DNA of 64,000 nt. Origin: Phytophthora colocasiae (taxonomy: Eukaryota; Oomycota; Peronosporomycetes; Peronosporales; Peronosporaceae). The notes below the pieces were generated by a model. That model worked only from the letters and a program-made list of their open reading frames with translations, ran no database searches and was not told the DNA's origin. Made by a program: the position numbers and the translations under genes. Numbering within the stretch: the stretch's first letter is position 1; the number at the start of each line of letters is the position of its first letter. The DNA lies in contig JAGKQI010000007.1 in assembly GCA_018806915.1 (NCBI GenBank), positions 124,001 to 188,000 on the forward strand, in the 5' to 3' direction. Shown here piece after piece: positions 1 to 64,000 of this stretch.

Positions 1-276
1 CTCTTCAACAACTCACTGAAGTCTCACACACAAGAACAATGCCACCAAAGCGACGCGAGAAAGAATCAACAGTAAAACAAGTGACAGACAATGCAACTGC
101 TACACAAATCTTGCCGACAGCAACAACAAAATCTACACGATCACAAACACTGTTTGAGCACGAGACTGTGTGCTCAAATGCTTCAGAGAAGAATCACCAA
201 CCACCAGTGACGGGCTACCAGTCGCCATTAAAGAAACTTAAGAAGAAGATGCACCAGCAAGAGCACACGGTCATTG
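1..276 (+). repeat. Dispersed direct repeat, copy 1 (gene leader)
   Basis: This segment recurs in the same orientation at 8726-8995 with scattered substitutions and small indels. The shared part covers a short 5' leader and the first part of the small MPPKRREKES reading frame. The copies part company right after a shared CATTG. Here the gene continues; in copy 2 urease sequence follows. The two copies bracket the Helitron remnant. Confidence 0.85.
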
Positions 277-803
277 ACACAATCGACGGAGAGTAGCTTC
301 TTCATGGACCGACCAACAATGGTATTTACTAATATTATTCTAGTATTGAACAGGTCTGCGCGAATTTATCACACACAACGACGTTAGCAACCCAAACGTT
401 CGTGAAACCATTCGAATCAAGGCCCGACTGCTTTGGACGTCGCAGGATACCATCTACGATCTACATTTTCTCCGACTCTACTTTGGCGAGCACCAAGCAA
501 CCGAATCGCTCCAGCAGCAACAACAGGTAAACATAATATTGCACTTTGAAGGTATAGTATTTTACTGAAGCGGCTATAACGGGTGCATCACAGGAGTTCC
601 AGCAAGCACAGCGAGAAAACCCCTTCGAGACCAACCAATTCTTGATCACAGTGTCACTGTTAAACGTCGATCCAAACAATCCAGATCTCCCCCGTCCTGG
701 CACCGTGGTTTTAATCGCTCCCATGAAGCTACGACTGTATCGCAACTGCCCCCAAGTTGACGCCAAGCTTTATGGATTAACCACAGTCCAAGACGCTCCA
801 TGA
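39..803 (+). pseudogene. Small three-exon gene of unknown function with an in-frame stop
   Basis: I do not recognise this gene. Exon 1 is 39-321, exon 2 354-526 and exon 3 594-803. The exons sum to 666 nt and stay in phase, ending at TGA 801-803. One TAG at 294-296 interrupts exon 1, so this copy is probably inactive or depends on readthrough. Intron 1 (322-353, with TACTAAT) is only 32 nt; intron 2 (527-593) is ordinary. The N-terminus is basic and Thr/Ser rich (starts MPPKRREKES); the second half is a compact, charged and hydrophobic segment with a run of glutamines. There is no signal peptide or membrane segment. Its 5' part recurs at 8766-8960, so it is multi-copy and may have travelled with the Helitron next to it. 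The exon model is inferred from frame continuity and splice consensus. Confidence 0.55.
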
Positions 804-1042
804 GATCTCGACAACATTTATTCGCACAACACACAAGCAATTCCACACGTGCATTCATTCATTCCACAATCGCAGTCACGCACCCACGAAAGACTCCAAA
901 GCACCAACAAAATCTGCGAATTGCATCACCATCGAGCCCAATTGTTAGCTTCGTAAGTTTGGTTTCGGCTAAAGCCATTCGAAAACTTACATGCATTGAT
1001 TCACTTACGCGCGAGTTGTGCATTGTTTCGACGACTAGCGTT

Positions 1043-2310
1043 TCACATTTGCAAAAACCTATCCATGGTGAGCTGCACGAATCGTTTCTTCGTAGATGAC
1101 TGCACGAGTGAACTGCCATGAAAATGGTTATGAGTTAGCAAGCCAACGACACCTTGGCAGTTACTAGATCCACACAGGCACTCAAATCCCTGACGTACAA
1201 CCACAGTTACTGCAGTTCCTCAAATCAACATTCTGCAAGTTTACTCACCTTACAATCAATATTTTCACATCTGTAGTCAAAGGTGAGTTCATCACCAGCC
1301 TTGACACGCCGAATAGTAAACAAACCACAGCGTTCTTGACCACGAACACTCCATTTTTCTAATCGACAATTAGGATCGCACGAGTGATTAACAAACCGCA
1401 TCCGCCCTCCAATCCGAGTAGCATCGATGACGAGATGCGCATTGAGCTCTAGCATGTAAAAATGTCTTGCATCTCGGTAAAGCTTTACAACACCTTGTTA
1501 GTGCCATACTTACTCACACATACGCTGTCCATGCCTACCTGTGAACGCAACCGCGCTTCTTCGCGACAAAGCATCTCTCCAACGTATTCACCAACGAAAC
1601 GTCCTACATCAACATCTTCCAGAGTAATTACACCGACACCTTTCTGCTCACAATCAACCACTGCAGTCGCAAGCGTCGACCCTAGCTGGAGTTGCCGATT
1701 AGAACAACTCTCCCCGCACGGGCAATACTTTGTAACACACTCATATCGCATCTATTGGGAAATACACAGCTAAAAACGTTACTAGTAGATGCTAACGCAG
1801 CAATCCACGAAGCACGTACCGAGCGATTCATACATCCATCCTGACATCCTTGGCCAGTCCCTTCGACAAGTTCGCACGTACAAACTGCAATATCACTCTA
1901 TCACACGAATCAGCTCCTCCAATACTTTTCATTAAAGACCTACAGACACACCGACTCACTTCTGAAGGCACTAACCATTCACCACCTTCGCGTACATTGG
2001 ATTCAACGATACAAACGGACTTAAAGGTATTCTCAACAGTTTCCATCACGTTAGAAGAAGTATAAGTGGACATACCGAAACCATTCCGTACTCACCACGC
2101 ATGCGTTGTGAGCGCTCACACACGCCGTTGAACGATATCTGCTGCAATGCCCCTGTCTCCGGCAAAGATACTTTTCCATGGTCTGTAGCACCACCTCTCT
2201 CAACTCTATCAACATCACCAAAACCTTCTAGTACCACCTGTCCCACTACACTTTATCCCAAGGGTGTATGCACGACTTCTTCAAAGCATTCAACGATGTT
2301 AAAACCTGCA
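1043..2310 (-). CDS. AWS-SET-postSET histone lysine methyltransferase (SET2/ASH1-like), 5' end damaged
   Basis: A SET-domain protein methyltransferase of the class that modifies histone H3, most often K36, in the nucleus. My exon model on the minus strand is 2310-2076, 2019-1960, 1897-1820, 1751-1514, 1472-1249 and 1189-1043, with introns of 56, 62, 68, 41 and 59 nt, all GT-AG and all preserving frame. The AWS domain carries CTCE, GCQDGC and KYCPCGESCSNR; SET carries GEYVGE, FVNHSCDPNC and ELTFDYRCE; the post-SET cysteines are in ECLCGSSNCQG. The NHSC and terminal tyrosine motifs needed for cofactor and substrate binding are present. A TAA at 2253-2255 falls in frame in the first exon, and the 5' side runs into a hairpin repeat at 2316. 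The catalytic half is therefore intact while the N-terminus is truncated or interrupted. Naming as ASH1 or SET2 is uncertain. Confidence 0.8.
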
Positions 2311-2312
2311 CC

Positions 2313-2420
2313 AGCTTCGAACTACGCATCCCCGGGCTCTGCCCGGCATCAATTCGTAGTTCGAAGAACTATCGTTAGTGTGATCGTACGACCTTCGACC
2401 GACATTGGCATTCGAGCAAC
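2313..2420. repeat. Hairpin-bearing short repeat, copy 1
   Basis: An 11-nt arm TTCGAACTACG at 2316-2326 pairs with CGTAGTTCGAA at 2355-2365, and an inner stem CCGGGC/GCCCGG lies at 2332-2346. A TGATCG-ACGACCTTC block follows. Related copies lie at 2855-2955 and 4304-4436. It abuts both the SET gene and the Tudor-like region. It could be a small non-autonomous transposon or a Helitron terminus; I see no target duplication. Confidence 0.6.
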
Positions 2421-2421
2421 C

Positions 2422-2536
2422 TGAATCGGAAAAGAACGGGACAGGAGAGAATGATCGACAAAGAGAAGAGGCGGCGGCGATAGCGACGACCCGAAGGCGA
2501 TGTAGCGGCCGTACGGATCCGGTTGATCGACAAGAA

Positions 2537-2568
<32 letters not shown>

Positions 2569-2850
2569 TCCTGAAGTCCAAGGAGGGCGACAAAGCGGAG
2601 ATTCCGTAAGGGCAAATTCTACCCGGGCTTGACATGGTGCTGCCGCCTGAACGGCACGTACGACGTTGCATTCGACGATGGCGAGAAGGGGAAGGATGTA
2701 GCGGCCGTTCGGATTCGGTTGATCGGCCAGAAGGGCGACGGCAACGGCGACGGCAACGGCAACGGCGACGACCTGAAGTCCAAGAAGAGCGAAAAGGTGA
2801 AGACCCCGTGCAATGGCAAGGGCAAATCTACCCAAAAAAAAAACGCATCA
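2422..2850 (+). pseudogene. Tandem Tudor-like module gene fragment
   Basis: The plus strand encodes, with frame breaks, two successive units of a Tudor/agenet-like module. The clearest unit, from about 2629, reads CRLNGTYDVAFDDGEK followed by DVAAVRIRLIG, the pattern of small reader domains with an FYPG-NGTYD-DGE signature. A partial unit precedes it. The units are joined by Gly-Asp/Gly-Asn linkers encoded by GGCGAC and GGCAAC hexamers, then by a Lys-rich segment. No complete start or end is visible, so it is a captured or decayed fragment. A close relative lies at 9703-9940 and 11123-11260. The domain call rests on motif resemblance. Confidence 0.55.
2529..2574 (+). repeat. GGCGAC hexamer microsatellite
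   Basis: Several uninterrupted GGCGAC hexamers sit in frame in the Tudor-like fragment and encode Gly-Asp repeats. A second tract of alternating GGCAAC and GGCGAC lies at about 2733-2772, and a shorter one near 9790-9810. Antisense reading of these tracts gives spurious Ala-Val or Arg-Arg open frames. Confidence 0.8.
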
Positions 2851-2854
2851 ACGT

Positions 2855-2955
2855 TTCGAACTACGGCCCCAGGCTTCAGCCTGGTACCCAATCGTAGGGG
2901 GTAGTGCGGCGCGTTTGTGATCGAACGACCTTCGGGGAACCTGGAACATTCAAAC
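2855..2955. repeat. Hairpin-bearing short repeat, copy 2
   Basis: This copy starts TTCGAACTACGG and contains the hairpin CCAGGCTTCAGCCTGG, followed by the GTGATCGAACGACCTTC block and an ACATTCAAACAAC tail. Its 3' arm is more degraded than in copy 1. Confidence 0.6.
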
Positions 2956-3029
2956 AACTTTACGACGTTACAGCAACTTTACCGCATTTAGAACAACGTT
3001 GGGGCAAGGACGTAGGCTACCTCTGGTAG

Positions 3030-4135
3030 CTACAAGCTGTGATGAGGAACAGGAGAAGGCTGATGCCTTGTTACGTTCCAACAACTTTGGATAGCAATTT
3101 TCGCTGGAGACTGACAGACTACGGGCGGAGCTCTCGGTCAGGCGTGGGTCACCGTGAAGCGATTCTGATCGCTCGATATATCGAGTTCTTCGGAGCTGCT
3201 TATAAGACATTGCACTGGTTCATGGGGATGTTGTCTGTGACTATGTTGAGTCGCTGTGGTCTTCGCGAAGGAAATCCCGTTGTCACCGAGTTCCGTCGTC
3301 ATGTACGAGAGTGAAGCACGCGTTCGCCTCTGTTTACCACGGAATTCGCACACTCCCGACTGTATTTGGGATCTACTGGGTGACCTTTTTCTTCGTCTAG
3401 TGCGGCTACACCGCTTACAACAGCAACAAAAGTCAATACTTTGGCTTGGAAGTGTACAGTGGAGTATCCGAAAATGCGTACAGTTGCAACCCGCGCAACG
3501 AGGAGCAAGACGCCTACAACCACGGGGTTAGCGTGGCTGGTGGCCGAGCTGATCTGCTCTACAATGTGGTAGGATACGTATGGGCTTGGGGGTTGCCCTT
3601 CATGTGCACAAGATAGGCGTCGTGTGGGTTCTCGTGATCTCCACTGCCCCGCCAGTTCTCTCTACACGGCAATGCCGTGGATCAGTTCCCCTGGCTTCAA
3701 TGTTTTTGTGGTGGCTATGACTGGTATTACGCACTCTGTTTGGTTTGCACTTGTGGCCCCTGTGATCATCCACGTGTTTGGAGAGGAGGAATAGATCGGA
3801 GTCTTCTCTGCCAATTGCTTCGGTCAATTTCGCTATTGGTACGGGTTGGTGCAAGCGTCGCTCGGATACAAGCTACTGGTTTTCATTGGAGGCATCGCCA
3901 GCTTCTTGGGCTTCCTGTCCGTGTAAAATCTTTGACATCCCAAGCTGAAGACATTCAATCTCGGCGACAACTCGTTCACGGGTGTTTCTCTGACGGCGGG
4001 CCAAGTCAAGCTCCTGTAAAGTCTGGATACTTTTACCATTGACACTTTCGGTGACGTATCTCCTTGTTCAGAATCCGATGATACCAGTACTACTGGTCCA
4101 GTAGCCCTTTCATCCCGACACCAACGATGATAACT
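3030..4135 (+). pseudogene. Decayed multi-pass membrane protein gene
   Basis: No intact frame exists, but continuous protein-like sequence can be followed with frame changes. One frame runs from about 3313 to 3615 with a single TAG at 3398-3400. It gives a hydrophobic stretch, then an asparagine-rich loop with NPRNEEQDAYNHGVSVAGG and another hydrophobic end. Further hydrophobic, membrane-like stretches follow in other frames at 3660-3790 and 3830-3920. A non-membrane tail reading NSFTGVSLTAGQ and IDTFGDVSP lies around 3960-4070. I do not recognise the family. The stops and frame changes make it a pseudogene or gene fragment. Confidence 0.4.
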
Positions 4136-4303
4136 CATCTGAGCGACGATGGCTTACACCAAGATTTCATACGTTCGCGCACCACGCGCGATGTAAGTCA
4201 ATCCATTTGCCGGTTATGTATTTCAGATTGCCAGAATGATTTCAAAATAGCACGCACCAATGATTTCTGGTGGACGACTGCTGCAATATAAAAAACCAAT
4301 TTC

Positions 4304-4436
4304 TTCGAACTACGCACCCCAGGCTTCAGCCTGGTACCAATCGTTGGTAGCTGTCTCTTTTGTCTGTGATCGAACGACATTTCTGGGTGATTGGGTTTTA
4401 TTGGGTGATTGACATTCAAGCAACCTTCAGTTATCT
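4304..4436. repeat. Hairpin-bearing short repeat, copy 3
   Basis: Third copy of the short repeat: TTCGAACTACGC, the same CCAGGCTTCAGCCTGG hairpin, GTGATCGAACGAC and ACATTCAAGCAACC. It has an extra internal GGGTGATTG direct repeat. The stretch up to 4670 contains a simple TTGG-rich run (about 4579-4612) and no recognisable gene. Confidence 0.6.
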
Positions 4437-4669
4437 TCTGTTCTGTTCTCTTCTGGATTGCGAGCGGCAGGCTTTGCCTCGTGCGCGCGTACAAGCTCTG
4501 GGGGTATCGGATGGTTCGTTATCGGATGGTTGAGTGATTGGTCGGTGGCGCGTACACAAGTGCTGGCAGGCGGCTAACGAGTTGGTTGGTTAATTGGTTG
4601 ATTGGTTGGTAGGCGGCAAGATAGCTCGGCTTCGTACGCTCTCGCGTATTAACTCGGTAGACTATCAGC

Positions 4670-7600
4670 AGCAACCAAGGCGGTGGAACGCTGCATGTCC
4701 ACTTTCTCGTGTGGATCGTTGATGCGCCGCCCAATTCTGAAGCGTTCAAAGCGGCCGTGGCAAAGTATGGAGATCAGTATTACCGCGATATCGCTGCATA
4801 TACTGACAGCATTGTTACCACTTCTCTACCTCTTTGTGTTGATGCATCGAGCTGTCAGTTCTGTGGGCACTCGCTCGCCGATCTGCAAGAATTGCCAATA
4901 CCGGTCGAGGCGCACGAGAGTCCCAACACAAAGAGACAAAGTGCTCCGGCCGAGCCACTGCTCGCCCAATGCTCTCATTGCGCAACAAAGATGAGCTCTC
5001 AGCACATATTGCGACGTGCTCTCTTGCAGTACCGACCATCAACCTGGCCGCCAACATTGCGAGCGTACTCATCAGAAGAACTTGATGATGCTGTAAACAT
5101 GGAAATCCAATGTCGTGGAAGTGTTGTTGCAGCAAGAAATGCAGTCTTTCGTCGAGATTGCTTCCTGTCGGCTAAGAACGATTTCGATGATTCTTACGGC
5201 GATCATTTGAGATCTCTAAATGAAACTCCAAACCGATCCGAGCAGCGCCAAGACAATGCATTTTGCAATGACAAAGTCGCTCGCGGCGTATTAACGTTGC
5301 CTCCGTCTGTCGAAGACGAGCGATGGACTCCGAACGTGGTGGCATTTGCGATATCTATACTCGTGTTCCTGTTGAATCTTCACTGGTGGTCTCATGTGGG
5401 GAGTTGTTTTAAGTCAAGCCGAGCAGCAAATCCAGGGCAATGTCGCTATGGGTTTCTACGGGCAAGAGTTGGACAGACGTATTGTACCAGTGCTGGTGTC
5501 GAGCTTGCTCGACGAACTCCATATGAGTACGTGAATGGCTTCAATACCACTATGATGTTAGCTTTCAAATGCAATCACGACGTCCAAGTGTTAATTGGAG
5601 GACTCGAAGCAATACTTCGCATTTACTACGCAACCAAGTACGTGACGAAGGCACAGAGTGTTGTTGACTCAATCACTGCTGTAGCTCTGGCAGCGTTTAA
5701 GCGACGTCGACTGCGAGAGAACCAAAACCAAGACATTAAAGCCGATCAAACCACTGTTGGTCGCAGACGAGCTGCATCGTTAGCCTTTGCGATAACTAAC
5801 CGTCGCGAGATCGCTGGTCCGCTTGCGGTTCTATACCTGCTGCGTGAGTCATGTGTCTACATGAGTATGGCATGCACTTTGCTTCCCCTCAAAAACATTT
5901 TGTGCGAACTGATTGAGCAAGAAGCACACTCGTGCGATCTGATTGAGCTACGAGAATGCAGTTCTAACGTTACATTCCGAGCAGCTTCTTTCTTGGATGA
6001 CTATATACATCGGCCTCCGGTGCTGGATTCGCTTTGCCTCTATGAGTTCGTCATGAGGTGTTTCCGGCGCAAGCGGATTCGGTCAACAACAGCATCAGAG
6101 CTTTTCTTGCCGAATCACCCATTGCATTGCTCATTTTGCGTTGGACATTATGAAGCAGAAGTCGTTCCAGTCATCACCGGTGTACGCATGCCGTACTTGG
6201 AAGTGGAAACACCACGCGAAGTCATTGCCAAGCGCAGTCAAATCGCTCTTGTATTGTTCAAACCGTTCCGTACAGTATTGGATCTAGTAAGTGACTCGAC
6301 AAGCCAAGCAGCGTGGATTGACGCGTATTTTCAATGGGAACCCACGCGGACAAGTTTCGTCCGCGAAATTATGGCTAACATGGATGACTATTTTCGCGCA
6401 AGAATGCAAGCAAAAGAAGAAAATGAATGCGAAAAGGCTGCACCAGACCATGCTGCTGATAGTGACGACCTCGGTACTCGCAATGACGTTGAAGCAGCGA
6501 ATGACTGCGTTGACGAAGTGGACTCGGCAGCGGCTAGATCCGAAGACACGTTTCATCTTCTTCATGATGACACTATCGACTATACAAGTGAGTTAGTCCT
6601 GCCAGTCTTCCCGACTTTAAAGTCTGGTTCAATGGCTGAAAGTACTATGCATCAAGAGCTCTTGATTGCTAGTGCTCATAGTACAGCCGACATCTCAAAT
6701 CATATAAGCCGTCGCGATCAAGTACCGGACATACCAGTCGATGAAGTACAGCAATGGGCGAAAGATATGACAATCAATGAAGTTGAGTCATCCCCACCTG
6801 AGAGGCCTGTTGATGAACGACCAGCCGATGTTATTCAACTCATTGAGAGCGCGTTTGAGTCGAACAATCAGTGGTTCCCGACGAGCTTGAACGATAACCA
6901 TCCAGCACTACAGCCGTATTCGACCATCAACAATGTCTCCGAAGCCTTCACGCTCAACCAACGCCAGCACGTTGCCTTCTCTCTCGTCGCAAACGCGCTA
7001 CTTCAACGCTTCAAACAACAAGAGCTAGCAAGCACTCATGCGTCAGTTGCAGGTCACCGAGCTAACGACTTTGTGTCGCAGCTACGACAGGATCAGCTAC
7101 TCATGTTCCTCGGCGGTGCCGGTGGAACTGGCAAAAGTCGCGTCATTGACGCCATTGATGCCTTCTGTTCGAGTTGGCACAGAAGTAAAAGCATTGTGAA
7201 GACAGCACTGACCGGAAAAGCTGCCACCGACCAGTGTGGCAGCTTTTCCGGTCAGTGGTGTTACATTTGCGAGTTTCATACTTCAAATACAGCATGCCGT
7301 CAAGGAGAAGAAACACGTACCACTGGATGTCCTCATCATCGATGATATCTCCATGATGACCAAGCATGAATGGCTGAAACTGGACAAATTGCTTCGTCGC
7401 TATATGCAAGTTGAGAATGTTCCTATTTCACATCGTACTAGTCGGTGATTTTCTTCAGATGCCACCAGTAAACTCAGACCCCATTTACGTGGACCCTGTC
7501 AACAAGACAATGCCGAGCACTGAGGATGTCGAAGGATTCGAGCTGTGGCGAAAAGTGACGACAGTCGTGATTCTTGATGAGTCCATGCGCTTTCGTAACG

Positions 7601-8112
7601 ACCCTGAGTGGGGGGACGGATGCCGGGAGGCTCGGTTGGGCCGATGGACTCCTGAATTCATTAACATGATTAATGCGCGTGTTATCCAGTCCGGCGAGCA
7701 TGATGCCACTCAGTCGCTCCAAAATGAAGTTGGAGCCTCGCCAGTATTCGTCACACCTGAAAATGCAACGCGTCTGGGCATAAATAACGCCTTTGTCACG
7801 GAGACTGCATCAATGCTACCTACCAATGTATACCCCACTCGCGTAGTCGCCAATTTCAAAGGCTCACTTAATGACTTGAGTCAGAGTGACCTCCAGTACG
7901 TGTTCAGCCTGCCCGACAACCGTTTCGGCAGATTGGCACCGTATCTTGATCTAATAAACGGAATGCCGATCCAAGTCATCCAGAACGTCGCCACATCGCT
8001 TTGCTCGGCATGTACGGTGGGGATGGTGCCAAGAACGATGTATTGGAGTCGTTCTGCGTTACAGACCGTGATTTCTTATTGTATAACACGTCGAGACACT
8101 TCCGGAAAGTGA
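4670..8112 (+). mobile_element. Helitron Rep/helicase remnant (HUH nuclease plus PIF1-like helicase)
   Basis: Remnant of the replication-transposition protein of a rolling-circle transposon. The frame containing 4709-7345 begins inside the HUH nuclease: LHVHFLVW at 4691-4714 holds the His-hydrophobic-His metal motif. A YYATKYVTK segment at about 5624-5650 fits the tyrosine region of Helitron Rep, and FKCNHDVQVLIGG lies just upstream, as in that family. The helicase follows: Walker A GGAGGTGKS at 7111-7138, Walker B VLIIDDIS at about 7327-7350 in a second frame, and GDFLQMPPV from 7444 in a third frame that runs to 8112. At least two frameshifts (near 7230 and 7430) and a missing 5' Rep end make it non-functional. 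The last helicase motifs are not recognisable. No certain TC or CTRR terminus was found. Confidence 0.75.
7206..7257. repeat. Perfect 22-bp inverted repeat inside the helicase
   Basis: Arms 7206-7227 and 7236-7257 are perfect reverse complements separated by 8 nt. The left arm encodes the conserved TGKAA region just after Walker A; the right arm is its inverted duplicate. The reading frame breaks exactly here. It looks like a fold-back (template-switch) duplication rather than a regulatory site. Confidence 0.85.
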
Positions 8113-8725
8113 TCTATTGGACCTTCCAACATATCTGATCTGCACGCTTACGATCGAATCCAGTACTGCCTACTTGATCTTGGACTTGCACAAATCCAAC
8201 CTGTGAATGATTATCGACCTTCATTTTCGCATGGTCGAAAGTGGCATTCTTGGGATCGCACCATCGAGCCAAGCACGGCAAGATTCACGATCTGGTTGTT
8301 GGTTTCCTTACAGTGGAACGTACACTACGGTGTCGCTCTCGGTCTCTCTGCAACCGTTCCAATCGTGCGGTATCTGTTTCACGAGCACGAAATCGACGAA
8401 CAGCCCTTCGATGGTGCTCACGCTGCTCATCAACACTAAGAACCATGACAATAAATTCTTGGTAGGAAAAGTGCTCAGCAAAGCGACGCGATACATCCAG
8501 AGCGACTTCATTTCGTTGCCCAAGCCGTTGAACCATATTCACTGTAATGACGTTTACTCTAATTCCAGAACGATTTCGGCTTAAATCTCTCGATCCTAGC
8601 TTCCACTAGTGACAAAATTCGTTGTAAAGCTTCGATGATCATCCAGTACAATTACCTCGTCCCATTTAGTAGCCAGTGTCTCGTTCACAAGACAGAGTTT
8701 CCAAGTTCATTGTGCATTCGGCACT
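8113..8725. other. Gap with no recognisable gene
   Basis: Short open frames exist in several frames (for example 8207-8584 plus), but none shows a domain or conserved motif and none continues the helicase convincingly. It may be the degraded end of the Helitron. Confidence 0.4.
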
Positions 8726-8995
8726 CTCTTCAACAACTTTACTGACGTCTTCACACACAAGAGCAATGCCACCGGAGCGACGCGAGAAAGATTCAACAGT
8801 AAAACAAGCGACAGTCAATGCAACTGCTACACAAATCTTGCCGACAGCAACCACAAAATCTACACCATCACAAACACTGTTTGAGCACGAGCTTCAAAGC
8901 TCCCGTGAAAGATCACCAACCACCAGTGACGAGCTACCAGTAGCCATTGAAGAAACTTAAGAAGAAGATGCACCAGCAAGAGCACACGGTCATTG
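8726..8995 (+). repeat. Dispersed direct repeat, copy 2 (gene leader)
   Basis: Second copy of the segment at 1-276, including the small frame 8766-8960 that starts MPPERREKDS. The frame ends at TAA 8958-8960 after a different middle part. Similarity stops exactly where urease coding sequence begins, so this copy is fused to foreign sequence. Confidence 0.85.
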
Positions 8996-9698
8996 GGTAT
9001 TAAGGATGGGTTCGTTGTGGGGATTGGTAAGGGCGGAAATCCGGACATGATGGAGGATGTGATGCCGAACCTCATTGTGGGCGTAAACACGGAAGTTATC
9101 GCTGGTGAAGGTTTGATTCTGACTGCTAGAGGCTTCGACGCCCACGTGCAGTTCATCTGCCCGCGAGGCCATGGCAAGCGGCTGGACTACACTTGTTGGT
9201 GGAGGTACTGGGCGACCGAAGCGAATGCGACGACGTGCACTCCAAACCACATGAAGCTGATGCTTCAGGCAACAGATTCTTCACCTATGAACATTGACCT
9301 AACAAGAAAAGGTAATACAGCACTCCCTGAAGGTCTGCAAGACACAATTGCTGTCGGCATGAAGCTACACGAGGATGGGGGAACTACATCTGCGGCTATT
9401 GACAACTGCCTGAACATTGAAGAGGCGAATGGCGTTCAGGCGACAATTTACACGGCTACGCTGAACGAATCATGCTGCGTCGAGCACACGATTAAGGCAT
9501 TCAAGGGTCGAACGATTCACACGTATCACAGCGAAGGCGCTGGTGGAGGTCATGCTCCGGATATTGTGACAGTCTGTGGAGAGCCCAACGTCAGCGAATC
9601 CAGCACGCCCGTACACTCGGAATACAATTGATGAGCACGTGGATGTGCTAATGGTGTGCCACCATTTGGAAAGGAAGACGTGGCGTGGGTGGGGGAGT
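8996..9698 (+). pseudogene. Urease alpha-domain fragment, inactive
   Basis: An internal piece of the urease catalytic alpha region, the nickel enzyme that splits urea. It starts at GIKDG and runs through [52 protein letters not shown] and, after frameshifts near 9605 and 9670, [15 protein letters not shown] and EDVAWVGES. Several active-site positions are changed. The HVHF metal pair reads HVQF, and TIHTDT reads TIYTAT, which removes a nickel-ligand histidine. Lys and His in KLHED remain. Nothing of the N-terminal domains or the C-terminal third is present. With copy 2 of the leader upstream and a Tudor-like fragment downstream, this is a chimera of gene pieces such as Helitrons assemble. Confidence 0.9.
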
Positions 9699-9702
9699 CC
9701 TA

Positions 9703-9940
9703 GGATACCTGAATCGGAAAAGAACGGGAAAGGGAAGCGGCGGCGGCGACAGCGACGACCAGCGGCTGTACTGATCCGGTTATCGGCAAGAAGGGCGACG
9801 GCAACGGCGACGACCTGAAGGCGAATAAGTCCAAGGAGGGCGACAAGGTGGAGACCACAAGGGCAAATTCTACCCGGGCATAATCTCGTGCTGCTGCCTG
9901 AACGGCACGTACAACATCGACTTTGACGATGGCGAGAAGG
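9703..9940 (+). pseudogene. Tudor-like module fragment, left part
   Basis: It begins with the same CCTGAATCGGAAAAGAACGG block as the fragment at 2422 and carries a shorter GGCGAC/GGCAAC tract. A KGKFYPG, CLNGTY and IDFDDGEKG signature is present after a frame change near 9850. The unit is cut by the Merlin transposon at 9940 and resumes at 11123 with DVAAVQIRLIGKRG. Removing the insertion with one copy of the 8-bp duplication restores the module order. Confidence 0.6.
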
Positions 9941-10263
9941 GGCTCTCCTCAAGGAGAGCTCCGGTTTTTGCTATTGTCAACTTTCATTGTGAAATTTGAC
10001 AGACAAAGCGTTTCGTACTCTCGACCAGCATATGATGTACATTAGTTTGTTCGGTAAAATCACAAGTATCGCTCCGGTTTTAAGCCTCAGGAACTAAAAA
10101 GTGATTGTTATTACACTTGCTGTTTGTATGCTTTAAAAGTATAGTTCCGGTTTCATTTCTCTCACACCAACCACTGCCAACCACCCACTCCCCCTCCTCG
10201 AGTCATTTTACGATTTCCAGTGACCAGTCCCCCAAGCATCAGCGCGCCTCCCCTCCAGCCCCC

Positions 10264-10446
10264 ATGTCCAGCCACCTGAGCCATCACTATGCCCCCCTCC
10301 CTACCGAACAATACGATCTCAATGCCGTCGTTGCATTGACAGCGGATGAGATAGGGGCTGTGAGGTGGTGGCAAGAAGCAGGCGTCCTGGAGCGGGAGAT
10401 GTACTGCCCAGGATGCAGGCAGCTCATGCGTCAAAACGTCGGCTAA
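10264..10446 (+). pseudogene. Merlin transposase N-terminal fragment
   Basis: A 60-residue frame starting at ATG 10264. It contains WWQEAGVLEREMYCPGCRQLM, the first half of the zinc-binding motif seen at the N-terminus of IS1595/Merlin transposases. It stops where the internal deletion of the element begins. Confidence 0.6.
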
Positions 10447-10534
10447 GAAGCCGACGTGGAGATGTAGCAAGAGTAAAAAGCATGAAAACGGTAAAGAAGT
10501 TGTATTAGTATGCTAACAAACACTTAGCTCCGAT

Positions 10535-10888
10535 ATGTTCGCGACCTACGTGACTGAAAGGAAAACAAAACAGGGCACCAGGCTACGTACTCTAGCAAAC
10601 AACCCCAAGCTAGCAGACATGAGTTACAACCACAAATATGTCAACCACACCGAAAACTACGTCAACCCAGAAGATGGTACGCACACAAACACTATAGAAG
10701 GCCTGTGGGAAATTCATATCAAGCGCCATATCAAGAACATGCGCGGTATGAAAAAATCCGAGTTGAACGGATACATCGACGAGTACATATGGAGATGCTG
10801 GTATTTCCCTAAGAAGGCGTCGACAGCTCAGATCATGAGTGGGTTAATGCAGTTAATTAAAAAAACACGGTTCATAATTTGTCTCTAA
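10535..10888 (+). pseudogene. Merlin transposase C-terminal fragment
   Basis: A 117-residue frame carrying the ISXO2-like end of the DDE transposase: the NHTENYVNP and HTNTIEGLWE block with the last acidic catalytic residue, then YIDEYIWR. The first catalytic aspartates are absent. The frame reads into the terminal inverted repeat region. Confidence 0.8.
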
Positions 10889-11114
10889 TATAAACTTCAT
10901 TTGTCTGTCAAATTTCACAATGAAAGTTGACAATAGCAAAAACCGGAGCTCTCCTTGAGGAGAGCCGTCGACAGCTCAGATCATGAGTGGGTTAATGCAG
11001 TTAATTAATAAAACACGGTTCATAATTTGTCTCTAATATAAACTTCATTTGTCTGTCAAATTTCACAATGAAAGTTGACAATAGCAAAAACCGGAGCTCT
11101 CCTTGAGGAGAGCC
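10819..11114 (+). repeat. Tandem duplication of the Merlin 3' end
   Basis: Units 10819-10966 and 10967-11114 (148 bp each) are almost identical. Each starts GTCGACAGCTCAG and ends with the complete terminal inverted repeat, so the element has two consecutive right ends. Only the outer end is next to the target duplication. Confidence 0.93.
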
Positions 11115-11122
11115 CGAGAAGG

Positions 11123-11260
11123 GATCGGATGTAGCGGCCGTGCAGATCCGGTTGATCGGCAAAAGGGGCGAGAGCGACGGCGACGACTCGAAGGCGAAGA
11201 AGTTCAAGATGAAATCGAACGGCTTCTCCTTGCATGTACTCGTGTTCATCCAGGGTCCAT
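11123..11260 (+). pseudogene. Tudor-like module fragment, right part
   Basis: Continuation of the module interrupted by Merlin: SDVAAVQIRLIGKRGESDGDD, then a Lys-rich linker. After about 11225 the sequence no longer resembles the other module copies. Confidence 0.55.
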
Positions 11261-11359
11261 ACTGCGTTTTGGCGTTCTAGCATAGCCTGGTACTTCGCAA
11301 AGTGGAGAAGTGGTGCAAGTCGGTTTTGGGTTTGATTTTCGTGTGATGCGGTTCGAGTC

Positions 11360-11770
11360 AGGTTTTGATGAATTGGTGAAGAAGTGTGCAAGTACGTCAC
11401 GCCTATTCGTTTTCGACTACGGCGGGACTTTGAGTTCCACTGCAAATATTTTGGATGGAGTGGGAGCGCGCTTCTCACATCATCCTGGGTGTGTTGAGCA
11501 ATCTGCTGAAAACGTTAATTCAAACGACAAATCTGGTGGCGACTGCACAGGACGATCTGCCGCCAGATACGTTGATGGGAAAGTCCGGAAACCAATTTCT
11601 GACGAAACTCGTGCTAGCCTCTGGACTCTGTGCGTTGATCCATGCATGCAACATCGTGTTCGTCACTAGCAATACTCAACGAGGAGCCTTGGAAGACCAG
11701 TTTGACTCAATTCCTAACTTGAAGTTGATAGCAGAACATGGTTTGTTGATAAGAATGTGGGCCAGACTCG
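11360..11770 (+). pseudogene. Trehalose-6-phosphate phosphatase domain fragment
   Basis: Part of the HAD-family phosphatase domain found at the C-terminus of trehalose-6-phosphate synthase/phosphatase proteins, which removes phosphate from trehalose-6-phosphate. One frame gives RLFVFDYGGTLSSTA. A second, from about 11455, gives LPPDTL, CNIVFVTSNTQRGALEDQF and SIPNLKLIAEHGLLIR. In the HAD nucleophile motif DxDGT the second Asp is Gly, and a frameshift lies between the two parts, so this copy is dead. It is probably another captured gene piece, as it sits just after the Tudor-like fragment. Confidence 0.8.
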
Positions 11771-11837
11771 TTGGAAATGCGTATGCAACGAGGACAAGCG
11801 ATCCTTCGACTGAAAAGATGACGTACAACATGTGATG

Positions 11838-12310
11838 GAGGCATAAACGGCACGGACAAATGGATCGTTCCTCTAGCGAGTAGCGTAGGTAGTGCAGAAG
11901 AAGGTGAGGAGATGAAGTAGTGTGTAGTTGCCGTCAAAATACGAAGTGAGTTAGATTATATGCTTAAGAAAGTTGGCTACCTGCTTAGCTGCTTACCAGT
12001 CATTGAACTGGCGTTCACTATAAGTATAGTGAAGCAGCAATATAGTGGCTTTAGAAGGCTCTATGAGAGCCAGTTGTCATATGTCAAAGGTAGATAAACA
12101 GTATGTTGAGAGGTTACTTCAACAGCCTCCCTGCCTCTTAACATACTATTTCATACAGCCAGTTATAGCAACTATCAAAGGTCGGAATTTTAAAAATAAT
12201 AAATCCCTCAGTCTGGAAAAGCCGCCGGAGGAAGCCCAGCGGCTGCTGTCGATACTTCGCCCGTTAAGGGAAGTTAGACACCGCAAGGACACACCCCGGT
12301 AGGACTTCTA
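11838..12310. other. Gap with no recognisable gene; contains a palindrome
   Basis: No domain-bearing frame was found. TTCACTATA at 12014-12022 and TATAGTGAA at 12025-12033 form a near-perfect palindrome of unknown meaning. The stretch may be the 5' flank of the gene interrupted by element A. Confidence 0.4.
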
Positions 12311-12319
12311 GCTACATCA

Positions 12320-12552
12320 TGCATACCCAGTCGAGCCCCGCGCAGGCGTGGTAAAAGGAATGCGACCGCAGCCAAGCTTCGAGCTTGCAAGAGGAGGCGT
12401 GCCGCGGCACGTGAAGCCAGCAAGCCACCTGAGGAACTACTGAGGGCCACAACACACGTCACAGAGGTCGTTCAAGGGGACGATGACTTGAGCCAACACC
12501 GAGCAGCAGTAGTGACGAATCAAGTACCGTGGACGATGCAACTGACCAAGTT
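12320..12552 (+). pseudogene. 5' part of a chromodomain/protease-like gene split by element A
   Basis: A plus-strand frame starting around 12320 encodes a basic segment (RRRGKRNATAAKLRACKRRR) and then an acidic Ser-rich stretch with STVDDATDQV after a one-base shift. Element A interrupts it at 12548-12552 (AAGTT). The 3' part resumes at 51984, where NTVDDATGQVSTVDD echoes the same repeat. The basic start suggests a nucleic-acid-binding or nuclear protein; its function is unknown. Confidence 0.5.
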
Positions 12553-12868
12553 TGTAACGGGGTTACATTGAAGAGTGACATTAGTCACTCTTCCGAAGTG
12601 GATACATTTGGTGTGTCACACATCATGGTGACACGTGGCAGGTGGCTCCGCAGCCACCTATCACCTTCTAAATAGGTTACACTATAGATATCTTTTAGTT
12701 TGTATTGCAGGCCAAGCTAACAAGTATCTATAATATATTCAGTCTTAAATCTACCTAATCCTTAGTTAGTCTCCCCAAGTCTTTGGGGACCGAGTGAACT
12801 GCCGTTCACTAGGAGTTTGTATACTCCAAGCCTTCCTCTGTGTGAAGTGCTGCGTGACCCCCGTCACA
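12553..12868 (+). repeat. 5' LTR of element A
   Basis: 316 bp, matching 51676-51983 over its whole length with few substitutions, a small insertion near 12614-12622 and a rearranged patch near 12712-12740. The PBS region follows at once (CTTGGTAGCACTTG; TGG at 12871), and the tRNA is not identified. The PPT partner lies at 51663-51675. Confidence 0.93.
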
Positions 12869-12952
12869 CTTGGTAGCACTTGTAGTCAATCCTACGCCTA
12901 CGCGGGTAGATTGATTACCTGAATCCTCTGTGGCCAGAAGTAGTTGGCCACC

Positions 12953-13952
12953 ATGGATCGAAGTGAGTTTCCTCACTTGACCGACTCTCAGTATGAGTCG
13001 GTCCGGAAGATGGCGGGCATCTTTGGGATGGATGCCTTCCGAAGCTTGGCGGCGGCGACGCCGGTCGAGCAGGTCGAACGCGTGGCGGCGTTCGACATGT
13101 ACGAACGTGGGCTCATTGAGCACGTTCGAGGAACCTTTGAGGCTCCTGTGGTTGAACCGAGGCCGGTTCAACCCAAGCCTTTAAGACTCAAGGTTCTTCC
13201 CTATGAAGGGAAAGAAGGTGAAAACCTTCACTTCTGGATCCGAGAAGTTGAGCTCGCCACGGAGGCGGCTTTCATCTCGGTGGAGCGACTTCGGGTCGCT
13301 TTTTGCGCTGTCTAACCTCGGGGGTCGAGCGAAGACATGGGCGTACACGCGCGAAGCGACGTCGCCTGGATGTTTTACATCCTGGGCCTAGCTGTGCGAA
13401 CAGCTTCGGGCCGCATTCCTCCCGGCGAACTATGAGTATCGCCAGCGGTCACGCTTCCTAGCCTGCAAGCAAGGGAAACGTGACCTGCACGAGTACATCC
13501 AAGAGATGCGTGTTCTCGCGGCATCTCTGGTAGGAAACCCCCTACCTGAACACATCCAAGTAACTGTGTTCATGGACGGCTTAAGAGTAAGCCCGGCCCG
13601 CACGCAACTGTTCCGCGTGCAGGTCAACACGATGGAGGGGGCGATTCAAGTCGCGCTCCAGGAGGAGTACAGCCATACACAGGCTCCTGCCTCTGCGTGG
13701 CAAGGCCACAGCGGGCCGACGACGGCGTCGGCCAGTGCTCCTGGGAATGGAGCAGGCTCGGGCCCAGCCCCTATGGACTTGGGGCTCGCCGAGCAGAAAC
13801 GCATCCGCTGTTTCGAGTGCGGGCGTTTCGGACACTTCGCACGTGTCTGCCCCTCTGGGGGGCAATGGAAGACGTCTTCCAAGCCTCAGCGCTCTAAGGG
13901 CCGCTGGAAGAAGCCGGCGCCCAAGAGTCAGGGGAACTCCGGGGACCAGTAG
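12953..13952 (+). pseudogene. gag: Element A gag
   Basis: Gag polyprotein that would assemble the retrotransposon particle. It starts at ATG 12953 in a strong GCCACCATGG context. The N-terminal frame (to 13315) reads FPHLTDSQYESVRKMAGIFG and YEGKEGENLHFWIREVE, the usual start of a Ty3 gag domain. A frameshift near 13305 and a TAG at 13389-13391 break it. The rest (13392-13952) contains EYRQRSRFLACKQGKRDLHE and one CCHC zinc knuckle, CFECGRFGHFARVC, followed by a basic tail. Confidence 0.85.
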
Positions 13953-14080
13953 GGGCGGGGCGCCCTACTGGGGAAACACTAAGTCCCCATGCAGGTGGTG
14001 CGGGAGGCACACGCAGTTGAGACTTAGCCCCAGAGAGTCTTGGGACTCTCAAAGCGGAGAAGGGCAGCGGTGGGCTGCTG

Positions 14081-14377
14081 GTGGTACACGCGAGTGTACG
14101 GGGGTTTTACAACCCCTTTAGAGTCTTGATAGCTGGGGCGAGCAAGAACTTTGCTCGCCGTCAAACTGTCGCGAAGAACCGCGGCAAGTTTGAGGACGCT
14201 CTACGTGAGAGCGAGGGAAGTGGGCTTGTCGCCGTACGACTGGCCGATGGTACGGTGGTAGACGTACCAACGGTCGAAGTGGACCTGGCTGTAAAGTTTG
14301 AAGACTTCGACAGCGTGGAGTCGTTCATTGTCCTCGAGATGGACAAGTACGACTTGATCCTAGGGATGCCGAAGTAG
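14081..14377 (+). pseudogene. Element A aspartic protease, catalytic Asp missing
   Basis: A retropepsin-like domain: RVLIAGASKNFARRQTV, then VAVRLADGTVVDVPTVEV and KYDLILGMP. In active relatives the first motif carries Asp-Ser/Thr-Gly, but here the segment reads LIAGAS, so the catalytic Asp is gone, apparently by a small in-frame deletion. A short stretch to 14790, broken by stops, then leads to the RT part. Confidence 0.8.
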
Positions 14378-14790
14378 TGGCATCACTAGGCGTGAGAGAA
14401 GTAGTTCCACGCAAGGTCGCTCAGACCATAACTGATCCGGAAGGCACCAAGGGTGCTTCCGATGCGGGTAACGCAGTTCCGCATGGAGCCATAAGGGCTC
14501 GTGATGCCATCGTAGTGACATCACCGGGCGTGGGTAAGTTAACCCCACGCCATGGTCGTAAGCCGGGGTTGGTGGAATACCATCCCGAAGAAGTCCACAC
14601 AGGAGCTCAAGGCTCCTAGGTCACGGCCGGTCGAAAAATGCTATCACATCTTCGACGGCGTGACCGGGCATCGCGTGAAGGCGGGGGCCATCGAGTTGAC
14701 ACCCCTGCCTGAGGTATCAGAGCTATTGAACCTCGAGGAAGTCGCGATGGAGGACTTCCTGGCCGAGTTGAAGCCGGGGAGATATCGGAG

Positions 14791-16091
14791 ATGGTTCTCC
14801 TTAGGCCGGAGCCCACTCCAGAGGAGTTGAACTCCTCCTCAGTGATGGACGAAGACGTCCTGGAGGAGTTCCGGAAGCAGCGTGCGTCGCGCACGGGCTC
14901 CGAGATTCTGAAGAATCCGAAGGATCCGTTGTATCCTTTTGTGAAGGAGTTTGAGGACGTGGTGTCCAAGGACCCACCCTCAAAGCTCCCACCAAACCGA
15001 GGGATCAGGCACGAGATTGATCTCGTGCCAGGCACAAAGTATTGTGTCACGCGTCAATGGCCCCTGCCCCGAGAGCAGAGCGACGTCATTGACGCGTTCT
15101 TCGCCGCGAATGGTGCGGGAATCGTAGTCCCCGCACTCGACGCCACCGGCATTGTGGTGTTTGTATGCCGGTTGAGCAAGATGGTGCATCTTGCTCCGGT
15201 CTCTGAGACCATTACCGGGGAACAGACTGTGAAGTTGTTCCTTGATAGCGTGTTTCGCTATCACGGGTTGTCTGAGACTGTTGTCTCCGACCGTGACCCG
15301 CGGTTTACCGCTGCGTTTTGGAAAACGCTGTTCCAGTTGCTTGGAACACGGTTGACGATGTCAACGGCGGACCATCCGCAGACCGATGGTCAGACTGAGC
15401 GCGTCAACCGAGTGGTTGAGGACGTGCTGCGCAGTGTTTGCGCTGAGGCACCGCGCTCTTGGTCAGCGCAGCTACCTATGGTTGTGTTTGCACTAAACAA
15501 CGCGGTTCACGCGTCAACGGGGTTCACGCCGATCTACTTGAACGGGCTTCGGAACCCCCAGGTGCCGCTCACCCTGGGTGGGGGCACCGCGGCTTCGAGA
15601 GTAAGTGGGGGAGAGGCTCGGAAAGAGCTTTCCTACCAGGTTTCCGGTGTGGAACCTGCCGGGTTGCGGGATAAGTTGTCGACTTTTGTCGGCAACAGGC
15701 TGAATGTGATCAGCCGGGTGCGAGATGCAATGGCTTTCGCACAGGACAAGCAAAAGGAATACTCAGACCAACATGGGAGAGGAAACTTAAGTGTATTTAA
15801 TATGGGTGACTTAGTGCTACTCGACACTAGGAACCTACCTCTTAACACTGTTAGCTCCACGGTAAGCAACAAATTGAAGCATCGCTTCATTGGACCCTTC
15901 AAGGTCCTGAGTAGGCAAGGCGCTGCCTACACGATCGACTTGCCTAAGTCGATGACGACCCACCCGACGTTTTATGTGGGTCGGCTGAAGCGATACCATG
16001 ACCCTCAGGGTCATGCGGCCCCTCAAGAGGTTGAAGGCGGCCGCGAGGAGAAGAGTGAACATCCTCGACGCGAGGTTGTGCGTCAGGCGCA
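14791..16091 (+). pseudogene. pol: Element A polymerase with RT start fused in frame to integrase core
   Basis: The frame opens with the region just upstream of RT (KLPPNRGIRHEIDLVPGTKY and RQWPLPREQ). It passes within a few residues into the integrase core: FVCRLSKMVHLAPV, then SDRDPRF and HPQTDGQTERVNR, then the linker to GPFKVLSRQGAAYTIDLP. The whole RT active site, connection, RNase H, and integrase zinc domain and first catalytic Asp are missing, although the frame is open. An internal deletion of some kilobases joined the two parts in phase. At 16091 the frame is cut by element B; its chromodomain end is at 49974. Confidence 0.9.
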
Positions 16092-17778
16092 TGACATGAT
16101 GTTAATTCCGATTTTCGAGCGACAGGTGGATATTACGTTACGATGTGATTGGTTATACTATGGGTTATAAGCGAAAGGGACTTTGGGACGCGGCCGCACC
16201 CGTGCGACATCTGTGGAAGATTGTGGATAAACCTTCGCCTGACTGTAAAGGGGCCCAAAAGACCAGAAGTGTACTTCAGCGTGTGCACAACTCTGAAGGT
16301 CAACTACACTCTGTCTGGTCACCGGACTTTCCCCGACGATGAGTGCCTAAGTTCTGGCGGAAAGTCTCTCAGAAGAACGTATCTCTGAGAGACCTCATCC
16401 CGTTACCGTCCAGCGCGACGATGGATGGTTCAAGGATTCACAATATATACCCGCAGAGACCAAGTATCGCGCGCCGGACGCCGCGCACCCGCGCAACCCT
16501 CAAGATCTTCGTGTACGTTGAAGCATTAGTGCTCCGTACTCTGGTTTCTTACTCAAAACTCTGGTATCTCTAACTCTGAGTGACCAAGACTCTGAAAAGC
16601 AAGTGATATCAGACTCTGAAAACCAGGATACCAGACTGTGAAACCACCGAAGATTCAAGACCATACTGAAACCAAGTGAACCCAAGTTCAAGTCACGCAT
16701 TCAAGTGATTACTGACCTGCACATCCCCCATAATGACGTCTCTACCTGTCAACCCATCGGGATCGGCTGCACAGATTGCATACTGAAGCCAAGTCAAGAT
16801 ATCTGATGCATACGAAAACCAAGTGTACCTGAGATATGAAGACTGACTGCTCAAAGGACGCAAAAGACGACAAGAAGGAGAGAGTTACCAGAGATATATG
16901 ATAGTTATGAGAAAGATAAACGATAAACAGAGTTCAATTTGCTTGCTACTGCACAAGTCCGCTTGAGAGGTATTCAAGCCACTGCGTCATCACGTACGTC
17001 GTGTGATCTCCACCAAATTCAATCCCCTTAGGTGGAGATCAGGTAACGTAGAGACCTGAAAGGACCCGCCTATTTCATATCCTAGTTGGGTCGTTTGTTT
17101 TGTCTCTAGCGGTAGCCCATTTCATATTGATCGTTTGGACAGGCTCTGGAAACTAGACAGTCGTTTTCAGAGTGCAAGGTAGACTGTTATATATAGCCGA
17201 TTGTATTGGTTTATATTTTCCCTCTATACTAGAGGGTGGTGCGCGAACGTAAAGGGATACCAGACAGACCAGGTGTCTGGTAGCAAGTCCCTAGTTGACC
17301 TGGAGTGTTAGCCCACCGTTCAAGGGCCTAGAAAGAATAAGAACGGCTGTATATATTTGTATATTTTCGAACTCTGTGTATTGGTTGGTTATCTCTGAAA
17401 GTCAGGCATCTCGGTTCTGGATTTGTGATATTCAGACACCGATTTTCAGACTTTCTCTGGTACATTAACCTCTTTTCGACCGCCGACTTCCTGGAAACCA
17501 TCTTGGTTCCCAGAGATTCCGACTCCCGAACGCTCCTGGAAGGATTTCCTGAATACCGACACCAGACTCCAAGGGAACACCAATTTCTCTTCACAACACA
17601 TTCTCAGACTCCGGCGAGGGTCATATTTCCGAAGACAACGAACCCACGAGGATACCGCAAGGTACCACACGCCAACCTACCGTTGTACGGCTCTGAAAAC
17701 CCCTTTTCAGTAGTCGTATAACTAGGGTTCACTATACGCCCCCTGATCCGCGACCAAAGTTTCACCGACTTCGCGACA
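16092..17778 (+). repeat. 5' LTR of element B
   Basis: 1687 bp. Nearly identical to 31296-32763 plus 49250-49476, differing by scattered substitutions and small indels. TTATATATA at 17188-17196 (also at about 32396-32404) is a likely TATA-type promoter element, which gives a U3 of about 1.1 kb. The LTR is rich in TCTGAA motifs. Confidence 0.94.
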
Positions 17779-17780
17779 AC

Positions 17781-17818
17781 TGGTGCGCGTGCCCGGATTT
17801 TTGGAATCGTGATATCAC
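17781..17818 (+). promoter_or_regulatory. Primer binding site of element B
   Basis: TGGTGCGCGTGCCCGG starts two bases after the LTR, followed by ATTTTTGGAATCG and GATATC. It aligns with the primer site of element C (TGGGCGCATGCCCGGATTCG...GATATC), so both families probably use the same tRNA. Similarity extends past the usual 18 nt. Confidence 0.7.
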
Positions 17819-17871
17819 CGGATTTGAGAATACAAGAAGAGAAAGTTTCCTGTCAAGCGTCTATATTCAAG

Positions 17872-20800
17872 ATGGCTACACCGGGATCTACGAGAGGAGG
17901 ACGCCGTGGTCGTGGTCGGAGTATTCCGACACGTCAATCCAAGCGTCTACAAGGTTTGTCGCCTGAAGAGCAACCAGACTTGGATGCTATCCAGAAGGCG
18001 GCCCGCGAGAAGAGGAAAGCTGCGCGAGAGAAGAAGGCAGCTGAGAGTGTGAGCTTCCCAGAACCAGCAGTCGAAGACCAGCCTGCTGAAGAACCAGAAG
18101 CTCAGGAGACACCTGCTGTCCCTGGTGAACAAGGTTCTGAAGGCCCGTCAGAAGTCGAAGCTTCTGGTGACGAGGTGACCACTGCCCGCGAGGGTGGTGA
18201 TGAGGCGTCTGAGGGAGGCGCCGATATGGTTGAGTCCCCTGAAGTGATCGATCTGTGTTCAGATTCGGCAACTTCCGGCCAGTCCGTGGATGAAGTGAAA
18301 CCAGAACCCGGACTCTCTGAAGAACATGTTCCACGGTCCCCAAAGTCTGAAGACACACCAATGTCTGACGACACGGCGATCAAGTCCGAAGAGTCTCTGA
18401 AGACACCGTCTGATGAGTCTGGGATGGCTGATTCGCTTGACGGGGAACGAGCTCTGAGGTATGTGCGTCGTGAGTTTCGCCGCTGGAGAGATATGGACAC
18501 AGGCAAGGTCGTCCCGCCAAGCATCGAATATATGTGGCCGACGATGATGCCAAGTGCTGATGCTTTCCAGAAAGCTGCTGCAGCGACCGGCGACTACATT
18601 AAGTGGCGATGTTCCTCTGTCTTCCCTGAGGATATGTGGATCTCAGAGTTTCACGTGAGACGTCATGGTTTTGGTCGGATCCAAGACCTATCTTACGTTG
18701 AGATTCCGATGAGTACGTTGACAGCACCAGAGTGTGTGGCAGTACTTCAGACAATGTTGTACGAGGCGGGTTCTGAATTCCAGAACCTCCTCCCAACCTG
18801 GTCTCAGACGCAGGCGTCAGCCGTCTTTGAGTCTCAAGTACGCAGTGTGGCGTCCGAACTTCAGAGTCGACTCGCAGTGGAATTGGTTGAGTGGGCCACA
18901 GTGATCGCCAGGTTACAAGTTTGCCAACTCCCAGAAAGCATGAAGCAAGAAGACACAACAAGCAAGAACGAAGCAGACAGTGTATTACCCGACAAGGATG
19001 CTGACCTACAAGGACAACGACTGATCATGCGACTCCGGGTGACCGGACTCCGAGTGACGCACAGTTCCGATGGTTCCAGCAGTGACGAGCCACCGCGGTC
19101 CAAGCGCTTACAGCAGAGACCGCCGCGCCCACAAATCCCGACACCTTCAGCTTTATCGACGCCATCGCTGTCTTCACTGCCGCAGTACGAGAGTCGTTCC
19201 GATAACACGCGACCGGAGTCTGAAACTCCAATGTCTGAAGATCACAGTACTTCTCAGACTCGGATGTCGGATGTACCAATTCCCAGTGTCATTGGGACCT
19301 CAGATGACCAGTCGTCGGGATTCCAGACTTCACGCGGAAGCTCTACGGACTCGTCCTTGATGTCCATGAGTCGAGGGGCGGCATCACAAATGTCGCTGTC
19401 CACAGGAAGTCTGGCGTTAATCGCTCAAGGCGCTGATGTAGGAGGAACAGTCTCTGAAGGCATGGGGATCCAAGTGACGCGAACGCTGTTACCAGTAAAA
19501 CCAGAGTTCGAAGATGTCGACATGCCGGAAGAGAAACAAGAGGTGCCGGACGCGAAGTCTGGAAACCAGGTGTCTGTCGGAAGTTCTTCACGGGATTTCA
19601 GACAATTGACTCCGGAGATTCCACCTGTATCTGTCTCCACCCGAAGCGAAAGTCACCAGAGCCACCGCCAAAGTGTGAAGAGTGAAGACCTTCCAAGACC
19701 ACAGTCCCGACGCTTGAGTTCCATCGCGTCGAGTCGTACGAAGTCTGAAGCTCGAAGTTCTCAGAGATCAGGACCTTCCCAGATCGAGTTGAACGTCACG
19801 AGGCAACAGCAGGAGTGGCAAAGCCGGATGGAGCAAGCGCAGATGGAGTTCTTGGCCCGAGAACGCTTGGAGTCCATGGAACGCGATCGTCGTCGAGAGC
19901 AACGTGACTTGGAGGCAAGACGCGAGATTCAGACGCTCACTGAGCGCTTGCTGAAGTCCGAAAATGCAAGGCTGGAAGTTGAGAGACGTGCCGACGACGC
20001 TGAAGAACGCAGAAGTCTGGTATCTGAAAACAAACTCAGGAATCGCAGCGTGGCAGAGTTGGAAACACTGAAATCGGAGCTTCGGAACTCTGAAAACCAA
20101 CGTCTGGAATCAGAGTTTGATGAGCGGTGGCGACAAAGAGAGGCTGAGACTGAGGCCGAACGTGCGCGTGCGACTGACGAGATGAAACGAGACTGGATTT
20201 CTCAAATGGAAGCCTTACAGCAGCGAATGAAAGTCATGGAAGCCGAGCGCGACAGGGAGAAAGAAAGTCCTCAGAACATGCAACGGTTCCAAGCCGGTCA
20301 GTTGAGAAACCTTCGAGCGACATTATCCCAAGTTCAAGAAGCGCGAAGGGTCGGTCACCCTGATTCAGCAACTTCAAACCAAGTGTTACACACCGGCAAC
20401 CCTGAAGTTGCAACTATGTATCCAGTGTCAGGGTCGGAAATCAGAAGTGACGCAAGTAGGGCTGGGGTTGAACACATGTCACATTCACCGGTCCTCAAGA
20501 CGGAATCTCGAGAAGTTGCGACCTTCCAGCAGGGTACCCCTGCACGAAGCACGGGGACGAAGCGAGTGAAGGCCGAGAGGAATGGCGGCGCTACTACTGC
20601 TACGGCCACCCAGGTGACTCAAGCGACCTCGGTGACAGAGACCAAAGGTGATACTAGACGTGCGCCTACTCCGAGACGAGATCCGCCGCAGAGAACTGAG
20701 GCTAGACGGCCTAATGGAGATCGAAGAGCGTCTCGCAGAGAGAAACGTCATGATGGAGCGCCAGACTCTGGCGGAGACTCCGATAACTCGAGCTCAGACT

Positions 20801-22115
20801 CTGCGAGCTCGTCATCAGAAAACTCGGAGCCAGGTGAAGTGGTGAACCTGACGGCAGCAACTCAAGCACAGGCCGGAACCACACTTCTGACACTGAGGCC
20901 GTTCATGAACTCCAACAACCTTGGAGAATTCGACCCCAGAGCTACACTCAGGGAACGTGTCCACTGGTGGGAGCGGTTTACGAATATGGCTTCTCAAGGA
21001 GGTTGGTCGACTAAGACGCGCATCCAGGAACTTAAGTTGAAGCTCCCTGTGTCTGCGCGAGACTGGTTTAACCAGCTTCCCAAAAGTGTGTCCCGTGACT
21101 GGAAAGAGCTGTCTTCAGAGTTCAAGAAACGTTATTGCAAAGCTCGGTCATCGTATTCTGAGAGATACTTCACTGTGGCTATGAAAGATTCTGAGACTCC
21201 GCTTGAATTTTTCTACCGACTTAATTCTGCCGCCGGAAAAGCTGACATCGATTTCCGGAAGTCGTCCAAGCGTCTTGAAAAGCATGTACTGCGATTCATC
21301 ACGAAGCTTAAGGATGCACGCCTGAAAACGTCGCTGCAAGGTCAGAGATTTCACGAATTTCAGACTTGGAATATGCGTTGCAGCAAGATGAAGACGTGTG
21401 GCGAACTGGTGACCAAGAGATGACCCCTACCAAGTCTCGAGATTTCCGGGCTGACAATATTCCGCGAGGACAGTTCAAGCCCAAGCGTGTGCATCGGACT
21501 TATGTCGCAAGAGATATGGATTCTGAAGACTATGACTCTGAAAACTCTGAAAATCATAAGGAATCTCTGAAATCCAATCAGGATACCAGAGATCAGACGG
21601 GTGATTCCAGAACTCCAAGTGCGACTTCAGAGTCTACTCGTGATGAAAGTACTGCGCAGGCATCTTCGAACAATTCGAAGGCTCCACCAAGTGCAGATTG
21701 GACGCAGACTCTGACGAATGAGGTATATCGAGTGATGGATAACATGGGATGGCGTCCGCCGCCCCAGTCCCCGTCTGGATCGTCAGGTCAAGGATTCCAC
21801 CAGAGGCGTCATGAGAATAGCGGCTACTGGAACAAGTTCTGTGAAAAATGTCAGCGCTCAGGACACTCAGAGGAAGATTGCTGGAGAGACGTCACGTGTG
21901 ACCGATGTCAGGAGAAGGGACACCCGAGTCGAATGTGTCGGATGCCACCCTGTGAAGTATGTGGAAGAGTGCACCCTGGAAAACCCTGTGAAGATCTGAA
22001 AACTCTGGAAGCACTCAAGCAACTCGCTCGACAAGGCGCACTCAAGGACATGCCGAACCACCTACGGGAGAAACTCCTGGGTGATGAGGCAGACTCTGGG
22101 AAGCCGTTAAACTAA
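17872..22115 (+). pseudogene. gag: Element B gag with three zinc knuckles (one frameshift)
   Basis: The first ATG is 17872 (MATPGSTRGGRRGRGRS). The first 1180 codons run to 21423; the protein then continues in the next frame through 22115, so one shift near 21370 splits it. The N-terminal half is long, acidic and Ser/Glu-rich and unusual for gag. A long coiled coil follows at about 19780-20280. The capsid-like part (FMNSNNLGEFDPRATLRERV, then WFNQLPKS and FKKRYCKARSS) lies at 20895-21350. The end has three Cys/His knuckles: CEKCQRSGHSEEDC, CDRCQEKGHPSRMC and CEVCGRVHPGKPC. Element C has the same organisation. Its length (about 1400 residues) far exceeds ordinary Ty3 gag. Confidence 0.9.
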
Positions 22116-22389
22116 TATGCCCGTCGGATGGGGATCCGAAACGCGCCGGGCATGGCGTTACCCCAGAGTTATGTGTTCTAGTGTGTGTAGGACCAGAGCT
22201 GAGAAAGACTCAAGATAACATTCAACAATGCATGACTACTTTTGCCCAAGACTCGACCATACCTTCTGGAAATTCAGGGAACGAGTTACCTGAGATCGCC
22301 GAAAACACCAACCAGACACCAGACGACACTGTCGTTCAAGTTGAAGGATGGCGAGTGTTACGGCTGGTGGGAGGACAACTACCCTGATC

Positions 22390-25300
22390 GGTCAAAGAGG
22401 GATGTGGTGATGGTGTATGGTGCTGTGAATGACCATCGGACCAAGATTCTCTTGGATACTGGTGCGACCATAAACATTCTGAGTTACGACTTTGCGCGTA
22501 AGCTCGGACTCAGACTTAAGTCGCACAAGAAGACCAAGGTGTCAGGAATGGGTGGTGTTCCAACATATATTGGTGCCAGTGCTGAGATCAAATTGACACT
22601 TGGGCCAAGAGTGGTATATATTGTGGATGTTTGGGTCGCGAATATCGGTGAAGGAATTGACGCGCTTCTGGGAATGGGTTTTATGTTTGCTGCTGGAGTG
22701 AGAATTAGCGCTCGTGAAGGTCTGGTGTCGTTACCGGACGAGGTAGTGGTGATGATGTGTAATTGGGAACCTGGTGATCACATTGGTCGCAACAGGTCGG
22801 TTAGACCAAGCGAGGCTGTCCTTCTGAGTCCGGGCGAGGAGTTCATTGTCCGAATTGACTATGGCCCAACGAACCCCCAGAGGGAAGTCGTGTGGGCCGG
22901 ACGTGGTGATCGCTGGGTTACCCAGCTGATCTATGCGGCTCGATCTTGGCCTGTGGCCGTTCGCGTGGTAAATATCTATGATAAGAACACGTGGGTCAAT
23001 GAACTCTCCGATGTTGCGAGGATCGTGGAATATGGTTTCTTCCCAAGGCATGGACGTTTCGTGCGTCCAGGTTCCGCTGCTTATCGTGACTGGGAAGTTC
23101 TGTTTCTGGAAAGCACCCCGTCACCAGAGACTAAGAAACGTATGAAGAGAGAGGCGGAGTTGGAAGCTCTGATGCCGCAACCCCCGTGTGTAGATCGCCC
23201 AGACTACCCATGGCCGACTGAAATACTGCAACGTCCAAGGTTCGACAACGCTCGAGTGCAGTTCGTGAAACCAGATTCACCACCGACCGTGAAGCGAGTG
23301 CGCTTCGCCCTGGATGCATCCACCCAGACAGAGGATGGTTGCCACAGTGAATCGACGGGAGGTGCGGATATCAGTACAGATACCAGAGATTTGGAAACAT
23401 TCTCTGAAAGTACTTCGCATACAGATCCTGGTTACACGTCTGTTGCTTTCGACGATGATGTCCTTGACTTAAAACCTGAGTGTCTCCTAGATGATCCTCA
23501 GACTCCTGAGTTACCCGCGGATGATTTCGACTTAACGGACGAGTCTTTGGATATTCCCATTCACGGGATGCCTGGAACGCCTATGGAAAAGTTACGAGTG
23601 GAATACGAGCGGTGTATGAACGTTTCGAATGAAGAATTAGACCTGGAGCCAGGTGTATATATGCGAGAAGGTACGGAACTCCTCACTCAATTACGCGACC
23701 AACTGGTCATGTTGCCAGAGTTGGAAGAGTTGACACCAGAGTGCGATATTGATAGCGCCGACGTTGGAGAGCCGGGAAAGACGACTCCAGAAATGGAAAG
23801 GAAATTGCGTGACATTCTGAAACGCCACAAGAAAATATTCCTGGGAGACGGTAATGCGGCGCCCGCACCGGCAAGGGGCGTGGTCTGTGATCTGGATGTG
23901 GGAGATGCCAAACCGGTGGCTCAACGTCCGAGGTCCGTCCCTCCCCATCTCATGTTGAAGGTGTACGAGCTTCTCAAGAAACTTCTGGAGACTGGTTTGA
24001 TCGCGTACTCCAACTCCCCATGGGCATCTCCTATCGTGATCGTTCTAAAGAAGAATGGTGTTGACATAAGTACGTGTATCGACTATCGCATTGTGAATGG
24101 CTTCATTCAACTGTCGCGCTACCCTCTACCTCTTATTGACGATCTCCTAATTGGTTTTGAGGCTGCCATGTGGTTCATGAGCCTGGATATGGCTAGCGGT
24201 TTCTGGGCGATCAGGATGACGGAGCGCGCACGACTGATATCAGCTTTCATTTGCCCGTTTGGGCATTTTCAGTGGGTAAGGATGCCGTTTGGTCTGAAGA
24301 ACGCCCCTCTTGTGTATCAGGCTATGTTAGACAATTGCCTGTGGGGATTCGTGAGACTGTCACCAGAAGAAGAAGCTGAAGTTGATGCGGAGGTTCTGGA
24401 ATTCCTACAACTCCAGCCTCAGGACTCTGAGAAGCATCTTTCAGACTCTGAGAACCATACTCCGATTTCAGAGATGCCAGCACTCACAAGTCAGATGACC
24501 GTCTTTCAGAGGAATATTCCCGTCCCCACATGCATGGGCCCAGTCCTGGGGAGGAGTTCATACATCGACGACATCGCACATGGAGCACCGACTTGGGACC
24601 AATTATGTGACGACTTGAACGCCCTGCATTTCAGACTTCGCTATTGGAACATTTCTGTGAGTTTGCCCAAGAGCGAGTTCGGGAAGTTGTCGATACCGTA
24701 CCTATCCCACGAAATCAGTGCCGAGGGTCTGAGGGCAACACCCAAGATCGTCAAAGGAGTTGAAGAACTGCCATTTCCGTCTACGTTGAAGGGGGTACAG
24801 AGTTTCATGGGAAGCCTCAATTATTACAACAAGTTTATTGAGGATTTACCGGTGATCGCTGCTACTCTCTATGAGCTGACAGACGAGCAGATTCGTGCTG
24901 GACGAGACCTGACTCGTGCGAAAGAGGCATTCGAGATTCTGAAACGCAAGATAGTCTCTACTCCACTACTCAGACATCCAGACCGAACCAGACCGTTTGT
25001 TGTTATTCCGCATGCGAACCCTTGGGCTGCTTCGGCAGTCTTGGGACAAGAATATGAGGGAATAATACACCCGGTCCGGTTCACAGGTCGTGTCCTGAAT
25101 GACGCCGAACTCAGGTATCATATCGCTGAGAAGGAGGTGATTGCGATCCTTAGAGTTTTGGAAAACTTCAGAGCTCTGGTGGAGTCAAGTCCGGTGATTG
25201 TGGTCTATACTAGATACGCTGTTCTGAAATGGCTGCTAACATCGAATTCCACCGACGGCAGAAACGTCAAGTGGGGTCTGAAGTTGTCGCAGTGGCATTT

Positions 25301-26819
25301 GGAGATTCGCCGGATTCAGCGTGATGAAGACGGACTCCCAGCTATACTCGGCGCAGGCATAACTCCTAGGGAGCATCTGGACGAAGTCTCTGAAAATCTG
25401 ATTCCAGTCAAGGGGCGAGTCAAGCCGCCAGTTCCTATCAGTGTGAAAATGTTGGAAGCAGATTATCAGGGTTATGTTCTGAGTTTTGACGGTGCCGCAA
25501 AGACGTCTACTCGTCTGGGAAGCTGTGGGTGTATACTCTGAGAACTCCCGGGGTGGAGTGTTCTGGACGCCCGAGGATTTCCCCTGGCGGATGTCACAGT
25601 GAACGATTCAGAGTACTGTGGCCTGAATTATGGTCTGAAGATGGCGCTCGAGTACGAAATACAGGAGCTGGTGGTTGTAGGAGACTCACGCATCGCGATA
25701 CAGCAGGCTCAGGGATTGATCAACTGCAATCAGCCTAACTTGCAACGGAGGTTGGCCGAATTTGAGACTCTGAAAACCAAGTTTCAGACTCTGAAGTTGG
25801 TGCATGTGAAGCGCGAGTTCAACCAAGCGGCGGATTACCTGACCTCGAAGACTTTGACCCTTGGGGAAGCGTGGCGAGTACAAGATGAGGATGAACTTAT
25901 GCACCTGCAGCTGGTATCCAAAGTTCATGAGAAACTGATGAAACCTCGCTCAGTCCCGAACATGGAAGTTCAAGAGTCAAAGATACCAGACTCTGAAAAT
26001 CATAATGCGTCACCAGAATCTGAGGATGCTTCTGGTCCGGAATCCGCACCCCTGCCTCGATCAGTTAGAATATTGGTTGCCGTAACCCGTGCCCAAGCTC
26101 CGCTTGATGCTAATCCGCCTGAGGACGATGACGAACGAGAACCTTTGGGGCCTTTGGAGTTCCAGGCAGAACGCTGGCGACGGATTAAGGCGCATCAGAG
26201 CCAGGACCCGCACTTGGTTGAGCTCATGAAGTTTCTGAAGGGCGACGTGGGAGATTTACCACGACCCCGAGTCAGGAAGCTTGCCAGAGTTGCTGAGGAC
26301 TTCGTTCTGGATTCTAGAGATGTACTTTATCGTCTGAGTCGCGCTACTCGAGAGCGGCCCCGGGACAATGTTGACGAACTCAGACTGGTGGTTCCCAGAG
26401 ACTTGTATCCAGACTTGTTGCACTATGCTCATGAAGATTACCAAGGTGGACATCAGGGAATTAGGAGAACCTTTGAGAAGCTGAGTTCGGAGTTTTACTG
26501 GCTGGGTATGTATGCTGATGTGGAGAGATTTGGGAAGGAATGTGTGGACTGTGCCAGTGGCAAGGGGCGACCCCCAAATCCTGGACCGTCCCCTGGAAAT
26601 ATTGAGCCCAGCCGGCCGTTTGAAGTGGTGTCTATGGATTTTGTGACCCACATGCCGAAATCAGCACGTGGAAACACATTTCTCTTGCTGTTCCAGGATA
26701 TGTATTCAGGATACGTGATGTGCAAGCCAATGAGTGTCACCACTGCTCAGGATGTAGCAGAGGCTTATGAGGAACGCGTTTTCAGAAACTTTGGAGCTAG
26801 TTATTCTGATTCGTCATGA
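22390..26819 (+). pseudogene. pol: Element B pol: protease, RT, dead RNase H, second RNase H, integrase start
   Basis: Polyprotein that copies and integrates the element. Protease LLDTGAT lies at about 22450, with LLGMGFM near 22665. RT starts near 23960: LKKNGVDISTCIDYR, DMASGFWAIR, PFGLKNAPLVYQ and YIDD at 24561-24572. Between PLVYQ and YIDD lies an extra stretch of about 75 residues. The first RNase H (about 24980-25340) reads PHANPWAAS and VYTRYAVLKW where active enzymes have Asp. A second RNase H follows with SFDGAAKTS, NDSEYCG, VGDSRIAIQ and NQAADYL (25480-25850). A TGA at 25539-25541 replaces a Trp codon conserved in C. Integrase has HEDYQGGHQG, CVDC and SMDFVTHMP. The frame breaks near 26805. 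Confidence 0.95.
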
Positions 26820-27288
26820 TCAAGATCCTCGGTTCATAAGTGAGGTGTTCAGGTGTTTCAGGGAGCTTTTGGGTAGCAGACAACGAGCTACTCTAGGATA
26901 CCGGCCTCATGCCAACGGTCAGCAGGAGCGATCAGTACAGACTGTGGTGCGCGCGATTAAGGCATATATCTCTGAGGCTGATCAGAGTGATTGGGACGAT
27001 CATGCTAAACGTCTAATGTTGCGACGCCGTATGGCTCTACATCCCTAAGGTACAAACAGGATTAAGCAGGAAACTGGCGCACATGTGGCATGAACCCTTC
27101 AGGATCGAGGAGATGCTGGATGATTTCAGAGTGCGACTCAAGGTTGAAGATACCGGCTATCGCGTAAACCCCTGGGTGCACGTGAGCCGCCTGAAGCCCA
27201 GAGCCTTGTTTCCCAGACGACCAACGGCAGAGCTTCAGATCCCAGAAGATGATGACTTTGACGCCGCCCTGTTACCAGAAGATAGTTA
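26805..27288 (+). pseudogene. Element B integrase C-terminal part, internally deleted
   Basis: It continues the integrase in shifted frames: RHDQDPRFIS (second catalytic Asp) and QQERSVQTVV (catalytic Glu). Immediately after DDHAKRLM about 350 bp present in element C is missing, and the sequence resumes at VWLYIPKVQTGLSRKLAH and GYRVNPWVHVSRLKP. The deletion removes the end of the core and the linker. Confidence 0.88.
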
Positions 27289-27299
27289 AGAACATGATA

Positions 27300-27534
27300 C
27301 TGAAAAGACGAGTATGAAGTGGAGAAGATTCTGGATACCCGCTGGGGCAAGCGTACCAGAACGTCTAAACGCCTGCGCGAATATCTGATTAAGTGGAAAG
27401 ATTACAATGAAACTGAGTGGTTACCGTTATCGAAGTTGAACTGTGGAGCATTACTTTACGAATTCAACCAGAGTGCACGAGCACAAGCCCGTTTTCAGGC
27501 GATGCAGGCTGGCGACGATCACCTCAGAGTCTAA
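27300..27534 (+). pseudogene. Element B chromodomain
   Basis: KTRTSKRLREYLIKWKDYNETEWLP-type chromodomain at the integrase C-terminus (YEVEKIL, then YLIKWKDY and EWLPLSKL), followed by NCGALLYEFNQSA and RFQAMQAGDDH. Such domains steer integration to modified histones in chromoviruses. It lies one frame away from the preceding segment; TAA at 27286-27288 separates them. It ends at 27534. Confidence 0.88.
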
Positions 27535-27920
27535 CGACTCTGAAAAACACATCTGGAAGTCTGATATCTGAAGGATTTCAGACATTGACTTTCAGAGTGT
27601 GGTAGTCTGAGTGCGTGTTTTCAGAGACCTATTTCTGAAATTCGTGCGTTTGGACATGTGATCGACCATGTTACTGCTTATATAAAAATGACTGTGTGAA
27701 TGTGAACGTGGATGTGAATTTGTGAAGGATTAAGTGCTGAAGGATATGAGGTTATGGACAATGAGATGAGGAGAAGAAACGTGATTAAGTGGAATGATAT
27801 TGAAAGATTAAGGGATTAGGAAGCTACACTGAGGCCAGGGGTTTACGTCACAAATGCAGACAACTATTTGGATTCTCGAAATGCAGCCTTCCCGTGGCCA
27901 CCATGGTGGACACCTGAGCT
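27535..27920. other. Spacer between pol and the opposite-strand gene of B
   Basis: 386 bp with no recognisable coding sequence. It is AT-richer, with TCTGAA motifs and a GTGAA/GGATTAAG-rich run. Both convergent genes end at its edges, so it should hold both transcript ends. No clear terminator signal is visible. Confidence 0.5.
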
Positions 27921-30900
27921 TCAGTAGCGAAGGGAGATCGGGTTCTCGGAACGCTCCGTAGGTGTCAAATGATCCTTCTTGACGTCAGCGGGGACGTACT
28001 GGAGCCACTCTTCGTCCACATTCACCGTGGCCCATTGCATCCGAGCAGGCTCAATCGCATCCAAGTCACCCAGTTGCGTCTCTAGACTCAGACACTTGGG
28101 ACCCCCCAGCTCTGCGACTCTGGGATCTTGCCAGATCCAAGGGCAGGACTTGTCTGGGACAACCCAGATACCAGGCTCTGAAAGCAACGACTCTGGGAAA
28201 TCTTTGTGCTCCAGGACCTTTCGGATGAGGGCTGTGTTGACGAATCATGGCGGCTCGACGCATGGACCGGTACTTGTGAAGCTCCGCAGACTTGTCGTCA
28301 GCCTCAACGTCCATGGTCACCCAATGCGTTCGCTCCCAGAAGGCTTGAGCGTGCTTCTTCATGCTGCGCACAATGTCTTCTACGTCAGCCAACACCATGG
28401 GTCCCAGTTCGTCCCGCTTGTGGAAGTAAAATTCTGAGAATCTGTTGTCGAACATGACTTCCCAAGGGGCGCGCTTCTTGCGGATGACCGCACAGTACCG
28501 CTCAGAGTCCCAGCGCTTCTTGAGGATGGCACATGAGTGCTTGTGTACCTCGTAGTCTGGGGAACCCAATGTCTTGCCCGTGGTGGTCCTAGTGGAGCTC
28601 ACTCGTTGTACTCTGATGCCATAGTACAACCAGGAGGATGCCTCACAGTCTGGTGTTTCCACCACCTGGAGCTCCTTGACCGCCAGAGAGTTATAAGGCT
28701 TGGACACCAGACTACGTGCCTTCCCAGAAGAACTTTTGGACTTCGATCCACTTCCACTGGTGGACTTCGGACGGGACTTGGGACTGGTGTGGGCTTTTAT
28801 GGATGCCAGACTCCTCTTGGACTTCTTGATGGGGATGATAGGCCCATCATCAGAGTCTGAGTCGGCATCAGAGTCTCGGGGACGCTTGGAACCAGGACGT
28901 GGGTGGTCATCGGACTTCTTGTCTCCAGACTTCTTGATCCCGGACTTCTTGTCTCCAGACTTCTCGCTCCCAGACTTCTTATCTTGAGACTTCTTGTCTT
29001 CAGACTTGTCGCTCTCGGAACCGCTGTCGTCAGACGCACCGTCATCTGAGCTCCCGTCGTCATCTTCGTCTCCAGATTCGACCACACCAGAATCCTTGTA
29101 ATCCGGATCGCCCTTGGGGTCATCGGCAGTGGACTCAACATCACTCTCCGGGTAATTCACGTGACCATCCAGGTCACCCCAGGCCGCAGGCTCAGTACCA
29201 GCCGAGATGTGACGATCCACCACCTCATCAGCCATCTGGTAGTAGACCTCAGGGACATACTTAGCCCAAGGAGTGGAATCCAGACGACGAGAAAACACCA
29301 GACTCACCAACATCTGGACGAGAACCGGACTGCTGAAGAGGCTGTGAGCTTCTTTGTCCGACGCTAACCACTCCATGGCCTTATCGTACTTGATCCCAGA
29401 TAGCAGAGCTTGGCGGAGGTCAGGGCGGACTTCTTTCCAGACCACGTCACCAGGGAGCCTCTTGTGCACTTCAGACTTTGCCACCTTGGAACCTGCATTC
29501 GCCGAAAGCACCGAGTCTTCGACAGGCTTGTTTCCGGAAGGACGACGTTGCAAATTCTTGAGGTCCCACTTGAACGGCCGCTTAGGAGATGACTTCAGAA
29601 CCTGGGGCTTCGGTGGGTATGACAGATACCGTGGACTCTCACTCTTGGACTCCGAGGCCCCAGCACTTGGACGGGTGATATCCAGAACTCTGGTATCCTT
29701 CGCAGCTTTCTCGGCAGCCTGACGAGCTCGCTCTTCAGAGAGCCGTTTCTTGAAATCAGGAACGGGCTTCTTTCGCGCGTCCAAGGCTGTCACACTGATG
29801 ATCGTCGTCCAGTTATCAGGGACGACAGTGTCCTCTTGAAAAGACACCAGAAGGTCATGAAGCCGATCCCAATTAGAGATTTCAGAGTTCTCTTGTAAGA
29901 ACTCTGAGAATCCCCATGGATCTGTGGGCTTGACTTCAGGGCACGCCTTCAGAATCGAGACCTGCGCCTGAAGATCAGCGACTTGGGACTTCAGAGCTGC
30001 CTTGTCCGACTTCAGAGCTTCCACTTGGTCCTGGTAGTGAGCCTTGAGATCCTGAATCTCCGAAGCCATGCGTTCTTCTACCACACCGGCGTCTTGCTGG
30101 GCACACTTAAGCTCGTGCTTCCAGTATTGACAGTGCTTTACCCACTCGCGCTTGATCTCTTCGCACTCAGACCGGACCGCCGCTGCATCAATTATCAATC
30201 AAAGCGACGCCGTTCTGAGAACCAACGCGTTCTCGGAGGCGACGGTGAGCCGCAGCCATGAGTTTTAGACATCCCGCTGTCCGGAAGACTCTCTCCGCAA
30301 GTCGAGTAGGGGGAAGATGAGACAGCAGAGAAGCCAGCTCCCGACGAACCTCAACTGACGAAGTCACAGAATCCAGGACACGCGCATTTGGGGCCTGAGC
30401 ATGAGGAGATACGACTTCGGCAGGATCGAAACTTGGGATCACGCGTTCCAACTCTTGAAGATCATCGTCGGTAAATGCCTCATACCCCACAAGCACACAA
30501 GGGCCACCGTAAGCGTTTGCGATGTGACGCCCCCTTCTGAAATCCTCGGCTCGGGCGGGTGTGCTCACCAGAAAAGCGCGTCCTTCCGGTTCAATGTGGG
30601 GAGCAATGTAGTTCTGTGGAATATCAGAGTCCCCCAATGTCGTGACTGGAACTCCCGCACTCGTCACCAGACCTTGGGTGAACAAGCGATCGACCTCTTC
30701 GGTGGATAAGAGTCTCGGAGCGCCGAAAGTCCGTGACCTGAAGACCCCAGGAGTGTCCTCAGTGAACTCAGGATTGGGACCACTCGGTGCATTCGCCAGG
30801 GAAGAATCTCTAGAACCGGCCGAGTCCATGCCATCACCAGGGAGATTCTTAACCGAACCATCGACCCGTGGGCTTTTAGGCTGGGATGTGAGGGCTGGGG

Positions 30901-31054
30901 CGCTCGAGCTGCCACCTGGCGATGTGGCTGAACCAACATCTCCACCCTGCACTATCCTGGCAGTTGCCGAAGCAGGACAAGTGCCTGTGGCGTCGCCTGC
31001 CACCCCACTTACTGGGGCGTTTGAGCTCAGGGAAGTGTTTGTTTCCTCAGTCAT
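27921..31054 (-). pseudogene. Element B antisense gene: coiled-coil nuclear-type protein of unknown function
   Basis: A long gene on the strand opposite to gag-pol, convergent with the chromodomain end. It is read from ATG 31054 (MTEETNTSLSSNAPVSG) to 27921. Frameshifts near 30195 and 28240 break it into three overlapping frames (31054-30188, 30198-28066, 28187-27921); joined it would be about 1000 residues. The order is a Ser/Gly/Pro-rich start; a conserved block FRRGRHIANAYGG and ERVIPSFDP; a coiled coil (about 30180-29960); W-containing block NWDRLHDLLVSF; WKEVRPDLRQALLSGIKY; an acidic then basic stretch (DEDDDGSSDDGASDD, KKSKRS); and a C-terminal domain with SWLYYGIRV, EFYFHKRDEL, FWERTHWVTMD and EPGIWVVPDKSC. 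Every block aligns with the antisense gene of element C. There is no signal peptide or membrane segment. I do not recognise it. Confidence 0.85.
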
Positions 31055-31281
31055 GAGCGAAAGGACGGAGGTTTGAAAATGATCGCCTGTTAGGCGAGTC
31101 AAGTTCAAATTTCTGAGTCTGAGAGAATCAGATTATGCGACGGGACACCAGAGACTCTGAAAACCAGGCAACTGGCAAAGAGTTGCAGCTACGCTACGCT
31201 CTGAAAACCGTCTATCAGAATGTTTGATGGGCCTGGCCATGATACACAGCTTGGAGAAAGTTCCGCACTGATGGATCGTGA

Positions 31282-31295
31282 CCAGGAGGGGCGGT
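31282..31295 (+). promoter_or_regulatory. Polypurine tract of element B
   Basis: AGGAGGGGCGGT lies directly before the 3' LTR start (31296) and would prime plus-strand synthesis. Element C has a comparable GAGAGGGACGGT next to its 3' LTR. Confidence 0.8.
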
Positions 31296-32763
31296 TGACA
31301 TGATGTTGATTCCGATTTTCGAGCGACAGGTGGATATTACGTTACGATGTGATTGGTTATACTATGGTTTATAAGCGAAAGGGACTTTGGGACGCGGCGC
31401 ACCCGTGCGACATCTGTGGAAGATTGTGGATAAACCTTCGCCTGACTGTAAAGGGGCCCAAAGGACCAGAAGTGTACTTCAGAGTGTGCACAACTCTGAA
31501 GGTCAACTACACTCTGTCTGGTCACCGGACTTTCCCCGACGATGAGTGCCTAAGTTCTGGCGGAAAGTCTCTCAGAAGAACGTATCTCTGAGAGACCTCA
31601 TCCCGTTACCGTCCAGCGCGACGATGGATGGTTCAAGGATTCACAATATATACCCGCAGAGACCAAGTATCGCGCGCCGGACGCCGCGCACCCGCGCAAC
31701 CCTCAAGATCTTCGTGTACGTTGAAGCATTAGTGCTCCGTACTCTGGTTTCTTACTCAAAACTCTGGTATCTCTAACTCTGAGTGACCAAGACTCTGAAA
31801 AGCAAGTGATATCAGACTCTGAAAACCAGGATACCAGACTGTGAAACCACCGAAGATCCAAGACCATACTGAAACCAAGTGAACCCAAGTTCAAGTCACG
31901 CATTTAAGTGATTACTGACCTGCACATCCCCCATAATGACGTCTCTACCTGTCAACCCATCGAGATCGGCTGCACAGACTGCATACTGAGACCAAGTCAA
32001 AGTACCAGATGTATACAAAGACCAAGAGTACCTGAGATATGAAGACTGACTGCATAAAGGACGCAAAAGACGACAAGAAGGAGAGAGTTACCAGAGATAT
32101 ATGATAGTTATGAGGAAGATAAACGATAAACAGAGTTCAATTTGCTTGCTACTGCACAAGTCCGCTTGAGAGGTATTCAAGCCACTGCGTCATCACGTAT
32201 ATGGGTCGTGTGATCTCCACCAAATTCAATCCCCTTAGGTGGAGATCAGGTAACGTAGAGACCTGAAAGGACCCGGCCTATTCCATATCCTAGTTGGGTC
32301 GTTTGTTTTTTCTCTAGCCGTAGCCCATTTCATATTGATCGTTTGGACAGGCTCTGGAAACTAGACAGTCGTTTTCAGAGTGCAAGGTAGACTGTTATAT
32401 ATAGCCGATTGTATTGGTTTATATTTTCCCTCTATACTAGAGGGTGGTGCGCGAACGTAAAGGGATACCAGACAGACCAGGTGTCTGGTAGCAAGTCCCT
32501 AGTTGACCTGGAGTGTTAGCCCACCGTTCAAGGGCCTAGAAAGAATAAGAACGGCTGTATATATTTGTATATTTTCGAACTCTGTGTATTGGTTGGTTAT
32601 CTCTGAAAGTCAGGCATCTCGGTTCTGGATTTGTGATATTCAGACACCGATTTTCAGACTTTCTCTGGTATATTAACCTCTTTTCGACCGCCGACTTCCT
32701 GGAAACCATCTTGGTTCCCAGAGATTCCGACTCCCGAACGCTCCTGGAAGGATTTCCTAAATA
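31296..32763 (+). repeat. 3' LTR of element B, first part
   Basis: Matches 16092-17567 of the 5' LTR. It is interrupted at 32763 by element C after the sequence TTTCCTAAATA, and the rest is at 49250-49476. Confidence 0.94.
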
Positions 32764-34301
32764 TGTGGCGAAGTGGGTGAACACTTTTGACCGCCCAGGG
32801 GGTTGCGTATAGTGTGCCGTCCAAAAGGAACAACCCAGACACTAAAAACTCCAAAAGAGAGTTAGTAGTCAGGTGTCCAGTTGGAGTGAGTCAGCACCAC
32901 CTTCCGGTGTCCAAATGGGTGTCCGGAAAGTGGCTTGGCGTGTGACCTTGTGACTACCCTCGTAGGTGTCGTTTGTCTTCGAACGCGAGGAGTCTGCACC
33001 GAAAGTGTTATCTCCAAAAGATTGTAGAACTAGATCCGGAGGGAGAGTGCTAACCAAATAAACACTTCCCAAACGGTGGTTAATTAGTCCGAAAGTGGGT
33101 AAGCACTTATGAGCAAAGTACTTCCCTCCAACAGTTAACCAAATATACAAGAGAGTTAAACCAAAATATACAACCGCTTCTTATTCTTTTCGGCCCTCGA
33201 GCGGTGGGCACTCCAAATGCCAGTACGACTAGAGCAAAGTCCGGAACACTGGCACAGTTCCGGGGCTCTTTAAACAGCGCACCACTTCCGATAGATTCAC
33301 TAGGAATCTCCGGAAGAATAGAATCCAATATATATGTCCCAAATACTATGTAGTATTTAAGAACACACACAACCAATACAGTCCAAACACACAAGCAGTC
33401 AAATCAATCAATTTTAGGGGTGACTACCACTAACCTCCCAAAACGCAGTTATAATATGAAATAATACCCGAAAGTATCAACTGGAATATGAAATGGAAGG
33501 GTCACGCCCGATACGCCGCCCGGATCACCTTTTCCTTTCCAACTTGGTCTTACCCCTGGCGGAGATTCACGCGGCGGTGACGCTTGTCGACGCGGCCTGA
33601 CGCTTGTTCGGCTACACGTGAAGCCCTCTTCTCGAGGCTGGTCCACGGCTCCTCACAGTGTGTCTTGGGAACACCTTCCAAGACTTTGCACTTGCGCCCT
33701 TGGTGGCAAATTGAACTCTCTTTAATGTATAATAGCTAGCACTAGCTAAACATGCAAAAATATACTTGGTTTCACTATGTAGTAGGGGCGTCTCGTCAGG
33801 AAGAGGCATGCGTTTCAGTAGAATACCATAGAGTCAAAGAACACGGAAGAATTCCAGCTGGCTCCGGACACATCATCGTCGGTCGTCTTGGTCGGTCGGA
33901 AATATATGGCCTTGAGTATACCCGAGACTCAACCAGGATACTGGGTACAAACCAGACAGTCTCCGATAGTCAAACGTTAAACTCCACTTCGAACCTTCGA
34001 CTTGATAATTTGGGTCTCGCATATACTCCAAAAATAGAACCCCTTGGTCATGGCGTTACCGAACAGTCACTTGGTTTCGGTGTTCGAATCATCTGGAGTG
34101 CATCTTCCGGAGTATGTCAGGATCTTTTCAAGTCGTTTCCATCTTTTGGAGTCGGCAACCCCTTCCCAGGCTTGCCCTTGTCCCTTGGCACCCACAATTG
34201 TGCCTTAACCCTGAAATCATTTGGACCAGTAATATCGTCAATGCCGCTCTGGCTCTGGGAACCGGCAGTCCATAGTAAATTTGCAGAGTCACAGCTTCAC
34301 A
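32764..34301 (-). repeat. 3' LTR of element C (element orientation)
   Basis: 1538 bp, paired with 47711-49249; on plus it starts TGTGGCGAAG and ends GCTTCACA. A TATA-like CATATATATT sits on minus at about 33335-33325 (and 48285-48275 in the other copy). The polypurine tract AGAGGGACGGT is on minus at about 34302-34313. Confidence 0.94.
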
Positions 34302-34591
34302 ACCGTCCCTCTCATCATGAGCTCTCATTGAGCAATTTGCTTCCGAGGTGATAGGTCGCGATGAGACGAAGCAAGACGAAGGCACCACGATCAAAGTCCA
34401 GTCGGTTATCCAGGAGAAGTCGTCCGCCAGTAAATCGGTCAAATTTCCACGCAAACTCCAATTCGGTTCTCCAACTAGCGGAGGTGTCGTCTTTTCTTCG
34501 CCTGGTCCCAACTCAGCCAATCACTTCACGTCGAAAGATCCCAACAAGCTCACACGCTCACTTTGCGATATCGCGGCTGCTGAGCGCTCCA

Positions 34592-37406
34592 ATGGAAGCT
34601 ACCACGTCGTCACACATATCTCCTACGGCCGTACCTGCTGCTCAAGCCGCCCCAGGGTCAAGTATCACCTCCACACATGGTTCAAGCGTCGCTGGCAGTC
34701 AATCTGACATCCCTAAGCAGTCTTCGGGAGGGGATAATGTACAACCAGGAAGTGGAAAAGCGCAGGAAGGCGGGAGTAATGATGAACATCGCGATGAAAG
34801 CGCAGCAAGCGACATCTTGGGTCTCGGCAAAATGCGCACAGCTCCCATAACATCGGTTGAAGCTTCCCGATTGAACGTATCAAGCCGACTCGGCCCGGGT
34901 GGTCCTAAGCAAACGCCTATCAGTCTCACCATAGCGGACTTCTGCTCTGCGGAGGACACTCGTCTGGTCGGGATTCCTGCAGTTGCGAATCATTTGGGGC
35001 GAAGTCGTTTCTTCCAAGATGGCTATGGTGGACTGGAAATGCTGGCACAAGTGGAGCGCCTATCGACTTCGGAAAAGGCGATGTTATTCCAGTTCTTTGA
35101 CGAGAGCGATGATTTGAACGAACACATCCTGACTCCAAGATCCGATTCACTTCAAGGTCCTGAGCTGGAAACTTTGTTGGCCGATCTCTCTTTTCGTCGT
35201 CACATGGCGAGCGTCCTGACCGAATTTGATCCTGAAAACTTCGCTCAACGTGTCTTCGGCACTGTATCCGCTCTACGTCGAGTCACTGAGAAGTTGAGCC
35301 GAGTCCAAGCGGAACTCGAGAGCTCCGAAGAATCCGTTCGAGATGCTAGTGGTCATCAGGATGTCTTAGACTCACTCAGGCGTGAATTCCAGTTGGATCT
35401 CGCTTCTCGCGATCAACGTATCGCGAATCTGGAAGTTGAGAAAACAGAGATCATTCGAAACTTTCGTGAAGACACTTTGAAGTTGTTGCAGGAGCACGAT
35501 CGTGCCAAACGCGGGCATCGCACCCAGATTGAAGACTTACGTCGCCAAGTGGAAATGGAAAAATCTCGTCGCCGGAGTTTGGAATCTCAGCTAGCTCGGT
35601 CTGCCTTCAATCCGGTCGATTTGATGAACTTTCTTGGGGCAGAGAACCACACCCAAGTCCAGATGAATTGGGAACGTCTGTTAGGCCTTTTGAATCACTT
35701 CCGAGATGGAGATCCTGTGGATCCAACATGGCGCACAGTGATCACAGTGATGACCCCTGATGATTTTCGCCCTTCATTTCCGGCATACGTTCAAATGATT
35801 CGCCCGGACGACGATGGAGACTCTAAAGAATCCGATCCATCGCTACCGCCTCTCGTCGACCTTACTGGAAATGTTTCGTCTGAAAGTTCGGGCAAGTCAT
35901 CATCCAAGAAACGGTCACCTTCTGGAGGTTCATCATCAAAATCAAAAGAGTCCACGAAATCTCGGAAAGCTCCACTCCACATGCAGAGTCGACCATCAGG
36001 CTGGGATAGTGATTCTCAATTGGATTGTCGTCCTGATGATGCTCAAGTTCTCTGGACGCAAGCTGAGGCACGTCAGTCTCTTTCTGACCATCCAGTCGCC
36101 TGGGAAGATCTTCGAATGGATCTTCAAATGATGATGATCTCTGGTGTGAAGTATCCTGGTGCTCGTGAATGGTTGGGAGAAGATCGTAGTGCACACACGC
36201 GTTTCGAACTGGAGCCTCTCGTAGCCATGTTGGTCCGGATAATGTTCTGGAACAAGCTGGATGAAGTCTTCTGGACTAAGTACGTCCCGAGACGCTACTA
36301 CAACTTGGCAGAATCGGTATTGGAGCAACTTTTCATGGATGAACGAGAGCCAGAATACTGGGGCCCCATGGTTGAACAAGAATGTGTTCTCGAGGAGATT
36401 CTCGATCCAGACGACTCCAATGAACAGCCGGATGATAAGTCTAAAGATGGTGATTTCAATCCGGATGAAAACGAGGAGCCAGATGATGATGATGAACCGT
36501 TTCCACCTCCATCACCTCCAACACGACACTCCGGTTACCGTCGACTCCGTCCGAGTGACTCATCTAGTTCGACTTCGACTGCAGGGAAGAAGCGACGGTC
36601 ATCGGACTCCAAGAGTACAGTTCTCGCTCGTCGAGACTTTGAAAGTCTTACACCACTGGAGAAGGAGATCATTGAAGTGCCGAGTTCAGGGGAAACCTCT
36701 TGGAGACACTACGGAATCCGGATGAAGTGGAGTGATCCGCTTGGAGGTCACGCCCGGCAGACTCCGGGTCTTCCTGACTATTCTCCGAATCGTTATGATG
36801 TGAAGATCCTGAAATCACGTTCGTGGAGTATGGATCGACAGTTGCAACGGCTTCTCTTGGATGCCCCTTGGAATGACGTGTACTCGCGACGTCCTCAGGA
36901 GTTATATTTTCACACTCGTGACGATTTGGATGAAGAAGCTCGGGATGCGCTATATGACTGGACCAATTTCGTCGCTGGTGATTCGAGGGCCTTCTGGCAC
37001 ACTTACCACTGGTTAACGCTTGACGGATCGCCATCTGCTCCATTGTCTATCCGGAAAGCTCAAGACAAACGGACCAATGTCCATTCGGTCTTCCGAAAAA
37101 GAGCTTTGGCACTACTCACTCGAGTGAAGTCTCGTCTTCCGGACTCTATTTGGTTCGAGCCTGGTGTGTGGAACTTCCCAAACAAGTTATGCCACGGACC
37201 CCGGTCATCTCAACCCGTCTACCGGTCATCCATACACACTCGAAGAGCAGCTGAATCTGTTGGACAGGCAAGAACCTGGACGTGCGCAGTGGGTTTACTG
37301 CAGCACCGAAGAAGAACGAATTGCTCATGTTCCGGATGAACTTCGGGCCAAGCTGATCCCAGTCGAGCAGCGCATCCAGTTTTCCGATCTCTGGAGCGAA
37401 GACTAA
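34592..37406 (+). pseudogene. Element C antisense gene, homolog of the B antisense gene
   Basis: It starts at ATG 34592 (MEATTSSHISPTAV), 290 bp inside the 3' LTR, and runs convergent to pol. One frame is open to about 37165; the protein then continues in the next frame to 37406 (TLEEQLNLLDRQEPGRAQWVY). One frameshift thus separates it from an intact gene of about 940 residues. Blocks in order: PAVANHLGRSRFFQDGYGG; a coiled coil at about 35275-35600; NWERLLGLLNHF and DPTWRTVITV; Ser/Lys linker; WEDLRMDLQMMMISGVKY and KYVPRRYYNLAESV; an acidic run and GKKRRSS; TSWRHYGIRMKW, ELYFHTRDDL, FWHTYHWLTLD and WFEPGVWNFP. All correspond to blocks of the B gene. The long open frame despite strong divergence suggests past selection. 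The function is unknown. Confidence 0.9.
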
Positions 37407-37674
37407 GATTGCGCCCAACTCCGGATGAAGGTCATCTCAATTCTGCATGTTTCCACGTAGCAATCACTTTTAACCATCCAAAATGCACTCATTTCATCTC
37501 GTAACATCTCCAGTAGTCATCTCGTTAATTTCCTTTGAAGTCCCATGTAATCTCTCGAAACTCACCTCACGACAACTTCCATGATAATCATAATCCAATC
37601 GTAATCAAAACAAAATTCAATCGAAAACACACTTCCAATCGATCCACCCGGACATTCACATGACATGTGAACGT
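37407..37674. other. Spacer between antisense gene and pol of C
   Basis: 268 bp without coding signal, AT-rich (TCATCTCG, TAATC and AATCC repeats). The two convergent genes end on either side, as in element B. Confidence 0.5.
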
Positions 37675-38435
37675 CTAAGCTCGGGGATGATCATCCCCAG
37701 CCTGCATCGCCTGGAACCTCGCCCGCGCCCGCGCTCCTTGGTTAAATTCATAGAGTAGGGCACCGCAGCTAAGTTGCGATACAGGTAGCCATTCAGGTTC
37801 GTCATATCCTTTCCACTTCACCAGATATTCTCGGGTCCTTTTGGAGGTACGAGTCTCGACCATCTCAGGTCCAAAATCTTTTCAACTTCGTACTCGTCGT
37901 TTCCAACGTCAGGCTCCCAGCTATCTTCTGGAAGAAGAGCAGCATCGAAGTCATCGTCGTCTTCCACTTGGACTTCACCGGTTGGGCGTCTGGGGAATAC
38001 GGCTCGTGGCTTTAGACGACTTATGTGTACCCATGGGTTGACACGGTACCCCGTGTCCTCGACCTTGAGTTTCACTAGATAGTCGTCATGAACTTCTTCA
38101 ATTCGAAAAGGTCCATGCCACATGTGAGCTAATTTCCGACTCAAACCAGTCTGAACCTTCGGAATATATAACCAGACGGAGTCTCCCTTCTCGAATCCAG
38201 ACTTCAGTCTCTCAGACAAATCTTTCCATCTCTGAGTTTGAACTTCCGAACGATGACGTTTGGCCTTCTTTTGGAGATCTTCAGCAAACGCAATCGCATA
38301 ACTATAGTCGCGTTGCATTTTTCGTCTCCACTCGTAGGCCGTCCTCTCCGGAAGATTGTGGGGCTTTGGACCCAACATTGCCGAGATGGTCCCAGCCGTG
38401 GACCAGGTAGAATGGGGTCTCCAACCGGGTAGCAT
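37675..38435 (-). pseudogene. Element C integrase end and chromodomain
   Basis: Frame 38435-37818 carries the integrase C-terminal part (YEWRRKMQRDYSYAIAFAED, VWLYIPKVQTGLSRKLAH and GYRVNPWVHISRLKP) up to YEVEKILDLRW. A further frameshift near 37860 leads to the chromodomain end, RTREYLVKWKGYDEPEWLP and CGALLYEFNQ, which stops at 37675. Both shifts disrupt an otherwise complete chromo-integrase. Confidence 0.9.
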
Positions 38436-41400
38436 CGAAGGATGTGTTCAAAGCAAACATGAGCCTCTCCACGTGGTCGTCCCAGTCGCTCTGGTCTGCT
38501 TCCATGATATAAGCTCGGATACTCCGGACGACCGTCTGGACTGACCGTTCTTGCTGACCGTTAGCTTGCGGACGATATCCCAGGGTGGCTCTTTGAAGAC
38601 TTTCGAGTAGATTCCGGAAACATTCGAAGACAGTACTCATGAACCGCGGGTCTTGGTCATGTCGAATCATCGAACTCGCTCCAAACCGTTGGAACACCAC
38701 CTGCTCATAAACTTCGGCGACGTCCTGGGCAGTTGTCGAATTCATCGGTTTGCACATGACATATCCGGAGAACATATCTTGGAACTGAAGCAGAAAAGTA
38801 TTTCCGCGGGCCGACTTCGGAAGATGCGTGACGAAATCCATCGAAACGACTTCAAATGGGTAAGCCGGCTCAATATTTCCGGGTGACGGACCATCATTCG
38901 GAGGTCGTCCCTTTCCACTTGCACAATCCACACACTCCTTCACATGTCGTTCCACATCGGCATACATTCCTGGCCAATAATATTCCGAAAGAAGTTTCTC
39001 ATGAGTCCGACGGATCCCTTGATGACCTCCTTGGAAATCTTCGTGAGCATAATAAAGCATGTCGGGGCGCAAAGATTCTGGCACGACTAGTCGGAGTTCT
39101 ACCAAGAATTCTCGAGGTCGTTTTTGACTAATCGTCGACAACCAGTAAAGAACATCTCGACTGTCCAATGTGAACAGGTCGGCTACCTTGGCGATCTTCC
39201 GGAGTCTTCGGCGTGAAAACCTTTCGAGATCACCTTTCAGAAAACTTTTCAGCTCGGACAAGTATTCATCCGCATCCTGATGTGCCTTGATCCTCCGCCA
39301 TCGCTCGGCCTGAAATTCCAACGGACCCATGGGGACTTCATCTGGACGTCCCGAGTCGGGGTCCTCAGCTTGTGCAATGGCAGCCATGACCCTTGCAGCA
39401 GGAGGGAGGGGAGCGGATTCTGGCCCCGGAAGACTTTGATCATCTGGAATTTGAACTCCGGATGATACATCTTTTAAAGTCTCTTTCTCTTCCGAGCCGT
39501 CCACCTTCATCAGTTTCTCTGCAATCTTGGACACATGCTCCAGATGATTTAGGTCACTTTCATCCCGAACTTCCCACGACTCATCTAGTAGGAGAGTCTT
39601 CGAAGTCAGGTAGTCGGCAGCCTGATTGTATTCTCGCTTCAGATGCACGAAACGGATCTTTCGGAACTTATCTTTCAGAGTCTCCGCCTCCGCGAGATGT
39701 TTCTGGAGATGTGGTTGGTTGCAGTTGATTAATCCCTGGACTTGTTGAATTACAATCCTGGAATCACCAACCACTACCAACTCATCGATACTCCGGTTGG
39801 ACGCCATCAGCATGCCCTTCAGAAGTCCATGATACTCCGCGTCATTTACTGTGACGTTATCTAAAGTAAAACCACGAGCTTCGAGGACCTTCCAACCAGG
39901 CAGTTTCCACAGGATACAACCACAACTTCCTTTCCGGGTGGATGTCTTAGCAGCTCCATCAAAACTCAGGACGATACCTTCGTAATCCGACTCCAACATT
40001 TCGATACTCATCACTGGAGGTTTCCGGATGCGTCCCTTGAGTGGAATCAGCGATTCCGAAATTTCGTCCAAATGTTCACGCGGAGTGATGCCGGTACCCA
40101 TAATAGCCGCTAAACCATCTTTGTCCTTTTGAACTTTTCGAATGTCCAAGTCCCAATGAGATAGGGCAAGTCCCCAGGGCACACAGCGCCCATTGGCAGA
40201 CTTTGAATTGAACACCCATTTCAAAACAAAATAACGGGTGTAGACAATCAACTTGGACTGTTCAACCAAACTCCGGAAAACTTGAAGCACTCTCAAGATC
40301 GCAATGACCTCCTTTTCCGGAATGTGATAGCGTAACTCGGAATCATTCAGAACTCGTCCAGTATACCTGACCGGATGAATCATCCCGTCATATTCCTGGG
40401 CGAGGACTGCGCAGGCGGCCCAAGCATTGGCGTGAGGAATAATCACAAACGGTCGGGTTCGGTCCGGATGACGCAGTAGCGGGGTCGAAATGATCTTGTG
40501 CTTCAAAAGTCCAAATGCTTCTTTGGCTTGGTCCAAATTCCGCCCTGCCTTGATCTGTTCGTCCGAAAGTTCATACAGAACTGCTGCGACTACCGGAAAA
40601 TCTTCAATGAACTTGTGATAATAATTCAAACTCCCGAGGAACGACTGGACGCCTTTCAGAGTGGTCGGAAACGGAAGGTCCAAAACACCCTTTGTGATTT
40701 TCGGAGTAGCTCGAATACCTTCAGCACTTATCTCATGAGACAAGTATGGGATCGTCAATTTTCCAAACTCACTCTTCGGAAGACTCACCGAGATGTTCCA
40801 GTATCTGAGTCGAAATAGCAATGCATTCAGATCTTCACACAACTGGTCCCAAGTTGGAGCACCATGGGCGATGTCATCGATATAGGAACTTCGTCCCAAC
40901 ACCGGACTCATCTGAGACGGGGCAGGTATATTCCGCTGAAACACAGTGATAGTATCCGAAAGATTTGGGACTTGGAATCCAGCATCATGATGACCTTGGC
41001 CATTACCTTCCGGAAGATTCAGTTGTAAGAACTCCAAAACTTCAGAGTCCACTTGGGCTTCCTCTACAGGAGGCAATCTGACGAATCCCCACAGGCAGTT
41101 GTTAATTACTGCTTGATAAACCAGTGGTGCACTTTTGAGTCCAAATGGCATACGAATCCACTGGAAATGTCCGAATGGACATACGAAAGCTGAAATCAAC
41201 TTTGCACGTTCCGACATTCGGATAGCCCAGAATCCACTTGCCATGTCGAGACTCATAAACCACATTGCACTTTCGAAACCGATTAGAAGATCGTCGATCA
41301 GAGGTAACGGATAGTTCGACAATAAGATGAACCCATTCACAACTCGATAATCAATACACATCCGGATATCGACTCCATTCTTCTTCAAGACGATAACGAT

Positions 41401-43464
41401 CGGTGATGCCCAAGGAGATTCCGAATGTTCGATCAGTCCGGTCTCCAAAAGTTTCTTGAGTAATTCGTACACCTTGACGGCCAAATGAGGTGCAATCGAC
41501 CGTGGTCGTTGTGCAACAGGTTTAGCATCTACAACATCCAAGTCGCAAATCACACCTCTCGCCGGAGCCGGGGCTGCATTACCGTCCCCTAAGAAAATCT
41601 TCCGATGACGTTTCAGAATCTTGCGGAGCTTACGCTCTTCTTCTGGAGTTGTCTTTCCGGGTTCTCCAACGTCCGCCTTCTCGATGTCACAACTTGGAGC
41701 CAACTCATGTACTTCGGGAAGCATGACCAGTTGGTCCTTCAATTGGGACAACATGTCACTTCCCTCATGTACATAAACGGCTGGTTCCAAATTCAACTCT
41801 TCTGCACTCACGTGCAAACACCGGGTGAACTTGGTTTCCAATCTCCGAATGGCTCGATTCAACATGTCTGACTGGACATTCTCTCCAAAAGATCTCCTAG
41901 GGGGTTCGAATTCTTCCTCCAGAGCCATATCTTCTGAAGGGTCGTCCCCTGTCAAGTCCTCATCCACAGTAATCGCATCGAAAAATTCATCATCATCCGA
42001 ACTTTCAAATACGGACCCATCATCTCCATCTGGAACTTCATCACAAGTTTCGTATTCTTCAGGATCTGGCTCCACAACTCGCGGAGGGTCGCCAGGTTCT
42101 GAAACTTCATCGATAGTCGGGAGTTCTTCTCGAACAGGATCATCCGGAATTTTCGGGGGTGGAACTTGAAGTTGGACCATGTGCACGTTTGAGCTTCCTC
42201 GGGGTGGCCTTACCAACAATTTCTTGGGCCACGAGTAGGTTGTTCTTTGGACACATGGTGGTCCGGACTCGGACAGCATCTGCATGTACTTCTGTTGTCG
42301 GAGCTGCTCCTGTCTGGAGTTGGTATTCTCATAGATCAGGACCTCCCATTCTCGATACCTCTGAAGTCCTGGCCTCACAAAACGTCCAAAAGGATAACAT
42401 CCGTACTCCACAATCTGGGCGACTGTGGTGTTCGGTCCCATCCAGACGTCCTTCTCCGAAATATTCACCACTCGAACGGCGACTGCCCAAGATCGGGCAC
42501 CATAAATAAGCTGCGTCACCCATCGGTCACCACGCCCAGCCCACACAACTTCACGTTGTGGATTACTCTGGCCATAATTGATCCGGATGACAGCTTGCTC
42601 GCCCGGTTGGAGGCATATCGTCCCTGATGGTCGCACGTCCAGCCGAAGTCCTTTCCTTTGTTGGTCGAACGTTCTTCCGGACAACATCACATTCTCTTCA
42701 TCTGGAAGTTGCACCAAGCCTTCTCGAACACACAATCGGACTCCAGCCGAATACATGAAGTCCATTCCAAGAAGCATGTCAACACCTTCGCCGATGTTGG
42801 CAACCCACAATTCCAAAACATACACCACGTTCAGTCCCAAAGTCACCTTCACTTCAGTCCGAGCAGAGATGATTGTCGGCACTCCTCCCAATCCGGACAC
42901 CCGGAGCTGCTTCTGAAAGTCCAACTTGAGCTTGAGTCTACGCGCAAGATCCAAACTCAGCATACTTACTGAAGCTCCAGAGTCCAAAAGAATCTCTGTC
43001 CAACAGTTTTACACCGCACCATGTACCATAGCAACCCTTTTCGAATTCTCCGAACGATGTTCTTCCCACCATCCATAACTCTCACCGGGTTTGAGCCTGA
43101 ACTCGACAGGAGTGTCATCCGTGTTATCTGGATGCCAGTCGTCTAAAAGGTCAGGGTCATCACCAACTGGAGTGGGGTCTTCTTTCGGGAAAATGGTCAT
43201 GCATTGATGGTTAACTTGTCGTCTCAACTCAGGTCCAACGTACGCTAAAACACACAATTCTGGGGTTTTCTTGAGCCCGGCGCGTTCTGGATCCCCATCC
43301 AGCGGGCTTAGTGGTTTAACGGTTTCTCCCCAGAATCGGCGTCCGGATCCAGAAGTTGATTCCGGATGGCGGTCGGCAGGTCCAGCGCACCTTGTTGGAT
43401 GAGACTCTTGATGTCTTGAAGTGCCTTGTACTCTCCACATGATCCTTCGTGATACCGGTGACAA
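38302..43464 (-). pseudogene. pol: Element C pol: protease to integrase, one in-frame stop
   Basis: A single frame of about 1720 codons interrupted only by TAA at 43011-43009, just before protease LLDSGASVS. After a long acidic linker comes RT (LKKNGVDIRMCIDYRVVNGF, SLDMASGFWAIR and YIDD near 40880) with the same insert between PLVYQ and YIDD as in B. A first RNase H follows without catalytic Asp (IPHANAWAA, VYTRYFVLKW), then a second one (SFDGAAKTS, NDAEYHG, VGDSRIVIQ, NQAADYL at about 39970-39600). Integrase has YAHEDFQGGHQG, ECVDC, SMDFVTHLP, RHDQDPRFMS and QQERSVQTVV, so its catalytic triad is complete. The frame is lost near 38365. This is the best preserved polymerase in the window. Confidence 0.95.
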
Positions 43465-46400
43465 TAGTCACATTGGCGAGTCCGGCAGAATCGGACCGGA
43501 TGTCCTTTCTTATGACAACGTTCGCACTCGATGTCAGCCCAACAGTCCTCCTTGACATGCCTGAAGTTTCGACAATTCTCGCAGAATCTTGCGGAGTAAG
43601 TCGGGCTTTTGAAACCATGCCGTTTGGTGTCCGGATGGTCTCCAGGTGATCGAGGTTTCCACCCAGAATCTTCGAGAATCTTGTATACCGCGTTCGAAAG
43701 ATCGTCTATAGTCAGGAAAGAGTCATCCGGACCATCATTAGTCTTCGAAGTAGTCGAGGTGGACATGGTCTCCGGTGGTGGCTTCTCTTCCTCATCTTGG
43801 AACCTCACATGTCGATCGTCATCTTCCGAGCCTTCATCATCTCGAGCGAGGTATGCTCTACCTGTCCGCTTGGACCGGAACTTGTCACGAGGAACGTTGT
43901 TTGCCCGGAAGTCTCGCTTCGGAGGTGGCGTATCATATTCGTCATCCAAAGTCAAGTCTTCATGCTGCCGTAAGACGTACTCGACATCTTTCAAGCTTCG
44001 GAGTCGTTGTCCTTGGAGCGTCATCCGAAGTCTGGAGTCCAGAAGTTTCTTGATGAATACCTTCAAGTGACTTTCGCGCTGTTTACTCGATCCATCGATG
44101 TCGACTCCAGCTCGATCCGCCACCTTGTTGAGTCGGTAGTAGAAATCCAGTGGAGACTCGTTCTTCTTTTGGACCATCGTATAGTAACGTTCAGCGTCGG
44201 AAGTCTTCGCCTTGCAGTATCGCTCCTTGAACGCCTTCAGAAAATCCTTCCACTTCCGGCGAACTTTCGTAAGGTTGGCGCGCCAGTTCCGGACAGCAGG
44301 GGACAGCTTCACTTCATTTCGTATATCTTCACGCTGTCTGTCCAGCCTCCTTGAACTGACATACTTTGGAACCTTTCCAACCATCTCATCCGAGTGGCCA
44401 GCGGCGCCTTCTCGTCAAAATCTTCCAGAGTGCTCGCATTCACAAACGGCTTGAACAGGTACGTAGTGGTTCCATTCGGGCCGGTCGTAGTCGTAACTCC
44501 GGGAAATGTGTCTTCGAAAGAGCTGCTATCTGAACTTGGGGAGTCGGAGTCACTGCCAGAGTCGGAGCTCGAACTGGACGAGCTTGGATCGTCCGAAGGC
44601 CGTCTCCGTCTGGAGACTGACCGCTTAGAAGACTGGCCCTTACTTGACGATGAGCTCTTCCTCGGCGCGTCTGTCCCATTCCTCGACGCCCTTCTCCGGG
44701 ATCCATCGCCTGATGCTTCTCTTTGAGGTCTTACTTCAGATGATCTTCTCCGTTCGGGGTCGCTTGCCCCCCTTGCCTTGCCGTCATGGACTCAGGAGTC
44801 TTGGACGTCTTCGTCTCACCAGAAACAACTTTGAGGGCGGCGGCCAGTTGAGCGGCAAAAGCTTCGTCAGGGTTCCGAACATCTGTTTTTCTGGGATTCC
44901 GTATGGGACGTGCTCTGGGATGGGGCACTGGATACTGGGTGTAAAGTTGCCAAATCAGAAGATGTCCCACCTTGAGTTGCACTAACGGACGGTCCTGACG
45001 TCTTTGCCTTTAAGTCGCGAATTTGCGAGGCCAAGAACTTCTGCACCGCCGTCGACATCTCACGCTCCTTCTTCCTCGCAGCCTCGGACGCCTCCAGCTC
45101 GCGCTGAAGGTCGAACACCTTCCGGTCATCAGACGAGTTACGCTTCGACTTGGTGCTCTTCTTCTTATGACGTTGCTCTCTGGATAAACGCTCTGCGGAA
45201 TGATCTTCATCAGGACGCGGCTCTGCTGGGACGACTTGCGTAGTGGTAAACACTTGAGTCGGCTCCTGCTTCGGGAACATCCCTTGAATCCTCGAGTCCA
45301 GCAAGCGCTCCAATTTGGAATCCAGGTCGCTTGACATCTTCTGTAGCGCCGACCCTTGCTGGTGTTCCATTCGTGCCATCACCTTCTGCAGCTGGAACAT
45401 CGTGTTCAGCGCGACTTGTGTGGAACCAGAGCTAGCTGACTTGGACGAACGCTCCGACCTGGCAGGTTCACTGGGACTCTCACGACGTCGGCCTTCAGGC
45501 TTCAGTTCATCATGTGCCTCAGAAGATCTGGCTTGACGGGCTTCTCGAGCTGCCTCTCGTCGTTTTGAGGACGACTTAGTACGCTTCTTCTTCTGCAGGT
45601 CAACCTTCGAGTTTGGTACGGCATCATTGCGACTCACATCCTCACGGGCTCCACTTGGTTTTCCATGCGTGATCTGGAATGTCATCCCAGACTCCATGGA
45701 CATTGGTCCTCCGAAGCTCCGAGCTAACATCGCCATGGGCGTGAATCTGGAGAAGGGCATATTACTTCCCCCAGTCCTACTCATCCCGAATCCCGAAGAA
45801 TCAGAAGTGCTTTCTCGCGAAGTTCGCGATCCTGATGTAGCGCTCGCCATGGACTCACTGGAACCTCCCGAAGATGCAAACATACTCGAAGAGCGAGCCG
45901 AGTTCGTGCGTTCCGAAGAGACTCTGCTGGATGACATGCTCTTGGACGACGGATCACCCTGGCTCGCTTCCAGATTCCGCAGTACCGATGACGGCACAGA
46001 CGGCAGCGAAGATGACGCGGGCGACGGGATGGACGATGGCGCTCTGGGCATGACACGTTGAAGACGTTTCGGCTGGACCTCTCCTTGGGGTGGCCCCCTT
46101 GGACTTCTTGTCTTACGGAAACCTGCCAACTGGAGCTGTCTTGCAAAGTCTTGACCGAGTAGTGCTATCTCGTAATCCGAAATGACAACACCTTCATCTT
46201 GGCGAAACACTTCTGGATGTTGTTGATATAATCCTTGTCTTCCAGAAATCTCCAAAATTCTGATGTACTCGTGAGCACGAAGCATAACTTGTCTCCACTC
46301 GATCATCTCAACCACAAGCAACCGAAACACGTCACCAACCACTTGTCGAACCAAATCCGGGTGGACCTTGAACACTCGCGTCCTAAACCATCCTGGCACC

Positions 46401-47598
46401 AAGTTGACGAAACTGAATCCAGCCTCGAATAGCATCGTTTGAAGAACGGCGATACATTCTCGGGGCGAAAACTCCGCAGGCGGGATCAGCGCGCCTTGGA
46501 CATCCTGAACGAATCCAAACGTCCGGCGTTGTATCTGCAACTCTGAGATCCAAGCATCCGTCTGAGACGGCATTAGAATGCGGCGATTCAAGTATTCCGA
46601 AGTCATTGCAGCGGCCACGGTGAACGGTTCGCACTCCAGGTAGACTTGCGGCCAGCCATGATGGAACTCAGGTGGATAGTTCCTTTCGGAACTGTCCTGC
46701 TCCCAGCGTCGGACTTGAGCAGCCACATACTCCTTCGCTTGAACATCAGTCATTAGGGGTTCAGGTGACATCCGTCCACCTTCTGGAGCTTCATGCATCT
46801 GAGTGTCTGAGACAAAACGGGGCGCTGCTCGGGCGGGCACCACAGGCACCTCCGAAAAACGCCAGTCATCCGGAAGCGGTGAATCTTCCGAAATTAACTG
46901 CGGTATCTCCACTTCCATAATGTCCGGCTGAGGCACAAACCCGTCTTCAAGCACAGCTTCTTCATGAACTGGCGATAACGGGCGCACTTCAGTTTTGACT
47001 TCAGTCTTGAACTGCGATGATTCTACTCGGGCGTCCCCGACCGGAGCCATTCTTCCAGGTGGAGGAGAGTCCGGAACTCGATCCTCCATGGGGGACTCCA
47101 TTTCGACAGCTTCTTCATCAGACACGTCTGCTCTAGAGTCTTCAGCCTCACTTGAGACGGCGTCATACTCTTCTCCATCGGACTCCTCCAGGCCGGAGTC
47201 GTCCACCAGTGCATCATCCGGACGCCTTTCGATGTCGGATTCAGACACTTCTTCTTCGTCCGGATCCTCGTCGGACCCAGACTCCTCCTGCTCAGGATCA
47301 CCTTCTTCTCCCGAAGACTCTTCCGAGCCACTATCCTCCTGACTCGCGTGGTGCGCGTCCAGTTGATCTGGTTCAGATTCCTCTTCTTCTTCTTCCAGTG
47401 ATTCCTTCGCTTCCTTGGCCTCCAGGGCAGCCTTTCGCTTTGCAGCATTCGCCTGACGATTTCTTCGGATAACTGCATCCAATCTTCATGCTCATCAGGC
47501 TGCTGCCCCTTCAACCGACGCGACGATCTCGTAGTCATTCCACTTAGAGAAGCGTCGCATCCTCCTTTGCGCGTGCTTCCACTTCCACTTCCAGTCAT
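43308..47598 (-). pseudogene. gag: Element C gag with zinc knuckles (frameshifts)
   Basis: It starts at ATG 47598 (MTGSGSGSTRKGG). It shifts near 47470 into the frame 47482-44867, which has a very acidic Glu/Ser stretch, a WISELQIQRRTFGFVQDVQ block shared with B, and Ser/Lys-rich and coiled regions. It then shifts again between 44980 and 44384. The last frame (44384-43308) holds the capsid-like end (FKERYCKAKTSDAERYY, then LDFYYRLNKVADRAGVDIDG) and the knuckles CENCRNFRHVKEDC, CERCHKKGHPVRFC and CDYCHRYHEGSC. The organisation equals that of B gag. Confidence 0.88.
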
Positions 47599-47669
47599 AA
47601 CAACCACACTCGGAAAGTTAGCAAGCAATCAATCCCCCAAAACTAATCAACAAAAATATAAAAAGATAA

Positions 47670-47708
47670 CTCTAGGATATCATCGGTTCGAATCCGGGCA
47701 TGCGCCCA
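47670..47708 (-). promoter_or_regulatory. Primer binding site of element C, extended
   Basis: On minus, TGGGCGCATGCCCGG starts two bases after the 5' LTR and continues ATTCGAACCGATGATATCC. Its complement reads like the 3' end of a tRNA: a TTCGAAT T-loop, then an acceptor strand ending CCA. The complementarity covers the whole T arm rather than the usual 18 bases. Confidence 0.75.
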
Positions 47709-47710
47709 GC

Positions 47711-49249
47711 TGTGGCGAAGTGGGTGAACACTTTTGACCGCCCAGGGGGTTGCGTATAGCGTGCCGTCCAAAAGAAACAACCCAGACACTAAAAACTCCA
47801 AAAGAGAGTTAGTAGTAAGGTGTCCAGTTGGAGTGAGTCAGCACCACCTTCCGGTGTCCAAATGGGTGTCCGGAAAGTGGCTTGGCGTGTGACCTTGTGA
47901 CTACCCTCGTAGGTGTCGTTTGTCTTCGAACGCAAGGAGTCTGCACCGAAAGTGTTATCTCCAAAAGATTGTAGAACTAGATCCCGAGGGAGAGTGCTAA
48001 CCAAATAAACACTTCCCAAAACGGTGGTTAATTAGTCCGAAAGTGGGTAAGCACCTTATGAGCAAAGTACTTCCTCCAACAGTTAACCAAATATACAAGA
48101 GAGTTAAACCAAAATATACAACCGCTTCTTATTCTTTTCGGCCCTCGAGCGGTGGGCACTCCAAATACCAGTACGACTAGAGCAAAGTCCGGAACACTGG
48201 CACAGTTCCGGGGCTCTTTAAACAGCGCACCACTTCCGATAGATTCACTAGGAATCTCCGGAAGAATAGAATCCAATATATATGTCCCAAATACTATGTA
48301 GTATTTAAGGACACACAACTAATACAGTCCAAACACACAAGCAGTCAAATCAATCAATTTTAGGGGTGACTACCACTAACCTCCCAAAACGCAGTTATAA
48401 TATGAAATAATACCCGAAAGTATCAACTGGAATATGAAATGGAAGGGGTCACGCCCGGGATACGCCGCCCGGATCACCTTTCCAACTTGATCTTACCCTG
48501 GCGGAGATTCACGCGGCGGTGATGCTTGTCGACGCGGCCTGACGCTTGTTCGGCTACACGTGAAGCCCTCTTCTCGAGGCTGGTCCACGGCTCCTCACAG
48601 TGTGTCTTGGGAACACCTTCCAAGACTTTGCACTTGCGCCCTTGGTGGCAAATTGAACTCTCTTTAATGTATAATAGCTAGCACTCAGCTAAACATGCAA
48701 AAATATACTTGGTTTCACTATGTAGTAGGGGCGTCTCATCAGGAAGAGGCATGCGTTTCAGTAGAATACCATAGAGTCAAAGAACACGTGTGAAGAATTT
48801 CCCAGCTGGCTCCGGACACATCATCGTCGGTCGTCTTGGTCGGTCGGAAATATATGGCCTTGAGTATACCCGAGACTCAACCAGGATACTGGGTACAAAC
48901 CAGACAGTCTCCGATAGTCAAACGTTAACCTCCACTTCGAACCTTCGACTTGATAATTTGGGTCTCGCATATACTCCAAAAATAGAACCCCTTGGTCATG
49001 GCGTTACCGAACAGTCACTTGGTTTCGGTGTTCGAATCATCTGGAGTGCATCTTCCGGAGTATGTCAGGATCTTTTCAAGTCGTTTCCATCTTTTGGAGT
49101 CGGCAACCCCTTCCCAGGCTTGCCCTTGTCCCTTGGCACCCACAATTGTGCCTTAACCCTGAAATCATTTGGACCAGTAATATCGTCAATGCCGCTCTGG
49201 CTCTGGGAACCGGCAGTCCATAGAAAATTTGCAGAGTCACAGCTTCACA
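47711..49249 (-). repeat. 5' LTR of element C (element orientation)
   Basis: 1539 bp, near-identical to 32764-34301, with a few substitutions and short indels. It sits next to the primer site at 47708 and is flanked on the outside by AATA (49250-49253). Confidence 0.94.
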
Positions 49250-49476
49250 AATACCGACACCAAACTCCAAGGGAACACCAATTTCTCTTCATAACACATT
49301 CTCAGACTCCGGCGAGGGTCATATTTCCGAAGACAACGAACCCACGAGGATACCGCAAGGTACCACACGCCAACCTACCGTTGTACGGCTCTGAAAACCC
49401 CTTTTCAGTAGTCGTATAACTAGGGTTCACTATACGCCCCCTGCTCCGCGACCAAAGTTTCACCGACTTCGCGACA
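49250..49476 (+). repeat. 3' LTR of element B, second part
   Basis: Continues the B LTR after the C insertion and matches 17552-17778 of the 5' LTR. It ends TTCGCGACA and is followed by the CGCA duplication and by element A. Confidence 0.94.
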
Positions 49477-49480
49477 CGCA

Positions 49481-50180
49481 GAGCGCCCCAAGTAATAGGG
49501 AGTTTGGTGACTCCCAGGGGCGAAGCCGTACCCCGGTGGAAGGTACGAGCGGTGTGGATACACCGAGGGGGCAAGCGAGTAGGCCCCTAGGCGCGAGTCG
49601 CGCGACGACGGGGAGTACGCGTACGGTTGCGACTCCCGGCGAGACATCGTCGCCTGAAGGTCGTAGCCCCCTTGACGAAGAGAGTCAGGTGCCCGCGAAG
49701 AGGCACTACGGTCTACACGACCATGCAGACCCTGCACCGCGAGACGCAGGTCTTCCAGTAGGCGCACAACACCAGGTTGGCCGGCTGCAGAGGCAGCCTG
49801 GCCGCCAACACCAAGACCAAGAGCGACTTTAAGCGCGAGGACACGCGCTCAGAGGAGGCGGATCTCCTCCTGTTGCTGAGCAACAGGTTGGTCAAGAGGC
49901 CCAGTCGAAGGCCTCTGAGTCCCCAACGTCGGGGACTGCTCGAAAGAGCAGTCGAGCGAGGCCTCCTCCGGCCTTGCTTGACCGGAACGGAGAACGCCAC
50001 TACCATGTGGAGCAGGTTCTCCAGGAGCGGCGTCGCGGTGGGAAGCGCCAGCTCCGAGTGAAGTGGCGCGGGTACCCTGCGTCGCAGAGTACATGGGAGC
50101 CGATTGAGCGGCTCCAGGTTGACTGCCCGAAGGCTGTCGCGTGCTGGGAAGAGGCACGACGGCAGCCTCGTAAGTAGTCC
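49481..50180 (+). pseudogene. Element A pol end with chromodomain
   Basis: Element A resumes after B with degraded sequence to about 49970. From 49974 a clean chromodomain is read: ERHYHVEQVLQERRRGGKRQ, then LRVKWRGYPASQSTWEP. It ends at TAG 50178-50180. It is the C-terminal end of the integrase that was cut at 16091. Confidence 0.85.
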
Positions 50181-51603
50181 GCGGCTTCTTAGTCGCTGAA
50201 CGGGGTTGGAACACGGGTGTATGTGTTCCATACCCGCGCTCACTGCGAGCGCTCCCAGCTCTCAGTCTCTCCATCTGTTGATGGAGCTGACGTTTGCCTA
50301 CGAGGTGGGCAAACTGGACACGAAGGTCCCGGAGACGGAGGATGTCCTCCAGGTGATCTTCGTCACGGAGTTTGTTGAACTCCTGGGTTGACTTGACAGT
50401 CAACCGGACCCATTGCCAAAAGCGGTCCTCAGCGTCGAACCACGACGCAGTGTTCTCGGGGAGAACCCATGGGTATCCCCATGCGGGCTTGAGACCACCC
50501 TTAGTCTCAGGCTTCTTGCGAAGCGAGGTGAATTCCTTGAGAGGAATTCTAGAAGCACGCACCTGGCAACAGAGAGGTTGCCTTGGAGGAGAGGTTATTT
50601 TTTAACCAAGGCCCGCTCATAGGCGCCTTTGGAGGTATGTCCCCCTATGAGAGGACGTGGGTCCTGGAGCTGCTCAAGATACGCAGCAGCTCCCGAGCCT
50701 TGATCGGGCGGGTAGTAGCCCCGCTGGTGGGCAGAGTCCTCATCGTGTTGATGAGACCACCTGCGACCGTTGGTGCGGTACGCATTGGCTGTTGAGCAGC
50801 CTGCAAGAGCTCTTGCTGCTCATCGAGATCATTAGTGATCTCCTGGGGCTCACGGATGAGCCCCTCCTCCTCATCGGCGTCGTCGTCGTCGACGTCGTCG
50901 GGGCCGAAGATCTCTTCGAGCTCCCTTCTCCTTGTCATGTCTTGACAAGGAGCCTGTGAAGCATTGACGCTTCTTGGAGTTGGTGCTGGGCACCTTCTCC
51001 TCAGCCAGAATGGCCCGGGCGCGTTCGCGCCCTTCAGCAAGTGTCAGATGTCTCACAGGTGGTGGCGTAGTGGCGACACCACGGCCACTGGTGTTTGGAC
51101 GCGGTGTCCTTGTCTCCATGGTGCTCCTCCGTGGTCGGAGCACCAGCCGCAGGCTTGCCCTCGGCGTAATCGTTGTCGCTCTCGTCGCCCGAGTAGCTGA
51201 CAAGAGTCGCTTCCTGCTGGGAAGGACTCCAGGAACCGGGACTATGGTCCCTATACTCGAACCGAGGATTCGGTCGAGTATCAGGCGGTAGGGACAGAGA
51301 CCTACCGCGCCTTTGGCTAGGGCTATCCGTCGCAGCAGTGCTGCTGGGCGAGCTAAGAGCCCTGGAGGCCACATCGGTGGCCTCATGAAGTACCGAAGCC
51401 TTGCCGCGAGGCTTGGCTGGCATGGAAGTTGGCTTTGCAGCCTTCTTCCGTGAAGACGCTTGCGCGTCTGGGTTTGCACCCTTTGCAGACATGTGTGCTG
51501 GGCTTCCAAGGAAGCCTGGTACGCTTTGGCAGTGCGCCCTGTGCTCTGTGAGAGCAGAAGCCGTAGCGATAAGAGCTAGCGGCAGGTCGATCGATTTCGA
51601 CAT
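49849..51603 (-). pseudogene. Element A opposite-strand reading frames (positional analog of the antisense gene)
   Basis: Opposite to gag-pol and just inside the 3' LTR, a minus-strand protein can be read from ATG 51603 (MSKSIDLPLALIATASALTE). It continues through frame changes near 51040 and 50640: VATTPPPVRHLTLAEGRERA, then RRRELEEIFGPDDVDDDDAD and, in 50562-49849, WGYPWVLPENTASWF, FWQWVRLTVKSTQEFNKL and a Ser/Pro-rich tail. The last frame overlaps the plus-strand chromodomain (49974-50180). I see no residue-level similarity to the B/C/D antisense genes. The shared position, orientation and low-complexity, acidic make-up are the reasons to list it. It could also be partly a GC-rich shadow. 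Confidence 0.5.
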
Positions 51604-51662
51604 TGAAGAGAGAAATGTGAAAGGGATTTTCTCTCTTATATGATTGGACGAGAGTCGAATCT

Positions 51663-51675
51663 AAGTGGGGGAGGA
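51663..51675 (+). promoter_or_regulatory. Polypurine tract of element A
   Basis: AAGTGGGGGAGGA directly precedes the 3' LTR start TGTAACGG at 51676. Confidence 0.85.
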
Positions 51676-51983
51676 TGTAACGGGGTTACATTGAAGAGTG
51701 ACATTAGTCACTCTTCCGAAGTGGATACATTTGGTGTGCCATGGTGACACGTGGCAGGTGGCTCCGCAGCCACCTATCACCTTCTAAATAGGTTACACTA
51801 TAGATATCTTTTATTTGTATTGCAGGAATCTATTATAGATACTTGTTAGCTGGGCAGTCTTAAATCTACCTAATCTTTAGTTAGTCTCCCCAAGTCTTTG
51901 GGGACCTAGTGAACTGCCGTTCACTAGGAGTTTGTATACTCCAAGCCTTCCTCTGTGTGAAGTGCTGTGTGACCCCCGTCACA
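51676..51983 (+). repeat. 3' LTR of element A
   Basis: 308 bp, partner of 12553-12868, ending CCCGTCACA and followed by the target duplication AAGTT at 51984-51988. Confidence 0.93.
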
Positions 51984-52901
51984 AAGTTAGTACCGTGAGT
52001 GACAGAACGAATACCGTGGACGATGCAACTGGCCAAGTAAGTACCGTAGATGACGGAAATTTTAACATCGTCAACAGAGTGAATTCTACTGTGCCCGACC
52101 AGCCGTCTACCGTTCCCGAGAAAATGTACTACCCGATTTCTGGGAAATATTACACGGGTGAGGATGTTATCGTCGGTGATAAGTACGCCACCACTGTGGA
52201 GACTTGGCAAGTCGCCTACATTAATGATCGCCGCGAGACACCTATGGGAGTAGAGTACCAGGTGCTTTGGGTACACCCCAACCGATCTTGCAAGAGGCTG
52301 TACATGCGCTCATGGGAAGAAGAAGATGACTTCGAGGCAGAGATGGCTCTTGTTGATCGCTGGAAGGCTTCGTCGGTTCCGCTGTTCGAGACATGCTGGA
52401 AGGAAGATGAGGAAGGTTACTGGCTGGATTGGAGCAGACGAAGACAATTTGTGCGTTTTCCAAGCGTTGAAGCGTGCAGCGAAGCTGTTGGGCCGCCCGG
52501 ACCTCGTCACAGAGCAGGGCATCGTGCAGTTTATCGACGACAGGCTCGTTCTCTACAAGCAAGATCTTCGAGCGGGTGCCACGTGGATTGACGTGCGAGA
52601 CTTCATGATTCGGCTACGAGAGGCAGGTCGAGATATCAACTACAACGCCTTTGTCAAGAACAACTACATGAAGCCAGGTCGCTGTGGTGCTCGCGTAATG
52701 ATGGAGCAACCGCTCAAGGATGGAGTCTACATCGTTGCTGCCTACAATCACAGTCACATTGGCCATGCTGCAGTGCTTTCTGTCAAAGGGAGAAAACGCC
52801 TCATCTACGACAAGATAAACGAAAAAGGTAAGCTGATCACGTCCGCAAAGGGGTGGATCAACTTCTATAAATTTATTCGTCCGTTCATTATCTTTAAGTA
52901 G
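51984..52901 (+). pseudogene. 3' part of a chromodomain plus cysteine-protease-like gene
   Basis: Continuation of the gene cut at 12552. A linker with repeated TVDD motifs leads to a chromodomain-like segment (WQVAYINDRRETPMGVEYQV, then MRSWEEEDDF) at about 52205-52360. After a frameshift near 52430 comes a compact domain of about 150 residues: DEDNLCVFQALKRAAKLLG, then WIDVRDFMIRLREAG, YNHSHIGHAAVLSV and IYDKINEKG, ending at TAG 52899-52901. A Cys in DNLCVFQAL and a His in HIGHA would suit an OTU- or papain-like protease fold, but this is a guess from motif shape. It may belong to an older mobile element rather than to a cellular gene. Confidence 0.55.
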
Positions 52902-53149
52902 ATGATAAGAGTCGGTAGGATTTTCGCGGGTTTGCTTAACCGATAATGAACCTTCCCAGCAAATTTGTCTCTTGTGCATGGATTGTTGTATATAAACTCA
53001 TGCGCCTAGATAATTCGGTGCTTGACCAGGGAAACCTCAACGAGGGAAAACCTTTGAGCGAATAAAAAGATAAAACCCAGTGGGAAAAAAAATCTAAAAA
53101 GGACGCAGAAGATAGGCACGCTTCTTGCAGTTGTATTATCAGCGTATTT
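52902..53149. other. Short spacer before the copia fragment
   Basis: No coding signal. It contains AAAACCCAGTGGGAAAAAAA and could hold the end of the copia element, but no second LTR copy is available to define one. Confidence 0.4.
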
Positions 53150-55190
53150 CTATACGGAGTGGCCGAATCCAGCTTTCAGGGGTTTTATCCTGAGCTTGGC
53201 CCTTAGTTCTCTGAACTGGAGCTTGTCTAAAGCTTTAGTGAAGATGTCAGCTATCATCTCTTTCGTATTGCAGTAGGTGACGTTGAATTCATGTCTCTCT
53301 ACCTTTTCTTGCACGAAACAATATCGTACGTGCATATGCTTTGATCGTCCGTGAAGTTCGGGATTGTAGCAGATTTTGGTGCAGCTTTGGTTGTCCTCAT
53401 ATATAGTATTAGCCTGCGTTGTAGCAAAGCCAAGTTCTTCGAGGAGAAGTTTGAGGAAAATCATCTCTTGCATGCAGTGACACAGGGCGATATATTCTGA
53501 CTCTGTAGTTGAGAGAACCACAGTGTGGTGCTTGCGGGAGAGCCATGAGATTGGACTGCTTGTGAGCATAGTCACATATCCACCGACGGAGCGTCTCGTG
53601 TCGGGGCAGTTAGCATAGTCAGAGTCACTGTAGGCAAGTAGCTGGTCGGCTAGGTTCTCCGAGGTAACGTCGAATGAGCCTCCCAGAAGGAGACCATATA
53701 CTTTCGATCCTGACAGATACTTTAGTCCACGAATGACTGCTTTTCAATGTACCATGCCTGGATTGGCTAGGAACTGACTGACCTCGCGCATGTAGAATCC
53801 CATGTCGGGTCGTGTCCCAACCATTAGATACATGACACTGCCTACTGCTTGGCGATACGGAATTGATTTCATCGCATCTTTCTCTTGTTCACTGCTAGGT
53901 TGGCTGCTTACGGAGAGTGTGGCGTTCCGTTCTGCTGGTGTTGCGATAGGGTACAAAATGTAGTCGCTGAAGCGGTCAATGACCTTCGTAGCGTACTTGT
54001 GTTGGTGGATAAACATCGTTCGGTTCTTTCGGTCACGTTGAATAGACCAGCCGAGTGAGTACTTCACCTTCCCTAAATCTGACATGGAGAATCGTTTTTT
54101 TCAGGGCTGATTTCAGCTCACTGACGAGTGCTGGTGTAGGCGCAATGATCAGTAAGTCGTCAACGTACACTGCAATATAATAAGTGACGTTGTCAACTGT
54201 GCGTCGAAAGACACATCGATCTTTAATGAGTTTCAGAAACCCAAGGCTGTAACGGGGTTACACGGCGCTGTGCGCTATGACTACACTAGTGTGGCATACA
54301 CCAGCCGGAGGCACAAGTCACAGATATGTGTATGGCACATCGTGTATCTCACACGTCACATATGTAGCCATTTGTTGGCAGTTAGCTCAGAGCCACACAT
54401 TACATTTTGATTAGAATTTAGTATGATGGATACTCAATCTGTTACATTTAGGATTAGGGCAATAAAGTCAATAAAAAAAGCAGTTTGCATTGTGCATAAT
54501 TAGTGTTAGTCCTGTTATTCTAGGGACACTAATAGTGTGAGTCCCGTATTTACTGGACAACTTAGTTCTTATAGAACTGAAGGCTAGTGCCTTGCAAGCA
54601 GGCCTCTACGAGTCAACAAAACTTCCTCTGTGTCGTGCACAGTTACGCAGCCCCGCTGCAAAGGCTCTCTAGAAGGCAGACAAGGTTTGGTACTAGACAC
54701 GGGGGTGCTTGTTTTAACCCGTATAAGCTCTTAAGAAGTTTGCACACTAGATGCTCCTTGCCCGGGATTTTGAAACCTTCCGGTTGATCCATGTAGATCT
54801 CTTCTTCCAAATAGCCATTAAAAATTGCTGTTTTGATATCCATTTGGTGGGCTTCAAGGTCGAGAAGAGCTGCAACAGTGAGTAGTAGTATGAGTACCTC
54901 CATTCTGATAACAGGAGAAAAAATATCATTGTAGTCGATGCCAAATTCCTGTAGGAACCCTTAGATCACCAGACGCGCTTTAAAGCGGTCAATTTCACCA
55001 GTACCGGTATACTTCACTACGAAGACCCATCGGCTACTCAAAATCTTCCTCCCTTTAGGAGGGGTTACCAACACCCAAGTGTTATTGTCCATGAGTATTC
55101 CGATTTAGCTGCTGAATGCCACTGGTTAGCGTGGGAAGACTTCATTGCTTCCCGATACGTAGTGGTCTCTGACACATACCGAATGGCTAG
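53150..55190 (-). mobile_element. Ty1/copia polymerase fragment (RT and RNase H), truncated
   Basis: Minus-strand copia pol. The upstream part (about 55180-54900) has NTWVLVTP-like and KARLVI-GFLQEFGIDYNDIF sequence with stops, then HQMDIKTAIFNGYLEEEIYM and LYGLKQAP (54900-54700). After the solo LTR it resumes at LGFLKLI, then AVYVDDLLIIAPTP, DLGKVKYSLGWSI and, after a gap and frameshift near 53745, the RNase H end STTESEYIALCHCMQEMIFL, YEDNQSC and ADIFTKAL. Gag, protease and integrase are absent. Frameshifts and stops show it is dead. Confidence 0.9.
54248..54660 (+). repeat. Solo LTR inserted in the copia polymerase
   Basis: 413 bp starting TGTAACGGGGTTACA, the same first 15 bases as the LTR of element A, and ending CCCGCTGCA. 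It is flanked by the 5-bp duplication AAGGC at 54243-54247 and 54661-54665. Removing it with one AAGGC rejoins the copia RT frame exactly. It belongs to a family related to element A and was left behind by LTR-LTR recombination. Confidence 0.92.
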
Positions 55191-55192
55191 TA

Positions 55193-58100
55193 ATGCGGTG
55201 TAGTGGATCCGCTGGAATGAGCAGGGATCCAACGTTCACACACGGCGCCCAGACACTGACTAACGGAGGGGGTACTCCGATAACTGTGGGGGTTGCTGAG
55301 ACTCACCTTGTGTACCCGTCAGTGGGCGGGATCTGCTGTCTCAGGAACGGGAGAGTGTACACAGGCGTGAGGGCTTTAACGTCCTTGGCGGGGACTTGAA
55401 AGGTTGGACTTGCGTGGGGGTTCCTGCACACAGGTCCTGGTTGGGGGGATCTTGGTCTTAGACTCGAAGATCTTGTGGATCCTTGGATCCAGGGTTGCCT
55501 TGGTGGGTGTGGGGGTCCTTTACCTTCTCCTTTACTGTCTTGCTTGCCGCCTCCTGTAGCGGTTGGTCTTGGGGTGGTTGAGAGGTCGAGGTATCCTACG
55601 GTTAAGCAATCAACACCGCTGGATCCGGGGTCTTCACTAGCGTAAGGTAAGCCGGCCAAATCGGGGATCCAGTCTTAGCTGTAGCTAGATGGGCGTAGTA
55701 ACTTGCAGGACTTCGCACAGCGTCGGTATGACGTTTCTCAAGCTGCTCTCCGGTTGGCGAAACAGAAAGAAGCAGAAGCGGTGCAAGATCTAGATCGGCT
55801 CAAGGATCGCTTGCAAGAACTCTACACTCTCAAAGTCCAGTATTCCGATTTGGATGCGTCTTCGGCGGAAGCCTACGCTGTTCTGCAGGATTATGCTGTG
55901 GGACTTGAGCGGCAGATTGCTGGGGAAGACATCCCAGTGAAGAATCCGTCGGCAGTCCGATTGGCCCAAGATCTCGAGTATCAGCGTGAAGAGTCTTCAG
56001 AGTTATTGGAATGTTCGACCGAACTGGAGACTCGGCTGCGGACGGTGGAGGCCGCACGAGATGCGGTTGTGCTCGAGCAAAACCGCGCCAGCGTCCAGCT
56101 CGCAGAGTCGGCCATCCGTTGTGATCAACAAGCGCACAAAATCGAAGATCTCCGGGGCCCCCCGGGACCAGTTACTTGAATCGTTCAAGGAACTTCCCCA
56201 ACAGAACCTAGTCAAGACAGTCGACTCGCTAAAGCTGGAACTTCATGTCAGAAAAGAGAGGATCACCGAGTTGGAAGGACTTCTTGCCAAGTCGGAACGC
56301 AGACGTGAGGATCTCCATCGTGTACACTCGCACACTCTTCACAAATTCGACCGAGCCAGTAAAAAACTCGCGCGTCTGGAGACAGAAAACACCAACGCCC
56401 GCGAAGAAGTGGAGCGCCAGCAGAGACGATCCGAGAATAATGCGCTCAAACGTCTGAGCGCTGAAAAGCGTCTCAAGCGGGCCGAAGATGATCTACTGGA
56501 GGCGAAAATCCAACGTGATCGGGCGGACCAAGCCAGAGACAAGGTCAAGCACGAGAAGCCAAACACCCGAGCAGAAGAAACTGAGTGCGGATCTAGATCA
56601 GATCCGTCTCGAACGCGACGAAGCCATTCGGGGGTTTACTGCGGCGACCAGAAACTAGATCGCGCGTCGAACGAGCGGGATCGAGCTGTCAAAACGCGAG
56701 ATCGGACGATCCGGGCGATGAATAAGGTCACGCGGGAGATCTCTGCGGTGACACTAGAGCGGGACCAGGCAAGGCAAGTCTTCGCCGGGAAGGATCAAGT
56801 CATCCGCGACCAAGGAGTCGAGATCCAGCGCTTGAAAGAGGATTCGGAGCGGTTGGCCACGTCGTTAGCACAAACGGTGGCCGGCCAAGAAGATTTCGAA
56901 CATCTCAGGCGTAGCTATCAGGACCTCAAGACCAGTCATGACGCGCTCCGGCAAGAACATATCACCAGAACACCGAAGTGTAATCGACGAGCGTACGACG
57001 GCCCTCCGAAATCTGGCTTCAATCGTCTCCATGGCGATGCGCAGCTCGTCGAATGCTCCAAGCGTGCAGTCTGAAACGTCGACCACCCCGGGATCCTCCT
57101 CAACCAAGCGTCGACATGATGATGTTTCCTCTTCCACGGGAGAACCTCCGCACAAGGTCTTGCGTCATACCAGCCCAGTGAAAACTTTCGACACCGTACC
57201 CAGTCCTGCGCATGTCCCTGCATCTGCAGAGGCGGGCGAAACGCATGACGATCCAGAATTTGACTTTGGGGACGCAGCAGACAAGCGGTCCGGGCGGGAT
57301 CACGAGCCAGATGATTCGGCACGCGGAAATCCTCCACTCAAGCTCTCTGAAGAACCTTTTCCGAGCGGGAGCGCGGAGGCCTCTGGTCCGGCACCTCCCG
57401 CGAAGCCTCCTGTAGCTACTGCCGGAGATTCACAAGGGTCGCGAGACTCAGGCGGACGAAGCTCGACGGCCGTACGGAATAGTCAGGATGCCAGCTCAGA
57501 CGGGGAGTCTGAAGGATCAGATGATGAGCAGGTACGGCCCGCTAAATCTCGTTCTCGGTCGGATCTGCGCCGTCGTCCGTCTGAGGAAGGGTCGGCAGCT
57601 GCCCCTATTGAGATCCGCGACGCTCCCGCCATTCGGTCCAGCGCTGAACCCAGTCCCTCCCCTTCCGTGTCTCCTGCAGTTCACACAACGGAATCTGGCC
57701 AAAATGCTGGGGGTCCAAGCTTTGAAGTTTTTGGCCCACCGGAGGAGTACATTCCGGCTGTTCAGGATCCGCGCAAGATGACTCCCGAAGAGGTGGCTCC
57801 ATGGATCGCAGACCAAGTCAGTCTATGGAGCCTTTAAACACTCTCCGCGGGTAGCTTGGCTACTTGTTACCGTCCTGGGTGGTTGTTTCCTCTTCGTACC
57901 CGTCGTGGTACTTTGGATCCGGGCAGTTATACCTCAGGCCTCATCTCCAAGGCGCACATCACCGAGTTATACGCGACAGAGCCATGAAAGGAGCTTGGAT
58001 CTCGGTCTCCACCTCCCTACACCTTCCAAGCCGATCTGTCGCCCCATCTTGAGCTGGTATGATGCGTTCGAGTCCACCAACATTCAAGCCATCTGGGAAA

Positions 58101-58534
58101 GCACGCACTCGTTCCTTATCTCTGGGGGGCTGTGAAAAACTGACAATTGGTTAGAAAGCTTTTATCGACGCAGGAAGAACCGTGGGTCTCACGCGCGCGA
58201 CAACTACCGCAAGCTTCAGAACCGGATCTTCAAGAAGATGCGTCTGACTGAATGTTGCGACCTAGATCTGTGGTTAGATCCTCACTTCATTCATTTTCCA
58301 GTTCCGTTGGAAGACGTCATCTGGTATCCAGGCGCCGAAGCCATCGCCGCCGGGGAGGATCCTCCGACAACTCTCCTATCCGCTCTCGACGATTGTGATC
58401 GCAAGGATCCTTGGCGTACTCACTATCGGTCTGGATCTTTTCATCCTTGTCTGGGCCCCAGTCGACTCTCCATGAAGTTCGTTCGATTGTTGCCGGGATT
58501 TTATCCCGACGCCGCGAGATCCATGTCGTTGTAG
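55193..58534 (+). pseudogene. Element D antisense gene, third homolog
   Basis: Opposite to D pol and tail to tail with it. A possible N-terminal piece is 55193-55399 (GGGTPITVGVAE). From 55703 a very long coiled coil rich in Arg, Glu and Asp (DLDRLKDRLQELYTLKVQYS onward) runs through two frames to about 57070. The frame change near 56160 falls at a GGGGCCCCCCGGG run. An acidic and Ser-rich part with SSTKRRHDD follows to 57837. The C-terminal domain is scattered over frames: YTFQADLSPHLELV, IQAIWESTHSFLI, NYRKLQNRIFKKM, LDLWLDPHFIHFPVPLEDV and LLSALDDCDRKDPW. These align in order with FHKRDELG, AQAFWERTHWVTM, EPGIWVVPDK and LETQLGDLDAIEPARMQW of the B protein. It is the most diverged of the three homologs. 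Several stops and shifts are present. Confidence 0.75.
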
Positions 58535-59045
58535 GTAGTGCTGCGTAACTCCATACATCCTCTCGTTCGCCTTCAGTTCTCTTTCACTCTGGATCCACAC
58601 ACTCTATCCAGTATCACAGCAAAGGACAGCGCGATCCATTCTTAGAAAATGAGGATCTGGTCTTCGGATCCAAAGGATCCAGTCCAGGATCCGGGGATAT
58701 GACGTCAGGATCCGAAGTTCGGTGTACGAGATCGAAAGGGTTGGCCTGACGATCAGGATCGATCATGTGTATTCTATTCCGAGTCCAGCTGTCAAACGTA
58801 TTGATTTCTCCAGACTTAGTGTCGAGACCCAAGGTCGCCGGTCTGGAATCCGAGTAGGTAATTCGATCCAAACTTGGGACCCATCGAGAATCCGGATACG
58901 GATCGGATCCAGCATCCCAATTCTTTCCAGAAGTCAATCTACTTTTCTTCACACACAAACATACAACACGTCCACTGGCAGTAAACTGCCAGCCTTCTCT
59001 TCCACATCGGTGAGCGCCCTCACCAACGTAGAACCACCACCCTGG
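58535..59045. other. Spacer between the antisense gene and pol of D
   Basis: 511 bp without a convincing gene. It contains a cluster of GGATCC sites (58666, 58675, 58687 and 58708). A minus frame 58958-58614 is open but resembles nothing. Confidence 0.45.
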
Positions 59046-59890
59046 CTATTCCTCTTCGTGGGATTGCATCGCTTGAAATCGGTTCCTTTTGCTCCACTCT
59101 TGGAGAAACTCATGCAGTAACGCGCCACAGTTCAGGTCTGCTTCATCAACCCAGGTAGGATCCTCGTACCCCTTCCAGAACACTGGGAATTCTGGTCGGA
59201 TCCGGTCATACCGAGTGGGTTGCCCCGTCCGGACGTCCACGACCCATTCGCCTTCGAATTCGTCGTCCTCCAGATCGCGATCCCAGCTGTCTTTTAGCAG
59301 CAGGGCTTCGTCGAAGTCTAAGCGATCCGCTTCGTCCACCGTCAACTGGATCTTCGGTCGATCGGGGAATGTCTTGACTGGCTTCGACTTGGAGATGTGC
59401 ACCACCGGGAACAAGTGGTAGTCTGTACCGGCGATCTCCAAGCGGGCGGCATACCGTTTGTCATCATGCCACAGATGAGCCAATTTCTTTGCGTATCCTT
59501 CCTTGACCCTGTCTAAGAACAGCCACACTTGGGATCCGACCTCGATGGAATGTTGGGTCGCCGTTTCGTTCTGCCGGTCGGCCCGATCCGAGATTGCCTG
59601 CTTCAAGCGGTCATTCACTTTAGCTCTGGCTAGTTGATAGTGCCGCTGGATTTGATACTTCCAGCGCCGTGGATCTACATCGCGACGTCCGGTATTTCCC
59701 ACGGAGAGCGTTGCCTCCAGAGTTGTTTTGGGATCCCATCCATGGGCGAGGTAGAACGGCGTGTCGCCCCTGGTCCGATCCTGCGCAGTGTTCAAGGCGA
59801 CGGTCAAGCGTTCGGCATACTCGTCCCAATCTCGCTGGTCGGGATCCTGGACGTACATCTTGATCGCTCAGGTAATCGTCTGCACCATCC
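59046..59890 (-). pseudogene. Element D integrase end and chromodomain
   Basis: Frame 59858-59046: RDWDEYAERLTVALNTAQ, TPFYLAHGWDP, YAKKLAHLWHD and FPVVHISKSKPVKTFP. The chromodomain-like end reads EGEWVVDVRTGQP and FPVFWKGYEDPTWVDEADLN, then CGALLHEFLQEWS. Aromatic-cage residues are partly conserved. An in-frame TGA at about 59868 separates it from the upstream catalytic Glu region (PQPNGTAERMVQTI). Confidence 0.88.
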
Positions 59891-59947
59891 GCTCAGCCGT
59901 GCCATTTGGCTGTGGTCGATACGCCATAGTGGTTCTCTGGTGCTGGC

Positions 59948-60628
59948 CTAGGATCCGGTTGAAAGCACAAAAGAAGTCGGACATGAACCCGGGTTCACCT
60001 GGCTGGCGCCAAACCGACGAAACACGCAGATGTCGTAGGACCCCGCGATGGCCTGGGCCGTTCGCGTGTTATTGGCATGGACGATCACATAACCGGTGAA
60101 GAGATCCACCCATACCAGCAGCTCAGTATTTCCTTTCTCGGACCTCGGTAACGAGGGTATGTGGTCCATGGCAATCACTTGGAACGGGTAAGTGGCTTGG
60201 ATATTGCCTGGCGACACGCCACGAATTGTGGGTCGCCCCTTGCCCGTCTCACAATCCACACATTCTCCGACAAACTGCTGTACCGACTTGAAAAGTCCTC
60301 TCCAGTAGAAATGATCCTTGATCCTCTGGTACGTATGGCCGATCCCTTGATGGCCTCCGTCCAGACTGTTATGATAATGATGCAGCAAATCGTTCTGGAG
60401 CGTCTCGAGTATAACGAATCGCAACATGCCGTCCCGATCCGCTTCGGTTCTCCGTGAAGGTGTGCAATAGAACAATAACTCATCCTCGTCCAACGCAAAG
60501 TTATCTGCCAGCAGACGGCACGTCTTGGCTTCAGCTGCAGTCAGATCCGTCAAGAACGACTTCAGGTTGAAGATCCATGTCTCCTCGTCTTGGGACCATC
60601 GGATCCAGTCGATCCTCAGCTGCTGCAC
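59948..60628 (-). pseudogene. Element D integrase N-terminal and core part
   Basis: Zinc-binding HHCC domain (LLHHYHNSLDGGHQG and CVDCETGKG) and the first catalytic Asp (AMDHIPSLPRSEKG). After FRRFGAS a small deletion removes the RHD-DP segment with the second catalytic Asp and shifts the frame, so the enzyme cannot work. Confidence 0.9.
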
Positions 60629-60799
60629 GGACGCTTCGTCGAGTACTCGGGGTCGCCCCTCTCGGGCTTGTCTTCGGGTGGTGACTGCACTGATCCGCGG
60701 AGTCGGATCCTCGGATCCTAAGATTCAGATCACGTCCAGTCGATTTAGGGTAGCGAGATTCTCGCGATCCGCCCCTTGGTCGACCGTAGTACCGCTCTC

Positions 60800-61270
60800 T
60801 TATTGCAACGCTGCACTGGCTAGACTGTCAGCGCTTGCGTTCCACACTCGCTTTACATGTAGCAGATCGTGATCTGGCCACTCCCGAAGCCGTACTAGTG
60901 CCTTCTGCCTCAACAGCGTCAGGGCTGGCGCCTTGCAATCGATCTCACCGCGCATCTGGCGAATTACTAGATTTGAGTCTCCGCAGATAATGAGTCGCCC
61001 CTTAGCCAGATCTTCGAGTAACTCGAAACACAATAGGAGTCCGTTGTACTCCGCTTCGTTGACTGTCAGGCTCTCTGCGTACCGGGGCGCAGCTTTAACC
61101 ACCTTCCATTCGGGCAACTTCCATACAATCGCGCTGAAAGACTCTCCACCACGTTTCACCCTGGCGGATCCGTCGCAACTAACCACGCACAACTCTTCCT
61201 CCGGCTTTACGGTCGGTACCGGCATCTGGATCGTTCGACGCGGTTCTTTCCTCGGGGTAATGTTTACCAA
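60800..61270 (-). pseudogene. Element D second RNase H
   Basis: RNase H of the extra (archaeal-like) type: VVSCDGSARVKRGG, LTVNEAEYNGLL, IICGDSNLVIRQMRG and WNASADSLASAAL, giving the expected Asp-Glu-Asp-Asp set. It would remove the RNA strand during reverse transcription. It is preceded by ITPRKEP and separated by a short broken stretch from the integrase. Confidence 0.88.
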
Positions 61271-61337
61271 AGCTTAGTCCACCTCGGATCTCGGCGTGAC
61301 ACTTGCGGCAAGGGATCCGAGGATCTCGTCTTCCCCC

Positions 61338-62660
61338 TTAGTACACTTCGTGATCTCCAAGGTCCAAGGTGATAATAGCGCTGCCCACTGGCCCAATCTT
61401 CCTTGTAGTCCGACAGAGCGGAACAGCCATCCGAGAGTGGAGTGCCTGGTCAGGATCCGGATCCGTCGTCCGACCAGCATATCCGAGATCCAAAATCCTT
61501 AGCAAAGCCAGTACTTCCTTCTCCACGATCCCATAGTTCACTTCGTCCGGCTTCAGAGACCTGCTGACGAACATTACCGGCATGTAGATCCCATCGTGAT
61601 CCTGCGTTAATGAGGCCGAAACGGGCCACTCGCTGGCGTAGACGACTACCACAGGTTGCTTATCGGGATCGAAGTGTCAAAGCGTAGGAGTCGTAGCGAT
61701 CTTTCCTTTCAGAGCCTCGAAAGCAGCTGAAGCACGGATCCACTTCTCATCTAGATCTCTCGGATCGGTTGGATCCTTCGGATCCTCGCTCACTAGGCCG
61801 ATCGACGGCAAGATCCTGTTGCTGGATCTCAACTCTGCAAAGTCGACTTCCCTCAGTTCGTAGAGCACCGATGCGTAGACCGCCATATCTTCGATGAATC
61901 GGGCGTAGTAATTTAAGCTACCTAGGAAGGATTGCATAGCCCGCAGTGATCTCGGGAATGTGAGATTCCCCAACGCTTCTAGGCCCTTTGGATGCGCTTC
62001 TAGCCCCTCGCCAGATACCCGATGCCCCAAGTAGTCGACCCTCTTCAGACCCCAAAAGCTCTTGGCCACGCTGATCGACAAGTTCCACTTGTCACAGGCT
62101 TCCAGTAGTAACAGCACTCGTTCGCACAGGTGATCCCAGGATCCAGCGGTCACTAGAATGTCATCGATATATGACCTTGAGTACGGACTGTTTACCATCC
62201 GTCTCCGGAATCCCGTCTCGGAAGAGATCCAATGCGTATTCGGATCCAGCCGTGGGCGGGATCCTTAGGATTCATAGAGCGCGTTGTCCAACAAACGCTG
62301 GTAGAACTGCGGCATTCTTGAGGCCAAACGGCATTCGGTTCCACTCAAACAGTCCAAATGGGGTAATACACGCAGAGATGGCCCTTGCACGATCCGCACA
62401 ACCCAAAAACTACTAGTCATACCGAGAGAGCAGTACCACAACACGGCGTCGAGATCCTCCAGTAGATCATTGATGAGAGGCATCGGATACACCATCAACC
62501 TCGTCAAACTATTCACCAGCTGGTAGTCAATACAAAGCCTGATATCGACGCCGTTCTTCTTGATGATGACGACGACGATCGGTGAGGCCCACGGCGACGT
62601 AGAGACCTGAAGGATCTTCGCTTGTAACAGATCTTTGATTAGGTCCGAGAACTTCTCGAC
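61338..62660 (-). pseudogene. pol: Element D reverse transcriptase and dead first RNase H
   Basis: RT: SPWASPIVVVIIKKNGVDIR, LCIDYQLVNSLT, then after frameshifts SYIDDILVTAGSWDHLC (62198-61677) and the thumb with SFLGSLNYYARFIEDM. The first RNase H (61652-61338) reads VVVYASEWPVSASLTQDHDG and NYGIVEKEVLALL, again lacking the catalytic Asp. The DMASGFWAIR position reads LGMTSSFWVVR, so the first RT catalytic Asp is also replaced. The long insert before YIDD of B and C is not clearly present. Confidence 0.88.
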
Positions 62661-62686
62661 CCTACTCGGAGGATCTCGAGAAGGAG

Positions 62687-62905
62687 ATGGCGGTGCTACC
62701 TGAGGTTGGGACGACAACGGTCGAGGTGAAGGTCGAAGATCTCCAAGTGGGGGATCCGGCCTCCAACACGCCCGAAGAGATCCAACGACTGGCGAATGAG
62801 ATCTGGAAGTATAAGCATCTGTTGATCGGAAAGGGTAACGCCTTGCCCCCTGCTGCAGTAGGCGCGATCTGTGACATTGACGGGGAAGGGCCAAGCCGAT
62901 CGCCC
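62687..62905 (+). other. Inverted pol segment of element D
   Basis: The piece that should precede RT (VEDLQVGDPASNTPEEIQRL, then GKGNALPPAAVGAICDIDGE) is encoded on plus, opposite to the pol on both sides. It matches the DVGEPGKTTPEEERKL and GDGNAAPAPARGVICDLD stretch of element C. A local inversion of roughly 220 bp explains it. Confidence 0.85.
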
Positions 62906-63990
62906 AGAGAGTTCGTAAAGTGGCGCCGCAGTATCGTCATCATTCTCGTGGGCGAACATTCCATCATCGTCGTGGTCTTCCGCGGTACTGGGAACCAGCC
63001 GATACTTAGCAGCGGGATTCATCGATCCAACCGTAGAATCTGACAAAGCAAAGGCTCCAAGACCCGGCTGGGCACCGACCTCGAGATCCGGCTGGGATTC
63101 AGCCACGATACCCGGTCGGGATCCAGCAACAGGATCCTGTTCTGAAACCTCCTCACTATCTCTATGCCTTGAGGCTCTTAGCGGATCTCCACTCGTCTCA
63201 ACCACCGGCCGATCACTGGTCGTTGGATGGCACACAGGATCCAGCTTCCTCGTGGCAGGATCCGGTCCCTGAGTGGCACCCCCTTCGGCAGGCTCTGCAG
63301 CGTCAATTCTGGCAACCAAAACATTACCAAGAGCAGGATCCTCTCTTGCCGTATCTCTTCCAGGTTCTCGATCATCCTCCGGGGTCCTCGTCACTTCTAC
63401 ACACGTCGCCGTCCGTCGGTCCATTTCCCGTTGCGTTGTTACGTCTTCATCCGGCCTTCCTGGCGCCACTGAGTCTTCAACCTTGCCTTGGCGCACGCCA
63501 TCGTATTCGCCTTATCGAGACGCATCTGTAGCACCCTTGATACACGCGAAGATCGTCCTGGGTGCCTTGCTATCCGCGACGCCCTTCCTGCAGGACGTCT
63601 CCGCCGCTCGCTCATGTTTGTGTGAGGAGCTCAGATCCTTGCTAAGTGCGGAATCAGACGACCGTTCAGACCTGCCCCGTCCTTGGCCCATGTCGCCTGT
63701 GTGACACCGATCTTCAAGCCATTCAGATAAGGATCTGACTTTGGTTGTAGGTGTCGTTGCGAGGCGCGGGGCATCGCATTTGAAAGGTCTTGAGCAGGTG
63801 TGTACAATGGTTCCTCTCTGAGCTTCTGGGCATTCCTGTGAGCTTCGGGGCACTCCAAAACCTTGGATCTGACTGTGCCATCTGAGTGATGGTCACCTGG
63901 CTCATGATTATGGGGCGACCCTTCGGCATCATTGTCCCGGCTCTTCGCAGAGACAGGGCAGCTCTCCGGATCTTCAAGCAGTCGTGTCGA
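62906..63990 (-). pseudogene. Element D acidic linker region between protease and RT
   Basis: Minus frame 63496-62700 is Asp/Glu/Pro/Arg-rich low-complexity sequence (DDDGMFAHENDDDTAAPLYE) like the linker between protease and RT in C, but without a recognisable domain. Frames 63993-63631 and 63853-63512 are similar in composition. No protease motif is seen before the window ends. Confidence 0.5.
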
Positions 63991-64000
63991 CACAGGCCCT

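Follow-up and report, generated by a model that had tools for sequence, protein, structure and literature searches.

Antisense accessory genes of retrotransposons have been described mainly from plants (PMC7264820, PMC11963269). According to these accounts, Tat elements such as Grande (gene23), RIRE2 and Retand carry an antisense open reading frame (ORF), aORF-3R, between pol and the 3' LTR; some of the products give SMC-like coiled-coil matches, and 97% of Retand clusters have the domain TRP28 (PF04195). The Grande antisense gene is reported to have its own promoter and to encode a nuclear protein (PMC7264820), while HBZ of HTLV-1 and related antisense retroviral genes are described as encoding nuclear proteins with a part in the viral life cycle (PMC7264820, PMC11963269). 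Among oomycetes, the Chronos elements of Peronosporales/Pythiales have an added RNase H of archaeal-like type behind the Ty3 one, and their pol ends in a chromodomain; by RT they are distant kin of Tat, from which the chromodomain sets them apart (PMC5348765). The main text of that description (Ustyantsev et al. 2017) contains the words 'antisense' and 'opposite' 0 times, and a search of mainly open-access literature returned no paper whose title or abstract deals with such a gene in oomycete elements.

Here, we analysed a 64-kb stretch of Phytophthora colocasiae DNA (the window), in which two elements, B and C, are nested. These elements resemble Chronos in Ty3/gypsy domain order, dual RNase H and a chromodomain after integrase; unlike Chronos as far as its main text describes it (PMC5348765), they carry an antisense gene. 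In this genome, elements with the Chronos domain set possess, besides gag and pol, a third gene that encodes a protein; it runs antisense to them between pol and the 3' LTR, a place like that of plant aORF-3R and, by description, of the antisense genes of Boty (fungi; after pol) and HTLV-1 (HBZ; near the 3' LTR) (PMC7264820, PMC11963269).

Two nested elements and their antisense genes

Both elements are Ty3/gypsy elements of full size, each with 4-bp target duplications (blastn self-comparison, edges read), and C is inserted within the 3' LTR of B. The features are as follows.

16088-16091 and 49477-49480: target duplication of B, CGCA
16092-17778, + strand: B 5' LTR (TG...CA), 97.6% to the 3' LTR piece that precedes C (blastn self-comparison)
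17781-17800, + strand: B primer-binding site (TGG...), from sequence, resembling a tRNA 3'-end complement
17809-22115, + strand: B gag region with zinc knuckles (by eye); ORFs 17809-21423 and 21366-22115
22242-27534, + strand: B pol (Pfam), frames broken, stop codon 27532-27534
27921-31240, - strand: B antisense gene, open pieces 30188-31108 and 28066-30198, with frame breaks
31241-31295, - strand: B antisense leader, 55 bp from start codon to LTR, with a sense-strand purine tract inside
31296-32763, + strand: B 3' LTR, first part, cut by C (blastn, edges read)
32760-32763 and 49250-49253: target duplication of C, AATA
32764-34301, - strand: C 3' LTR, 97.8% to the 5' LTR (blastn)
34302-34360, + strand: C antisense leader, 59 bp, INR+FPR-like TCATTGAGCAATTTGC at 34325-34340
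34361-37406, + strand: C antisense gene, open 34361-37339 (992 aa), end part in another frame
37675-43464, - strand: C pol (Pfam), with frame breaks, stop codon 37675-37677
43308-47628, - strand: C gag region, ORFs 43308-44384, 44867-47482 and 47023-47628; Retrotrans_gag under cut-off
47690-47708, - strand: C primer-binding site, from sequence
47711-49249, - strand: C 5' LTR (blastn, edges read)
49250-49476, + strand: B 3' LTR, remainder past C, 98.7% to 17552-17778 (blastn)

The opening 4 bases of the B remainder (49250-49253) are at the same time the target duplication of C. Pfam places protease, RT, RT_RNaseH, RVT_3 (the second RNase H) and an integrase zinc domain in this order in B pol, and protease, RT, two RNase H domains and integrase in C pol. 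RT_RNaseH and RVT_3 exceed their cut-offs in both elements. A chromodomain-like end of pol was recognised by eye in B and C, and in one copy of a further clade (D) chromodomain PF00385 follows integrase over cut-off (E=1.7e-8). Pfam gave no match for the B gag ORF 17809-21423, and Rfam and tRNA scans of the 64-kb window gave none either.

Both antisense genes had been proposed in a preliminary description, and both reading frames were confirmed; the genes have about 1,000-1,100 codons and lie between pol and the 3' LTR. Their proteins are homologous (matches of 96 and 87 bits, E=2e-24 for the better one; N-terminal piece, E=2e-07), even though, as also proposed, the two elements are divergent as DNA (blastn, 72-76% in stretches of pol). 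Of the gene limits given there, the stops at 27921 and 37406 held, while the starts (31054 and 34592) had to be moved upstream to the family start codons at 31240 in B and 34361 in C. The gene in B ends in a different frame, with its stop codon at 27921-27923, and in C the family reading likewise leaves the main frame (stop codon 37404-37406), so both window copies are broken; intact copies are present at other places in the genome. The proposed common block order reappeared in alignment A1 of the family (YGG, NW.RL, W..R.DL, KYVP..YY, SW..YG, FH.R..L, W..HW, EPG.W, QL..LD), with the EPG.W and QL..LD blocks of B in its other frame.

Copies in the genome and selection on the protein

The antisense gene occurs in five divergent clades with intact copies in the same genome (B, C, D, E and F), and sequences in A1 share 23-52% identity with the one in the first row. 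Genome searches, in which the best 63 of 798, 46 of 843, 56 of 623, 77 of 3656 and 102 of 2710 candidates were scored, yielded at least 123 merged antisense loci, 75 with and 48 without an integrase match within 6 kb among the matches listed. At least 135 integrase loci were found, 60 of them without an antisense match within 6 kb among the matches listed; at two of these 60 places, which we inspected, the antisense gene was present, and a partner missing from the matches listed is no evidence of absence. In one antisense search, 42 of the 64 rows listed were free of stops within the match.

Location and antisense orientation as in an aORF-3R were found in the anatomy of the window and at 74 of the 75 paired loci among the matches listed, where the gene is convergent with integrase. 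The sole same-strand pair (C57:1006033) may represent two elements, because its antisense part is C-like at 46% identity and its integrase B-like at 97%. We infer that the antisense gene travelled with its pol lineage through the five clades. The orientation also bears on the idea of a particle or envelope-like component, which would fit the place after pol, the env site in retroviruses (PMC7264820). An env-like gene would, however, be sense; moreover, none of nine antisense proteins examined has a strongly hydrophobic stretch (no 19 residues reach hydropathy 1.6), and gag or env families are lacking among the Pfam matches listed, so we consider such a component very unlikely.

Does selection act on the protein? 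The dN/dS set comprised the 30 of 59 ORFs that passed a minimum of 900 aa (14 B, 3 C, 2 D, 6 E and 5 F), the C set including the window copy with its end part in another frame. In clade B, the 14 intact ORFs gave dN 0.025, dS 0.208 and a ratio of 0.121 (pairs 0.08-0.33), and differences by codon position numbered 3004/2396/11655; 60-codon windows had pN/pS of 0.03-0.29 in 17 of 19 cases. This constraint is like that of the neighbouring integrase end, which gave 0.155 in these elements (from 10 usable loci of 13), and the single D pair gave 0.127. The antisense gene is thus under clear purifying selection in clade B and in the D pair, where the preliminary claim of selection on a protein stands; it is less clear for C (0.53, whole gene), E (0.43, whole gene) and F (0.176 as ratio of means, 0.42 as median). 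Over the first 240 residues, pN/pS in 60-codon windows is near 1 in clade E and 0.72-0.75 in clade F.

Two further readings meet this evidence. Stop codon to stop codon, the antisense gene and pol are 268 bp apart in C and 386 bp apart in B, which invites transcript overlap, and the antisense RNA rather than a protein could matter by pairing with sense RNA or feeding small RNAs; the clade B ratio and its excess of third-position differences point to selection on a protein instead, and we regard the RNA as a highly improbable answer. A captured host gene or passenger of no use to the element would agree with relatives confined, among the candidates scored, to Phytophthora, but long open frames in clades as divergent as those of A1, the constraint in clade B and the lack of neutral ratios in B and D make this extremely improbable.

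One alignment of 14 whole clade B loci gave mean differences of 0.053 for the spacer and 0.065 for the gene, and of 0.087 for the 300 bp ahead of the start codon with the outlier locus L015 or 0.012 without it. Since the spacer and upstream (0.012) differences are below gene dS, the flanks are no neutral yardstick; divergence is uneven along clade B elements (150-bp windows). The low upstream difference is as would be left by a kept promoter or by recently homogenised LTRs. Values of 0.110 (spacer) and 0.143 (upstream 300 bp) were rejected as a freely diverging control: where an ORF has a late start or an early end, stretches of the flanks were misaligned, and without those stretches the values were 0.126 and 0.011. 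The dN/dS ratios are unaffected, since all sites compared lie within the gene.

Character of the protein and its relatives

Database searches, each scoring 8000 candidates, returned 19 relatives, every one from Phytophthora (four named species) and with no named function, and none outside the genus. Labels beginning 'Phyca11' presumably denote P. capsici. Judged by sequence, this suggests that a set of Phytophthora 'hypothetical proteins' are element genes. Profile searches against Pfam, NCBIfam and PDB found no family beyond coiled coil, in line with the earlier failure to recognise one. Weak profile matches, mostly to coiled-coil or acidic stretches, were rejected as relatives, all being under cut-off where one exists, and of 10 pattern matches in viral contigs 0 were confirmed.

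TRP28 was not among the 25 families listed, of 27, for 12 members at E<=1, and a six-frame genome search gave 0 matches over cut-off and one 17-bit match elsewhere. Unlike Retand, the oomycete antisense proteins therefore show no TRP28 in these searches, and the likeness to Tat antisense ORFs drawn beforehand holds for the arrangement, not for this domain. HBZ is a bZIP protein; unlike it, the present proteins give leucine-zipper-like HALZ matches far under cut-off only (Pfam). On the best reading, the family would be unrelated to Grande gene23 and HBZ, yet analogous to them.

Basic NLS-like patches occur in all nine antisense proteins examined, as does an acidic stretch. Taken earlier as a nuclear hint, the patches are indeed there, but except in clade E they barely exceed shuffled counts. 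Two AlphaFold models had mean pLDDT of 41.6 and 52.4, too poor for a fold search, so that no fold was modelled with confidence; a coiled-coil helix appears in one of these low-confidence models.

Possible function and a candidate promoter

What might the gene do for its element? We lean towards the explanation that it has its own oomycete-type promoter, whose core would lie in the 55-59-bp leader, joined in some clades by a CCAAT box at the neighbouring edge of the LTR, and that it encodes a soluble, nuclear, coiled-coil and probably oligomeric accessory protein regulating the element in chromatin. With its own promoter, the gene would be expressible from an integrated copy, independently of genomic RNA. 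The most likely action would be to favour transcription of the element or to shield it from host silencing.

Alternatively, the protein could come into play once reverse transcription is complete, serving the chromodomain integrase as a cofactor for nuclear import or for the integration site rather than regulating transcription or silencing. The chromodomain in the clade-D copy, the basic patches and acidic stretch, the modelled helix and the nuclear Grande protein (PMC7264820) would all suit such a cofactor, but the present data fit regulation equally and this alternative adds no prediction that they bear out; we judge it distinctly unlikely. The oomycete elements represent a second lineage, from another kingdom, in which an added RNase H goes together with an antisense gene that is under selection and unrelated in sequence, and offer an independent test of the purpose of antisense accessory genes. 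Given the similar plant layout in distant elements, the arrangement may have evolved more than once. A bolder version, which we put forward tentatively and think rather unlikely, is that dual-RNase-H LTR elements (HTLV-like retroviruses, plant Tat, oomycete Chronos) gained an antisense nuclear regulator at the 3' LTR at least three times independently, Chronos using an ordinary host-type promoter in the 55-59-bp leader to produce an anti-silencing or latency factor from the integrated copy ahead of any genomic RNA.

A 16-base promoter consensus showed no excess in the window (6 against 9.4 expected), and the leader scan used published promoter definitions in its place (PMC3599244). Between the LTR and the antisense start codon are 55-59 bp, and the sequence ahead of this codon is strongly conserved. 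An INR+FPR-like block with 2 mismatches was found at -36/-37 in 3 of 3 C, 3 of 4 E and 1 of 2 F loci; the fourth E locus has one with 3 mismatches and the other F leader none. Blocks with at most 2 mismatches have a background rate of about 0.5-0.6 per kb per strand. The blocks of B and D (-31, 3 mismatches) are no better than chance, as 84-122 of 500 shuffled leaders do as well. No CCAAT was seen upstream of the gene in clade C; in B, D and E it is found at -116/-117, 80-86 nt ahead of the INR+FPR-like block, the published CCAAT-INR distance having a median of 83 nt (PMC3599244).

A third gene opposite gag-pol

The window holds two nested Ty3/gypsy elements, B and C:

16092-49476, element B, CGCA target duplication on both sides
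32764-49249, minus strand, element C, inside the 3' LTR of B, AATA on both sides

LTR pairs are 97.6% identical in B (first part of the 3' LTR) and 97.8% in C, a primer-binding site lies behind each 5' LTR, and both pol regions encode protease, RT, two RNase H domains and integrase. A chromodomain-like motif was read by eye at the pol ends of B and C, while a chromodomain over the Pfam cut-off was found at the pol end of one copy from a related group (clade D) elsewhere in the genome. The preliminary description had claimed a gene opposite gag-pol in both elements, which our analysis bore out. Placed after pol and before the 3' LTR, the gene has its stop codon 268 bp (C) or 386 bp (B) from the pol stop, and its start codon is separated from the edge of the LTR by 59 bp in C and 55 bp in B. 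Both copies in the window carry frame breaks; intact copies exist elsewhere in the genome, and 42 of 64 matches listed in the search with the B antisense protein were stop-free within the match. The antisense gene is genuine: a third gene in elements of the Chronos type (Chronos being an oomycete Ty3/gypsy group).

B and C may themselves sit inside a smaller Ty3-like element, the third here, whose integrase end (14791-16170) resembles Tf2-1. The stretches 12553-12868 and 51676-51983, in direct orientation and 91.5% identical, may be its LTRs, which would give three nesting levels. ORFs at 4709-8112 show AAA and PIF1-like helicase matches, weak and under cut-off, possibly Helitron remains; an ORF at 59046-59858 (minus) has a chromodomain match under cut-off and perhaps marks another chromodomain element. 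At 10815-11114, a sequence of ~150 bp occurs twice, adjoining, at 98.7% identity.

A protein family that appears to accompany pol

Searching the 92.5 Mb genome with antisense proteins of B, C and one P. megakarya relative returned at least 64, 50 and 59 matches, respectively, and among those listed five clades (B, C, D, E and F) were distinguished. D is 52% identical to B matches, E 46-47% and F mostly 42-43% to C. Among the matches listed for the C integrase, whose clade labels rest on position, C copies reached 95-97% and F neighbours 82-84%, with 76% at one place resembling the latter; E neighbours split into a part at 84-86% and a part at 71%, and B-like and D-like copies stood at 70-72%. 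As this grouping, by identity rather than by tree, is the same as in the antisense gene, the latter appears to have travelled together with pol, evolving faster.

The matches listed merged into at least 123 antisense (three queries) and at least 135 integrase loci. An integrase locus lay within 6 kb of 75 of the 123, convergent in 74 pairs and on the same strand in one. Among the matches listed, 60 of 135 integrase loci had no antisense neighbour; two such places, both clade D, were inspected and both contained the gene, intact at 1095 codons in one. Clade D-like pol on C48, C75, C3 and C8 had several matches within open frames of 1916 aa, which suggests that this clade has been active recently.

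With the best 8000 candidates scored per search, all 19 database relatives came from Phytophthora (P. megakarya, P. citrophthora, P. capsici and P. palmivora); on this basis the host is probably a member of that genus or a close relative. The family had not been recognised at the outset, and profile searches of Pfam, NCBIfam and PDB likewise gave none that fits. In structure modelling, proposed earlier, the model of one antisense protein (P0005) contains one long helix (288-367; pLDDT ~70-85 at 321-360, lower at its ends), and all other parts are poor. The nine proteins examined contain an acidic 40-residue stretch (18-23 D/E), one to five K(K/R)x(K/R) patches each versus 0.6-1.5 in shuffles, and no 19-residue stretch with hydropathy ≥1.6.

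Selection and uneven divergence

Selection on the protein, anticipated from conservation despite DNA divergence, is clear by dN/dS in the best-sampled clade, B; ratios were higher in C (0.53), E (0.43) and F (median 0.42; 0.176 as ratio of means), all sets having been chosen for open frames, which excludes stops but not missense changes. For 14 clade-B ORFs of ≥900 aa, dN was 0.0252 and dS 0.2078 (ratio 0.121), with differences mostly at third codon positions (3004, 2396 and 11655 at positions 1, 2 and 3). Of 19 windows of 60 codons, 17 had pN/pS of 0.03-0.29; the other two, covering residues 61-180, had 0.67 and 0.45. The integrase end of the same loci gave 0.155 (10 of 13 loci), and one clade-D pair 0.127. 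The first 240 residues had pN/pS near 1 in E (0.05 in block 841-960) and 0.72-0.75 in F (remainder 0.30-0.51). Between clades, dS was mostly saturated.

Clade-B gene dS exceeds the differences in both flanks, hence divergence is uneven along the element. Whole-locus alignment of 14 clade-B loci gave mean differences of 0.053 in the spacer, 0.065 in the gene and, over 300 bp upstream, 0.012 without one outlier locus (0.087 with it). Along clade-B loci L011-L037, differences were ~0.01 in LTR edge and leader (one outlier); medians rose to 0.1 mid-gene and were 0.01-0.03 in pol. Possible causes are recombination among element lineages, homogenised LTRs and an upstream promoter that has been retained.

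Known arrangements and a possible promoter

We liken B and C to Chronos by domain set: the accessible part of its description includes the two RNase H domains seen in B and C and the chromodomain seen in the clade-D copy (PMC5348765). The published descriptions of Chronos, in the parts available, make no mention of an antisense gene. Among plant Tat elements, excerpts report an own promoter and a nuclear protein for the Grande antisense gene (PMC7264820) and state that 97% of recent Retand clusters possess TRP28 (PMC11963269), whereas profile searches did not find this domain in the oomycete antisense proteins or the genome. Dual RNase H is described, in the section available, as having arisen independently in Tat, Chronos and Archon (PMC10508981). 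An added RNase H together with an antisense gene would make Tat and Chronos parallel cases. The two features may occur apart, as in the fungal element Boty, which has an antisense ORF and is not known to have an added RNase H. The antisense protein belongs to a new family, in an arrangement of a known kind; a regulatory role is predicted as its most likely function.

Does the antisense gene have its own promoter? We scored the oomycete promoter block INR+FPR (YCAYTYY and MWTTTNC as defined in the accessible part of PMC3599244, two bases apart), keeping for each of 15 loci the best-scoring match within 58 bp upstream of the start codon. With two mismatches, it lay at -36 or -37 in C (3/3), E (3/4; the fourth with three mismatches) and F (1/2; the second, with its ORF start elsewhere, had four mismatches at another position). 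In B (5/5) and D (1/1) it lay at -31 with three mismatches. Of 500 shuffled leaders, 13-20 were equally good for C, 3-15 for three E loci (48 for the remaining one), 84-122 for B and D, and 17 and 404 for the two F loci. B, D and E have CCAAT at position -116 or -117; it was not seen upstream of the start codon in C, and in F the sequence was too short or the start different for assessment. These motifs point with moderate strength to an own promoter in clades C, E and F, and weakly to one in B and D.
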